DNA from: Fragilaria crotonensis
Taxonomy: Eukaryota > Bacillariophyta > Fragilariophyceae > Fragilariales > Fragilariaceae
Direction: 5' to 3'
DNA length: 62,696 nucleotides
Assembly: GCA_022925895.1 (NCBI GenBank)
Contig: JAKSYS010000351.1
Coordinates: 1 to 62,696 of the forward strand
In this document: piece after piece, positions 1 through 62,696 of the stretch
How the letters are laid out: each line of letters begins with the position of its first letter
Numbering within the stretch: position 1 is the first letter of the stretch
Notes under the pieces: model-generated
The model's database searches: none
What the model was told of the DNA's origin: nothing
The model's input: only the letters and a program-made list of their open reading frames with translations
Translations under genes and position numbers: made by a program

Positions 1-678
1 AAACGACTGGCTGTTGGATAAGTGGTTTAGCGGAGCCACCATAGAGTTGTGACAACTGAGCCATGGCAGGACCACCAGGATAGGCAACAAGCACATCAGG
101 AGTCGCCCCATATTTGAGGAGAGTGGAAGAATCAAGGTGTAGTTCTCGAGCAATATGGTATGTTGACGTGAGGACAACAATCGTTTCATCTTGTAGTCTC
201 TGTAGCACGAAGAAGGCTCCGCCGACCACGTGGCCTGCACGCTGAGCTGTAATCGATAAAGCAGGAACGCCGGTGATTGGATCGGGAATAGTGATCGTCT
301 GTGAATACTTTATGGTATGAAGAGAGGGCTGTAGCAGAATCTAGCTCTCCCAACGAAAACGGTGGTCTCGTCCCGTCCAAGCAAAGGGATGCGTGTTGAT
401 CGTACAGTGCCATCTGTCCCATCTTTACTGTTGGAAACGTGGCGAACGCTGGTATTGATGGGAATTTCTGATGATATAGCGGCAAGCCTCCCATGCATCC
501 AAGCGTCGAATCGGATAATATAAGTGCCTGATGTTCAGGAAGCCGAGGAAGTGCATCTGTCCATCCAACGTTCCAAAAGAACACTTACGCCTCCATATTC
601 TATCAATGTGCATCTAGAGGTATTCGATGGACCTCTCTCGTCTAAACGGCTGCCGTAGATGGGCGTCACTCGCAACAT
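1..678 (-). CDS. CPSF2: CPSF2/CPSF100-like cleavage and polyadenylation factor, N-terminal part, cut by window edge
   Basis: Subunit of the nuclear mRNA 3'-end processing complex; the family is a catalytically dead metallo-beta-lactamase relative of CPSF73. From the ATG at 678 the reading has a beta-strand leader (CTLIEYGGVSVLL), then NVGWTDALPRLPEHQ, a strand ending GCMGGLPLYHQKFP, the diagnostic KMGQMALYDQHA and FSLGELDSA, and later KYSQTITIP and LSITAQRAGHVVGG, in CPSF2 order. The HxHxDH zinc motif of CPSF73 is absent, as expected for CPSF100. The frame moves by one base near 565 (TTTTGG) and again near 325-330 (ACC), each like one extra base. A GTAAGT at the first site could mimic a donor, but splicing there would delete conserved sequence, so an indel is likelier. 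The gene continues beyond base 1. Confidence 0.8.
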
Positions 679-1056
679 CGTAGATGTAGGGTGCAGTTCG
701 AAATGCAGTTGTCGACCACCATAACACCATAACTGATGTCGCTACATCTGTACCTGGTACAAGTACTCTAGAGTAGAGCAAAGTAGGATACGAAACGTCC
801 GTACTGACCCAGACAGTAGTCGTAACAACCGTACACGCGATGTTCTACTCCCTGGTACTCCAGTACAAGTATTTACCTGGTACTCCAGTACTCCAGAGTA
901 CGGTTTTCAGGCTCGATCTAAAATCACAGTAGATTCCATCGCGGCCACAGCCATGATCGATTCTAATTTAATGCCCAGTTGGCAACACACATCGAGCTGT
1001 TCGCACAGCAAGTTGATGATTTTCTACTACTGTTAGGTCTTTGACCATCCGTTCTC
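679..1056. repeat. GTAC-palindrome-rich divergent intergenic region
   Basis: Spacer between the divergently transcribed CPSF2-like and prolyl-hydroxylase-like genes. Bases about 750-900 hold repeated, partly overlapping GTAC palindromes such as ctggtactccagtac and gtactctagagtag. No gene is evident. It should hold both promoters, but I see no convincing TATA box. Confidence 0.5.
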
Positions 1057-1921
1057 ATGGACACGTACAGTGCGAGGTACATCACATTTGCCACACTTTT
1101 CTGGCTCGTTCCAGCGTCAAATGCTTGGCTATGGCCGCCACCATTCCGGACTAATAAGCCAACTAGACTTTTTCAAACTCAATCATTGAAAACGTCAATG
1201 GGCATTCCTCTGCACTTGGATGACATGCCTGTTGCAGATGCGATTCAGCCTATGGAGAACCTCGATGTCATTGTGGAGAAGCTATCTTCCAAACCCCCTA
1301 TCTTTGTTCTCCGAAATTTCATGTCTAGCGACGAATGTCAAGTGATCATGGATTCCGCACTTGTGCTTGAGCCAGCTCAGGTTGTATCTTCAGCATCCTC
1401 TGGGCATGAACGCAAACACTCCATGGTAGGATGGCTGGAGAATGCACCTGGAACATTGCCACGAGAGTTAGCACGGAGAAGCGCACTCTATTCTATTGGC
1501 TGGACAGGTCTTTCATGGGAGCCGAGGAGTGGAGCCGTTGCAAGTTGTGCGGTATGAACAGGGCGGGGAGTACGTTTTGCATCAGGATGGGAATCAACGT
1601 TTGCTTACTGTTCTGTATTACATAAATGGAGTGGGAGAGACATGGTTCCCATTGGCAGACTCTGTTCTGGAACCACAAACGAGAGCGCAAGCACTTTTTC
1701 AGTGTCGCTCTTTGGAACCTGGGCGTGACGGTGTCCTGGTTTCTGGTGAAGGACGCGGAACTACCATTAACAAAGGCGATGCCATCGCATTTTTCAATTA
1801 CTTCACGGATGGAACTTGTGATTGGCGTGCAATTCATGCTGGTCTTCCAGTTGCTACTACCAAATGGATTTCAAATCATTGGTTCTACCATGTGCCTCTC
1901 GGTGTCGATTCAGAACCATAG
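1057..1921 (+). CDS. Prolyl 4-hydroxylase-like 2OG-Fe(II) oxygenase
   Basis: Predicted Fe(II)/2-oxoglutarate dioxygenase of the prolyl-4-hydroxylase alpha-subunit type, acting in the secretory pathway. A hydrophobic leader (ITFATLFWLVPASNAWLW) looks like a signal peptide. The catalytic core is in the second half: EPLQVVRYEQGGEYVLHQDG gives the HxD iron ligands, AIHAGLPV the distal His, and TTKW the Lys expected to bind 2-oxoglutarate; ISNHWFYH ends the domain. The N-terminal half (1057-~1480) and C-terminal half (~1475-1921) are in different frames, one base apart, with no good intron between them, so a single-base indel near 1470-1495 is inferred. No ShK domain follows, unlike some algal P4Hs. 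Its stop codon lies one base from the stop of the convergent neighbour. Confidence 0.8.
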
Positions 1922-1922
1922 C

Positions 1923-3157
1923 CTATCGAGACGATCCTCGCCCCAATCCTCTCCCAATCGAATTTCCAGTTGCCACAGACAGATGTCGGAGCTTTTGGGC
2001 GCCTCCGGTTTCCCGTAGCCACGTCCCAAATGTTGTCAATGCCGAGAAGAAGATTCCCCATATCCCAAAATAGGCATTTGAAGGGCCTCTGATTGGGCCC
2101 TGTACTCCGGTAAAGGTTGTGCAGCCCCAAGCGGAGACGCCGATCAATGCCGCAATAAGAAGCCCTTCCAAATAGGAGTATGCCTTGTGCCAGTCCTTCC
2201 ACTTTATTTTTGCACCTACGACCAATCCCGACACGCCAACTGTAGTCCAAATGATAGCAATTGTTCGAATCCATTCGCTGTTCACGAGCACGATTGGGTT
2301 TCCATCGATGTCGTAGAAGGCGAAGTACTCTCGGTTGATGTAAATGTCAGTAATGGCCGCAGCAGCAACCACGCAGAAAATGAAGGCATAAAACCAGTTG
2401 TACAGCTGTTCATGAACGAGTTCCTGCGTTAGGTCTGGCAACTCTGCTTGCGAGTAGCACTCAGAACGACACTTACGGTGGTTTTTCGCCGGCGGGCCAC
2501 GAACCCAGAAACATTCGATAAATTCGCACTCACTCTCCACATATCAAAGTTGAGAGCTGATGCAATAAATGCTATCCATGTTGTGAAGTAAACGTTTGCT
2601 TGAGTAGCACCAATCGAGAAGCTGCTGGTACAGATATGAACTCCTGCCGCCCAAAAAATCCCATTCAGTATCAGCAGATTGCGCTCCCATATGCTTCCGT
2701 CCCGAAAGACTTTTCTCCAAAATCGTGGAAAGCAAAATGTATCGAAGTGCACCAGCAGGATGACCGATGAGGATGTGATCCCCACGCAAGCAACAACGAA
2801 CGCTCCAATAAATTTCCAAACGAACACCCGAGTGCCATCAATCAATACAAACTTATCTTTCTTGAGATAACCGTATTTATCAAAGAACGCCTTTTGCACA
2901 TCATCATTCTTGTAGAACTGCGCCACTGACGCCACCATGACAATACTGGCAATCAGTATATACAGATAGCCCGCGAGTCGAGGCGAAGCACGAATATCCA
3001 TCGCACTGGTGTAAATCGCCGCTTCCTGGTTTGGCTCCGGATCTACCACGGATCTCATCAGTGACGACCGGAAGGAAGCATGACGCTGCCAGTTGTTCTG
3101 CGATGGTTCTCGTTGCATGGCAGAAGGAGACTCATCCAACACTACACGGGTGGGCAT
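1923..3157 (-). CDS. Six-transmembrane protein of unknown function, two exons
   Basis: I do not recognise the family. From the ATG at 3157 about 80 soluble residues precede six hydrophobic segments: YLYILIASIVMVASV, IGAFVVACVGITSSSVILLV, LLILNGIFWAAGVHI, FYAFIFCVVAAAAI, IAIIWTTVGVSGLVVG and LEGLLIAALIGVSAWG. The two open frames are joined by an intron of about 53 nt (2424-2476) with a GTAAGT donor and CTAACGCAG acceptor region; removing it restores one frame of roughly 390 codons. The even number of segments puts both termini on the same side of the membrane. It is tail-to-tail with the prolyl-hydroxylase-like gene, whose stop ends at 1921, so the two 3' UTRs must overlap. A channel, transporter or sensor are all possible. 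Confidence 0.7.
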
Positions 3158-3616
3158 GATCGAACAATCACGCTGTGTCTCTTGTCAAGGTTTTTGCAAG
3201 TGGATCAAATGATTGCTACTTATTAGTAACAGTTAGTAGAATGCTGTGTTGAGATCGGTTGACAAGTGGCAAGTCAGGTACTAGTATCACAGTTAACCAT
3301 CTCCGAACGAGTGCAAAGGAGATATGCCTCTGATGAATATTGAATCATGTTGTTGTACTGGAGTACTCCAGTACGTTGTATGGCATACCGGCATACCGAA
3401 TGTGTATGCATATGTGAAATTTGTAGGTCTACAAGTATCATACATGTTTACATGTATCATAACAGCGGGGCGTTGGGCCTCGTATTTTGTTCAAGGTACG
3501 CGTACAAGTACTACCTGGTACCGGTAGTACAGGAAGGTCGGCGGAAGTGATGCCGGAGGACTTCGTACGTTCATACTGTCGCCCTTCCCTTCGATAAAAC
3601 CCTTATTGGTGTACTG
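3158..3616. repeat. Intergenic, GTAC-palindrome rich
   Basis: No gene recognised. Contains GTAC clusters (about 3355-3380 and 3494-3530, e.g. gtactggagtactccagtac) of the same style as other spacers in the window. Confidence 0.4.
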
Positions 3617-4315
3617 ATGTACTCGGAGTATGCACGGAGGGAAACAACAACAAACGACAGCAAGGAAGAATTTCATACTTCAGTTCCTGATTCTCTCGAA
3701 CACTCAGCAAACGGTTCTATTGTACGACGATCACACCTGCTGACACTCAGACATTGTTTCAACAGGGCGATTCATGATTTGGTCATGTCAGTTGCTTCAT
3801 CGACCGCGTCGGATGATGACTCGCTAATGAAAGCAATCAACAATTTGCTTGAGCCTGAACTACGCGCAGTCCTGCAACACATTTCTCTTGTTCATCCTGA
3901 AGTCGTTCATGCTGCTCTTAAACACCAGCAATTCCCTGGCGGCATTGATGACATGCATTCCGTCATTACCGTACCGGCATCCAACACAAGCAAAAGCCGC
4001 TCGGATGAATCACCTCCTCCGGTTCGAGGAGATATCCATGGCATCACACATCCGTCAAAATTCAGTTCTACCGATACCGATGACGATCCAATGGAGTCAC
4101 ATCCACCAAAGGGAGGTTCCTTCTTGCGGCAACGAGCCGACTTAAATGGTGGGAACCATCAGGCGCCGTTCATTCCACTGCGGAGGGTTGCGTCGCCGCC
4201 GCAGCTTCATGACGAATCACCGTCTCGCGCCCCGGCACCGCCCAGGAAACGTGTATCTCCTGCACCTCCACCTTGTGAGGTCCCGCAATTAGAATCGAGC
4301 CATCCACGGAATTGA
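3617..4315 (+). CDS. Hypothetical low-complexity protein
   Basis: Open frame of 232 codons starting in a GTAC-rich leader. No family recognised. Residues about 45-105 look helical (HCFNRAIHDLVMS, LEPELRAVLQHISLVHPEVV); the C-terminal half is Pro/Ser/Arg rich with a PAPPRKRVSPAPPP tract, like a disordered or nuclear protein. No signal peptide or membrane segment. It could be a small host gene or a long chance frame. It lies between two well-supported genes and has no in-frame competitor on the other strand, which mildly favours a real gene. Confidence 0.35.
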   Translation: MYSEYARRETTTNDSKEEFHTSVPDSLEHSANGSIVRRSHLLTLRHCFNRAIHDLVMSVASSTASDDDSLMKAINNLLEPELRAVLQHISLVHPEVVHAALKHQQFPGGIDDMHSVITVPASNTSKSRSDESPPPVRGDIHGITHPSKFSSTDTDDDPMESHPPKGGSFLRQRADLNGGNHQAPFIPLRRVASPPQLHDESPSRAPAPPRKRVSPAPPPCEVPQLESSHPRN

Positions 4316-5290
4316 GTTGAGACTGCAGGCATCTATAGTGTGATGTTGAAGTTGATCATAACTCCGTCGTACTTGGAGTTTTATACTATCCACCTGACGT
4401 CCTCAAGCATCTTTGACATCCGTACATTTGCGATTGTCGAGCCGATTTTTAAGAAAGTGCAGGTATCTGTCAAAGCGAATAACAAGGCGCTAGCAGAGAA
4501 AGATTGCTGTCGGAAGGCAACTATTATCATCTCAACGCTCTATGCGAACTACCAACACGATCCATTTTGCAAGGCCTTCGCAGAGTACTGTACTCGAGTA
4601 CAAGTACTCGGAGTACTCCGTAAATGATACTACTTGTACTGCACCGGCATTAGTGGGCGACTTTGTAGAGTACTGGAGTACCAGTTGCGATAGTACTGTA
4701 GGCCACTATCCACTACTACAGTACTCCTCGAATACTCTACTACATGTAGCTAGTACCGGTACTCGACTGGTACAGTGTACAGTGTACGATATTGTGTCCT
4801 GTTCTCCGACCGTATGTACGTATGTACGACATATTGGTTTCATGCATTTAAATATACATGAAGGATATATATAATACATATGTCTCATGGCGGATCTCAT
4901 GATAGAGTAGAGAACATATCACATATCACATATCACATATATGATTGATGGTTGCCGAATGTAGTGAAATTCCTGATTCCCACCCGCAGCATTGGTTTTG
5001 GTTGTTGGGATCGAAGTCTCAATCGGGGGATCGGGGGGGAGGCGCAAGTGCGGGGCTCGGGTTTTTTAAGAGGTTCGCATTCCATGCAAGATCAACGAGC
5101 ATTGAGCTTACCAACGTAAAGGCATACGGCACAGTCGCTAAAACGTATTAGGAGTCTGTCCCCTCTACTCTAGAAACTGCGTTGTGCCCGAAGTCCGAAC
5201 CCTGTTTGCACACCGGTTGCAACTGTATTCAACGCAGAGAAAAGTTATCGCATCCCTCGTTCGGAAACGTTTCCTTCACCTGCTATCACA
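4316..5290. repeat. Intergenic with dense GTAC palindromes and short CATAT-type tandem repeat
   Basis: Bases about 4580-4800 are a dense run of GTAC palindromes (gagtactgtactcgagtac, cgtatgtacgtatgtac). Bases 4916-4942 hold a short tandem of cacatatcacatat. The remainder up to the TMEM45-like start is its upstream region. No gene seen. Confidence 0.45.
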
Positions 5291-6193
5291 ATGGCACTGA
5301 GCATGACGATGACTCGTATCCTCCATGGCGATGATGGTTCGAGTATGAGCGGAATGGAAGGTGGATTTTCGGGATCAGTAGGAGGTCACGTCTTTCCTGG
5401 TTCGTTCTTCATTGGTGTTAGCATCTTCTTCTTAATCTTGACGACTCAGCGCCTTTTCAAGTGTGATTCGATCGAGGATTTCTGTGCCACGCACATTCCG
5501 GAACGAAATCCCAAGGTCTTGAGGCGTGTCGGTTTAGTAGCCGTGATTGGCACTCTACTTGGAATCTGCGTGGAGGGAGTGGGCGGTGAACTTTTCTTGG
5601 GCGAAGCACCTCATCCTTTTTTCCAGAATTTACAGCATATTACGTTGTATACTCTGTTCTTCTTTTCGGGAGTGGTCGGTATATTGGAGTCGGTGGACTT
5701 GTTGCCTCAGGAGTCCTTTCGTGCTGCAACCGCTACAGCATTCTTGGCCGAAGCCATCATTTGGAACGAACATGCTCAAATGAAAATGAATCTCGTTGAT
5801 CAACGCATTCATGTTCTGGTTGCCATGACTTGTTTGGGGTCCTCCGTTATGATGATCATATCTTTGTACAAGCCAAATCACATGTTGCCGTTCGTTGGAG
5901 GTTTCTTGTTCATGCTGTGGCAAGGATTGTGGCTTTTTGCTGCTGCTTACAACATTCGGCATGTTCCACACTTTGATTTGGAGGAAATGACCAGTTACTT
6001 TATCCTTGAAGGTGTCGCGTTAGGACTCTGTGTATTGGTGGTGAGCGTATGTTGGCATCGCAAATGTGCGTCGCAAGGACTCGTCAAGGACGATGCCTAT
6101 GCGCGAGTGCACCTTTCACAGGTTGACGACGATGACGATGACGACGATGCAGTCGTTCGGAAGAATGGGACCGACAACCTACATGTTGTTTGA
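5291..6193 (+). CDS. TMEM45/DUF716-family membrane protein
   Basis: Multi-pass membrane protein of the TMEM45 (DUF716) family, whose biochemical role is not settled. The 300-residue length is close to the usual 270-300. Family landmarks are GGHVFPGSFFIGVSIFF near the N terminus, LAEAIIWNEHAQMKMNLVDQ in the middle (corresponding to the conserved His/Glu and D-Q-H stretch: here E-x6-H, then DQRIHVL) and LPFVGGFLFMLWQGLWLF. About seven hydrophobic segments can be counted. The C-terminal tail is cytosolic-looking and carries an eight-Asp run (DDDDDDDD) near residue 280. One uninterrupted exon with an ATG in a clean context; no frame problem. Confidence 0.85.
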   Translation: MALSMTMTRILHGDDGSSMSGMEGGFSGSVGGHVFPGSFFIGVSIFFLILTTQRLFKCDSIEDFCATHIPERNPKVLRRVGLVAVIGTLLGICVEGVGGELFLGEAPHPFFQNLQHITLYTLFFFSGVVGILESVDLLPQESFRAATATAFLAEAIIWNEHAQMKMNLVDQRIHVLVAMTCLGSSVMMIISLYKPNHMLPFVGGFLFMLWQGLWLFAAAYNIRHVPHFDLEEMTSYFILEGVALGLCVLVVSVCWHRKCASQGLVKDDAYARVHLSQVDDDDDDDDAVVRKNGTDNLHVV

Positions 6194-6414
6194 ACAATTC
6201 CTAAGGTATCACTATCAACACTCAGGCGTGTTGCAAGAATATTTACCCTCACCTTTGAGCATCCTTTAAATCGTCAACCTCAGTATTTTAAGAATCTACC
6301 TAGTCCGTACAACATTATCTAAAAGCTTGGTCTCACAATAAAGAGATCCATAAGCACACGCATTCTTCCTTTCGTCTCTTACATTTCATTTGTACCTGAA
6401 ATCAATCACAACTT

Positions 6415-7857
6415 TCAATGAGCGAATGAGGCCCGGCCATATGGATGGTACACGGGCTGAAGAGGAGGCGCCTCCTTAGGAGAGGTCCCATAAACAACCA
6501 ACATGCTTCCATGGGAAGCTTGGTTTACATTTGCTCTCATGACCTCACGCGCGGGAGTAGCACGCTGAGTAGTAGCCTTGATGGCGGCAAGAGGAGCTTG
6601 AGAACCAACGTTCCAGGATGTTACTGGTGGGATGGGACGACTTTTGCCATCGCTCATCTTCTTCGAATCCTTTTCTTGCTTCATTGTCAGCTTCAACGGG
6701 CACAAGGCGGGTTCTCCGATGTCATCCAAGTTGACTAGGTTGCCCATCGCCTTCTCAAGCTCACTGAGCTGGCGAACCGAGGTTGGAGAATCGTGTGTAC
6801 CAACCTGGGAGAATTCCTCGATGGGAGATTGGAAGAAGGTGCCTGTGGGGCTGGTGGTGCCAGATGTGACACTGCCAGAAGACGCAAAGTACATGGTCTG
6901 GTGAGGAGCGACTGAGTGGGTCTGCGAAGCAAGTATTTGCTGTTGCGGAGCAGCTGGAACGCGGTATGTGTGTGGCTCGTACGCCAACGCAAGCAGAGCT
7001 GGAGCTTTTGGAGCTGGACCGTACGCGTTGAGAATCTGATTCGCAACATCGTTATAGGTTGCCGGAGCGGGTTGGACTGGCGCAAACTGGTCGACAACAG
7101 GGGCACTCGCAGAAAACAGTGGCTGTTCCATCAAACCGGCAGATTGGGTTGGCGAAAGAAGGTCATGCACAGCAACTGGCTGTGGCACCGGTCCCAGAGG
7201 AACTGACTGTGCACGTTGTGGTGCTGGGCGTGTTTGTCGACGGTGTTGAAACTCATCCGAATGGACACCGTTTTCAATTTTGTCGCCGTGTTGATACTGT
7301 CTTCCTGCAGAATACCGGTGGTTGTCGCTTTCGGGGAGATAACCGCGTTCCAATGCTTGCGGTGCGGCAAATGCCATCCTAGCCTTCGCACCGCGATTCA
7401 GAATTTCTTTGCTTGAAACAACGCCTAGCTCAAAGATCTTGGGCATGCTGAAGAAGCTCAACCCATCAAGGAACAGATCAAACTGGCGAAAGGTTGGGTC
7501 GTCAGCACGACCAAATCGAGTGGCGTGCGCGACAAGCTTCATGACATGGTTGCCCGCAGTGGTCCAAGAACATTCAAACCTCATCTCAGTCCTCTTTCCG
7601 CGCGAAAAGTGCACTTCCGCTCCATCAGCAGTCACGACGCGCTTTCCAGAGGTCAAACTCCAGATAAGGTTAACTTCATGTTCCTCGCCCCGACAATGGA
7701 TTCCTTTGAGGCCCTGAGCAAGGGCCTCAGCATTGGAAAATCCATAGCTGAAGCGAACTTTGCGCTTCGAGAGAGAAAAACGCTTGCCTTTGGTAGAGGC
7801 GGAGAAGTCTACTTGGTAGACGGGGTTAATGCGCATATCATACTTGGCAGAGCTCAT
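6415..7857 (-). CDS. FAIM-like N-terminal domain protein with long Pro/Gln-rich tail
   Basis: Single 480-codon exon. The first 160 residues form a compact beta-rich domain with HEVNLIWSLTSGKRVVTADG, FSRGKRTEMRFECSW and QFDLFLDGLSFFSMPKIFELG. The order and the SGKR-V-x-x-DG turn resemble FAIM (Fas apoptotic inhibitory molecule), although the resemblance is weak and is my inference. Proteins with this RGEEHEV...WSL.SGKR pattern are, from memory, common in diatoms and otherwise undescribed. Residues about 190-480 are low complexity (Pro, Gln, Ala, Ser) and probably disordered. No signal peptide or TM segment, so cytosolic or nuclear. Convergent with the TMEM45-like gene, about 220 bp between stops. 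Confidence 0.7.
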   Translation of the reverse strand: MSSAKYDMRINPVYQVDFSASTKGKRFSLSKRKVRFSYGFSNAEALAQGLKGIHCRGEEHEVNLIWSLTSGKRVVTADGAEVHFSRGKRTEMRFECSWTTAGNHVMKLVAHATRFGRADDPTFRQFDLFLDGLSFFSMPKIFELGVVSSKEILNRGAKARMAFAAPQALERGYLPESDNHRYSAGRQYQHGDKIENGVHSDEFQHRRQTRPAPQRAQSVPLGPVPQPVAVHDLLSPTQSAGLMEQPLFSASAPVVDQFAPVQPAPATYNDVANQILNAYGPAPKAPALLALAYEPHTYRVPAAPQQQILASQTHSVAPHQTMYFASSGSVTSGTTSPTGTFFQSPIEEFSQVGTHDSPTSVRQLSELEKAMGNLVNLDDIGEPALCPLKLTMKQEKDSKKMSDGKSRPIPPVTSWNVGSQAPLAAIKATTQRATPAREVMRANVNQASHGSMLVVYGTSPKEAPPLQPVYHPYGRASFAH

Positions 7858-8933
7858 CTTTGTTGCAGAGGCAATTCTTCCTCGGAGTTTACGGTTTTGT
7901 GGTTTTCACACGTTTTTGTTTTGTGTGTCAGCTAATCAAGAAAGGTGAAAGAAACGCAACGCAAAACGTGAGACTTGCGAGACTGAACACGGGTAAGTCT
8001 TACTTTGTCCATAGTGCAATCCCACGTTCGACGGTGTACCACGATGCCCGTGAACACATGATTTAAGTTCAAATTTCTTACGACTCCGTGATGACTGAAA
8101 ATCCGACCAAGGCATAAATCTCCCCATTGGCATTCTTGTTGATACCGGTCGGTGTAATGAGACGTATAAAATTATGGACAGAGGGTCCTAAGGGGAGTAA
8201 CACGTATTCTACGGTTTCAAAACCTGATTCTCTACAAGAGCGAACTGTCACGCTGGTTCGTGTCACGTTTGAAGGACACAGACCTAACGGTAGACCGAGA
8301 GCCCATACGGCTAAACTAAAAATGTGGCTACAAGTACAATCTACTCCTACGCCATACCGTAAGCTGAAAAACTCAGAAGGTGAAGTACTACTTTTACCGG
8401 TAGTATGGTAGTGGTGAAGGTACTGTAAAATGTACTGGTACGTGTCGTTAAGATGCGTTTATGATATGCATACAATAGCAAACTGTACTGTAGTACTCTG
8501 CGGAATACTACAAGTACTGTCTAGCGACCAGGTAGTACACCTCCAAAGAGTACTTTCCCGCATCTCCCAGTACTTGTACGACATACGAATACCATTTTTC
8601 CTTGGGAGGACGGAGTAGACTACGATGGAGTGGGTTGTTGCTTGTTGCACTCCAGCCGGCGGTTGAGGTACCTGTAGCTAGTAGTAGTAGTCATAGTAAC
8701 ATGACGACTACGGTAGAAAAAGTAAAAAGTGAACTGTTAAACAAGATCGCCTCGGCCCAACGAACTACCGGTAGGTGATATTCTGTTTCAGATCTAACTG
8801 AAATCATGCCAGTCGTGGCATCCGCAACACCGCAACACCGCAACATCCCCGAAGAGTAGTACCTCAAACATCGTGAATGCAAAAAGCGCGTGCATTACAC
8901 TTCATTACAGTAAGCATTCGGTGGCTTCAAGAA
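7858..8933. repeat. Intergenic, GTAC-rich in second half
   Basis: Upstream region of the FAIM-like gene and 3' region of BUD23. Bases about 8330-8600 are rich in GTAC palindromes and tacaagtac/gtactgta motifs. Bases 8827-8843 hold a short gcaacaccgcaacaccg tandem. Open frames here are short and unconvincing. Confidence 0.4.
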
Positions 8934-9903
8934 TTAAAATTTTCCAGGTCGCCGTCGCGCAGTATACTTCGAATCTGGGCGAACATCCTTGCCCTTTGTT
9001 CGCTGAGTCTCCTTCTTTTGGACGATCCATTCCTTGGTCTTGATCCCTCCCTTCTTCTTTCGCACTGGTCGCTTCCTGTCTCCTTTCTCTTCCCGATCTA
9101 CACGAACTTGATGAAGCGAACCATCGGTGAGTGCCTGTGGGGTCTTCGCATTGCGATCAAAGCTGAGAACGAGATAATGCTTCTTTGCCTTCGCAGAGTT
9201 CGGGTAATCCACAACAATCCCTCCAGCAAAACCAACTTTGGCTGCACATTCTGATATCAAAATAGCCTGTTCTGCCGTCTCGGGATAAAACTGCAAGACC
9301 GCACGCCCCCCTCGTCGAAGAACCGTGTAGAGAGATGAAAAGAACCGCGTCAAGCGCTTTTTGGGGTTTTGATTCTTTGAATTGGAATAACAGAGCCATT
9401 GAAGTGCTGAAATCGAAATGCAGGCATCAAAGGTGGCTGGACGAAAAGGTAGCCCAGTTCCCATATCCTGTGCCTGAATGTCAGTTGATACTCGTGGATG
9501 TGCATTGAGGAAATTCATCGCAACTTACATGGTGCATTAAATCTCCAGTCGACGGGCTCTCCTCTCCATCATCATCCTCCTCATCTTCGTCGTCGTTCAT
9601 GCGATCAGAAGCGATCTCCCGCGATCTTCCGATACGCTCGTTCGCCACATTCAACATATCTCGCGAGACGTCGCAACCGACCCACACGTGGCCATTTTCT
9701 TCTAAAACTTGACCAGAGAGTCCAGAACCGCAACCGATGTCCAAAATGAAGGAAGGCTTGTCGGCTGGCAGCCGCAAAAGTTCGATGGCACGCTCTGTGA
9801 TTTCTCGTTGCACGCCAATCATGCGACTTGAGCTATCATATTTTTTCGCCTCCTTGGCATTGTAGAATAAGGAGGCGTGTCCTGTCAGTTCGGGTCTTGA
9901 CAT
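8934..9903 (-). CDS. BUD23: 18S rRNA (guanine-N7)-methyltransferase, BUD23/WBSCR22 family, two exons
   Basis: SAM-dependent methyltransferase that modifies one guanine of 18S rRNA and takes part in 40S subunit maturation with a TRM112 partner (family knowledge). The start at 9903 gives the family opening MSRPELTGHASLFYNAKEAK. Motif I is LDIGCGSGLSGQVLEENG; then GCDVSRDML, FRPATFDACISISALQWLC, QFYPETAEQ and VVDYPNSAKAKKHYLVL all match BUD23. A 55-nt intron (9474-9528, GTAAGT...CTGACATTCAG) joins the exons in frame between GDLMHH and AQDMGTG. A strongly acidic insert (DDEDEEDDDGEE) sits before the intron and a Lys/Arg-rich tail ends the protein, suiting nucleolar localisation. An upstream in-frame extension to 9978 lacks family support. 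Confidence 0.92.
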
Positions 9904-10838
9904 TATTGCAGTGTGATGGCTTGCAAGAGGTTTGAGAAACTGGCACAATCGGCTCTGACTGAAACGCAAGTAAAACACACTTCGCTTTGCTCTGTTGCAC
10001 TGTTGCTGCGAAACAGAAGGTTTCGCGATGATTTAAATGGAGGTCTTATGGCACCAATTGAATAGTGTCCTCGTTACGCTCATTACCTGTTTTTGACTGC
10101 GCGGAATCACGTATGACGTATGACTCCCCCTACTCTTGTCCTTTTACTGAATATGAATTGTACTCATTAATATACATATATCTTTAATATCTTGCGTGCA
10201 GAATTCAACCCTACTCTCCATACCGGTATTCTCTCTATGATATTTCATACTCTAGTAGAGAGCTCTATTGTAGTAGTAGTAGAGAACTGACATACTATGA
10301 CATAGTAGAGAGAGTCTCTCTCAACTCTCAAGTATTTGTCCTTCGTACCGGTACATTAGAGAACATTTGTACTCCGAGTACTCGGAGTACATCATGTGCA
10401 GATCTGACACATTGCATCACCTCATGGTGCATGATAGCGAGGAATTGCGTCGAATGGACATGGTTGACGACTACGAGATCTATTCTGTGCGTTTAGAACT
10501 GGAATGCGAAAAACCTTTCTGACTTTCTTCCTTACATTACCGTCAAAATCATACTCCTCTGCAAAATGGTTGGCACGAGTGCTGGCATCTCACCACCTCC
10601 TTAAAAGAATGCTGATTTACCTATTTGAGGGTACACATCAGGCATCGCCCGAAAAATCCAAGTCTCAATGTTAGACAAGAACAGGAATTCGTCGAATCAT
10701 GCTATTTTTGGTTAATGAAACCATAAGCAATAGCTTGAACTCCAATAATTGCAAGCGACCCTTGTATGTTAGTGATGACGCTCGGAAACAACGATGCCAC
10801 CAAGAAGTGTCGCATCGTCATGAGGCAACTGGGGCTGG
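9904..10838. repeat. Intergenic, GTAC/GTAGTAG-rich
   Basis: Upstream region of BUD23 and 3' flank of the DUF6824 gene. Bases 10240-10395 carry gtagtagtagtagagaac repeats and the palindrome cgagtactcggagtac. No gene recognised. Confidence 0.4.
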
Positions 10839-11831
10839 TCAGTCTAAATACTCGGAAAGCGTAGCGTCGTCAAATAGTTCCAAATTATCAACATCGCCAT
10901 CATGTTGGAAGCTGGGGAGTTGTCCAGTCATATTGGGATGGCTGACGTATCCTAGGCGCTCGGGGAACGCTTGCGAGTTTGGTGCATCGCCAATCACAAT
11001 CTCTCTGAAGTGACTACCACTGCACATGTTGAGAGCACGAGGAAGGTTGTTGTTTGGTGGTTTAGATAACATTTCATCGCGCATGTCAGACTTAATCGCT
11101 CTTTGCATTCGATTGTCCTCTCGGAACCCTGACAAAGATGATTTAGTGCTGCGACTGGAATGATCCCGCAAAGTTTGTTCCGCCTGTAGTGATGTCTTCA
11201 TGCTTGCAACCAATGTGGTCGATTCGGAATGGTCCGCGCATACTGAGCCTAGTTTTTGGGAATGACGATGCGTGACGGAGATGAGATTGTCGCTCAGACA
11301 CCCTCCCACCAAAGCAACATTAGTAGACTCTCTGCACTCTCGATTTCCTTGTTCAACATTGTTAAGTTGAAATCTACAATCAAGTGCTGAAGTCTGTTCC
11401 GAGTTGACATCCGACGATGCAATATCCCCGGATAGGGAAGGAGGCAATATTGGAGAGTTTATGGAACCAAGAGGTGGTGGATTAGATGGTGATACATTCA
11501 TGCTGTTTTCGGCATCGAGGTTTTTCTGTCGGCGCTGTCGGAGAAAGTGACCGATCTTGTCTCTTCCAACCTTTTGGTCCGCGACATACCAATATTGATA
11601 GATTGGATGCTTCTTGAGAAATCTCACTCCTGCCATGGTGACTTCGTCGTACGCTGCTTTGGAAACACGCATCTTCTCTTTCTTGGAAGCTGCTTGAGAA
11701 TATTGGTCAACGTATTTCAGCATTGCACTCAAAAAGGCTTCATTCCCAGGTTGGTGGAATCTCTCCATGCCAGCTCCGCACAAGACGTCCAAAGCTGTGG
11801 GAGTTGTTGGAACGCTTTGGGAAGTAGTCAT
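10839..11831 (-). CDS. DUF6824-domain protein (diatom-expanded putative regulator)
   Basis: About 330 residues. The N-terminal 110 residues contain the pattern LDVLCGAGMERFHQPGNEAF, helix KYVDQYSQAASKKEKMRVSK, then VRFLKK, YQYWYVADQKVGRDKIGHFL. This matches the domain expanded in diatoms and called DUF6824, which typically opens with DVLCGRG...H.GN..F and ends with an A/V-x-x-K-I/V-x-x-x-LR helix. It is thought to be regulatory but no biochemical role is proven. The remainder is Ser/Asn/Gln-rich, ending with an acidic LELFDDATLSEYLD tail that resembles an activation segment. The first in-frame ATG gives a start at 11831; the frame is open about 110 bp further without an ATG, so an upstream exon is possible. 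Confidence 0.7.
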   Translation of the reverse strand: MTTSQSVPTTPTALDVLCGAGMERFHQPGNEAFLSAMLKYVDQYSQAASKKEKMRVSKAAYDEVTMAGVRFLKKHPIYQYWYVADQKVGRDKIGHFLRQRRQKNLDAENSMNVSPSNPPPLGSINSPILPPSLSGDIASSDVNSEQTSALDCRFQLNNVEQGNRECRESTNVALVGGCLSDNLISVTHRHSQKLGSVCADHSESTTLVASMKTSLQAEQTLRDHSSRSTKSSLSGFREDNRMQRAIKSDMRDEMLSKPPNNNLPRALNMCSGSHFREIVIGDAPNSQAFPERLGYVSHPNMTGQLPSFQHDGDVDNLELFDDATLSEYLD

Positions 11832-12860
11832 TACATTCGAGCTCGCAGTGACCGTTCGCTGTATTTGCGTCCAGGAGAATGTGGTCGTCACCTGTTTTGT
11901 GACCTGCTGCCAGTGCTGGTCCTGCGGAAAAATCACTCTGGTTGCAATACTTGCCTATTGTGCATGAGTGCTGGTACTCTAACCGATAGCATGTTCCGTG
12001 CAGTCTTCTCAATTCAGCTGTGATTGCCCCGCAATACCGAGTATCCACGTTCCATCATTGAACTTTAACTCAAATCTGCGTCTTGCTGTGATGATGACGT
12101 CGAAGTAGCAATCTAATATCCAGAGTGGCGGCGAATGAAGCAATTTGATCAAAATATGTCTTGGGAATGTCGGTTGAATGAGAACTGATGCGAAGATCGG
12201 TCGTTTGAGAACTGAAGATTTAAGAACTGAATGTCCGTTGTGAGTTACTTGTAGTACTCCACAAGCAATTCGTCGGACCGCTCTCGTTTCTCGACACTCG
12301 ACAAAACATTTTGAGGGAGTTTACCAGGGTACTAGTAACATATATAGTGCAGTAGCATGTTCTTTCATTGAACTTCCCTTTCGATTCATCGTAATTTGAT
12401 TGAGTTGTTGAACTTCAAGTCAATAAGCCCCATATTTTCACTAGTACACGCGTCGCAGTACAAGTATGCAGCAACTCAAGTACCAGTTCAACCTACTCTA
12501 CTAGTAGAACTGATGAAAACAAACGACGATGATAACTTATTATGCATAGGCCTTCGAATGTTTCTACTTCCGAAATTGTAGTACTCCGAGTACTGTACCA
12601 GGTTCTCGATCACGGTCGTGGTTTCCGTCGAAGCAAATGATGTCTTCAAGGATACAACCTTACTTTTGCCTGATAGTAGTCGTAGAGGTCAGCGTAGTGT
12701 TTGCATACATCGGCGAACGACGACGGATGGCGCCATGAATGCAAGCTCCAAATCCGCTCGAAGTTCTCGTACCCGAGAATAGTCTACACTTTTTGAGGGC
12801 ACTGTCGGGCAGACATTAGCGGGGCTACAGCTTGCAAAGTATGCTTGCATCCACATCTGA
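11832..12860. other. Intergenic flank left of the large transposon
   Basis: No gene recognised. Bases about 12585-12600 contain gtactccgagtactgtac. The stretch up to 12860 is the host flank of the 11.6-kb element. Confidence 0.35.
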
Positions 12861-12888
12861 TCATCTAAGGGGGCACATCTGAGGTTTA
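12861..12888 (+). repeat. Left terminal inverted repeat of the 11.6-kb transposon
   Basis: Matches the reverse complement of 24427-24454 at 27 of 28 positions (core catctaagggggca and atctgaggttta). Outer boundary uncertain by one or two bases because flanking bases also partly match. Confidence 0.8.
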
Positions 12889-13372
12889 ATAATAGTTCTG
12901 ATAACATTTTCTCATATGCAGGCAAAACTATTGCTATTTATTTATGCTTTAGTACTGAATACTGGGTGTTTTGATGTTTTCGTTGTTTTTATGGGTTTTC
13001 GGAGTTTTGTGATTGACAGATGCCCTACCCGGATAATTACGTAAAAGTCAGCCGACTTCTGAAAACTTTGTTTTGGTGTACAGATATATGTAGCAAACCT
13101 TCATACAAAAATGCCACTTCATCATTTATGCTAGGTCGTATTTCTGTATCTCTTTTTCTGATAGCCTGCATTCTTTAACACGGAATTGTTTCTTTGCACA
13201 AGGGAAAAAGACGTTGTTATGCTCGTTTGACTGTGCCCTTTCTTCCTCCACAATTTGACGTCCATCCGTTGTTTATTTTGGTAAAAGAATCAAAGTTTTT
13301 TGTCTGCGCCTTATTACTCACAACTCACCAAGCAGCCAATCTAATCACAAACAACAAGCATATCCAATTATC
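12889..13372. other. Left subterminal region of the transposon
   Basis: AT-rich, T-rich on the plus strand, with no open frame of interest. It should hold the promoter of the transposase gene and transposase-binding sites. Confidence 0.4.
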
Positions 13373-16287
13373 GTGATGTCGGCTTCAAGATATGTGTGTC
13401 ACAATCCTGACTGTGGAAGTCGACGCCAATCCTTTTCCAATGAAAAAGGATACACGATGCATTTTGCACTTTCCCATCCTGTCTGTCGTTCATTGATCAA
13501 TCCTCTTCTGGTGGTGACACAAGACACCAACCAATTGCAGATGACGTGGTGTTTGTCTCCACCATACCTTCATCTCTGATGAGACGTGACGTGATAAACC
13601 CAACAATGCCAACATGCATAATACACAAACGTGGTCGGCATCGATGCTCGACGATGAGGCGACAAACACAACTGACGCGCCTTCTGATGATGACTTTGCC
13701 GCGAATGATGAAGGCTACGCATGGGAAGTAAATGCAACCCTGCCCCTTGTTGTTGATTCCAATGAAGAAGAGCCATGGCTGTACACTGATGATCAAAAGT
13801 GGACGGTTGCGTTGTTAAAATTATTGGACGATATGAATGCTCCAGACTACGCATTTGCTTCTGTGCTTAGATGGGCCAGAGGTGCCAATGCCGCAAGGTA
13901 TTCATTTTATCCTGATGGTGGTTTATCGCGTTCGCGAAGCATTGATCTGTTGTTTTCGGGTATGAAAAATGCAACGCAATTCTTGCCATCGGTTGTAAAC
14001 GTTACCACTCCTCATGGTCCTCCTCGTGATGTTATTGTGTTTGACTTTGTGCCTCAACTCTTGCGGTTGTTGCAGAACCCAAAACTGATGACAGCTGACA
14101 ACTTGTTAATTGACCCCGTTAATCCCTTGCTGCCATACGCATCACCACAAGGTGAACTTGGTGATGCCATCTCTGGTCAAGTGTATCGTGATGCATATAA
14201 ACGGATGATCACCAATCCTGATCGTCAATTCTTTGTGCCAATTATCCAATGGATTGACCGCACATCTGTCACAGGCAATGATCGCTTTTCTTTAAAAGCC
14301 ATACATGTTTACGCCAGCAATTTTTAAAGAACCCTTTCGTCGCAAAATTCAGGCCTGGGGTTATCATGGATTTTTGCCAAAACAAAAGACATCGTCGGCT
14401 CAAAACCAAACCCAAATTCAAGGAAACAATATTCGCAATTACCATGCGGAACTTTATGCTGTATTGCACTCCTTCACTACTTCGGAACCCCGCCTTCGCA
14501 ATGTTATACTTCCTCTTGGTCCCAGAGGTGCAATCTGCGTTGACGTCATTTGTTGCATACTCTTTGTGATACAAGACATGCAAGAAGGCGATGCACTCTG
14601 TGGTCGTTTTGGCTCACACACAACCGGGATACAACGCCATTGTCGTGCGTGCAACGTCACAGCAGCGGAATTGGATAATCCACATGCTACGTGTTCCTTT
14701 TTGTTGCTGCAGACATGGCACGCATCTCCAGCAACCCCGATCAAAAGTGCGTACGCCGTGGTCGCAACATTATCTTAATAATGCGTTTGATTACGTGCCC
14801 ATGGCTGATCCAGTGCGCGGCATTTTGGCGCTACTCCGGTGGAAACTCTCCATGCGTTTCGAAAAGGTTTAATTGAAAGGTCACATTTCTGGTTCTTAAA
14901 ATGTACCAACTCGCCGACGTGCTGCCTTGGACGCGTTGGCCGTTCATTTTCACAGATCGCACCGCCAAACATATCGCAAAGTGTATCCTGCAACCGATTT
15001 CAGCAACGGCATTACCAACCTAACAAAGATATCTGCTGCCGAGCGTGTGGGATTGGTATTCTTGTTCGTCATACTTGCCCAATATGATGAAGGGTGGATC
15101 ATTTTATCCAAAGCGCTGCAACAAAAAGATCGCACCAGTTTACGAAAGGTTATCAATGTGTTTGAAGCACTGTTGTGCTTTGACCAGTGGCTCAATCAAC
15201 CTACCTATTGGACAGCTGAACATCATGACGAATCCGTTTTACAAGTCTCAGATGCGATTACAAAACTGATGGAGATGTGCAAGAAGGATATTCCCTTGTT
15301 TAAAAAAAAGACATGGAAATTTCCAAAATTTCATGAATTGAAGCACATTCTTAACGACATGGAACGTTTCGGTGCCCCATAAATTATTGCGCACAACGCC
15401 CGGAGTCATTGTTGATTCCTGTGGCAAAACAGCCAGGTCGCAGAGCTCAAAAACGACATACAGGTGCTTTGTACGAATTGCAGGCAGCTCAACGTTTATC
15501 GTATTCGTTAATGATTGCTGAGGTTCATTCACGAATCTGGGGGGACGCCAACACGGCGGTAAGTGTCCCGTCTGTGGACGCAGCATCTATTTTTGAATCA
15601 ACTGGCAATGCAACATTTGGAGTTTTGTTTCGGAATACCAATATGATGTTAAACGTTCAGTGGGCAACCAAGACCGATGTGCGGTTGATGCATTTGCCAA
15701 CACCATTGATGGAATTTATGTGGACCACATTTGGCCCACACGTCCGTTTCTGTACCGAATATGTGCGTGACCAATATACGTTTCGTTGCCATCCTGCGTA
15801 TCAATCCGACAATCCGATTAACGATTGGATGAATGTCTTGTTCGAGGTGATGGATACCAAAACCAACACGTACATCAAAACGGCGTTTCCCTGCCGTCTG
15901 GCTGCTGTTGTGATCTGTGCCGTGGATGCTCTCAATGCAGAACCATATCATTTGGTAGTCCAAAGCACTACCGAACGGACCGGTGTTCAATCAGTGCTAT
16001 TGACGGAATGGTGTTGGTCCTCTGAATACCTTGTCATTCTACCATCCAATATTGTGGGCCCATGTTTTGTTATTTCGATTAAGCCCGACATGTCAAAAGT
16101 TCTAGAAGCCTTGCCATTGGACAGTTGGGCTTCCGAGTTCACGAAACCGGTTGATGAATATTCATCCTCTTCTGACGACGACGATGACGAGGAAATGCAT
16201 ACGGATAGTTCGGACGAAGAGAAATCAATTGACTTCGATGACAATGTTGAAGAAGAGGAGGAGGAGGAAGAAGATGGCGATTACTGA
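13373..16287 (+). CDS. Transposase of the 11.6-kb element (C2H2 plus CxxC/DDE RNase H-like), frame-disrupted
   Basis: Begins with a zinc-finger-like module (C-x4-C ... H-x4-H: CHNPDCGSRRQSF, then MHFALSHPVC), a likely DNA-binding domain. The core has a first acidic motif PIIQWIDRTSVTGNDRFSLK followed by PYMFTPAIF, a second VIQDMQEGDALCGRF, a CxxC insert IQRHCRACN, and a likely catalytic Glu in VETLHAFRKGLIE after FDYVPMADPVRGI. DITKIS-like block NGITNLTKISAAERVG and the C-terminal QPGRRAQKRH follow, ending in an acidic tail. The order agrees with the Plavaka/KDZ/CMC-like transposases. The conserved reading hops frame about six times, several times at runs one base too short (near 14292, 14823, 14876, 14898 and 15379), so this is either decayed or affected by run-length errors. 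Confidence 0.7.
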
Positions 16288-16424
16288 ATAATTATTTATA
16301 TAAATTTATCCTTACATTCTGATAAGGATATCGTCATGCATACTTTCCCCATTGTTTCCTTCAACTGATGGGTTTTGTAACGCTTGCTGCGTTATTCAAT
16401 GAAATCAAGGGCATGATGCATATT

Positions 16425-19400
16425 TTATGCAGGCAGCCTCATTTTGGAACGTCTCAATGGTCTCTTACCTTCATAAAAGAACCGGAAGCCAAGTTTGAAA
16501 GCAACAAATTTACTTTGCACCGTTTCGGAGGAAGTGCAATAATCCAATGCCTCATCGCACAGACGTAGAGCAATTGTCTCATTTGCATCATAGATAAAAT
16601 CCCCATGGATGGTAACTGCATGAGAACAACTGTCGTCAGAGGCTTGCAAGACGCCAAGCACAACCTCATCCTCTTTTAAATCAACTTTCCAATCGAATGA
16701 ACTTGGAAGTTTTTAATCACAATCCAAGTTGGAAGTAAAGTTCTTGCATGCTTAACCACCCTCCGCAATGCATCAACAACTGCGCCTTTCAAGATTTCCT
16801 CGCCGAATGCGTCAATCTTTGATGCATCATCGTGCCATCCCAATGCAAAGAAGGCCGATGCAAGAGACTTACTCACACACAAATCCTTTCCTTCAGATTG
16901 GACGAATTGAATTGCAGGTGCGCCAATCACCTTTAACTCAGGATGCTGGTTCAAGCGAGATTGCTTAAAATCACCAACGGGGATGTCAACCCAGCCTCGT
17001 TTAGATTGTTTCAATTCATCAGTGAAGCAATCGCCAAAGGTTTTGCGGACGTAATCTTCTTCCAGTGTTGGCGTTTTACCATCCGATGTCTTTCCAAGCC
17101 ATTTGCCTTCAACTGTAATTGTCTTTCGTGGAGGAGGGTCTTTCAAAGCCTTCAAATTCTTCAACTGAGAATCCCACCAGTCATCATCCTCATCTGTGGC
17201 ATCCAAACCTTTGAGGACATCCTTATTCAGAGAAGAACGCAGAGCCTCTGTTCTGATATAACCGCTTTCGCGGGTTTATCAGTAATGCCTTTCTCTGATC
17301 TTCCTTTGCGTTTTTCCTGAGAGGATTTGCGTCGTTCCATTTCAATTTCTTCAATTTCCTTCTCAATTCTTTTATCCAATTCAGCAGTGTCAACAATTCT
17401 GCGCTTTTTTTCTGGGCAATATCGAATTCGGATGATCTTTTTCTTACCAATAAAGACTTCCACATCTCGCGGAACCTGAGTCCAGTTGGATTCCTCCTGG
17501 CGCATATTTATGATTTGATCAAACATGGGTTGGAATTCAGATTTGACCCATTCTTCCTCCACATCGATTTCTTCTTCTTGCCGAATGTAATCATAATGCG
17601 ATGCTTTCTGTGGAGTCTTTTGCTTTTGGTTGTTGGTTTGAGGTGGAAAGACCGGAACCTCCTCTGTCCAAACCAATTTCGCTCGGAATGAATTCGTTGC
17701 TTTATCAAACCTCACACTCTGTACCAATGTTTTCTGAGTGCACTTAAATTCGTTGGCAAAGAATTTTCGGAATTTTGCTCGCTCGTCTTGCAAGGCTTTG
17801 ATCATCATGTCAATGTCACGAATGGTCTCCTTGGAAATACCATTAATATTTTTCTTCCTTGCCCAGCGATCAAGCTCAGCTTGATGCTGAGCCTTTGTAT
17901 GCCATTTCCAAGCCTTGAAGCTTTGCTCGATGTACTCTTCAATTTCCGCTTCATAGTCCGATCGTTTCATAATGGTCGGTGTAGGTAGTCCAGTAACTCC
18001 GTATTCTGTAGCAAGCTTCTCACACAGTGCCTTTGATTGCGTACAGAACTTTGGTGTTGGATCTGGGAAAGGAATAATAGCCTTTTCCAGTTTCTTTGCA
18101 TCGAGGGATCTTTGATTCGAATCTTCTTAAGAAACGCCTCCGCCATATCTTCAACTGCATCCGTTTTGCGCTTCAAAGGAACAACGAGCGGTTTTGGTTC
18201 GAATGTTTTCGTATCGGATGCCAAGGTTTGACTTTGTGTGATGTTTGCGCTTGCCTCTGTCTGCACGTCAGCATTTAATACAGCCCTTTCCATTGATGCA
18301 CCAGCTGCGCTTTCGGGAACATCCATATTCGCACTTCCTTTTTCTGGCGTTAGCAACAAAACATTGGCTCCTTCAATACGATTGTTGTCGTTTGTTGCCA
18401 CATGGTCAGATTGCGTCAAAACATTGGCTTCGTCGGAGTGATTAATGTTCACTCTTGCCGCTTCGTCGTTTGTTGGCTTTGATGCTTCGGTCTGCTCATG
18501 AATTGCAGATAACGCAGTCGAATCAGATTGGATTGTTGTTCCGTCTTGAGCCGTGCCTTTGGCAAAAGCTTTCGTTGTGTCTGAGCACGGACCTTTTTCG
18601 GCGATGGCGAAGGTGCTGCCTTTGCTTCCAACAAAATGTCTTGGTTTCCAACTGGCCATTGCGAGATTAGAGGCAAGTTGTTTGTGTAAACATCAGGGAC
18701 AAGATAATCAGCAAAAACTTTCTTGGGCTCAACATCGAATTGAAGCTTTGCCAAACGGTCGAATAAGACAAACCACTGCTCTCGCTCGGGAAGAAAAGAT
18801 TCCCTCTTGATTTTGGGCAGCGATACCCAAGGTGGTTGCAAATTCTTATATGGCATGTCGCAATACATTTCGTTCTTCAATGCACACTTTTTCAACTCCA
18901 ATGCTGTCGCCGAGAATTGGTCATCGAATGTAGCATCATCAACAATCAGATCACGCAGGACCATTGCTAAAGTTGCTATGACACCAAAGGCACAATTGTA
19001 AGTGTCATCGTTGGATTGCTTCGGAAGAATGTCGGAATTCAAAGGCAAATGAAGTGCAGGAAAAGTAGGTGTGCCAAGCATATTTCCATCCAATGCTTCA
19101 CCAAAAGGTGACAGCCACTCCAACTTGCCTTCTGATGGGTCCGAATGTTTTTTTTCGTGTGCATCGTAACTCGAACATAAATTCAAGAACCACAAGATGC
19201 CTTGGGAATTCGGAACATTGCGTCGGCCATTTGTGTCCATACTGCAGTATCGAAAAAAACACGCACGCAATCCATCTTTATTCCTTTTTTCGACTTCAGA
19301 CGTGTTGTACGCAGCGTTAAAGACAAAAGTGGCACTCCAATGGCTTTCATTTTTGTTGCATGGAAAGACAATCATCCGACAATCTAAGATCCACGGGTTT

Positions 19401-21342
19401 GGGTGAATCACATGCTGCACCAGGTGGTTTCTCAACTTGCAATAATCGCTTGCAAGTTGAGTCACAGGAGCTTTGAATCGGTCCAGGATGGCTTGCGCAA
19501 GCTTAACAGGATCAAGATCTTGTTCCTTGCCGAGTTTGACCATCTTTAAGGCACGCTGATATTCGACGAACTTAGCAAAAGCAATTGCGATCGAATCACA
19601 GTAACAGCATGGCATGACAAAACATAAATCTTGATACCGTCCATCGCACAAAAGAATCGCCATCATCAAGTCAAGCTCTCCACTTTGCATCCATTTCACT
19701 CCATGGGCTTCTGTATGCAACAGCCGACGCTCAATACGCACTTCTCCTTTAACAAACATGGTCGTCAGAGGAGGAACACTTGCATACGGAGGTGGAACAA
19801 TTGTCGCATAGTAGAGTCAGAATAGTGCAGACGTATTCCGCAAACTATGGGTGGTGGAAATTCACACCAAAGTTTCCAAGCATTGTTTGTGTCAGATGCG
19901 TCCTGTGAAACAGCTTGTGCTTCATCAGCAGGGGCAAGTTGGAAATGACGCAGGCATCCAGAACGCAAATGCATGAGTTGATAAACAACGGATTTGGGGT
20001 CATCCTTTTCATATGCATGGAAGATTGAAATTTTGAATTCCGCAGATTTGAATGCTGACAAATGATCCCTCACATGTCTCGGAAGCATTGAAAATCCATC
20101 ATCAAAATGATCGTTTATTTGCTTAAACCCAAGCATGGTGTAGAAATGAAACGCAGATGGTTTGCTCGTAGGATTGCAAAAAGATTTCCACTGTCTTGCA
20201 GGCAATGTCATTTGCATAACAATATTTGATCATTGCAATAATCAAAAATAATCCAAACCCTTGCCTGCGCCAGCCATTAATTTGCGTTGGGTGCGTTGCA
20301 TCATGCTTGGCAACAAGTAGCCAGGAAATGAATGCCGCAACATCATGTTTTCCTTTCGCGAAGGAAACGTTCGACTAAAGGTGACAGCTGCAACAACCTT
20401 CATTCCTTGATTTTTTTCTTCCCACATCGGTTTCCACGTATGGATGGGTCCTGCTTTCTTCTTCGTTACAATCATGATAGTAATCTGATTTTCCAATGCT
20501 ACCCGAATTGACGATGTTGTTGTTGACTTTGGAGCAAAGCCACTGACATAAAACTTAAGTGCCAACTCCTTGAACTTGGCAATGCGTGGCTGCAAATGTT
20601 TGTTTTTCACCAGTTTCCAATCGGGAGCAGATGGGTTTATGACAACAAGGCGAAAATACCAAGTGTGATCACCATCGCCGGGTTTGTCAATAAGCGATGC
20701 AAATCGGAGATCTTTGTACCAATGCCGGCAGCGGTAAAGATCAATCTCTCCATATCCGCCAGTTTTTGGTTGCAAATCAAATGCAGATCTCACTGCATGC
20801 CTGGCATTGCGAGCGTCGTTATCCTTCATCAGAAATTCGTCTACACCAGTGAATCCATAAACGGATTTGAGTTGATGGGGAATAATAAAAGCAACCTCGT
20901 CGTCTCGAGAGGCAAGGACATCGATATCTGGCGGAACAAGAATGGTCGCATCAACGTCAATGGGATCGTTCAACGTTGTTGGCTTTAATGGTGCTCTGGT
21001 GGATTTTGTTGCTTTGGAATCAGTAGCATCGACGTCATGAATTGTTGGTTGGTTTTCAACCCCAGAGGAAAGCATTGCGTGATCCGCCTGGTGTGTTTCA
21101 AGATTTGTGAGTGAGTCGGTCACGTTTGTTACAGGATCAAGTTTCTCAATAGCAAGAAACATGCTTTCCATTTTCGCCATCCCTATCTGGGATTTTGGGA
21201 TTTTGCTATCTGCACTTTCGTCTTTGTCCATGTCATGCGTTACATCAGTGGTGGCAATGGTCTGAATTAATGCCTCTGAGGGATCTTCATTATCCTCTGT
21301 ATTGCTGTTGCCTTCTTTGGCGGTTTCACGAGCAGCTTCCAT
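16425..21342 (-). CDS. Giant transposon polyprotein: GNAT-like, Ulp1 (C48) protease, coiled coil, papain-like peptidase; frame-disrupted
   Basis: Reads from the ATG at 21342 as about 1,640 residues once one-base frame changes are allowed. Order: acidic Ser/Thr-rich leader; a domain with GYGEIDLYRCRHWYKDLRF; a GNAT-like acetyltransferase fold (VVAAVTFSR, the CoA-loop-like AGAGKGLDYF near 20240, then NPTSKPSAFHFYTMLGF); a Ulp1-like protease with catalytic His in ESHWSATFVF, Asp in YCSMDTNG and Gln/Cys in PKQSNDDTYNCAFGV (about 18900-19700); a disordered linker; a charged coiled-coil stretch (EIEEYIEQSFKAWKWHTKAQ); and a C-terminal papain-like module with CVSKSLASAFFALGW, SCSHAVTIHG and YDANE as Cys-His-Asn candidates. 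Breaks near 20240, 20185, 19780, 18590, 18110, 17235 and 16705 include several A or T runs. Ulp1 cargo is known in such elements; the full combination is not one I recognise. Confidence 0.65.
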
Positions 21343-22665
21343 GGCTCGGTTGATGATGATGCTGTGATAATCTCCAGCCAATGATCTTTGATGAAAACAG
21401 AAACCTCGAATGAATCTTGGTGACTGTTTTGTGTCAAGAAATACACGTAACCACAAGCACACGCTGCTTTGCTAGTGAATCACGACGTGGAGTCAGCAAT
21501 ACTCAATCAAGAGCAAGATTCTCGCAGGTGACTAGCCCCCACAGCTAATGTGCAATTGGTGTATGAATCCTTGCTTCAAAAATACTGGTGGGATCGTTAC
21601 AGCTGCCAGCAACAAAGAAAATGAAACAATATCAACAAAATGGTTCGTTGATCCTGCAGGAGAGAGCAAACAAGAAAGTCAGGTGAGAGCACATAGCAGT
21701 TGTTACACCAGGGTGGCGAGTCGTGTCGTTACTGCTTTGCCGTATGTGGGCTACGTAATGTGTATGTAACAGTAGTCCTACACCGTATGACAGTACAACA
21801 ATACAAAATTTTGCCGCACCACTGCACTGGTCACGTAGGAATGGTATGGCTGTACTAGTGTACAGTGCTTTACGACACTGTACATAAATACAGTGCAGTG
21901 CTGACAGCAAACGATCTTCATTCAACACATGTCACTTCTTTTGCAAAAACACAATGGTTTGACCTCTGATGCAAACAAAATCGCCACATGACATCTGTCT
22001 GATGGCAATGCTTACAATGGGTGCTCGTTTTTTTTAAAGGAGCAAAGTTTGAGAAAGGAATGATGAAGGAAGTGATGAGAGTGAATGGGGACAACAACAG
22101 TTCACTTTGTGCAAATCTCACGAGTTGAAAAAAATCGGGGAAACGTAATGTTGGAATAACGGCTTTTCAGAATATGGGTCGCGAATGTGCCTACGCACAC
22201 GGTAGTACGGGTACTGAAAATTCGTGCACTGTATCAAGTACTCCAATGCATAGCACTGCAGGTACAAGTACTGTATCCACTATTATGCATACAACTCCTA
22301 ATACAAACTATACATGCTACTAGTAATACATATTTTGTTGCATTGCAGTGTAAACATATATCATACACTTTTGCTTTTCTACTTCTAGTCTAGTAATAAT
22401 AATGTGTGTCCCGTACGCACTCGGAGAGTTGATAATGTGCTCTACTTAAATCATCAATGATACGATCTTACCCAAACTTGATTAAGTATAATTCATTTGA
22501 ATTAACTATTATTTTCAAAACAACTTTCGCGCATATTAATGCAACAAATATTTCATTCGAATGCATGTCATTTCCTTCCATCATGTCATAATCCTTAGTT
22601 GTTGCAACAATGAGCAAAAATAAAAACTTAACTTTCAAGGCCTTGGCCTTGACATTGACGACGAC
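21343..22665. promoter_or_regulatory. Divergent promoter region inside the transposon
   Basis: Lies between the start of the leftward polyprotein and the rightward third gene, so both promoters should be here. It contains GTAC motifs (22200-22280: ggtagtacgggtact, tcaagtactcc) resembling the host intergenic spacers. No other gene is convincing. Confidence 0.35.
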
Positions 22666-24050
22666 TTGAATCGCATTACTAAATGTGATCATAAGGCCAA
22701 CGCGACTAACATGCGTGCTCCGTCAAGACAGTATCATGCATTGCCTGCCAATGATCAAATACAAGCTTTGGTCGAACCGGATACGATGCATTTGGTGCTG
22801 CCAAGTGCATGTATTTCAAACATGGAACTTCACCATGAAACCACCGACATGACCGGTAAAATGACGCCAGAAGGCAGGCGCATTTTGGTACGTAACTGCG
22901 TTAAAACGTATTGTTCCGGCGTCTCAAGTTTTTTAAAAAGGACTTACATGGGATGTACGATCAACGCGCTACTTCTGTTTGTGGCCTTGTGATAAAGAGT
23001 TGCAACCTCCCATAAAGACGCAACATTAGAATGGTGGGCTACAATGCGTAAGGTTGTCATTGCAACGCATACGGATCATCGCAATAATGTCATTAAAACA
23101 ATGCGATTGCGTTTCCGAGGTGCGTGTTGGTAACAGTATAAGCCACCGTGTCGTTTGTAAAACTTACATTATATGGCAGATGGCGTTAATGGTCGCATCC
23201 CAAACTTTAAACGCAATAGTGGCAGCGATGACGACATTCAGACATTATTGGCAATGCGCTCCAACATTGTTAATTATGTTCATATAATCGACATCAATGC
23301 GCCTTGTGTTGTCAAATCAAGCATTTGGAACCGCGACACTATCATGACACAGTACTGTGGTGACAACGCTGCCAATTTTCAGGAATACATTTTGTCGATT
23401 AGTGACGAAGCGTTTTTACTGCTTGTTTTAATCAATTACAGTGCTACGTGGATGGCGGAAATTGAAGAAGAACATCGCAAGGTACGTTAAATTCTGAATG
23501 TATGTGTGTTATGATTTCCGTATTACGCAAAGACTCACGACAGTTGCCTCGTAAACAAAGATATACACTAATCAACAGGGACACAGTTTGGACACGGCAC
23601 CCCCGTGCGCTTGTGGTACGTTTGTAATTATCAGTGTGGAAATCACCAATGCGGTGTTAATAAGATTGCCACTAACAACTGAGTTTTGATTGGTCTTAGG
23701 CGCCGAAGTACACGTTCTCGAGAAAAACAAAACGTTGCAGTGTAGCACGCAAGCCGGTTGCCGAAACATCCGGTATTGGATGGTCGGAGGCTGGTTTGGA
23801 AAGGTACAATGAATTGTATGATTTGGTGGTTGAAGACCGTGTTTCACGCGGAGGCGTTTTCAACAATGAGTTGTTGAATGTTTTTGTGGAACGCCGACGT
23901 GATCGAAAGAGTGCCAAGCAAGTGTGTGAACCAGACGCCAAAAAGCGCAGAATTGTCCCCAAGGATGACATGGGACTCTACGATACATTGTTTGAAAATG
24001 TGATTGCTACGAATGTGTCACGTGAGTTGCACCCAAGTATGCAGCTTTAA
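22666..24050 (+). CDS. Third gene of the 11.6-kb transposon, multi-exon, unknown function
   Basis: Coding pieces are separated by short introns with unusual, repeated donors: gtacgtaact (after 22887), gtgcgtgttg (near 23120), gtacgttaaa (after 23482) and gtacgtttgt (after 23623). Acceptors such as caacag (23578) and gtcttag (23700) fit. The pieces read through MHLVLPSACISNMELHHE, DLHGMYDQRATSVCGLVIK, EWWATMRKVVIATHTDHRNN, TLLAMRSNIVNYVHIIDINA, EYILSISDEAFLLLVLINY and finally GWSEAGLERYNELYDLVVED with a basic DAKKRRIVPK segment. That last helical block I associate with diatom repeat proteins, but no function is known to me. Exact exon limits are approximate; one frame change near 22998 is likely. 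Confidence 0.5.
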
Positions 24051-24426
24051 TATCATACACTGTGAATGAAATATAATGATTAATTAGTTTGATTATTTAT
24101 ATCGTTACAAAAAACTTCAGATACCTTATTACAACATTCAATTACATGAAGTAAATTACCATGGATAAAGACATACATGACATCAGATTTCTTTATACCA
24201 GTGTCAGATAAGATGACATGTTACATGTCACCATCGAATGTCTTTCGAAACGGATTCCTTAATAATTTTAATCCGAAATCAGAATGTTGAACTTCCGAAA
24301 TCAGAATAAAAATGACAGAATACGAACTCCGACCTCGTTCATCGAACAATATGTCGGTCTGTTTTTTAACGGATGTATCTGTTTTTATCTTCTTATATCC
24401 CAAATGCAAAAACTCCGATATAGGGT
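24051..24426. other. Right subterminal region of the transposon
   Basis: AT-rich, no gene. Holds a direct repeat of tccgaaatcagaat at 24272-24285 and 24294-24307, a possible transposase-binding repeat. Confidence 0.45.
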
Positions 24427-24454
24427 TAAACCTCAGATTTGCCCCCTTAGATGA
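24427..24454 (-). repeat. Right terminal inverted repeat of the 11.6-kb transposon
   Basis: Inverted partner of 12861-12888 (27/28 identical). Beyond it, host sequence resumes towards the patatin gene. Confidence 0.8.
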
Positions 24455-24912
24455 TTGATAGTGCGGTAACCCCAATAACCCACGGCGGGAGTACGTGCAT
24501 TGGGGACAACTTTGCCTTCTTACTTAAAACCTTGCACGTGTGAGTGAAGCTTGATTTGACGGATGGCTGGTCAATGTACCCTTTACTGCATCGGTGTAGA
24601 CGAGACTGGTTGGAGGCGGGCAGCGGGGGACGCTGCAGGAACATCATGACTGGTGGTAGTTAACCATTTTCTTGGCTGGTGCCCGGAGTATGCTGTGTAC
24701 TCGGAGGACGCGTACTTCGCATCGAAATGACTATCCAGTTGCTGATAATATCTTGGAGGCCCGATGTCAGTGATAGAGAAGAATAGCCGATTCTCCTCGA
24801 GGAACATGGAGATGGCGGCAAAAGGAAGTTCTGGTCTAAACATAGTGCACAAAAAGACAGCAACCACTCCAAGATTCTGTGGAGCTAGGGTCTGTTGGGT
24901 CAAGACCAGTTT
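24455..24912. other. Intergenic between transposon and patatin 3' end
   Basis: A leftward open frame (24583-24903) follows the patatin stop directly but shows no family features; it may be patatin 3' UTR or a cryptic extension through a gtatag...caacag intron. Confidence 0.3.
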
Positions 24913-26001
24913 CTATACCTTGGGAATGCAATCAAATTCACCGCACTCGTCCATTTCCTTGGCGTACGATTTACCCCTCTCCAACAGGTGAAAGATTCTG
25001 TCTGGAGATGCAGTTTTGATGAAGTCGAAAATGGAAAGGTTCGCCATGGAAGGATCCCTGTGAAAACTAGGCATGATGATGTGATCCTTCGAAGCGACAC
25101 CGAAGTCACTCAGCTTGCTCAGAAAGCTGCCATCGATGTGTGGTGAATTCCGAAAGCTAGCTGTTAGTTTCCCGTCAAGGAACCAGGGCTGTATTTCACG
25201 CAATTCATCAGCGGGAGTTGGATTCCATCAGGGCATAAGGATATCTCGTGCTTACGAGGTGTACACTTGCCATGTTACAATCAATGAGGTCGTGTTTACT
25301 TTGAAAACTGTCAACTCGTTTCTTCTTCATGCCTGGGATTTCAGTGACGAGCAGGCATAACTGAATGGTGGATGCAGTGTGTGGCATAAGCAACAAGGAA
25401 TCGGAGCACATTGCAAACCGATGCAACAAACGTACTTTTCCATTAACTGTCTTGACAACATCATCTGGGAGCAATGTGTGAAGCCAGTGTTCAATCAGAG
25501 GTCCCCAAATCCCCTGAAGGCCATTGGCTCGATCCCAAACACCGGCTTCTGCAGCCAAACGAAGAGCCAGCTCAGTGGCGTCGTAGAAATCAACTTTCGC
25601 TGCAGTTAGTGTGGCAGTCAATGCGCCGGCCGAGGCACCCCCCACTCGAACTCCATTCAAATTGTAGCCCTGCTCGCGTAAATAAGTCACCACACCAGCC
25701 TGCCAGTAGAAGAACAGCCTACAAGCGCACATAAATTTGTGAATAAGAGGTATGGAACTTCTGTGTATTCAAGGAAAGGTACGTACCCTCCGCCAGGAAA
25801 GAGAAGGTAGGGGGACTTTGAGTTCGGCGAATCGTCGGTCGTCAAGTCTCGACGAACAGAGAACTCTGCATGTGCACCATTCGATGGTCTAACGACATGT
25901 CGATGCAGCGTAAGCGAAGGTGTACTCGCAAATGCATCAACACCATCTTGAAGTACAAGAACATACAACAGAAGCAGCAATGCTTGAAGTACCGAAGACA
26001 T
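24913..26001 (-). CDS. Patatin-like phospholipase, putatively plastid-targeted, three exons
   Basis: Patatin-family serine acyl hydrolase acting on lipids. Exon 1 starts at the ATG at 26001: a hydrophobic signal peptide ends at a VDAFAS motif like the diatom plastid ASAFAP cleavage site, and the domain begins with LLFPGGG, the oxyanion-hole glycines. A 68-nt intron (25719-25786) splits the third Gly codon. Exon 2 has WQAGVVTYLREQGYNLNG and the nucleophile elbow VGGASAGALTAT (GxSxG). A 67-nt intron (25189-25255) leads to exon 3 with PWFLDGKLTASFRNSPHIDG, whose Asp-Gly supplies the second dyad residue. Both introns restore frame exactly. It lies head-on to the large transposon, 458 bp from its right end. 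Plastid targeting is an inference. Confidence 0.85.
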
Positions 26002-26804
26002 GATACAAGCACCTGCAAATTGCAAATGATTCGAGCATTACTTAGTTCATTTCCGGGTTGAGTCTGAGGTGTAACGTTTGCGGAACAGAAAATCCGATCA
26101 TCCTTATGAAACGTCTTAGTAGCTAGTAGTATAGTCTACAGGTAATCTACGACGGCACACACACATAATTTTTACTCGCGTTCAGCATACCTGAGCGGAG
26201 TACTGATGAACAAGTATGTGAAGTGATAAATCATAAATCTGTGTAATGTGTAATGTGTAACTCCCTCCTCAGTGACATGCTGGATAGCAATGTGGATACA
26301 TGATTCACTATCCCATTAATCTAAAAGAGTTGTTCTCCTTGAGTTCTGACAAGATCCACCAAAAATGGTTCTCAGATATTGCTGTCAGTGATATTCGTCA
26401 TCACAAGATGATATACCTGCTTGGTGAATCACTTGAAGATTGCATTGATCCAACGCTGCCACGAATTATGAGCACGACCTCTACTAGTGGGTCTAAGGAT
26501 TCACGATGGTGGGGACTGAAAGAAGGAATGGAAGGAGGAACTGGGTGAAGCTCGACCGTTTGTAGTTAATGCACATGAGTGGTGGTACAGGCATATTTGC
26601 AAGGCAATAGGCTGGTAGGCTACTCCAAGTACCTGGTACACTGTAACAAAGAGTCAGTTGCTGCTGAAAAGATCCACGTATCGTCAGGCTTGGAAGATGG
26701 GGCCCAGGTAAGCATTCAAGTAAGCAACATTAGCTACCATTGACAAAGCAGTCTGAATTTTGAATAAGAGCATCATTGCTTTGTGATGATATAAGATATT
26801 AAGT
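26002..26804. other. Intergenic upstream of patatin, up to the Copia 5' LTR
   Basis: No recognised gene. A rightward 82-codon frame at 26300-26548 has no identifiable features. An acacacacataa stretch lies near 26157. Confidence 0.3.
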
Positions 26805-27204
26805 TGAAACTGACGACTATGACGACTGTACTGTGCTGCCCCACAGCGTACGTCATCGTACTGTAAGGTCATACATGTGAAACAGAACAATGCACGATTC
26901 TAAATGTGGACGGTATAATTAGCTACTTGTCAAGACCGACAAGATATGAAATGGTGCTTATCTTACCTCATCCAATGAGGTGAATTCAATTTGATATGAT
27001 CTACCTGACATATCTCTGGAGCTATTTCAAAGCTCACTTTATCTGCTACATTTTAGTTTATAATTTTAGGACCTACTATTTGTGAAAGGCTCTCCCAAGC
27101 ACTTACTGTTAGTGTAGAGAAACTCTCACGAATTCATCGTCCTACGATACGGTACCGAATACCAGTAGCTACGATTAGAGTACAGCCTCCGGCAGCGACT
27201 CTCA
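26805..27204 (+). repeat. Copia 5' LTR
   Basis: 400 bp with TG...CA ends, practically identical to 33622-34021. Confidence 0.9.
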
Positions 27205-27490
27205 AGTGGTTGTTTTGCCCAAATTTATAGGCTAACACCCTAACGCTTCTTCAAGCCAACTCCTTCCCAAGGACTACCAGAGCTTTACCAAAGCTCCCAC
27301 CGATCTCCGATCTAACGAAGTACTCGACAGTACTCGTCGCTCTTCGCTGCAGCTCAGTCAACACCGTTCGACTGTCCACCCAGTCTCCGACTACTCCACT
27401 ACCGTCGATCTAGCGAAGTACGTTCCCCAACGTCAACACTCCGTGTTCATTGCTCCCAGCACCCTAAGACACGCTCCGCGTTAATCCAAG

Positions 27491-29383
27491 ATGGCGTCTC
27501 CAACTCCTACTGGTGACCCCGTCACCACCACGTCCCCAACACCTGTCAGTGACCCCGTCACCTCCAACAGACCCGTAAAGCCCATCATGGGCAACGTCGT
27601 CTCGCTCTCCAAGGACGACTCGTCCGCCTGGACCGGAGGGAAGCCGCTCGCCGGTTGGATCGGTCTCGATCCAAGCGCCAGCGACGAACATACTTCCCCG
27701 AATCAACTCCGACCCGTCCACGCTGGTGCTTCGCAAAAAGGTTACAACTACCGCCGCACTGGCCTGCCTTGGGATCATCTCACCGACTGCGGGATGGATA
27801 GCATCGCTTACCTCCCTGACCCCGAAAACGAACTGCTGACGACGAACGTCGTCAAAAGCCACTCTCGTTATACGATCCAAACCGCCAAGACTCTTAGCGC
27901 CAAACAACTCATGCTGTACGACAAGAGTAATGACCGCGCCGCCGTCAAGTTTGTGCTCTCGTCGCTTGTGCCTGCTCTCATGAGCAAAATCAAGGAGAAG
28001 ACCGAGGACTCCGATTCGTTCCACATTGTTTGGTTGCAACTCTTCAAGACCATTCAATCAACGTCCATCGAATGTTTTGAAGACTTGAAGGCTGCGATTA
28101 AGGCTCGCCATCCAACGCAGTACACCGGAGAGAATCTTGAGCTTCTCGCATCTGATTTCCGCAAGGACGCTCGTGAGTTGACAACAGCTGGTCAATACGA
28201 CCACAACTTGACACTTACGATGTTGAAGACATTCCTGCTTGCCGGTGGATCAGGCAACGAAGACTTCCGCTTTTGCTATGTGCAACGAAACAGAAGCTCG
28301 ACCAGGCTCTGCTTGATATCGGGTACAAGGAGAAGTCAGCAGCGCAAGCACACATGGTGAGCGAAAAATTGACTTACCAAGATGTTTGTCGACAAGCTGA
28401 AGACGCATATCGCCTCCAGTACGACAGGAAGGAATGGCCACCAGCCAGTCATGCCACCTTTTGGGAATGTTGCTCTGCCAGAAGGTTCTGCAATCACGCG
28501 AGCTGAAGTTCTAAATCTGATCCAATCTCAGACGCCTAGCCAGGACACGCCAAAGAAGGGCAATTGTCACAACTGTGGCAAACCAGGTCATTGGTCCAAC
28601 AAGTGTCCGGAAAAGAATAAAAACGGTCGCAAGAATGTCTCTGGAAACGGGACTCCAAACAACGCAACTGGAGCCCACAAAACTCAATCTTGGCGCACGA
28701 TACCTCCACCTCCTGGAACTGCGACGTCCAAAAAGGTCAAGGACAAGGCATTCAATTGGTGTGAGAAATACAGTCGTTGGACAACGACGCACACGACCGC
28801 TACCGACACAGGACAACGTCGCAACGACGCATCTGCTCCCGCGCCATCAGCTCAAGCTAATCTCTCAGCGTTTTCCATCGCTGACCCTTCGGGGTGGATG
28901 TTTGACTTCGACGACCATGCGAGAAGACTTCAGTCTACGACAAGGAAATCAATCTACGCGTTCTTATTCTCAAAAACAACGATTCTATTGGTTTATTCAG
29001 TGATGTTCTGTCTCGTCGTGCCAAAGTTCGCAAACTTGGCAACCCAAGTGCTACGATCAACTCCATGGATGTCGCTCTCGACGTGGGTCGCCGACTCACT
29101 TTGTCAAGTGCTCCGCGAGCAACCAACGTTGCTCCTTGCCCCTGCTCTTTGGCTCGCACTCCTGGCTGCCCCCTTTTGGAAGCCAGAAGCTTGCCAACAA
29201 GAAACGAACACAACCACAAGCACTTCGTTCACTCGCAAGCAACGCAGACGTTTCGCGAAGCTCTTGAAGACGTCACTCGCCAAGCCCCAACACGAAATGC
29301 GACGCCGCAAGGCTGTGGCTCCTCTTCCCTATCGCCTTCGCAAACGACGTCATCAAAACGCATCCAACGCACCGTCCCTTTGA
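27491..29383 (+). pseudogene. Copia gag, frame-disrupted
   Basis: Capsid-like protein starting MASPTPTGDPVTTT after a 286-bp leader. The nucleocapsid zinc knuckle CHNCGKPGHWSNKC (C-x2-C-x4-H-x4-C) lies at 28565-28607. The reading crosses three frames (changes near 28265 and 28440-28465), so no full gag can be made from the sequence as given. Further downstream (about 28940-29383) the frame is open but uncharacteristic and probably shifted again before protease. Confidence 0.7.
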
Positions 29384-29428
29384 ATGCAGACAAGCCTTTG
29401 AGACCTCGACGAACTGAAGACACGAACG

Positions 29429-32400
29429 TTGTTACTCCAGCGTCAGACGCAACGCCTTCGCACGCCTCGCTCTCCATATGCAACGAATGCGCTCAACAAG
29501 GGAGGAACTGGAACTTTGGATCGCCGCACGCACACTCAACGTAAGAAGCCAGCACGCCGACCGAAATACCATCCTGTTCCCGCCGACGGAGCCCCTGATG
29601 CGTTTGTCCCTGCACCATGGACGACACAGCAACACAACACTGCCCACAAGATCATCTCCCACGTCAACCTCGCTTGCACTGCCACGCTCCGAATGGCATT
29701 GCAAGCGCCAGCACGCATGCGAAACGCTCTCGGAAGTGCGACGAACAGTGCTCCCATCATATGGGACTCTGGCGCGAGCATCTCCAGTTCGCCCGATCCT
29801 GAAGACTTTCAAGGCACGATGCGAAGCCCCGGCACTATCACCCAACTAAAGGGAATAGCCCGCGGACTTCAAATCAAGGGTCAAGGCGAAGTTACTTGGG
29901 CAGTTCACGACACGAACGGCAACCTGCGAATGATCAAGGTTCCCGCTTTCTACGTACCCGGCATCAAAGTTTGTCTCCTCTCGACCACGAGTCTCTTGCA
30001 AACCTATCAAGGCGAGACGATTAAAGTCGAATCGAATCGACTCACCTTGAGCGGCGTTCCTGGCGACTCAAGTCGAGGAGCGGTAATGGTGCTCGTGAAT
30101 CCGAAGAACAACCTGCCAACGTCCGACGCCTTCAATGGTCAGGATCCTTTCAAGGCCGCTGACGCACTCGTCGCAATGATCACCGAGGTTCACGAGACGA
30201 ATCACAACGTCAGCGAAGCCGAAAAGGAACTCATGCGATGGCATTATCGCCTCGGACACATTGGATTCAAGAAGATCCAGTTCTTGTTAAGAACCGGAGT
30301 CTTGAGTCAAACAGAAGCAAGTCGCCGACTCCATTCTGCAGCCTGCAAGCTGATGAACCTTACAAAGTGTGCAGCCTGCCAGTATGGCAAGCAGCATCGA
30401 CGTCCTATCCCTGGTTCGACGCCGTCAACTATCATCCGCGACCGAACGAACATCCTCAAGGCCGACAACGTTATTCCCGGACATCGAGTTTCCATCAACC
30501 ACTTCATTTGCAGCACGCGAGGACGGCTTCTCACTTCCGCCGGCAAGACCAAAAATGACGAGATGTACACGGGAGGATGTATCTTTGTGGACCACGCCTC
30601 CGGTTTCGTTCACGTCGAGCTTCAAGTAAATCTCAACACGCACGAGACTCTCAAAGCAAAGGAGAAGTTTAAACTTACCTGTCGTCAATACGGAGTCGTG
30701 CCGCAGGAATACCTGGCGGATAACTCCAAGATTTTCACCTCCGCCGAGTTCACCAAGAACCTGTCGACGTTTGCTCAAATCATGAGGTTTGCAGGCATTG
30801 GTGCCCATCACCACAATGGCATTGCCGAGAGGAACATTCGAACAATCATGGCGATCGCGCGCACGATGATGCTTCATGCAGCAATTCATTGGCCATCGAT
30901 CGCGGACGCAACGCTTTGGCCGTTGGCCGTCAACCATGCAGTCTTTCTGGTCAACCACGTCCCCGATCCGAGAACTGGTTTATGTCCCTCTGACCTGTTT
31001 ACCAAAACGAGATGGGAACAACGCAAGCTCAACAATCTCCACGTTTGGGGATGCCCTGTCTTTGTGTTCGACAAGATGATCTCCGATGGCAAGAAGCTGC
31101 CTTGCTGGACTCCGCGGTCAACTCGAACGATCAACATGGGCTTCTCGGCGAAGCATGCCATCACGGTTCCAATCGTTCTCAACCCCCAAACTGGTTATAC
31201 TACGCCGCAATTCCACGTCGTCTTCGACGATTGGTTTGCGACTGCTCCTGCCTCCGTCGACGACCTTCCGAACTTTAACGCCGACAGTTGGAAGCGAGCG
31301 AATGTTTCGCGACTCGACCTACCAATACATTCTTGACGACGAGGACCAAGAGCGGTTGATTGTTGAGACCGAGAATTTTGAGAAGGAACAAGATGTACTC
31401 TCGCAACAACAACGCATCGCGACCGCCATCGACGACGCAACTCCACCGTCAGCGCTACCCGTCGAACCTCCTCCGACAAGAACCCCTGTCAACGCAACAC
31501 AACGACAGCTCCCACCAGTCAACGAGACGACGACGCAACCTCCGGTTCCCTCGACACCATTGTTGATTCCAAGGGAGAGTCCACCTCCATCAACTCCAAC
31601 GGTGTCGTCTCCGCCTCATTTGATTCAGGATCCTCAGCCCCAGACACCGACGCAACTGTTCCAGTCTCCACTTCGTCCTGCACCTCATGACATCCCACCA
31701 TCTCCTGCTTCAAACGAAACGAACGATGAGACTGAAACTGTCATGAAGCAGGTACCTGACAAACAGCAAAGGCACTCACCTCGTCGCTCCACTCGCACTC
31801 GCAAAGCTCCCGATCGTCTCGGATACGACGGCCAACAAGGGAGAGGTTACTTGTTTACAATGGATGACATCATCTTCGATTGGCTCCTCACCGAAGCCAT
31901 TGAAGACAGCAGCGCCATGTCACAAGCAAACAAGGCAAGCGTGAGCGACCCCGACACTTTGAGCTTCGAAGAAGCCATGTCGGACGTCGAGAACATCCAA
32001 AACTGGATGAGAGCTGCAGAAGCCGAAATCAAGTCGTTGGAGAAAAATGGGACTTGGAAAGAAGTGCCAACTGCTGATGCGAAGTCACGAATCCTGCCAG
32101 GTACTTGGGTCTTTCGGCGTAAACGCACGCCTGACGGTGCCATAAGCAAGTACAAGGCATGCTACTGTGTACGAGGCGACTTGCAGGAAACTGAGCAAGA
32201 AACGTTTGCCCCAGTCGTGGCTTGGAGTACGGTACGGTTGTTTCTGGTACTGTCACTTACATTGGCTTGGCAAACTTGCACTATCAATTTCAGCAGTGCA
32301 TTTGTACAGGCCCCACTCACTGATCCAGTATGGATTCACTTGCCTTGAGGCTTTCATTCCGAATGTGGGTCTTCTACGTGCCTGCAACTCTTGAAAAGTC

Positions 32401-33519
32401 TCTACGGTTTGAGTGTCGCACCGCGACTCTGGTATGAACATCTGTCCGATGCACTACGCGATGAAGGGTTCAAGAGCTGTGCAAATGACCCTTGCCTTCT
32501 TTGCAAGGATACTATTATGGTTGTCATCTACGTTGACGATTTGGGCATCGCTTTTTCAACTCAACGCGACTTCTTTGACGAATTATTTGCAAATCTTGAT
32601 GCCAAAGGTTTCAGCTTCACGAAGGAAGGAACCTTCACTGACTTCTTGGGAATCAACTTCGTGAAGGATCCCAAGAATGGCACTCTGACGCTCACACAGA
32701 AAGGCCCAATTCAGAAGATTCAAGAGGCGACAGGCATGAAGATGAGCAACAGCAATTGGACTCCCGCTGGACAAGCCGCTTTGGGAATCGACCCCGACGG
32801 TCCTCCGATGCGAGAGTCTTGGAGCTATCGCTCCGTGGTTGGGATGCTCCTCTACCTTTCGACGAATACTCGCCCAGATATCGCGTTTGCAGTCAGCCAG
32901 GTTGCACGATTCTCGCACAATCCGAAGAAGAGTCACGCTTCCGCAATCAAGACAATTGTTCGTTACCTCCAGAGGACGTACGATAAGGGTATGATCGTCA
33001 AGCCAACCGGCGAACTGCTATGTGGACGCTGACTTCGCAGGATTGCATCGTCGCGACCCGGACTCCTCGCCAAGCTCCGCAAAGTCGAGGACAGGATACA
33101 TCATAACTCTCGGAGGGTGCCCAATCCTTTGGAAATTGCATCTTCAATCCGAAATATCTTTGTCGACGCTCGAGGCTGAGTACTCCGCCCTCAGCTCTGC
33201 CATGCGAACGCTCCTTCCTTTGCGCGCCATGCTCCTTGAACTCATTGACGGCTTGCAACTTCCTGATACTCTTACATCTACCGTTTAGTGTCGTGTGTTC
33301 GAAGACAACAACGGCGCACTTCTTTTGGCGACCAACCAACAAATTACCAATCGGACGAAGTACTTCCAAGTCAAATGGCATTTCTTTTGGTCTCACGTTC
33401 GCGACGGCACCATCGCAATCATCAAGGTTGATACTCAGGAACAATGGGCCGACATGCTCACCAAAGGCCTGAATCGCGAAAGCTTCGAACGAGTTCGCCG
33501 ACTTGTTCAAGGATGGTGA
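29429..33519 (+). pseudogene. Copia pol: protease, integrase, reverse transcriptase, RNase H, with nonsense and frame changes
   Basis: Protease active site WDSGAS lies near 29762. The integrase zinc motif WHYRLGH...CAACQYGK (30237-30380) is followed by catalytic residues in IFVDHASGF, YLADNSKIF and NGIAERNIR. The frame changes near 31290-31310. Reverse transcriptase has SRILPGTWVFRRK, motif A INFSSAFVQA (Asn where the family has Asp, codon 32286-32288), an in-frame TGA at 32346-32348, then SLYGLSVAPRLWYEHL and the YVDD box (32529-32540). The frame shifts again near 33010. RNase H reads YVDADFAG, STLEAEYSAL, a TAG at 33286-33288, FEDNNGALLL and ADMLTK. Protein expression from this copy is not expected. 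Confidence 0.88.
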
Positions 33520-33621
33520 TCCACCCTCCAAACCCGTGTTCTTGTTTGGACTGTATCCTTTGTCCAACTCGTATTTATTGCATATTAACCATTGTCTGCT
33601 TCCATGAATGAAAGGGAGAGT

Positions 33622-34021
33622 TGAAACTGACGAGTATGACGACTGTACTGTGCTGCCCCACAGCGTACGTCATCGTACTGTAAGGTCATACATGTGAAAC
33701 AGAACAATGCACGATTCTAAATGTGGACGGTATAACTAGCTACTTGTCAAGACCGACAAGATATGAAATGGTGCTTATCTTACCTCATCCAATGAGGTGA
33801 ATTCAATTTGATATGATCTACCTGACATATCTCTGGAGCTATTTCAAAGCTCACTTTATCTGCTACATTTTAGTTTATAATTTTAGGACCTACTATTTGT
33901 GAAAGGCTCTCCCAAGCACTTACTGTTAGTGTAGAGAAACTCTCACGAATTCATCGTCCTACGATACGGTACCGAATACCAGTAGCTACGATTAGAGTAC
34001 AGCCTCCGGCAGCGACTCTCA
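33622..34021 (+). repeat. Copia 3' LTR
   Basis: 400 bp, two differences from the 5' LTR. It ends 22 bp from the stop codon of the oppositely oriented aminotransferase gene. Confidence 0.9.
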
Positions 34022-34043
34022 AGTAGACGGCATCACGTTGGAA

Positions 34044-36550
34044 CTAGGTTTTAACATGGAACAGTTTTGTCGAGGTGCCGCTAGTCTCGGTGCCCCTTTC
34101 AACTTTCCGCACTGACTTTGTCTTAGGGTCCAACTCGTATATAGCATTCTGGTCCTTGAAGACAAGGAACCACTTCGGCTTTATTGCCGCGTACTGGTAG
34201 AAATCCATCAAATCGGTGATTGGGTCCGTCCAAATCTTCAGTTGCCATGAGAGTCCTCGCAGCAAACCATACTGATGCACAATTTCCAGAAAGTGAACCA
34301 GAATCGTCATGGACGCCACCAAGATCACGTACTGTTCAGTGTTCAAAGTCAGATGAAGCTTGTGCGTATGGAATGTTTCCGTTACTATGGCTCGATAGTA
34401 ATACCCAACACCCGCAAAAATTAAGCCACCGGCTGCAAGTTTCTTGCTGCCATCCTTGTGGCCGAACTTGAGTTTCTCGATGTCTCGGTCTTGGTGTTCG
34501 TAGAAGAAATGGCCCGATTGTCGAATAACGTGAGCGGCAAGGAACACAATTCCGGCCTTCAATGTCTGGCCAGAGAGCATGTACGGATAAGCGAAAGATA
34601 GCATCATGACGCTGCTCCAGAAGTGAACAAACTATTATTCAACTCATTCCGTTAGAAACGTTCTGATAGTATCTGATAGCAATCGCGTTCTCACTTACCT
34701 TGTTAACAGGATGGTTGTGGCTCACTTGAATGTCGATATCTTTATCCTCCATAATCCTTTGAAAGAAGATCCGTGTGTAGTTCAGTAAGAATCGAAGCGC
34801 AAGTCCAAGGAGTAGCACAACCTTGGAACGGGCACCTCGCGTGAAATAACCATGCTCATACATCTTTTCAGCTGCAGCGACAAATTTGTCTCGTATCTCA
34901 TCCAAGTCAGCCGGAGTTGTGTCGTCATTCATGTTCCACTTTCCAGTTGAATAGTTTCCAAGGAAGATTCCCTCCGCAAGAAGGTACTGCGGAAAGCGGG
35001 AGTTGTAGATCGAGTCACTCAGGTAGTTGACGCTGAACGTATTGGAGAAGTTTCGAACTCGAATCGGCAAGGCTTTTGACTCCAAGAGCTCATTCAGCTC
35101 TGCAGAAAACTTGTCGAATTTGCAGATCATTTTCTTCAGTTGCTCCTTCGGATTGATCTTGATCGTCTTCAGTGTCCCGTTCCACGCCTCAAGAAAGACA
35201 TTGGACGCGACAAGTCCACCATACCATGCAGCGAGAGTACCAACGCTCTTATTGATTTGCAACAGATACTTCTTGTCATACGAGAGCAGAAACCCTCTTC
35301 TGCCGAGAACCATGGAAACAGGGTAGCCAGCGGCGACTCCCTTGGCAACTAGCATGACGTCGGGTTTCAGCTTCTCACCCGTCTCAGGATGCAGGAAGTA
35401 ATGACTGGAGAAGGCATCTGGAGTACGAAATGCAAAATAGATATCATCGATCACAAAAGCAACCTTGGTCAAGTACTTAGTGCAGTAGTTGCACTTTGCC
35501 TGAATGGCATGTAGCCATTTTGCGTACTCATCTTTCGACACAGCGGTTCGATCTCGTTTCCCCAAGTTCAACTTTTCACCAGCAGGACTGGGTTTGTTTA
35601 TGCCTGTAAAATGCTGCATAGGATTGACTATTACAGCAGCAATGCGATAGTGAAACTTTTCGATGAGCTCCAATGAGCTGGTAGCACCCTCCTTCAAGAA
35701 AATGTGGTTGTCGCAATTGAGAAAGTCGACACCGGAAACGTGACCATGGTAAGCCGAACGAAACCTCACAATCGCTTTCTTCCCTCGACAAGAGGCCATA
35801 ATATCTTTAAGGGCACAGTCCATTGCTTCTGATCCGCTCAAGGAGTACCGGATCTGTTTTGGGAAACGGGGTGAGCAAGATAAAAGCAACGACAGTGTTG
35901 GTCCTAACAGGGTATACATGAATTCTTACCTGATCCATTCCTGTCATATCGAGCATCATCTCAGTGTTTTTCTTCAACTCGGGATTAAGCGATGTTGGGG
36001 CAAAACGCAGCATGGACTCTGAAGAAGCCATGCGTTTGTTGATCTCCGCTTGAACTGGCTTGAAAAAGGACTCATAGCCAAAGGTATGCACCGCATCACC
36101 TCCAAGGTAGGGCACAATTTGACCATTTTCCAATTCTACACGGTGCATGCCGCTGTTTGCGTGTACCTTCCTTATGTAGTTTCGGTCTTTGGCAGAGAAT
36201 TCGAGCTCTCGTAACAGCGGCATGATGACCTTGTGCAATGAGAACCGACAATCGACAATCTTCTTCCCAAGATTCTCACCCTCGGACTCAGTCAAAGAAA
36301 CGGAATCGATTTTACCCTTCAAGTAAATTTGACCTCGCAAGCGTTTTGCATACAGCTCGGAAGATGGCTTGTCCAACTTTAGAGTGGCGTCCACTCCTAT
36401 GTCCCTGCCGTAGTGAATGAAACCTGCCAAGGCGTCTAGAAATTTGTACTTGAAGTTCGAATGCAAGAAGAAGACCATCCTTTCGTACAGCCACTTGTAC
36501 ACCAACAAGGAAAACGCGAAGACCCCTAGCAGGGTCACGACATCATTCAT
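34044..36550 (-). CDS. Class-III PLP aminotransferase fused to an Mpo1-like membrane domain, three exons
   Basis: About 787 residues after removal of introns 35854-35929 (76 nt) and 34632-34698 (67 nt); both have GTAAG donors and keep frame. The N terminus has a membrane segment (VVTLLGVFAFSLLVYKW). The middle is a fold-type I, class-III aminotransferase: RYSLSGSEAMDCALKD, FRSAYHGHVSG (PLP-stacking region), FVIDDIYFAFRT (Asp binding the pyridine N) and LVAKGVAAGYPVSMVLG with the candidate Schiff-base Lys. After a second membrane stretch (KVVLLLGLALRFLLNY) the third exon gives HNHPVNKFVHFWSSVMMLSF and IRQSGHFFYEHQ, resembling the Mpo1/DUF962 (YGL010w) family of Fe-dependent fatty-acid oxygenases. 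Substrate unknown; a membrane-bound sphingoid or lipid amine role is a guess. Confidence 0.8.
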
Positions 36551-37244
36551 GATGTTGTCGACAATGCTTGATGAGGTCCACTGTTACGAACAACAAATGA
36601 GGGTATACTTGTGAGGTACTCCATGTCCCTTGCATTTACCGGGTACGTAATTGTCGTAAGGCCCGTGCTGTGGAGAGTGTATACTGTACATACAGAGTAC
36701 GCGTGCAACACTCATCGGTTGGTTACTCCGAGTCTTCGATCCCATGCTTGTGCTGTCTGCAGTCTACCGTAGTGGAGTACTCTGAGACTCTGAGTACCCT
36801 GTACAAGTACGGTGTATTACAAAGTGCCACTCTGCAGTATCATTTCGGTACTACAATGACATAGTTTAGTCTCCCTTGTATGACGTGTTAGCAAATTCAA
36901 CGGTAGCAATGTTATGATAGCGCAGCTACCGGTAGAAAGCTTGCAGGTGGCAGGCCGGTTTAAATAGAGAGGACTTCGCTTAAATCGGGGTTGTCTCACC
37001 CAATCAACTTCCTTTTTCGTTGACTATTTCTCCCCATATTATATGTCATATTATACATGTGTTTATATGATACGTATATGTGTATATCTGTTCTTGTCCC
37101 CCAAAAAAAAGATTGGAGTGACGTTGTTCTGCATACCCTGTAGTCGTCGACAGTATGCACTTGCCAGTAGTCCGTACTCCGATTCTGTACTCCAGTATCC
37201 AGTACCATACCACTTGTACGGGGGTATATGGGTATCTCTGGGTA
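36551..37244. repeat. Intergenic, GTAC-rich
   Basis: Upstream region of the aminotransferase fusion. Dense GTAC palindromes at about 36670-36820 and 37170-37245. No gene recognised. Confidence 0.4.
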
Positions 37245-37825
37245 CCACATAAAAAGCGCCTGGAGCCGTTACTTTCACCCTTTTGTGGACTAAAGATATC
37301 TTGCTCAAAAATGCTTTGATTTCATTTCTGTTGCCTACTAATTCTGTTCAATGTTCTTGACTATCCAGAACATAAATCATTCTTGTACTGAAGCAAGAAT
37401 TGACAAAGTTGTTGCTGAACTTGTGATGCTCATTATAGCATTTATCAGCTCCAGGCAGTTCATTTAAAAAGACATTTTTTAGGCATTGGTTGAGATTTTT
37501 CACCCCATTTGACTATGATTTTTTGTACTTGTTTTCTACTGCTACAGAGTTTCTCCCTATTGGTGGTGCGCGGTCAATGGGGTGAAAACCCGAAGGGGTG
37601 AAAAATTGCAAGCCCTCAACTTCCAGTGATGTTTACAACACCAGTTTACTAATCGGTTTGTTCACCTCTCCAGTAGACTTTGTTGTATTGCATATCAGAG
37701 ATCAAAACAGCCATAGCAAGTGCCATTGATTTCTTGAAATTGAGTGACTTCTTCGTAGGAGGAGTTGAAAAAACCCCGTTTAGCGGCTCCAGCGGTTGAA
37801 ACGGCTCCAGGCACTTTTTAGGTGG
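37245..37825 (+). mobile_element. 581-bp TIR element (MITE-like)
   Basis: Starts with a 26-bp terminal inverted repeat (37245-37270, core taaaaagcgcctggagccgt) matching the reverse complement of 37800-37825 at 24 of 26 positions. The interior contains ggggtgaaaa/ttttcacccc palindromic pieces. A second copy lies inverted at 41494-41977. No intact frame here, whereas copy 2 keeps a 114-codon frame. Confidence 0.65.
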
Positions 37826-38337
37826 CAGTATCAGTCAAAACTCAAAACGTTGAAACATGTTCCTTGAACCCCGGTAGCAGCAGAACTACGGTAGTGTTAC
37901 ATGCATCATACGGATTACTTGAATATGACGATAGCTATAATACTACATGACGTCAAGCCGAACCAATCAAATGATCTCCCTCTGTTACCGTCTTACTGGA
38001 GTACTGCATGATTGTAGGTATTACAGTACGTGAAGGGTCACTCCTATGTCCTGTGACGTAATGCTTGACGTCATTTGCTTGCATTCTACCAGGATCCACG
38101 TACTGTACGCATATCATATACACTTGTAGCTCCAAGTTTCAGTGACTCCCTCTACTAGTCTACGTATTACGAAGTAGTAGTATGAAGTATGACTTTATGA
38201 CTGCTATGACTGAGAAGCACCATACGCCTGAGTCGGGTGCATTTTTGTGTGCTTTGTTGGATTTCGTTTGCTGTGACACTTTACCAGCAACCATCGTTGT
38301 TGTTAAGCACTCGTGTGTATCCTTCACCCGTAAACCC
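37826..38337. other. Intergenic upstream of SGNH hydrolase
   Basis: Contains scattered GTAC motifs (37998, 38027) and an alternative in-frame ATG at 38182 for the downstream gene. Nothing else recognised. Confidence 0.3.
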
Positions 38338-39600
38338 ATGAACGGCCATTACCATCCTGACGACGAGGAGGACGACAATCAGGAGATGATGGGACTCTTG
38401 TCCAAATCCGATTACGTCGTTCCGTGTACTGATCCACAGAAGGAAAAACCACGGAAAAAGAGATGCGCAGACATGAAGCCGTTGGAGGTTATGCACATGT
38501 CGACTCGGCGTCGTTTCGCGAGCAAATCATCAACTGTGGCGTGCCAAGTAGGTGCTGTCATTGCGTGTGTTTCAGTGTTGGCGGGTGTATGGGTTTGGTC
38601 GGGTCGAACGGTGCAGAAGAACACCAGCATCCTAAGCTGGAACACTTTGAATCTAGGCGATATACAATATCGGTGTCTGGATGTAAGCCATTAATTGCCC
38701 GCGTGTCTTTGATAGCATTGCGATCTTTCATTTGTGCACTGACTTTGAACGTCTCGTTGTTTGAAGAAATCGAACAATTGTGTCTGTCCGAATCCCTTTG
38801 TTCCCCAACATCGGATTGGACACAAAACGTGGCAAGAAGGTCACGACGGCAATGTTAGAGATGCCAGAACGACGAAAAGTGTCGATGTTGTCATGTTGGG
38901 AGATAGCATTGTTGAGGGGTGGCGAGGTATGTCTCTTGGTCAACCAAATCCGATAAAGAAACCCAATATCGGAGTGTACGACTCTCTATTCAGCGTACAG
39001 CACGGAGCTGCGGTTCAAGGTTTGGCGTTGGGGTTGTCGGGAGATAAAACCTTTAACTTGTTATGGAGAATTCAAAATGGTGAGGTTCCACCAGAACTTG
39101 AACCTTCCGTTTGGTGGATAGCAATTGGAACCAATGACTTCGGAATAGCTCTGCCGCATTGCTCGCCAGATTTGGTTCTAGTTGGAATCAAACGAGTCGT
39201 CGAAGAAATACGGAAACTTCGGCCGGGATCCAAAATTGTTGTCAACTCGTTGTTGCCACGATCCGAGAAGGACCTCCCTGGGCGGCTTGTTGATGCCCAA
39301 AATCCGAATCGTATAACGGTCTGGCAGGGAATCATGGAGGTGAATCGAGGATTGCGAGAGTATTGTTCCAAAGTGGAACATGTGACGTACTTTGATGCGA
39401 CAAGCATATTCCTGCGACAAGATACTGGAACGAAGGGCATCGATGGAATGTACATTCCAGAAGAACTCATGTATGATTTCCTTCACCCGACAGCTGAAGG
39501 ATACACGAGATGGGGAAACGAAATCGTTTCAATAGTCCGTGATCTTATGGACGCTAGTCAATCTGGAACTGGTCGCCGTCCATTGCCCCCAGCCTCATAG
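38338..39600 (+). CDS. Membrane-anchored SGNH/GDSL hydrolase, two exons
   Basis: Predicted type-II membrane esterase or lipase. The start at 38338 gives an acidic cytosolic tail (HPDDEEDDNQ), a basic stretch and one membrane anchor (ACQVGAVIACVSVLAGVWVW). An 84-nt intron (38683-38766, GTAAGC...TTTGAAG) keeps frame. The lumenal part carries the SGNH blocks: VVMLGDSIVEGW (Ser), GLALGLSGDK (Gly), WWIAIGTNDFG (Asn) and DFLHPTAEGYTRWG (Asp-His). This resembles platelet-activating-factor acetylhydrolase beta/gamma-type GDSL enzymes. The substrate cannot be read from the sequence; carbohydrate or acyl ester are possibilities. A longer start at 38182 is in frame but its 52 extra residues look unlike a natural N terminus. 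Confidence 0.85.
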
Positions 39601-39759
39601 AAATGAAAAGGGACAAGTTGCAGTGGAGTGGGGACTCGTGAATTGGTTTGAAAGCGCGATCTTATTTGGTTACGTTGGACATACATGAGTTGGTGGAGTC
39701 GGAAATACTGCAATCCGGTTGACCCGGTAATCTCATAATCGACGTCGTCCAAACACGTA

Positions 39760-40701
39760 TCAGCGCGCAAGCCATTCAATAACTGCCTTTGAATTCATAT
39801 CTTTAAAATTGATTGGTTTGACCGGCAAATGCTTGTGGTCTGCGCTGGATCGTCATGACATTGCATGGAGTAACATGGAAGAGTTCGGTAGGGTTGCAAA
39901 AGAATATTTAGGCTGTCCTATCACTAGTTCCCTCCTCTCCCAGCTCTGACGATAATCAGGTCGCTGAATCGATGTACTGGATACAACAGTACCAAGGTGT
40001 TGTGTTCTCGTATTCCAGCGATTCATCTCATGGATCAGGATGAGGTCTAAGGCAATCAGGTGCTGAATGGTTTCGCTTCGCAACTTGTCCCCTGCTGATT
40101 TTGTTAGGTGTGGAATTGAACATTCGAGAAAGGTGTTCTCGCTGCCTTGGTACGGAGCTCCGTGGTTGCAGCGCAGCGAGCAAGTCCTCTCGACTTGATT
40201 TTCTTGCTTGCTTCGGCTGAACCTTAAACATGAAATCTATCCTTTCCTCAGTTGAATATGGCCTCTTCTCGTAAAGAAAGGCCCCAGTATCGATGGATTG
40301 TCGACCGAAGATGTACGTCGATTTTCTGTCTGACAATGAAGAAGATTGATCACAGCGATCCTTATCGGTATTTGCGAAGGTTGCATTAGGGAAGCCATTT
40401 AATCTCTCGAACGAAGTATCCGTTTCGTAGCTTGGGTTTCGGTTTTGGTGTAGTCAATAAATTGGATTCTCTGCTTCTTAGGCAACGAATCTCCAACAGA
40501 GGGGGTGATTGGAGGGGAAACAGATGGCTCACATCTTTTCATGCTGTACCTTAAGGATAACGAGTTTCCGGTGTGATATGAAGTTGAACGGCCAGTGCCT
40601 TCCTCATGTCTTTGACAATTAATGTTCATCTGCAACGGTTGGCTTCCCTCGTCCTCTGCTTGAGGAACCACCACCGGCACATCTAAGTTGTAATCGTTCA
40701 T
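39760..40701 (-). CDS. Unknown protein, frame-disrupted, convergent with SGNH hydrolase
   Basis: Several leftward frames join into one plausible protein if one-base changes near 40415 and 40098 (a GGGG run) and an in-frame TGA at about 39852 are tolerated. It reads MNDYNLDVPVVVPQAEDEG at the start, a basic SLPKKQRIQFIDY (possible nuclear signal), FLYEKRPYSTEERIDFMF, SETIQHLIALDLILIHEMNR, and ends VKPINFKDMNSKAVIEWL. I do not recognise the family. The helical, charged segments look coding rather than random. It may be a decayed gene. Confidence 0.35.
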
Positions 40702-41493
40702 GAAGATTTAGATGGTGGATGTGGTTGTTTCTATGCTTTTGGTTGAAGTGTTCTTGGTTGATAGCAGATCCAACGGTTTCAATTTTTTTTGCGAAAATGT
40801 AAGTTTCGGAGGTGAGCATGATCAGTGCGCCTTGTGCGTTTAATTGCTGAAGCTTTTCCCGAAGCCGCCTTGGGTCGCAAAGATGTCCGAAGAACTCCTG
40901 TAGGATTCAAGTACCTGATACTGAAAGTAAGACATAGAAACTTCGGAATTGAAAGACTTCCTACTTTGAGCAGGACCTGCCGACATCGGCTAAATCCGAT
41001 CAGTGCACTTCAACTTCAGCATGGTACACTTCGTTTATGAAGAAGGCCAGCTATGTCGGATGCACAAATTACTTCAAGGCACTCACTGGATGAGTAGATG
41101 GTGCTTCTGTAGTCTGTACCTGGTTTCTTCCGTGGTACTCCGTACTCTGTACAATTCCTTCTCATTTCCCACGTCATCAGTGTTTTCGAAGAAGCCTTCT
41201 TCTTGTCGTCTCCCTCGAGAAAGAGATATCGATCGTTAGAAACGACAATCCGAAGTCATGTTCATACGTAAAAAGACGAGTATTTATTCGAAGGACAATT
41301 CTGCTTCGCATATCCAACTTTTGTCTCGGTGCTTGTCATTGATGATTACAAATTCGCCTTCTGTGCAATGTGCACTCGACTGCCGTAGCGAAATTGTGCC
41401 TGGAACCTGGAATCATCGAAGTCGCCGATTTGTTGCACTTCCACTATTTATGTCCTACTCTGGAGTCCATGTTACATGTACCAGGTACAAGTA
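40702..41493. other. Intergenic
   Basis: No gene recognised; short rightward frames (40825-41040, 41003-41239) have no features. GTAC motifs occur near 41137 and 41468-41494. Confidence 0.3.
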
Positions 41494-41977
41494 CATGGCC
41501 GTTTTGATCTCTGATATGCAGTTTAACTATGTCTACTGGAGTGGTGAACAAACCAATTAGTAAACTGGTGTTTTAAACATCACTGGAAGTTGAGGGCTCG
41601 CAATCTTCACCCCTTCGGGTTTCACCCCATTGATTTTGTACCACCAATAGAGAAAAACTCTGTAGCACTAGAAAATAAGTACAAAAAATCATAGTCGAAT
41701 GGGGTGAAAAATCTCAACCGATGCCTAAAAAATGTCTTCAGGTACGGATGCATTAAAATGAAGTGCCTGGAGCCGATAAGTGCAAAAATGAGCTTCGCAA
41801 GTTCAGCAGCAACTTCGTCAATTCTTGCTTCAGTACAAGAATGATTAATGCACTGGATAGACAAGAACATTGTACAGTATTTGTACGCAAACAGAATTGA
41901 AATCAAAGCATTTTTGAGCAAGAAATCTTTAGTCCACAATGGCATTAAAATAACGGCTCCAGGCACTTTTTATGTGG
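41494..41977 (-). mobile_element. Truncated inverted copy of the 581-bp TIR element
   Basis: Homologous, in reverse orientation, to about 37245-37718: shared stretches include the terminal tggagccgtt end (41953-41977) and ggggtgaaaaatctcaac. It lacks the other terminus. It carries a 114-codon leftward frame (41622-41966) with FFRHRLRFFTPFDYDFLYLF; this might be a chance frame or an element protein remnant. Confidence 0.6.
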
Positions 41978-42430
41978 TAGCTTCATGGGAAGTGCAAGAA
42001 CTTAGGAAGACTGAACGGACAAATGGACAACAAGAAGGACAGGCAGGAAAGAGTAGCCTCACATTGAGAATCCGACCAAGATGATGGCACCAAGCAAGCA
42101 AAACTAGATAGATAAATTCCCAAGGGAATACAGTGGAGAGTGGAGGGAGAGAAAGAGAGAGATCACTATGGCTGGGTGCATCGCAATGCTCGGAATAGTA
42201 GGATGACATAGAATTTGGTATAGAAAAAATTATGTATACACATTTTCAAAGTATGACATCAGCAAATCTTTGTGATCAAAGAACGATTGCCAGATGTGCG
42301 TATGCATATGCCACAAAAAAAAATCTTTCCATTGTTCTTGTTGTTTTGCTCTTTGCAATGATGGTTGCTTCTCCTTCGCTTCTATTCTTCATTCATTAAG
42401 TCTATGAACGTTGCCTTGCAGAAGCTGTGG
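41978..42430. other. Intergenic between TIR element copy and DDE transposase
   Basis: Nothing recognised. Contains a gagagagaaagagagaga purine stretch near 42140-42160. The transposase element's terminal repeat could lie here but I could not pair it. Confidence 0.3.
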
Positions 42431-45400
42431 TCAAAATCGAGGGCACAATGATGTGTTTTGAAGCGTTTGACAAGGTTCTCCGTCTTGTTGATGGGATCTG
42501 TTGTGAGCGCACTTTTGTTTGTTCTGGCACTTTCTCTCCCCTGTCGTTCGCACCAAATCATGTACTCGTCTTGAAAAAAGTCTGATTCGCTCCGTCACTA
42601 ACACCCCGCCCTTCTCCCTCGACAGACACTCTCTGACAACGGATTCAAAGTTGTCTTTGCCTCGCTTCTGTTTCAAGGACACACGGCGGTAACTGTTTTT
42701 GGCACACCCCCAGGACTACTTGATTCCCTCTCCTGCAAGCTCGCAGTGGCATTTGGGTGTCCGATCAACAAGAACACCCATCTCCCTTCCCATTGACTGA
42801 AGAAGTGTCTCCTCCTCCTTGAAATCAAAGCAGCTGGCCATCAAAGACTTCAAGGCAAAGGTTTTGTCATCAACACCGTATCCATTTTGCCTTCCATTGA
42901 TCGTGAACTCTGAAAGTCTTGTTTCATCGACAATTCCGCGTTCCCAAAGAACCTGCTGTAGGAGGCCTTTTGGTTTTCCCTCCCACCCCTCAACAACTAT
43001 CTGTGATGTCTCCCGAATTGGTAAGCCATGCTCTTGTGCAATGGCTTGTATTGCTACTTTCTTGCCTTTGGCACTGCAGACTCGTTCCTTCTTCAGTACT
43101 TTAAGCAGCTCGTCCTTCGTGAACTCTCGCGTTTTTTCCTCCTCAAGAATTCGATCATGGCGAGTTTCTTCCCGTTGCACCTCTGTCATCCAAAAAGGAC
43201 CGGCTTCCAATGGACTGAACACCATTGATTGCGTGTCTCCAATTTGCAGTTTTGGTGAGTGTGGACCGAGATATCCTTGACTTTGCTTTATCGTTGTCTC
43301 GCGCATTTTTCTCTGCGCTTGTCCTCCGAAGATTCTCGCTATCTTCTCCACATTCAACCCGTCCTCTCGTTGTCGATCGTGACCACAGGAGTGGTCGAAT
43401 AAGAATAGGAAGTCGTACTGTGGATACTTGACATTGAGGATGTCCACGCAATCCTCAAGCTGCAGCACCATGTGCTGATACGTCCAGTAGCCGTCAGCAT
43501 TTTGTCCGTACTTGAATTCCCGAATGAAAGGAGAAGTCGTAAGTGGTTCCTTGTATTCCGTTTTTCTTGTGTCACAATACTTAACCCCTTGTCGACATCT
43601 GCTGTTCACTTCTGATAGGTCTGACTCCGTCGTATCAAGACCAAAACCAAATTCCCTGGATTGAAAAGCCGAAATCATTATCCCAAGACCATCATCCTTT
43701 GGACGAATGAAAGTTTCTCTGTTGGGGCCATACCATTGTTTGGACGGCATCAGAAACTGTTTGAATATGCATTCGTCATGCCCGAAGATTATTAATGGCT
43801 TCAACGATGAATCGAAGCGGACGGAGAGGTTACCACCAAAGTCAGTTGTCACTAGTTGCTGTAAGAGGGCCTTACTCTTTTCGGGTTCAAAGCTGTCGAC
43901 ATGGTATTCTCTCATTCGATCCCCGCTGCTGTTAAGGTAAGAGTAGCCGCTTCCTTTCGGTAGCATTTCATCTGTCTCAAGTTGTGCCGCCACAGGTTCT
44001 GTTACTTGCACGCAGCAATGCATCCTTCTTTCGTATGATAAGTAGCGTTGACAAAAATCCCATCTATATTGTACCGTGGCAGGTCGTTCGTGACCATCGA
44101 CATAATATCCTTTGCGAGTTGGCTCATAGCGGAAGCCAAGGCGGACCATCCAACGGTAGACAGTTGAGGAACTTATGCAGGTAAGACCGTATTGCTTGAG
44201 GATAATCCTCAATTGCTTGTTGTATTGCTCTTTGTTGTTTGCCATCATCACTCTCACACTTTTCTCGGTCGAATCAAAAGGTCCATCACTAGGATTGGTA
44301 AGACTTTGTCGTGGATAAAGTCACTCAGCATTTTGATGCTGAGTGTGTCGAGGTTTCCCCTTGCATATTTTTATATTCGTACAGATGTCTGGATTTTGAT
44401 GGAGAAATGGCGGAAGGTTCTTCTTTGCTGGTTGCGGAATGACGAAGGTACGAGTCTCGCGGAAGCTACGGTACCACTTGGATACGGTCTCATGGCGAGT
44501 GGCAAGTGTCAATCCTTGCCTTTGTAATTCACCAATCGTTTTCTCACAACATTTTTGCCACGTCCACCCGTTCATGTTCTCCCTTGCCAGGTGGAGTGCA
44601 AGGGCGAGATATTGTGCTTTTTGTTGTATAACCCATTTTTGATGTTCCGTGACGTCGTCTTCGTTTAGCTCGTCAAGATTTCCGGCGACGGTGAGGAAAG
44701 CATTTGAACTTTTGTTGACGTCGCGAAGGGCTTTGATCTGGTTATCAATGGCATCAAGAGCAGTTGACTCTGAGGCGAGCGGTCGGAAAAGTAATTTGGC
44801 TTCGGGAGAGTCCCAATACGTTTCGAGAAAAGGACGACACGGAGATGCCAGCGATGAAGCAGTGTCTTCGCTACTTCCTATCATTGTGGCGACCTCATTT
44901 GTCATACATTCTGAGGCTTCTTCTCCTCCTTGTTCTTCAGATGGCGATGAAGTGGCGTCATCACTTGAGGATGATGATGGCGCCATGGAGCTTGCCCCCC
45001 TCCCCATTCAACAATCTTCCGTGTTGGTTGCAAAGTCGTCGTGTCCTCTTTGCTGCTATGCTGCTGGTGCTGAAAGTGCTAGGAGGACTAGTACTACAAC
45101 AAGGAGAGGATGGCGATAGTTGTCGTTTTCTACTATCGTGCTGGTGAGGATTGCTGACTAGTTCTATGTCGACAAGTTCAGACCGTTGTCGGGTTGCGGG
45201 AGGGAGCAGCCGATTGACAGCAATTGCTGCTTCCCAAGCTGATGTATTGCCTGCCGTAGGAAGAGCTGGCGCCGCTCCAGTCTTAGTTATGTAAAAGTAG
45301 TAGGACGTCTTTGTCTCGCCTTGTCGTCGTTGATGCTGGATGTACATGTCTAGCTTTGTTCCGTTGTAAACCTCGATGTAGTTAGCATTATATGAGCTGT

Positions 45401-45611
45401 TTTGGTATGCCTTGTTTATGCATCTCATCATGGCAACCAGGGTAAATTGAAGTCCATTGGAGCAGTACCGTTGATGTATGTATTCATGCAAAACGATGGC
45501 ATTCAACCATTTCTTGTGGAGCGAGGTTTCGCTGATGGCTGCATGAAAGGAAGTGAGAATAAAATGACTCATTCCTCGCCTCTCGATGTACTTAGGCAAT
45601 ATCTCGCTCAT
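42431..45611 (-). pseudogene. DDE-superfamily (Tc1/IS630-like) transposase, inactivated
   Basis: About 1,050 residues of a transposase type that is common in diatoms. The N-terminal third (45611-~44990) includes SYYFYITKTG. A second part has YWDSPEAKLLF, LNEDDVTEHQKWVIQQKAQY and a helix-turn-helix-like WQKCCEKTIGELQRQGLTLA. The third has TCISSSTVYRWMVRLGF, GYYVDGHERP, the first Asp in IIFGHDECIF, KDDGLGIMISAF, the second Asp in FLFLFDHSCGH, and HCELAGEGIK. At the last site the family has IEYSWG; here Glu is Lys (42719-42721) followed by TAG (42716-42718), then SWGCAKNSYRR continues to 42431. Frame changes lie near 45000 (G run), 44360 (A run) and 44290. No terminal repeats were found. Confidence 0.8.
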
Positions 45612-46055
45612 ACTGTTGATTGATGAGCTATAACCGGTCGAGGTACGTCGAGCTGCATCAATCCTGTGGAGATATGGACGATCATCGTCGGACCATCAAG
45701 GCACGAGAAAGTGCGCCATTTTTTGATCTCATACATGAATTAAAAGATAAGGTTGAGGTTTTGATGACGTTTTGTACCAGATCTACGTATTTTGGCCCGC
45801 GCACAGCCATCGGGCTGATCCTGATGACAACTTCGGATTTCCTACTATGTCATAGCGTAGACTTCAGTAGATGGAAAGGAGCCGGTTTGAACGAACAGGA
45901 CTCGATCGTACATCTATGGCTCTGTATACATCTCGGTGTCGTCTTTACGGAGACGAAACCGTTTTTGTATTTATGCTTTAACGTACCATAACAGCCTTTA
46001 TGTAAGTAAAATACTTCAAGATTTTTAACCGCTTTTCTCGTCGACCAGCCACGTC
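45612..46055. other. Intergenic between two transposase loci
   Basis: Contains a rightward 123-codon frame (45620-45991) with no recognisable features. It may include the left end of the next element. Confidence 0.3.
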
Positions 46056-47540
46056 GTGCTATTCACACTGAATAGCTCTGACATAACTTTCAACAATCAC
46101 TCCCTCAACCAAGCCATTCGATTCGATTGCGTTGTTCTGATGGTCAATTCGGCATTTTGGGAAGGTGTTGAGCCACATTGGGATGAAGGGCCTCCATTTT
46201 TTGCCTGTTATTCCAAACAACTGAAGGCTGATCTACTCCCAGGTACATTTGTGCTTCTCGCACCCGACGTGACTGGCACATCAGGAAGCAATGTGCATAA
46301 TGGTGTGGTTGCAAGGATTGTTGGCATCGTAGCCACAAGCAACACCATGCCAACAAGACCTTTGACCGTTCAAGTGAATGTCTTCAAGCGGTTAGCAGAA
46401 TTCGAATCGATGGATGGTATTTTGTATCCTAAGTTGCTGGATGACAACCATCTGCGACATCTACCTGAGATTGTCCAGATGGCGGAGCTTCGGGTTATTT
46501 CATGCAATGATATCGTGAACTTGGCCTTCGTCTTCAGCCATGTTGTCCTCAAAGATGCCTGCAATTTGTTCTACACCTGTCAAGGTATGGCAATCGCCTT
46601 CATCGTAAGATACAGGTTCCAACAGGGGACAGAGAAATCGATGCTGATTGATGTGCCCGATGGACACTGTCTTCCCTTCCCGTCAAGCTACACATGCTCA
46701 AGGTACCATGATTGCTTTCCGAGTCGCATTTGGAACAGTGTGATATGCATCAAACTGGAGATGTCGAAGCTTCTAGGTCGATATTCGCATCTGCAGGGCC
46801 TCTACGGAAAAGAAAGTTGCAGGGTGTCTAATTTCACAGCCGAGACGTGGGGATTTCTCCGATGGCAATTTCATGATTTATTTAATAATGCTGCTAGCGG
46901 AACATCAACAAGAATTCGCCGTCATCGAGTTACCGAGAGTGGGTTGGTGGTAAAGGCTGCTCAAGTAAGCAAGAACTGCACAATTCTCAGGTTTGAAACA
47001 AAGGCTCATCTACGAAGACTGTGCTATGTGTTCGGAGAATCAGTGACTGCAGGGCAACGATGTCGCTTGCCCAAGATATCAGCACCGAAGGGTCTGTGGC
47101 AGAACGACATCATTAATGTCGTTTGTGGTTCTGATGCTCAAGAACCTGTATTCAACTCCAAGACTGTTCGCGATGGGATTGATCTTGAATTTGATGGCTG
47201 CAGCGAACTATTTGTCACCATCCGATACAGGAGATATACTTATTCTGCAAATCATCTTGTTGTTGCAGAATGTGACCCACTGCTGTTCGCGTTGATTTGT
47301 CGACGCGATCCCTTTGCTGTCGGTGAACTCCAATCATCAGAGGATGATTGCTCGATGATCATACAGGGGAGTGAGTTTGAGGACAGTGATGGTTGTCTTT
47401 ATCGAGTGGTTAATGTAGATGCAACTCAGGTTCGGTCTCGGTGCTTCTATCCACAACGTAACAACACCATGTTTGGTTTAGAGAAGTCTTTCGACCTTCA
47501 AACAGCGAAGGAGTTAATTGAACTAAGACTTCATGGATGA
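46056..47540 (+). CDS. Accessory protein of the second CxxC/DDE element, BAH-like fold suspected
   Basis: Intact 494-codon frame, convergent with the adjacent transposase (23 bp between stops), which suggests both belong to one element. I do not recognise a named family. Residues 60-95 (LLPGTFVLLAPDV, NGVVARIVGI) and 145-185 (RVISCNDIVNLAFVFSHVVL) look like a chromatin BAH-type beta-barrel, and GSEFEDSDGCLYRVVNVDAT near the C terminus looks like a second one; this is an inference from pattern only. No membrane segment or signal peptide. Its intactness contrasts with the disrupted genes around it. Confidence 0.5.
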   Translation: MLFTLNSSDITFNNHSLNQAIRFDCVVLMVNSAFWEGVEPHWDEGPPFFACYSKQLKADLLPGTFVLLAPDVTGTSGSNVHNGVVARIVGIVATSNTMPTRPLTVQVNVFKRLAEFESMDGILYPKLLDDNHLRHLPEIVQMAELRVISCNDIVNLAFVFSHVVLKDACNLFYTCQGMAIAFIVRYRFQQGTEKSMLIDVPDGHCLPFPSSYTCSRYHDCFPSRIWNSVICIKLEMSKLLGRYSHLQGLYGKESCRVSNFTAETWGFLRWQFHDLFNNAASGTSTRIRRHRVTESGLVVKAAQVSKNCTILRFETKAHLRRLCYVFGESVTAGQRCRLPKISAPKGLWQNDIINVVCGSDAQEPVFNSKTVRDGIDLEFDGCSELFVTIRYRRYTYSANHLVVAECDPLLFALICRRDPFAVGELQSSEDDCSMIIQGSEFEDSDGCLYRVVNVDATQVRSRCFYPQRNNTMFGLEKSFDLQTAKELIELRLHG

Positions 47541-47563
47541 TTTCCATCGTACTCTTATTTCTA

Positions 47564-50500
47564 TTACTCGTAGACGTCATCGTCTCGCAATAATGCTTGT
47601 GTTCGGAAACCGTCTGGCATCGGATGATCGGCTATGTACCGACAAATCGTTTCTTCATCTATGCGACACAGAAACACCATTCGTCGTTGCAGCCACCGAG
47701 CGATGGGAATCAGTCGAGACTTTTTGCTTGCTCCCCTAACCCCGCCACCATGGTTTGTTCTTCTAAAGAAGAAAGTCTTGATTAGCGAGTTCATCGCTTC
47801 CCAGCCTTGTTGTGAGAACCGATATAGGTTTTTCCACTTATAAAGATAATCGGCAACGTGACCAGATCCTATCATGTGAAAATAGTTCGTAATCCCTTCC
47901 TTCTGCCATAAGCGAACCCACGCCTGGAAGAATTTATCAGCATGACACTGATAGGATGCAATTGTTTCGTTTGTGAAGTCGTCCTTCTGTCGAAGGAGGA
48001 CCATTGATATCCTGTAGTTGTTAAGGGCTGTCATCCATAACTGTTTGCGAGCATCGTCAGTGACAAACGCATCCACAATAACATCAAGAGCATCAACAAC
48101 ACGCCGTGTTCTAACGTTATCCATCGTGATTGGACCAATCTCTTTTTTCTTGAAGTCAAACGGGCACATCCATTGGCAAGGATCTTCGCAAGTTCCGAGG
48201 ATTGACCTATTGATAAGATTTTCTATATCAGATACGAAACGAGAAACTCTCTTGCCCTCGGCTTTCACCTTGATGTACAGCAACTTTTTCTTTGCGTTTG
48301 ACAGGCCTTCAATCAACAACATAGTAAGGATTTTGATACCGTTGCGATTCTCCATGTGCAGGACGCAGGGGAGCGTGTTCATCAAGAGAAAGTATGCACC
48401 TTCCTTAACTTCGCCATGCGAGATCTCTTTTGAGAGTCTTGCAATTGTAGCTTCATCTCGAAGAGCTAGATGCAAACGCCCTCGTCTCGTTTCCAAGGTG
48501 CCATTGATATTAAGCTCTCTCAGTATCAACTCGTTCGTAAGCAAATGTGCATATGATTGGCTCTGGCTTAAATTCTGAGGACAAAAGTGTATCGAGGTGG
48601 TATCATTCCTTGAACTTTCTGCTGGAGTATCTGTTTCTACATCACTGCGAGTCATTCGGGACTCCCCAAGTATCTCTACAAGGGCCGTCTCTAATGTAGA
48701 GACCAGCTCTGTTACCTCCGCCCGCATTGTTTCAACTCTCTCTGGGTTGCCATTTGCTGTGAAAGCACATCCAATCGGGATCTGTTGAATGATCCATGCA
48801 CCATCGAGTGCAAGGACTTGCATTTGGAGTGGCCAGATAGTCAGACTCGGTGGCGCATCCAGGGCAAGGCAGTGTATGTACTTTTGCGGCACCACCCTTG
48901 CATAAGCCCTTCCACTGTGCTGACAAGTCGCAATTAGTCATACACGTGAATGGAATGAATCCTGTCATCTCGGTTGGAAGTGTCGCCTCATCTGCGATAT
49001 CATCCACAAACTTGAATAGAGAACCAAATTCAGTGAAGGTTTCCTTAGTCTCTCGCCCCATCATGATCTTCAATGGAATGCACAGATTACGGGATTGAGC
49101 ACTCATTGTAGTCGGGTTGTCAAGAAGTGGTCTGTTTGTGATTGGGCATCGAGCTGCTCGGTCAGTTACTTTTATACCACCTGCAATTATAGAGAGATTC
49201 TTGGAAAGGGATGCCCCATCAATCGAGGAAGCAACTGACAAGCTCCGTGATTTTCCAATCTCATCCAAATGGAATGCTTGTGCAATGCACATCATCGATT
49301 TTGGATAGTTGAACTCCACTGACTCACCTGTTGACGTCTGTTGTGATTGGAATGGACACTGTTCTCGTGCATACCATTCCACTGCACCAGCCATTCGTTT
49401 CAACTCTGACTTTGATGGGATCATAGAACCCCGGAATCGCTTGACTCCACCTGTCTCCACACGTCTCAAGATGTCGATTCCTTCGTAGGACAGAGTACCT
49501 CCAGCAAGGTCCATCTCTCGAAGAATGTTATAGGGTGTGAATATATTATCTCTGAAGTGCTTGCGGGCTTTCCGAAGCAAATGTGGAAGAAACTTGTCTT
49601 GACTCCAAACTACTTTTGCTACAAGCTGGCCCACTCGATTGTCACCCCAGCGTCGGTACCTACCTAAGACACCATTCACTGCTTCCAGAACATCCTTCGT
49701 AAATAATTCATTACGACTGGAGGTGGAGGCATGGTGGTTATTGTTGGACCTGCTTGACGTATCATTCCGCTCCTTCAATCTTGCATCATTTCTTAGTTTC
49801 TTATTCTCGATGAGGAGTCGACGATTCCGTTCCTTGAGCAATGCCAGCTTCCCTTTAAGTTGCTCCACCAGAGCTCGAAGAAGCAGTGGGGATCTAGTAT
49901 CATCGGGATCAGAGCATGTCACAGACCCGGGAATGATGAAATTGTCAGCCACTCCAGAACCATCGTCCATCAGTGGTTGATTGTTGTTAGTACTAGTGCT
50001 GATCTCGTCCACATCATTGTCATGACAGCCATTTCTTAGTACATCAGAACTTCTAGTAGGAGTAGTAGCACTTGATGAACAATTCGATTCCTCTGACTCA
50101 ATTGCATCATCGAGAAGCATGTTGTCTACTACTATAGTAGGACATACATGTGTTGAGGAGGGTGCGGGGGCCAACACTGCTGTCCTCTTTCGCCGGATGT
50201 AACAGTCTTCGTTTCGGAGTGCTGTTGGGTGTGAAAAGTACTTGTGATTTGCCTTACAACCAAACATGAGCGAGTCCATCGAAACTTTCTTGTTGGTATC
50301 AGCAGGAAGAGCATCCCATAAATCACATGAGCTACAAAAGAAATACCCTTGCCCCTGGAAGGCAAAACGCCTCGCCGTTCCAAAATCTGTACACCTCGGT
50401 TTCCTCATCGCAGTCGTAGCTCGTAGAAGTTGATCGGTCTTGGGTGATGGGGTAGGTCCAGCCCTGATTGAAGCACTTGGTGGAGTTGCCAGCAGTAATG

Positions 50501-50594
50501 ATTCGTCTTCATCCATTTGAGATGTTGCTTGTCTTGTCAGTACCCCATCGGTGTTGTCAAGCCGCAAGATGTAGTTGTTTTGTTCTCGGCACAT
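47564..50594 (-). CDS. KDZ/CMC-like DDE transposase with CxxC insert, one frame change
   Basis: Starts at the ATG at 50594. A Cys-rich module (FFCSSCDLWDALP ... FGCKANHKYFSH) may bind zinc. A long leucine-rich coiled coil (LVEQLKGKLALLKERNRRLL) follows. The RNase H-like core has SSIDGASLSKNLSIIAGG (first Asp), FTCMTNCDLSAQWKGLCKGG (second Asp) and LPCPGCATESD (CxxC insert), then ACTR-type Cys residues CTRWCMD and MCFHSKW. After a one-base frame change near 48740 it continues through a helical region to SQQGWEAMNSLIKTFFFRR, where Glu is the third catalytic candidate, and ends at 47564. The arrangement is that of KDZ/CMC-like transposases. I could not find terminal inverted repeats around it. 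Confidence 0.65.
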
Positions 50595-51563
50595 CCAGTC
50601 TTCCTCTTCTTTCGTTGCCGTGCTGACTCGGTCCTTGCTGCACGACCGTATGATGCTTCCGAATGGAAGACTTCATTCCCGGATCGCGTTCGAACCATTC
50701 CTGTTTCGTCTGCCGATTGCTGAGAAGTCAGGATGGAATTATAATAGGCGCAGGATGCGAGTGGGAGGAGATCACACACTTCAAATTCAATGACCTCGTC
50801 CGAGGGATGATGCGGAAGCGACGAGATCTTTTACTCCAACCGTGAAAATTGGAATGACCTTCACGTTGATTGCACGACTCTATCAGGTTTTGAGCCGGAC
50901 ATTTTCGTCGGAATATTATGACCTAACCACTTGAAGCCTAAAACCTACTTATGCACCCAGACAAGTTGACTACCTCAAAATTTAGGTGGGGGATCCTTAC
51001 CAATCAAGGATGCACCATGTAAATTCTCAGGTGATCAACTCATCTAGTGCAAACCATTCGCAAGTCTAGTTACATACAATCTTTTTTACTTAGAGGTGTT
51101 CGCGACCGTTACAGAGCGCGCAATTCTACAAAAACCGCCTCTGGTCGCTATTGCCCCCACCTATTACCCGTTGCCCACGCTAAAAATTTCCTGGTCTACC
51201 ACACAACACGCTAGCACAGTACGCACTCCGCGTACTATAGCACGCTTCTACTAGAGAAGTCACTACAGTACAAGGTACTGGAGCACTCTATAGCTACTAG
51301 CTACAGTATACTCGGAGTACTGGAGTGCAATGGTCGATTCGTGTGGGAAGGTTGGACCACCCATTTTCCCACCCACGCTTTGTGCAGTCGACCTCAGACC
51401 ACCCATACCCACCCACCACTGGTTGGGCGTGCCCATACCCACCCATTATCCATGGGTATGGGTGGGTACTGGGTATGGGTACCCAGTGCAGGACTCTGGT
51501 GTTGAGTGAGCAACACATTCATAAACATCATATCTTGTACTCGAGTACATGTAATCAATCACG
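50595..51563. repeat. Intergenic with GTAC palindromes and CCCATACCCACCCA minisatellite
   Basis: Probably includes the right end of the second element. GTAC palindromes lie at 51210-51330. Bases 51355-51495 hold repeated ccatacccaccca units followed by their reverse complement (gggtatgggtggg), able to form a hairpin. No gene seen. Confidence 0.5.
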
Positions 51564-53459
51564 ATGGACCGCACGTCATTATATGTCCTTGCCGCTTTTG
51601 TCCTTGCGGCTAGTGAAATCTACACGTCACTGAGTTCATGGAATGGATCGACATTGCAAGGCGATCGCGAAAATGATCTCGATCGTCTTCATCTGACTCC
51701 CGCAAATACTGGTCCAATGACACGAGGAACAGTTACAAGTGCCAAGCAGGTTGTTCATTTTAGAGACTTTACCGGCAATCCCAAGCATCACAACAGCACT
51801 GTGACAGGAGAAGCCATTCCTGGTGCTTTTTTCAATGACCAGTTATTCTTGCTGGGAGCTCGGCTCACAACGTCCTTCCTTCCCCATGATACTCAGGTTC
51901 ATGTCGACGTTTTCGGATTTCCTGGAGATCGCCTTATTGTCAAACCTAACAGCAATTTGTATTGCGACCCAAAGAATGTCACTGAAACATGGAGAATACG
52001 GACTCATGCCACACTCTACTGTCAATTGGAATGTAAGCATGATGATTCCAAAGAACCTAAGGACTGTGGCGAACCAATCCGAATGACATGGATTCAATCC
52101 ATATCAGGCGATTACAATCAAGATGGATTGGCACTTATCTGGCGATGCAATGTCTCCAAATATTTGACCAAATCCGATCTGATCCATCAGACGGCCGCTG
52201 CTGCTGCCGTAGATGGTGGTGGTGGTGGTGGTGGTGGACAATCGTCAGTTCGGGTACGACTATTCCTGAAACGGGCTCGGCACGACACGGGACCTCTGCA
52301 CATGGCCGTGACTCAATTTGATATACCGCTCCACACGGCAGTGATTGGATACGGTGGTCCTACCATTCGACACAACCAACACGGGTACTTTTCATTACAT
52401 CAACAACAAGTGACATCAAGGAATGTTGGTCTTTGTCTCACAGCCTACGGAATGGATTCTCAGCGCTACCTTTTGGAATTTGTACACCATCATTTGAATG
52501 TTGGAATTGCACACATTGTCATTGGAATCATCACATATGTGGATTCCAAAGAAATTCACCTTGCCGAGGAATTGCTTCGACCATTTATCGACAATGGATT
52601 TGTTTCGATACAAGCGATAGGGTTGGACTATTTTATGACATGTTTCAGCGATGTACCGAGAGTGCACTTTTATCACCAATGCCTTTATCATTTCAAGGGC
52701 CTGTACGAATATTCTGCCGCGTGGGATTTGGATGAATACTGGATGCCTCCCGTCCGATTGGAAGTGAGTGGCACAAGCACATTTGCACATGAGCACTTTG
52801 GTGTTAAGACTGAGGATGACGTTCTTGGCAACAACCACAAATTCCACAACGTCACCACGGAAGCACATATTCAACAACGATTCATTGAACGCTCCGAGAT
52901 TTCCACATTCTCGCAACTCGCTACCAGCGATCCTCTCTGGCAAGAAAGCAACTACTCCAAGTCAATAAGTGTATTGGATGTCGTCCAGGCCGTCGAACAG
53001 TACCACGCCATGAATCATGATTGTGCTGAGAAATGGTGTTATGTTCTGTTTCCTTCCATAACGGCCTACCGCACGAGGAATGCGGAACGCACGCATCGAC
53101 TCGTTGACGACTTTGATGTCCGAGATGCATTCTCCACAGTCTATTGGAAAAAGTCCATTGCGCGAACGCAAACTGCCATGACGGGTGGCATCCATTTGCC
53201 TGGATCCTGTCAGTATCCCAATGATCCAGAATTTTACAGATTTGGAAAAAATGAGGAATGCTATCCTCATTTATGGGAAAACGGAGAATTCGGATCTATG
53301 CACCATTTCAAGTCTTTATTTGTTGATCGAGATCCAGGGAAAGCAGGGGCTGATGTGACGGCAGATGAATACGTTCTTTCGTTCGGTCATACAGTTTCGA
53401 AACAACTTGACAGACTCCACGAAAGCAACGGTTTGGCTGCCACATTGGTAGGGCCTTAA
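51564..53459 (+). CDS. GT92 (DUF23)-like glycosyltransferase, type-II membrane protein
   Basis: Single exon of 631 codons. An N-terminal hydrophobic anchor (LYVLAAFVLAASEIY) places the rest in the ER/Golgi lumen, with several Asn-x-Ser/Thr sites. A Gly tract (eight GGT-type codons, 52215-52240) interrupts the N-terminal half. The catalytic half has GLCLTAYGMDSQRYLLEFVHH, HLNVGIAHIVIGI, YHQCLYHFKGLYEYSAAWDL and DLDEYWMPP, the acidic metal-binding motif of this family, and later MHHFKSLFVDRD. GT92 members add galactose in animals and plants; donor and acceptor here are unknown. No frame problem. Cysteine-rich strands (LYCQLECKHDD) suggest a disulphide-linked domain. Confidence 0.75.
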   Translation: MDRTSLYVLAAFVLAASEIYTSLSSWNGSTLQGDRENDLDRLHLTPANTGPMTRGTVTSAKQVVHFRDFTGNPKHHNSTVTGEAIPGAFFNDQLFLLGARLTTSFLPHDTQVHVDVFGFPGDRLIVKPNSNLYCDPKNVTETWRIRTHATLYCQLECKHDDSKEPKDCGEPIRMTWIQSISGDYNQDGLALIWRCNVSKYLTKSDLIHQTAAAAAVDGGGGGGGGQSSVRVRLFLKRARHDTGPLHMAVTQFDIPLHTAVIGYGGPTIRHNQHGYFSLHQQQVTSRNVGLCLTAYGMDSQRYLLEFVHHHLNVGIAHIVIGIITYVDSKEIHLAEELLRPFIDNGFVSIQAIGLDYFMTCFSDVPRVHFYHQCLYHFKGLYEYSAAWDLDEYWMPPVRLEVSGTSTFAHEHFGVKTEDDVLGNNHKFHNVTTEAHIQQRFIERSEISTFSQLATSDPLWQESNYSKSISVLDVVQAVEQYHAMNHDCAEKWCYVLFPSITAYRTRNAERTHRLVDDFDVRDAFSTVYWKKSIARTQTAMTGGIHLPGSCQYPNDPEFYRFGKNEECYPHLWENGEFGSMHHFKSLFVDRDPGKAGADVTADEYVLSFGHTVSKQLDRLHESNGLAATLVGP

Positions 53460-54829
53460 CTGCAAACTCATGTTGGGATGTCGTATTTGGGCTAGTAGTG
53501 GCATCTCGCAACCTGCTATGCTACCGTCGAAGTAGCCTGCTTCCAGTAGTTAGTCGTCCAATAGACTTGTACAGCAGGCGTACAGTATGATATGAGTACT
53601 AGGAATCTTCGATTCAGTATATTAGAGGGTAGTACAGTAGTACCAGTACAAGTGCTACCGTTCGCAGCGATTCTTTTCACAACGCTTCAAAGCTGTGTGT
53701 ACAGTATCATACAATTATGCAATTATGTAGAGGGTACAGTACAATACAAGAGACAAGAGACAAGAGACTATAACATGCCGGATGGAAGCTACTGGTACCA
53801 GGTACCGGAAAACATACATGTATATCCTACTATCCTACCCTATATCCTGCTACTCCTTTTTAAATTTGCTTTGTGCGTGCGTGTGTGTGTGTGTGCGTGT
53901 GTGCGTGTGTGTGTTACGGAGTATGACCACTCTGGGGTACTGTTGCACTGTTACGTGGATTACATGTACTACAGGTCTACAGTACATAAATGGACGGTAA
54001 TTTATGTTGAAACGACAGTGTGTTACGTTACTGAACTACAATACTGTACGAATTCAACGTTACTGGATGGAATACTCATTGAATTTGCTGTGAACAGGTT
54101 GCTTGACAAATGCTACTGCAAAACACCAGTATGTATCATACTCCGATCAGTTGTGAGGAACCCACTAGTTATAAATTAATTGTGTGTGTGCGTGCGTCTG
54201 TTACGGAGTATGACCACTCTGGGGTACAGGATCAAATGAATACTATCAGAATTTTTTCACTGTGCGCAATACGCAGTACAGTGGTCTCATACTCGGAGTA
54301 TATGTCATACAGTGGGCTCATGCCTGGTGATAGTGGAAGCAATAAGCTTTCAAGCTACGTGATATGTACAGAGATTTTCTCGGTACAACGCAGCCGGCAA
54401 CCAATCACATCGTAGAAAAGCTTATTGCTCCATTGCCGTCGACCAATCATATCGTCGTAAAAGCTTATTGAGTCCGCCGTAGCCCAGCGTGCAAAATGTA
54501 CTCGAGTACTGCTTTAGCAGCACAAAAACTCAGTACATAGTCCGAGTACTCCGGTCTACGCAGTATGTAATATGTACGCGCCATTCGGAAACTCGGAATA
54601 GACCATAGACCGTACTCCAGTACGACGCAATACTGTAGTGTTCAGTTCGTACTGTTGGTGGTACGTGGAGATGCCCGAGAGGAATAAAAATCATCAACAC
54701 CACTCTGCGAAGGCTCACAAATTATTAACACCAATCTGCTCAGTCTCACTATTGTGCCATTTCCATCCTGCTGTGGATGTATGTTTCAGCTTCAAACTTC
54801 CTGACATTTCACTATACTAGTAACAAGAT
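53460..54829. repeat. Repeat-rich intergenic: GTAC palindromes, GT microsatellite, duplicated 184-bp unit and hairpin repeats
   Basis: 53565-53660 and 54490-54640 are GTAC-rich. A (GT)n/GCGT microsatellite at 53876-53915 recurs at 54180-54198. Copy A of a 184-bp repeat is at 53933-54116 (copy B at 56801-56984). A 27-bp piece beginning ttacggagtatgaccactct is at 53914 and again at 54201. At 54330-54465 aagcttattg occurs twice with an upstream inverted caataagctt. No gene is convincing. Confidence 0.55.
53933..54116 (+). repeat. 184-bp direct repeat, copy A
   Basis: Aligns without gaps to 56801-56984 with roughly seven to ten substitutions. Shared sequence includes gtgttacgttactga and ggatggaatactcattgaat. 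Contains no known element. Confidence 0.7.
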
Positions 54830-56220
54830 GCAAGCAAGGAGCAGATGGGCAAGCACCAAGGAGCAAACATGCCATGCATGTTTGATGAATGTGATTGTGA
54901 TGGGCAAGCTACTGACAAAACATTCAGAAACATCATGATGGGAAATTGCAGTGAGACCTTAGTGAATAATGAACTAGAATAACAGAATCTGCTCCTGGCC
55001 TTCTTGCTCATTTTGAGGTAAACTTGAGTCTTGTAGTGAGTCTGCAGTGTGAAGAAACCAGGAGCCCTGATGCTTTACCAGAAGTCCCAAAATTGTTAAA
55101 GATTGTCCACATTACCTCTTTAATCAAATGCATTCCTGTATTTGTACTATTGCGTATCACCTAGCTAGGTGTTTCAAATTTGCAAACTTTAAACCACTGA
55201 ATCCTACTTCTTTAATGTGATGCATTTCTGACAGTAGGATGATGCATGTTGCTCTAGACAAGTGATGCTATCCATTCATTTTTTATCATCAATCATGGCA
55301 CCAAGCTTCAACTTCTGAAGAGCAAAAGTTGAATGAAATTTCAAATCTAGACCTGTGCAAATGAAGGACTTACAGGTTTTTATGTCAAGAACAAGTCTCG
55401 CTTGCAAGACAACAGCAAGGTCCATTCAGCACTATTGGTTAAGACATTTATACTGTGTCAAGGATCACAACACAGCCAGTGGATTGCTGATTGCCAACTC
55501 CAGCACAGTATTTTGCTGAAACTCATCTTAATACTATGTCAATGAGATCCTTGCAAACAGCTGTAATTTGATTTGCTGGGCACAGGAAGAACAAGAAAAT
55601 ACTTTATTGCTGTTGCATTTTGCTCATGCTAAGATTTCTTCCAACATTAAAATTAAAAGGCCTTTGTGGAGGCATTCTGTCTAAAAGCATAATGAAGGCA
55701 TTAAATGCTTCCTTGGTTAAATCCTATTGGCAATTGGATGTGGCACCCCAGCCAAACACATTGCATTCATTTTTATTTCCTTGAAGGGTGACTGTGAGGC
55801 ATGTCTCATTCTGTCATGATTTAATCCAAGTTACCAAGATGAATCCGACACATAATCAATGGCGGATCAATGCTCATATGGCATTGCATTTGCACCAACT
55901 TCAATGTGAGGTAGAGTCCTAGGCATTGTGCATCAGAATGAGCAAGATACATGCCCTAAGCAAGTCAAATTATATGGACCTGTTGCTGCAGATTTGTGAT
56001 TGCAGCAGAGTTTTTCTCTCTTGCTGTGACTTGTCTCACAATTCCTGCCATTTGAAGAGAGATAGAATTTACAATTGTCTCTGCTATTGGACAACTTCAA
56101 AAGCATTTCCATTTTACATTTCTAGCTACACACACTACAAAATACTACTCCTGATAAATTCATCCACATCCACATGCTCCTCACTGAGGTGATGACCACA
56201 TTTACAAAGTCATGCTAGAT
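54830..56220. other. CpG-depleted, stop-littered block, probable fossil repeat
   Basis: Between about 54841 and 56220 I count only four CG dinucleotides (near 55156, 55397, 55845, 55862) in about 1.38 kb, against tens expected from its base composition. TG and CA are abundant and GTAC palindromes are absent. No frame longer than about 90 codons has a recognisable domain. It reads like sequence that has lost methylated CpGs. Confidence 0.6.
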
Positions 56221-57251
56221 CATAACAAAAGGATTAATGCTTGTAGTAGTCTAGTATTTGGTAACCTTTGCACCGTTGTCATGGCAATGCACAACACCAG
56301 ATAGTGTGCGACGGAGTAGCAGTAGTACATGGCTCCTAGTATCCGGTCCACAGTACAATTTTTCTCTCCTTTTTCCCCCTTCTTCCCCGCTTTTTTTATA
56401 ATTACCTCCACTAACACCATACATAAGCCATACAGTGCAGGACAATTATAAACGACACAAATTTGTTAAGAAACATCTCCCCTACCCTGGATGAAGATAA
56501 AAATATTAATCTGACAATGTCCTTCTTGATCAGATTGTTGAGTGTTTCCTCGGATTACTTTTTTATATTTTTGAGAATTGAAAGTTTTATTACGCTCCGA
56601 AGGTGCAACATTTTTTCGCAATGGTCACTTTTTATTACATTTCTGGACGATTCAGAGAAATCTAAAATTTGGATCAAGAATTTGAAACACATTTTTTCGA
56701 AAATACTGAAGCCTACAAATCACCCAAACTCGATCATTGTGTAGATTCTACAGAGGTCTCAGTATAATACTACTGGAAGATCTACTGTATCGTACAGTAC
56801 TGGGGTACTGTTGCACTGTTACGTGGATTACATGTACTACTGGTCTACAGTACATAAACGGACGGTTATTCATGTTGAAACGACAGTGTGTTACGTTACT
56901 GAAGTACAATACTGTACGACTTCAACGTTACTGGATGGAATACTCATTGAATTTGCTGTGAACAGGTTGCTTGACAAATGCTACCTGGTACTGTAAAATA
57001 TACCGTGCGATGGATTTTTCAATACCAAAATACTTGGCAGTGCAACAGCACAATACCATTCTATCTACTGGAGGACTGTAATACCAGATTCAACGTGGGA
57101 CAGTATTATTTTTCCAATCCCTATTCATACCCACTAGTAGTAGTATCATATAATATCATATGCGTCTGATGGACAAGTGCCAATCCAATATTAGAGATGT
57201 GTTCATTGCACCATTTTTTCCTCAACCTGCCGTGTTTATACCACCCACGAA
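56221..57251. other. Intergenic upstream of GPx fusion, includes repeat copy B
   Basis: An AT-rich stretch (56440-56740) without gene features, then repeat copy B and GTAC motifs (56790-56850). Nothing else recognised. Confidence 0.35.
56801..56984 (+). repeat. 184-bp direct repeat, copy B
   Basis: Partner of 53933-54116 in the same orientation, 2.9 kb away; the pair brackets the CpG-poor block. Confidence 0.7.
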
Positions 57252-58176
57252 ATGCTCGGTCGATTCCTTCTCCTCCTCATCTCCCTCTCGGTCGCATCTG
57301 CGAGAGACAAGAGTCGTGGCTGTTATGATGTAAGTTACTACTGGAAGTTGAGTTCGATGCGCATAGGAATACACGGCAAGCACCTGTCGTTCGTTACTTT
57401 GAGCCAGTAGGAAGAACCCTTTTTAGTCACGAGTCGCAATATTGTGTACAGTGATGTGAGGTGTAGTATATGACGTACCGATACGAAATCTGACACTAAC
57501 GTATTTTCTGTCTCGTGCATCTCTTTCTCATCGACATGCCATGGAAACCTAAAACCGACTACTGTTGTACATTGATTAAAGTGGTCTGAACTGGGAGAAT
57601 GTGAAAAGAATCCCACGTACATGCTGTCAGAATGTGAGGACAGTTGTGCACGTCGCAAGGCCATGTTGGAGGAACAGAATGCTCGTTTGAATGGTATTAC
57701 ATCCTTCTTTGATCTTGAGGCGAATGATTTAGATGGCCATTTGTATTCCTTCTCACAATTAAAAGGCAAGGTGACAGTTGTAGCGAATGTGGCATCAGAA
57801 TGTGCCTTTGCCAATTCGGCATACAAGGGGTTGGTCCAACTGTGGTCGAGTGTGTCGCACGATAGTGTTGAAATTCTGGCCTTCCCCCTGCAATCAATTT
57901 GGTGACAGTGAACCGGGAAGTCGTGACGAGATTCGGGATTATGTCAAGTCCAAAGGTGTTGAATTTAAAATGATGGAAAAGATTGATGTTAATGGTCCCA
58001 ACACATCTCCCGTCTATCTGTTTCTCAAGAAACAGACGGATATGCCAGTGATTGCTTGGAATTTCGGAACGTACTTTGTGGTGGGACCCGATGGGACGGT
58101 GACGGAATACACGGGGGTGGCACCATTTCATTTGAAACCATATATTGACGAATTGCTGGGAAAGGAAGAACTGTAA
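57252..58176 (+). CDS. Secreted ShK-domain/glutathione peroxidase fusion, two exons, one frame change
   Basis: Exon 1 (57252-57329) encodes a signal peptide (LGRFLLLLISLSVASA) and DKSRGCYD. A 252-nt intron (57330-57581, GTAAGT donor) leads to WSELGECEKNPTYMLSECED with SCARR: together a ShK-type six-cysteine module (the C..W...GEC..NP.YM...C..SC pattern found in algal and nematode secreted enzymes). The peroxidase follows: FDLEANDLDGH, NVASECAFANSAYKGL with Cys at the peroxidatic position (not selenocysteine, no TGA there), a Gln-containing FPxNQFG-type loop, EPGSRDEI, and the WNFGTYFVV Trp-Asn site. At 57884-57893 a run of five C shifts the frame inside that loop; the conserved reading resumes one base on. 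Likely lumenal or extracellular peroxide reduction. Confidence 0.85.
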
Positions 58177-58368
58177 TGCAATGTTTTATTCACAGGAAAC
58201 CAACGAGCAAACAGGCAGGCAGGCATGCAAAACGTGCCCCTGAATAGAACTTTGACCGCTATCAGATTGTATAAAGTATTGTAAAGAGTAGTAGAGTAAC
58301 ATTGAGCTAAAAATAATACTAGGCCCGTTCCAACCGCAATGAACAAACAACAATAACAACAACAGCAT

Positions 58369-59620
58369 TTACTTGCATTCCGCCAAGCGTCGTGAGAACA
58401 ATTCATTGGCAAAGTCATACAATTCCATATCAAAGCGACATGCATGTTTCAATTTGTCACGCGATTTGGGATCGGACAGGTACCGCGTGGTAGTTGGGTC
58501 CAATGGACTTTCTTTTCGACGGGGTGGTAAAACTGTCGGTGGTGCAGGCAGATAGGAGGGTAGGATTCGCGATGCCAGTTGGAGGGGATTCTTCGAATCG
58601 TTCGGTTATTCCGACAACTGCCAAATGGTCGACCAGCGTTTGTTTGGCGAATTCCAATGCCAATTCCGAATCTCCTCGATCGCAGTCAGTTCCACACAAG
58701 AGTTGAGTTTGGAGGTTGCACCATTTTGAAAAATCATTGACAATGGGACAAGTTTCCGATTGCCAACATTCATCCCAAGTCAAATTGCCTCGCTGTTTCA
58801 CAAAGTCACGTCTCCACGGTTCTTGACGTGCGGCATACCGATCATAATGATACATGCTGGCCAATCGTTCTTCGGGATGTCGAATCATGGTAAATTGTGC
58901 AATCCGCAACGGTGCTTGTGGGTATTTGCGATTGTACAAATCTAGAATCCAATCGGGTAGGATCGACCTCCCGGTTGTTGTCGTCGTCGATGATGTGGTG
59001 TTTGGATAAAAGCGAGGTGCCAAAGTTTCAAAATCAAAGTATCCCATGTGTCCCTCAAATAATGTTTTGGTGTGGGGTGTGTATAGAACATGGTGCGAAG
59101 CGCGTTTGTAATAGTCATGAAATCGCTGACGGCGCAGAGTGGGATCATGATATCCTTGAAGCATATTTTTTCCTCCTGGTCCTGCTATTGTACCTGTAAT
59201 TGGCAAGGATGATACCACATCTTCCAATTCACCAACGTCCACCACAGTAGTATATGGTCTAAAGACTTCCAAGAGACTGGTGGAAGCTGTCTTGGGGATT
59301 CTCAAAAATACCAGTCGATCAACATTGATGCAGCAACTGCTTGCATCGGAATCAGCGCAGTGGTCAATCCCAGTGATGACATCGTTATTCCGTCTCCAGT
59401 ATGCGATCCATTTGGGCATTGTGATTGGATTGAATAGTGTCAGAATGGGAAAGTATACAAGCAATGCTCCAACCATGAGGAGAAGTCGGTTCTTTTCTGC
59501 GCCCTTGGCATTGACCTTGGCATTCGTTTTGACATTTGTCTTTTGGTCGCGACTTGTAGGAGTGAGCGACGGCGACTTGTCCTTCTGTTTGCGTTGCCGT
59601 AGCTGTTGTGATTGGGCCAT
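58369..59620 (-). CDS. Golgi-type carbohydrate sulfotransferase (HS2ST-like), one frame change
   Basis: Type-II membrane protein: a basic, Lys-rich cytosolic tail, one anchor (LLLMVGALLVYFPILTLF) and a lumenal sulfotransferase domain. The 5'-phosphosulfate loop is LVFLRIPKTASTSLLEVF and the 3'-phosphate site IAQFTMIRHPEERLASMYHY; both match heparan-sulfate 2-O-sulfotransferase-like enzymes, which use PAPS as donor. Cysteines in CWQSETCPIV and LLCGTDCD are probably disulphide-linked. At about 58589 a CCCC run changes the frame after TERFEES; the other frame then runs 70 codons through SRDKLKHACRFDMELYDFAN to the TAA at 58369, which looks like the genuine C terminus. Convergent with the peroxidase gene, 192 bp between stops. 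Acceptor glycan unknown. Confidence 0.82.
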
Positions 59621-60499
59621 GGTAGGTTGATCCGTTTTAATTTGCAGATGTGAGTGTCTTTGGTTTCCGTGTTGTACTCAACAGAACGTCCTGTTTTGTC
59701 CTGTTGCACCTGTTTCACAAACTGAACTGAAGTATGCTACAGCTCGAGCACTCTCACAAGTGCAAAAACACCTTGAAAGGATGTGAGGTTCGGAGGGATC
59801 CAAGGTTCAGTGGCAGGATGTATCACAATCACAACAATGCACAATTCACAAGTGTGGTGGCAGTGAGACATGATACGATTTCCGTCGACCCGGCGGTTTC
59901 AATTGGGTATTCTGGGCGACGTGCTGGCGGCTGGCGGATCACTGAGCATGGCGAGTACAGTAGTACAACCTTGTACTACAGTACTCGTTAAGATACTTAG
60001 GCTGTTGGGAGTTAAAGTACTATGGCGAATAAGAGAAGTTTGGATTATACGCCGTGCATAGTTAAATACGGATAGTAATATAAACTCATGTATCATGTGT
60101 ATCTTGGTTGCACAGTACTGGAGTGTTCAGTACTTTTCCTTGTAGGAGTGCGCTGTACTTAGAACGCAGAGTTAGTCGACCGTTATCATGATGCGATGAA
60201 TGAACAGAAACGAATTCAGTTCTATGTGTACGTCCTTCAGGACTCCTATGATAGTATGTAGCCATAATAAGCATGTACATGATTTTTACCGGTTCGGTCT
60301 CTCCTGCACGACAACGACAAAAACTCATAGGGTGGAGGGTTGCACATACGCGTATGAATACAAGAGATGAACTCCATTTATCAATCTGCGTGCTGGCCGC
60401 TTCGTACTACATACCTCACCATTTTGATTCTGCCAAAAACAAGAACGTACTTCAAAGCGAACGCTATTGCTGTTCGTCATATAATCAGATATACAAAGA
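59621..60499. other. Divergent intergenic region
   Basis: Between the sulfotransferase and the K+ channel, both starting outward. GTAC motifs lie at 59955-59990 and 60113-60135. No gene recognised. Confidence 0.35.
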
Positions 60500-62696
60500 A
60501 TGATGGTTGCACAGAATGAAACTTCTTCCAATGATGATGATCCACATTGGAAAGGCAACAGCAGTCCTCATCGTAGAATAAAGAATGCTGAACGTGATTC
60601 TAGTCCTTCCGTAGAAATGGTACCAAGTCGTACTACAACGCCGGGACAGGAGTCACGAATCCCACACGATGAAGCATGTGGTGGGTCAGGCTCGGTCAGT
60701 CGGAAGCGACACAATCAACGACAACCAATACAATAACAACATCACCAATCACGACGGAACAGCAACAACAACGAACGTCTCGTAAATTGAAAGCGAAACT
60801 GGAACGAAAACGTTCACCGTATTGGTCATCGGAAGAAGAGTCATCATCCGCGGCATCAAGGCCTGACACTGGATCGAGTTCGTCGGATGATACGAATGAA
60901 CAACAAACGAAACAACAACTGCATCAGCATCACATGCACAAGGGTAACTCTCGCAATGGTCGTTACAATCGCGTTTCAGTCCGAGCCCCGCCACGATTCA
61001 ATCCTCCCATTGGACAAGAAATATTCAACGATGATGATGATTCTTCTTCAGTCCTCGAGGACGACAACAGCGACCGCAAGTTACCCAAATTGCCCGACCT
61101 ATTCTTCTCCCAAAAGAAAAAGGTGGTGAGAAACCCACTACCGCCTTGCCACTGTCCTCCGCCGATATTGAAATATGTCAACGATTGGATTTGGAATATG
61201 AGCGGGCACTGGAAGAACGAGAAATCGGATACAATGCTCGTTACCAATCAGTCCGACAATCAGCAGCGTTCATTATGATATTCATGGTGTTTTACCTAGC
61301 CTGTGGAACGGCATTTTTCACACAACAAGCCGGATGGGACTTTCACGATGCACTGTTTTTCTGCATTTATACCATGACCACGGTGGGATACGGTCTCAAC
61401 GACAATATTCCGAATCGGGATGTTTTTCTCGTCTTCATCATGGCTTTTATTTTTACTGGCATTGCCACCCTCACCATTATGGTGGCGCAAGTCTATCAAT
61501 GCATCGCTCTTGAGGCAACGAGAGCACAGCATGCGAGAGATCGGGCAGAAATGTCGCGGAAAGGACGCGTTGTCATCTCTCGCCGAATTGAGCGTGCTTC
61601 ATCCAGTTCGATCATGATGCAGCAACTGGATGCCGCATCCCAAGAGAAATTTTGGGATTCTGGAGTTCGATTATTGGAGCGCACTAAGGTGTACTTTCGG
61701 GATTCCGAAATCGGCAGGGGTCTGTCAATTATGTTTCCGTTCGCTGGATTGATTGTTATTGGTGCAGCTGTCGTAGGTCCAATGGAAGGATGGACCGTGA
61801 TTGAGAGTTTATATTTCGCTTGTGTATCGCTGACTACAGTTGGATACGGTCTCTATGTTCCAAAAAATCCAATCGCAATCTACTTTTGCATAATATGGTT
61901 GCCCTTTTCCGTTGGTTTCATGTCGTTGTACCTCAGCAACGTCGCATCTTTTTACATCCGTTTAAGTGATCGTAACATTCGTCGCCTCGAAAAACAAATG
62001 CGGCGTCGTATTAAGCGCGCCAAACAAGAGGCAGAGATGAGCCGAATGCGATCCAAGAGCGCTCAAATGGGAAGCAACGACTCCCCAGATAAACCTCCGA
62101 GCCATCAGAAGCAAGGGAAGGGATTCGAAATCTTATCCGCCGATGATAATGAGGCACAGCTCGTTGGAACATCTGCAGCAGAGTTGGGCGAGATGCGACG
62201 CAGTCAAATACTGTCAAATAGCACCTTGTCATTCAAGGATGGTGATCGCATCCCTGGAGGGCACACGATGCAAACCATGCGCGATATCATCCGAACGGTG
62301 AAGCACAATCTGGACGTGAATCCGCTGGACCATGCGAGTGCTCTGGGGGAGAGCACCAATCAATCTCGCCTTTCACGCGAATCAGAATTCATGTCCATTC
62401 ATTCATCTGTGGAATTCGCCACACTGTCTCCGCACAAAAGCGATGTTGTGCAACACAAACCAACATTTGCCCTCCGAGTTTTGGTTCAAGAGAGATTTGC
62501 AGAAATCATCGCCACTGATATTGCTGGATTCCAGTCACACATTGAAATCAAGGAGAATACACTCAGTGTCACAATCAATACGCTCAAGGACGCCGCTGAC
62601 AAGTGGATGGTGCCTCGACGTGCTCGGAAAGCATTTCGATCCGTGGCTTTTGAAGCGCTCTATTTTGTTGGCGAACATGGCTTGATTACAAGAGGG
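60500..62696 (+). CDS. Two-pore-domain potassium channel, cut by right edge, frame-disrupted N-terminal part
   Basis: Tandem-pore (TPK-like) channel: two M1-P-M2 units. Unit 1 spans IMIFMVFYLACGTAFF, pore helix ALFFCIYTMTTVGYGL and VFLVFIMAFIFTGIATLTIM (61270-61500); unit 2 spans SIMFPFAGLIVIGAAVVG, YFACVSLTTVGYGL and FCIIWLPFSVGFMSLYL (61720-61950). Both filters read TVGYGL, with Leu where most K+ channels have Asp. The N-terminal 200 residues are disordered (Gln/Ser/Asp-rich) and spread over three frames, with changes near 60700 and at the A5 run 61116-61121; from 61122 one frame is open to the end. A basic coiled segment (RRLEKQMRRRIKRAKQEAEM) and a C-terminal domain (EIIATDIAGFQSHIEIKENT) follow. 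No EF-hand is visible before the cut. Confidence 0.82.

Follow-up and report, generated by a model that had tools for sequence, protein, structure and literature searches.

The window, a stretch of 62,696 nucleotides from the diatom Fragilaria crotonensis, holds an 11.6-kb segment that is bounded by inverted repeats and encloses three genes. The question raised by this locus was to which transposon family the segment belongs, and whether the two genes beside the transposase are cargo or parts of the element. Taken as a whole, the analysis makes it very probable that the segment is a Plavaka-type cut-and-paste DNA transposon of this species, to whose genes roles are proposed below. All genome searches covered 62.1 Mb in 881 contigs, of which the window is contig C282. 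The features are collected in Table 1.

Table 1. Features of the element in the window
Feature	Positions	Strand	Remarks
Target site duplication AT, left	12860..12861		Read from flanks
Complete element	12862..24453	none	11,592 bp; ends common to other copies; empty sites belonging to other insertions give the same ends
Left terminal inverted repeat, 28 bp	12862..12889	+	Begins CATCTAAGGGGGCA
Gene 1, Plavaka-type DDE transposase	13377..16287	+	972 aa in C728 copy; frame broken in window copy
Gene 2, about 1,644 aa	16428..21342	-	GNAT-like, SENP/Ulp1-like and C-terminal Cys/His/Asp domains (predicted); frame broken in window copy
Gene 3, putative exon 1	22614..23119	+	GT..AG and frame; frame broken in window copy
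Gene 3, putative exon 2	23180..23481	+	GT..AG and frame
Gene 3, putative last exon	23700..24050	+	GT..AG and frame
Right terminal inverted repeat, 28 bp	24426..24453	-	27/28 against left arm
Target site duplication AT, right	24454..24455		Read from flanks

Ends and target site

The 28-bp inverted repeat described in an earlier note on this DNA, matched at 27 of 28 positions, was borne out by a genome search with the repeat pattern, which returned 16 matches against none for the reversed control pattern; the repeat is therefore not due to chance. With the target duplication included it comprises 30 nt at 97% complementarity (arms 12860-12889 and 24426-24455). All 16 ends, belonging to ten copies, read CATCTAAGG, so the search for further copies with the same ends that had been proposed was successful. 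Four copies (C252, C522, C78 and C476) contributed one end each. The six facing pairs enclose about 11.6 kb in the window, C449, C686 and C728, 12.4 kb in C214 and 7.3 kb in C869. A 2-bp duplication flanks four of these pairs (AT in the window; TG, TT and TC in the others, in element orientation) and also three diverged relatives, C5 (TT), C131 and C147 (both TA); the flanks of C214 and C869 (2 of the 9 insertions) were read without one. The total of 7 in 9 insertions agrees with the 2-3 bp expected of Plavaka elements. CATCTAA is all that the two ends have in common in C131 and C147; the right end of C147 was missed by the exact pattern and was located by alignment with C131.

Empty sites were sought by comparing the joined flanks of C214, C449, C686, C728, C869, C5, C131 and C147 with the genome. 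Uninterrupted sites were found for six of the eight insertions (C449, C728, C147, C5, C869 and C131; 82-97% identity for the sites taken), and none was found in the genome for C214, C686 or the window copy. The flanks overlapped by exactly 2 bp in seven of nine empty-site sequences, from five insertions, and the dinucleotide differed at one base from that of the filled site in three of those seven. Both empty sites of C869 overlap by 5, which by eye corresponds to a CA duplication and, at the left junction, two additional bases. A first reading, in which CAT/ATG was part of the target and the element started with CTAAGG, was ruled out by the empty sites; the termini are CATCTAA..TTAGATG. The element proposed in the earlier note is thus real, but its boundaries lie at either end one base inside those stated there (12861..24454), with the AT duplication outside. 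Comparison of copies, which that note had recommended, fixed both boundaries and duplication, and the empty-site check gave an answer for six other insertions but not for the window copy.

Copies and reading frames

When gaps are excluded, identity among the five long copies is about 98-100% across most of gene 1 and across the 3' half of gene 2. The first 500 bp of the window copy are at 95%, and between 21.4 and 22.4 kb it has a stretch of its own at about 90%. To the right of 22.4 kb, C449 is 82-92% identical to the other four long copies (94% in the last 86 bp) and 92-95% identical to C869, whereas its left part is 98-100% identical to the other long copies; this difference between its two parts suggests that C449 is a recombinant (mosaic) of two subfamilies. 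C869 has an internal deletion of about 4.5 kb and kept both ends.

The three genes claimed for the element are present, yet the frames of all three are broken in the window copy, with 10, 8 and 5 frame-shifting indels in genes 1, 2 and 3, respectively, relative to the majority of the five copies. Some such indels occur in each long copy. They are mostly single-base and situated in short runs, so decay and assembly error are indistinguishable, and those of the window copy may be either. Unbroken frames are available elsewhere, for gene 1 in the C728 copy and for gene 2 in the metagenome protein P0113.

The transposase

When the C728 transposase was scanned against Pfam, residues 259-502 matched PF18759 (Plavaka) with an E-value of 5.5e-9 and 36.1 bits (cut-off 26.3); the broken frame of the window copy alone scored 16.7 bits, under that cut-off. 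Extended to E 1, the scan returned Plavaka only and no KDZ family, and the KDZ part of the KDZ/CMC-like affiliation inferred in the earlier note found no support. The search for relatives found 112, many with a precomputed PF18759 annotation, and 92 sequences longer than 800 aa, query included, were aligned. D295, D401, E679, H655, H659 and C426 are invariant in all 92, and C(2)C and H(3-4)H lie between the second D and the E of the D, D, E triad, as is expected of Plavaka. Of the aligned sequences, 73% retain the first C of C(2)C, and just 54-57% the cysteines of the N-terminal C2H2. The DDE/CxxC transposase noted earlier was accordingly upheld as a CMC-like DDE enzyme with C..C and H..H. Among viral contigs, 34 pattern matches to transposase relatives were obtained, of which none was confirmed.

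Genes 2 and 3

What had been called a giant reverse-strand polyprotein is indeed a large reverse-strand gene, but its product is read here as one multidomain protein. Nothing in Pfam matched it above cut-off: GNAT models matched weakly and peptidase models not at all, and matches to Pox_A6, which were under the cut-off, were set aside. Sequence searches of the PDB gave no match, or weak GNAT matches (best E 0.12) with one weak match to protease La. An earlier structural model, calculated from one sequence without an alignment, was unusable (mean pLDDT 34.1); the model employed here reached a mean pLDDT of 64.4, a middling confidence. The structures nearest to its predicted folds belong to the SENP7/SENP2 and GCN5/Naa families, with 11-14% identity in the matches cited. 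The protein is predicted to contain a SENP/Ulp1 (C48) fold, and at the level of predicted fold the Ulp1-type protease of the earlier note stands. It is also predicted to contain a GNAT fold, which is accompanied by R/Q-x-x-G-x-G/A, the motif of GNAT acetyltransferases; the closest GNAT matches were to the histone acetyltransferase GCN5 and also to protein N-terminal acetyltransferases. The catalytic residues of C48 peptidases are His, Asp, Gln and Cys. In the gene 2 alignment (A2), His-Trp, Gln and Cys are invariant in 7 of 7 sequences and the position of the expected Asp is Cys in 7 of 7, which makes protease activity uncertain. A programmed frameshift in gene 2 was ruled out, as the break near 17.2-17.5 kb is missing from C214 and C686.

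The third gene had been described as spliced, and three exons fit GT..AG and the frame, from which the putative introns (23120-23179 and 23482-23699) were read. Exon 1 has 38 relatives; exons 1 and 2 had no match in Pfam. A Pfam scan of ten internal ORFs found no host gene within the element, in keeping with the earlier observation.

Association of the three genes and selection

For the transposase, 47 of 628 candidates in the genome were scored, and the resulting 70 matches were merged into 42 loci. Gene 2 gave 52 matches, merged into 20 loci, and gene 3 gave 102 merged loci, as against 42 for the scored transposase. At 19 of its 20 loci, gene 2 is convergent with a transposase no more than 5 kb away (set against 50 of the 70 transposase matches); the other, C874, has no scored transposase. 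Gene 3 occurs within 13 kb of 34 of the 42 transposase loci. Viewed from gene 3, 26 of the 102 loci lie downstream of a transposase on the same strand, 8 lie upstream in head-to-head orientation at 0.6-1.3 kb, and 1 is a same-strand locus on the upstream side; for the other 67, no transposase among those scored (47 of the 628 candidates) lies within 13 kb. The search may have overlooked diverged partners of those 67; alternatively, gene 3 may exist outside such elements as well. Whether the genes are found apart from the transposon, a point raised by the earlier note, is within this genome answered in the negative for gene 2 at all but one locus, and for gene 3 it turns on these 67 loci.

The layout of C147, C131 and C5 is the same as that of the window element, and their transposases are 53-59% identical to the query. 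Ratios of dN/dS were obtained for 17 comparisons, of which 3 were saturated. The 14 values are 0.18 and 0.13 for the transposase; 0.31, 0.34, 0.13, 0.10, 0.17 (dS 2.1), 0.14 and 0.21 for gene 3; and 0.23 and 0.12 for gene 2, but 0.52, 0.45 and 0.58 in three further gene 2 comparisons, perhaps an effect of reading through broken frames. Eleven of the 14 are at or below 0.34. As judged from these sequences, selection on genes 2 and 3 is mostly purifying, and they are conserved partners in diverged relatives, not the extra cargo for which they had been taken.

The second arrangement, with gene 3 head-to-head with the transposase, was seen in C80, C361, C548, C156, C642, C427, C233 and C647. At C80, the locus of this group that was retrieved, gene 2 is present too; its 9 kb yielded no end similar to CATCTAA.

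Comparison with known systems

For PlavakaB, the text of Kojima 2025 (PMC12730594) gives duplications of 2 or 3 bp and CATCA..TGATG ends; for CMC elements it describes CA..TG ends together with a DDE transposase bearing C..C and H..H, for EnSpm CAC..GTG ends and a 3-bp duplication, and for Zisupton 8 bp. Its main text contains none of the terms protease, peptidase, SUMO or acetyltransferase. Measured against that description, the diatom element resembles fungal PlavakaB in its Plavaka-profile DDE transposase with H..H and C..C between the second D and the E, in ends that start with CATC and finish with GATG, and in the 2-bp target duplication. It differs in its diatom host, in having CATCT..AGATG where the termini of the sublineage are CATCA..TGATG, and in carrying two conserved genes besides the transposase; a TET/JBP gene was not recognised in it. 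The CA..TG ends and the DDE transposase with C..C and H..H are shared with CACTA/EnSpm (CMC) elements as described there, but CAC..GTG ends, a 3-bp duplication and a corresponding Pfam match were not found here. PMC12633428 mentions Plavaka from a green alga and PMC11244446 from Amoebidium, so a range beyond fungi is already on record in those texts. Diatom transposons are, by its title, the subject of PMC7017206, and PMC9732472 contains a report that transposon-class genes of F. crotonensis are up in expression at high pH. In a search of the open-licence literature, mostly judged by title, no description of the three-gene diatom form was met. To a group that the sources cited describe mostly in fungi, the present elements add a diverse series from a diatom, together with its exact ends and target rule.

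The predicted folds of gene 2 are like those of SENP7/SENP2 and GCN5/Naa, but here they are fused in one protein, Cys stands at the expected SENP Asp, and identity is 11-14%. KDZ elements carry Ulp1 genes, and a SUMO-protease-like gene within a transposon is a likeness to them; the transposase is a different one, and here the protease fold is predicted to be joined to a GNAT fold and a third domain. CACTA/EnSpm elements carry accessory proteins, a further likeness, and their TnpA is an accessory DNA-binding subunit.

Proposed mechanism and alternatives

The transposase would bind the element ends, excise the element and join it to the target with a 2-bp stagger; the cut-and-paste mode, carried out by a DDE transposase, follows from the family. 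Gene 3 could be an accessory subunit, perhaps DNA-binding, like TnpA of CACTA. Gene 2 may relieve silencing by de-SUMOylating and acetylating proteins found at the transposon, whether histones, silencing factors of the host or the transposase. This chromatin-opening role was suggested by its folds and its constant company, and relief of silencing through its SENP-like and GNAT-like domains is put forward tentatively. Put as a general proposal, itself doubtful, diatom Plavaka transposons would have as a core gene a chromatin-opening fusion in which a histone-acetyltransferase-like GNAT domain is joined to a protease of SUMO chains and to another domain resembling a cysteine protease, and which undoes host silencing at the element. 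An element equipped with a SUMO-protease-like and acetyltransferase-like enzyme of its own is a case that can be tested, and it has a bearing on the question of how mobile DNA evades silencing.

A KDZ or CACTA/EnSpm element could be argued from the Ulp1-type gene, as in KDZ, and from the CA..TG ends, as in CMC elements. This assignment is very improbable given that PF18759 alone was matched up to E 1, and that CATC ends with a 2-bp duplication contrast with CAC..GTG and 3 bp, or with the 8 bp of Zisupton. With the Plavaka assignment retained, the window copy might still be a dead remnant with real indels, in a family that no longer moves, as the frame-shifting indels in all three of its genes and in each long copy would allow. 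That is rather unlikely: identity between copies over gene 1 is about 98-100%, gaps aside, the C728 transposase frame is intact, and most of the indels are single-base and in runs, as is typical of long-read errors.

The role of gene 2 admits another explanation, namely that it modifies or processes the transposase (or gene 3) and not chromatin, thereby setting the dose or timing of transposition. Its convergent position at 19 of 20 scored loci is what a dedicated partner would show, and many different proteins are substrates of SENP and GNAT folds; the GNAT matches, which include both GCN5 and N-terminal acetyltransferases, leave the fold indecisive. Such a role is conceivable without being favoured. 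Genes 2 and 3 could instead be captured host genes, passengers without a role in movement, since large transposons often capture accessory genes and a scored transposase is missing near 67 of 102 gene-3-like loci. Retention of gene set and order in relatives with transposases just 53-59% identical, the recurrence of gene 2 in the second arrangement and the predominance of low dN/dS (11 of 14 at or below 0.34) make passengers improbable, and conserved partners of the transposase are the preferred reading.

Neighbouring sequence

Directly to the right of the element, an ORF at 25211-25768 has a weak patatin-like match (E 8.1e-5, under cut-off). The interval 42716-50672 contains large ORFs, one of which (42719-44320, reverse strand) has a weak match to HTH_33 under the cut-off. 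Another, 46029-47537, appears to belong to a repeated family, because the flank of the C728 insertion resembles its protein by eye. Ty1/copia-like pieces occupy 27485-33032 and include a zinc-knuckle ORF, gag_pre-integrs (29402-31333) and RVT_2 (32349-33029).
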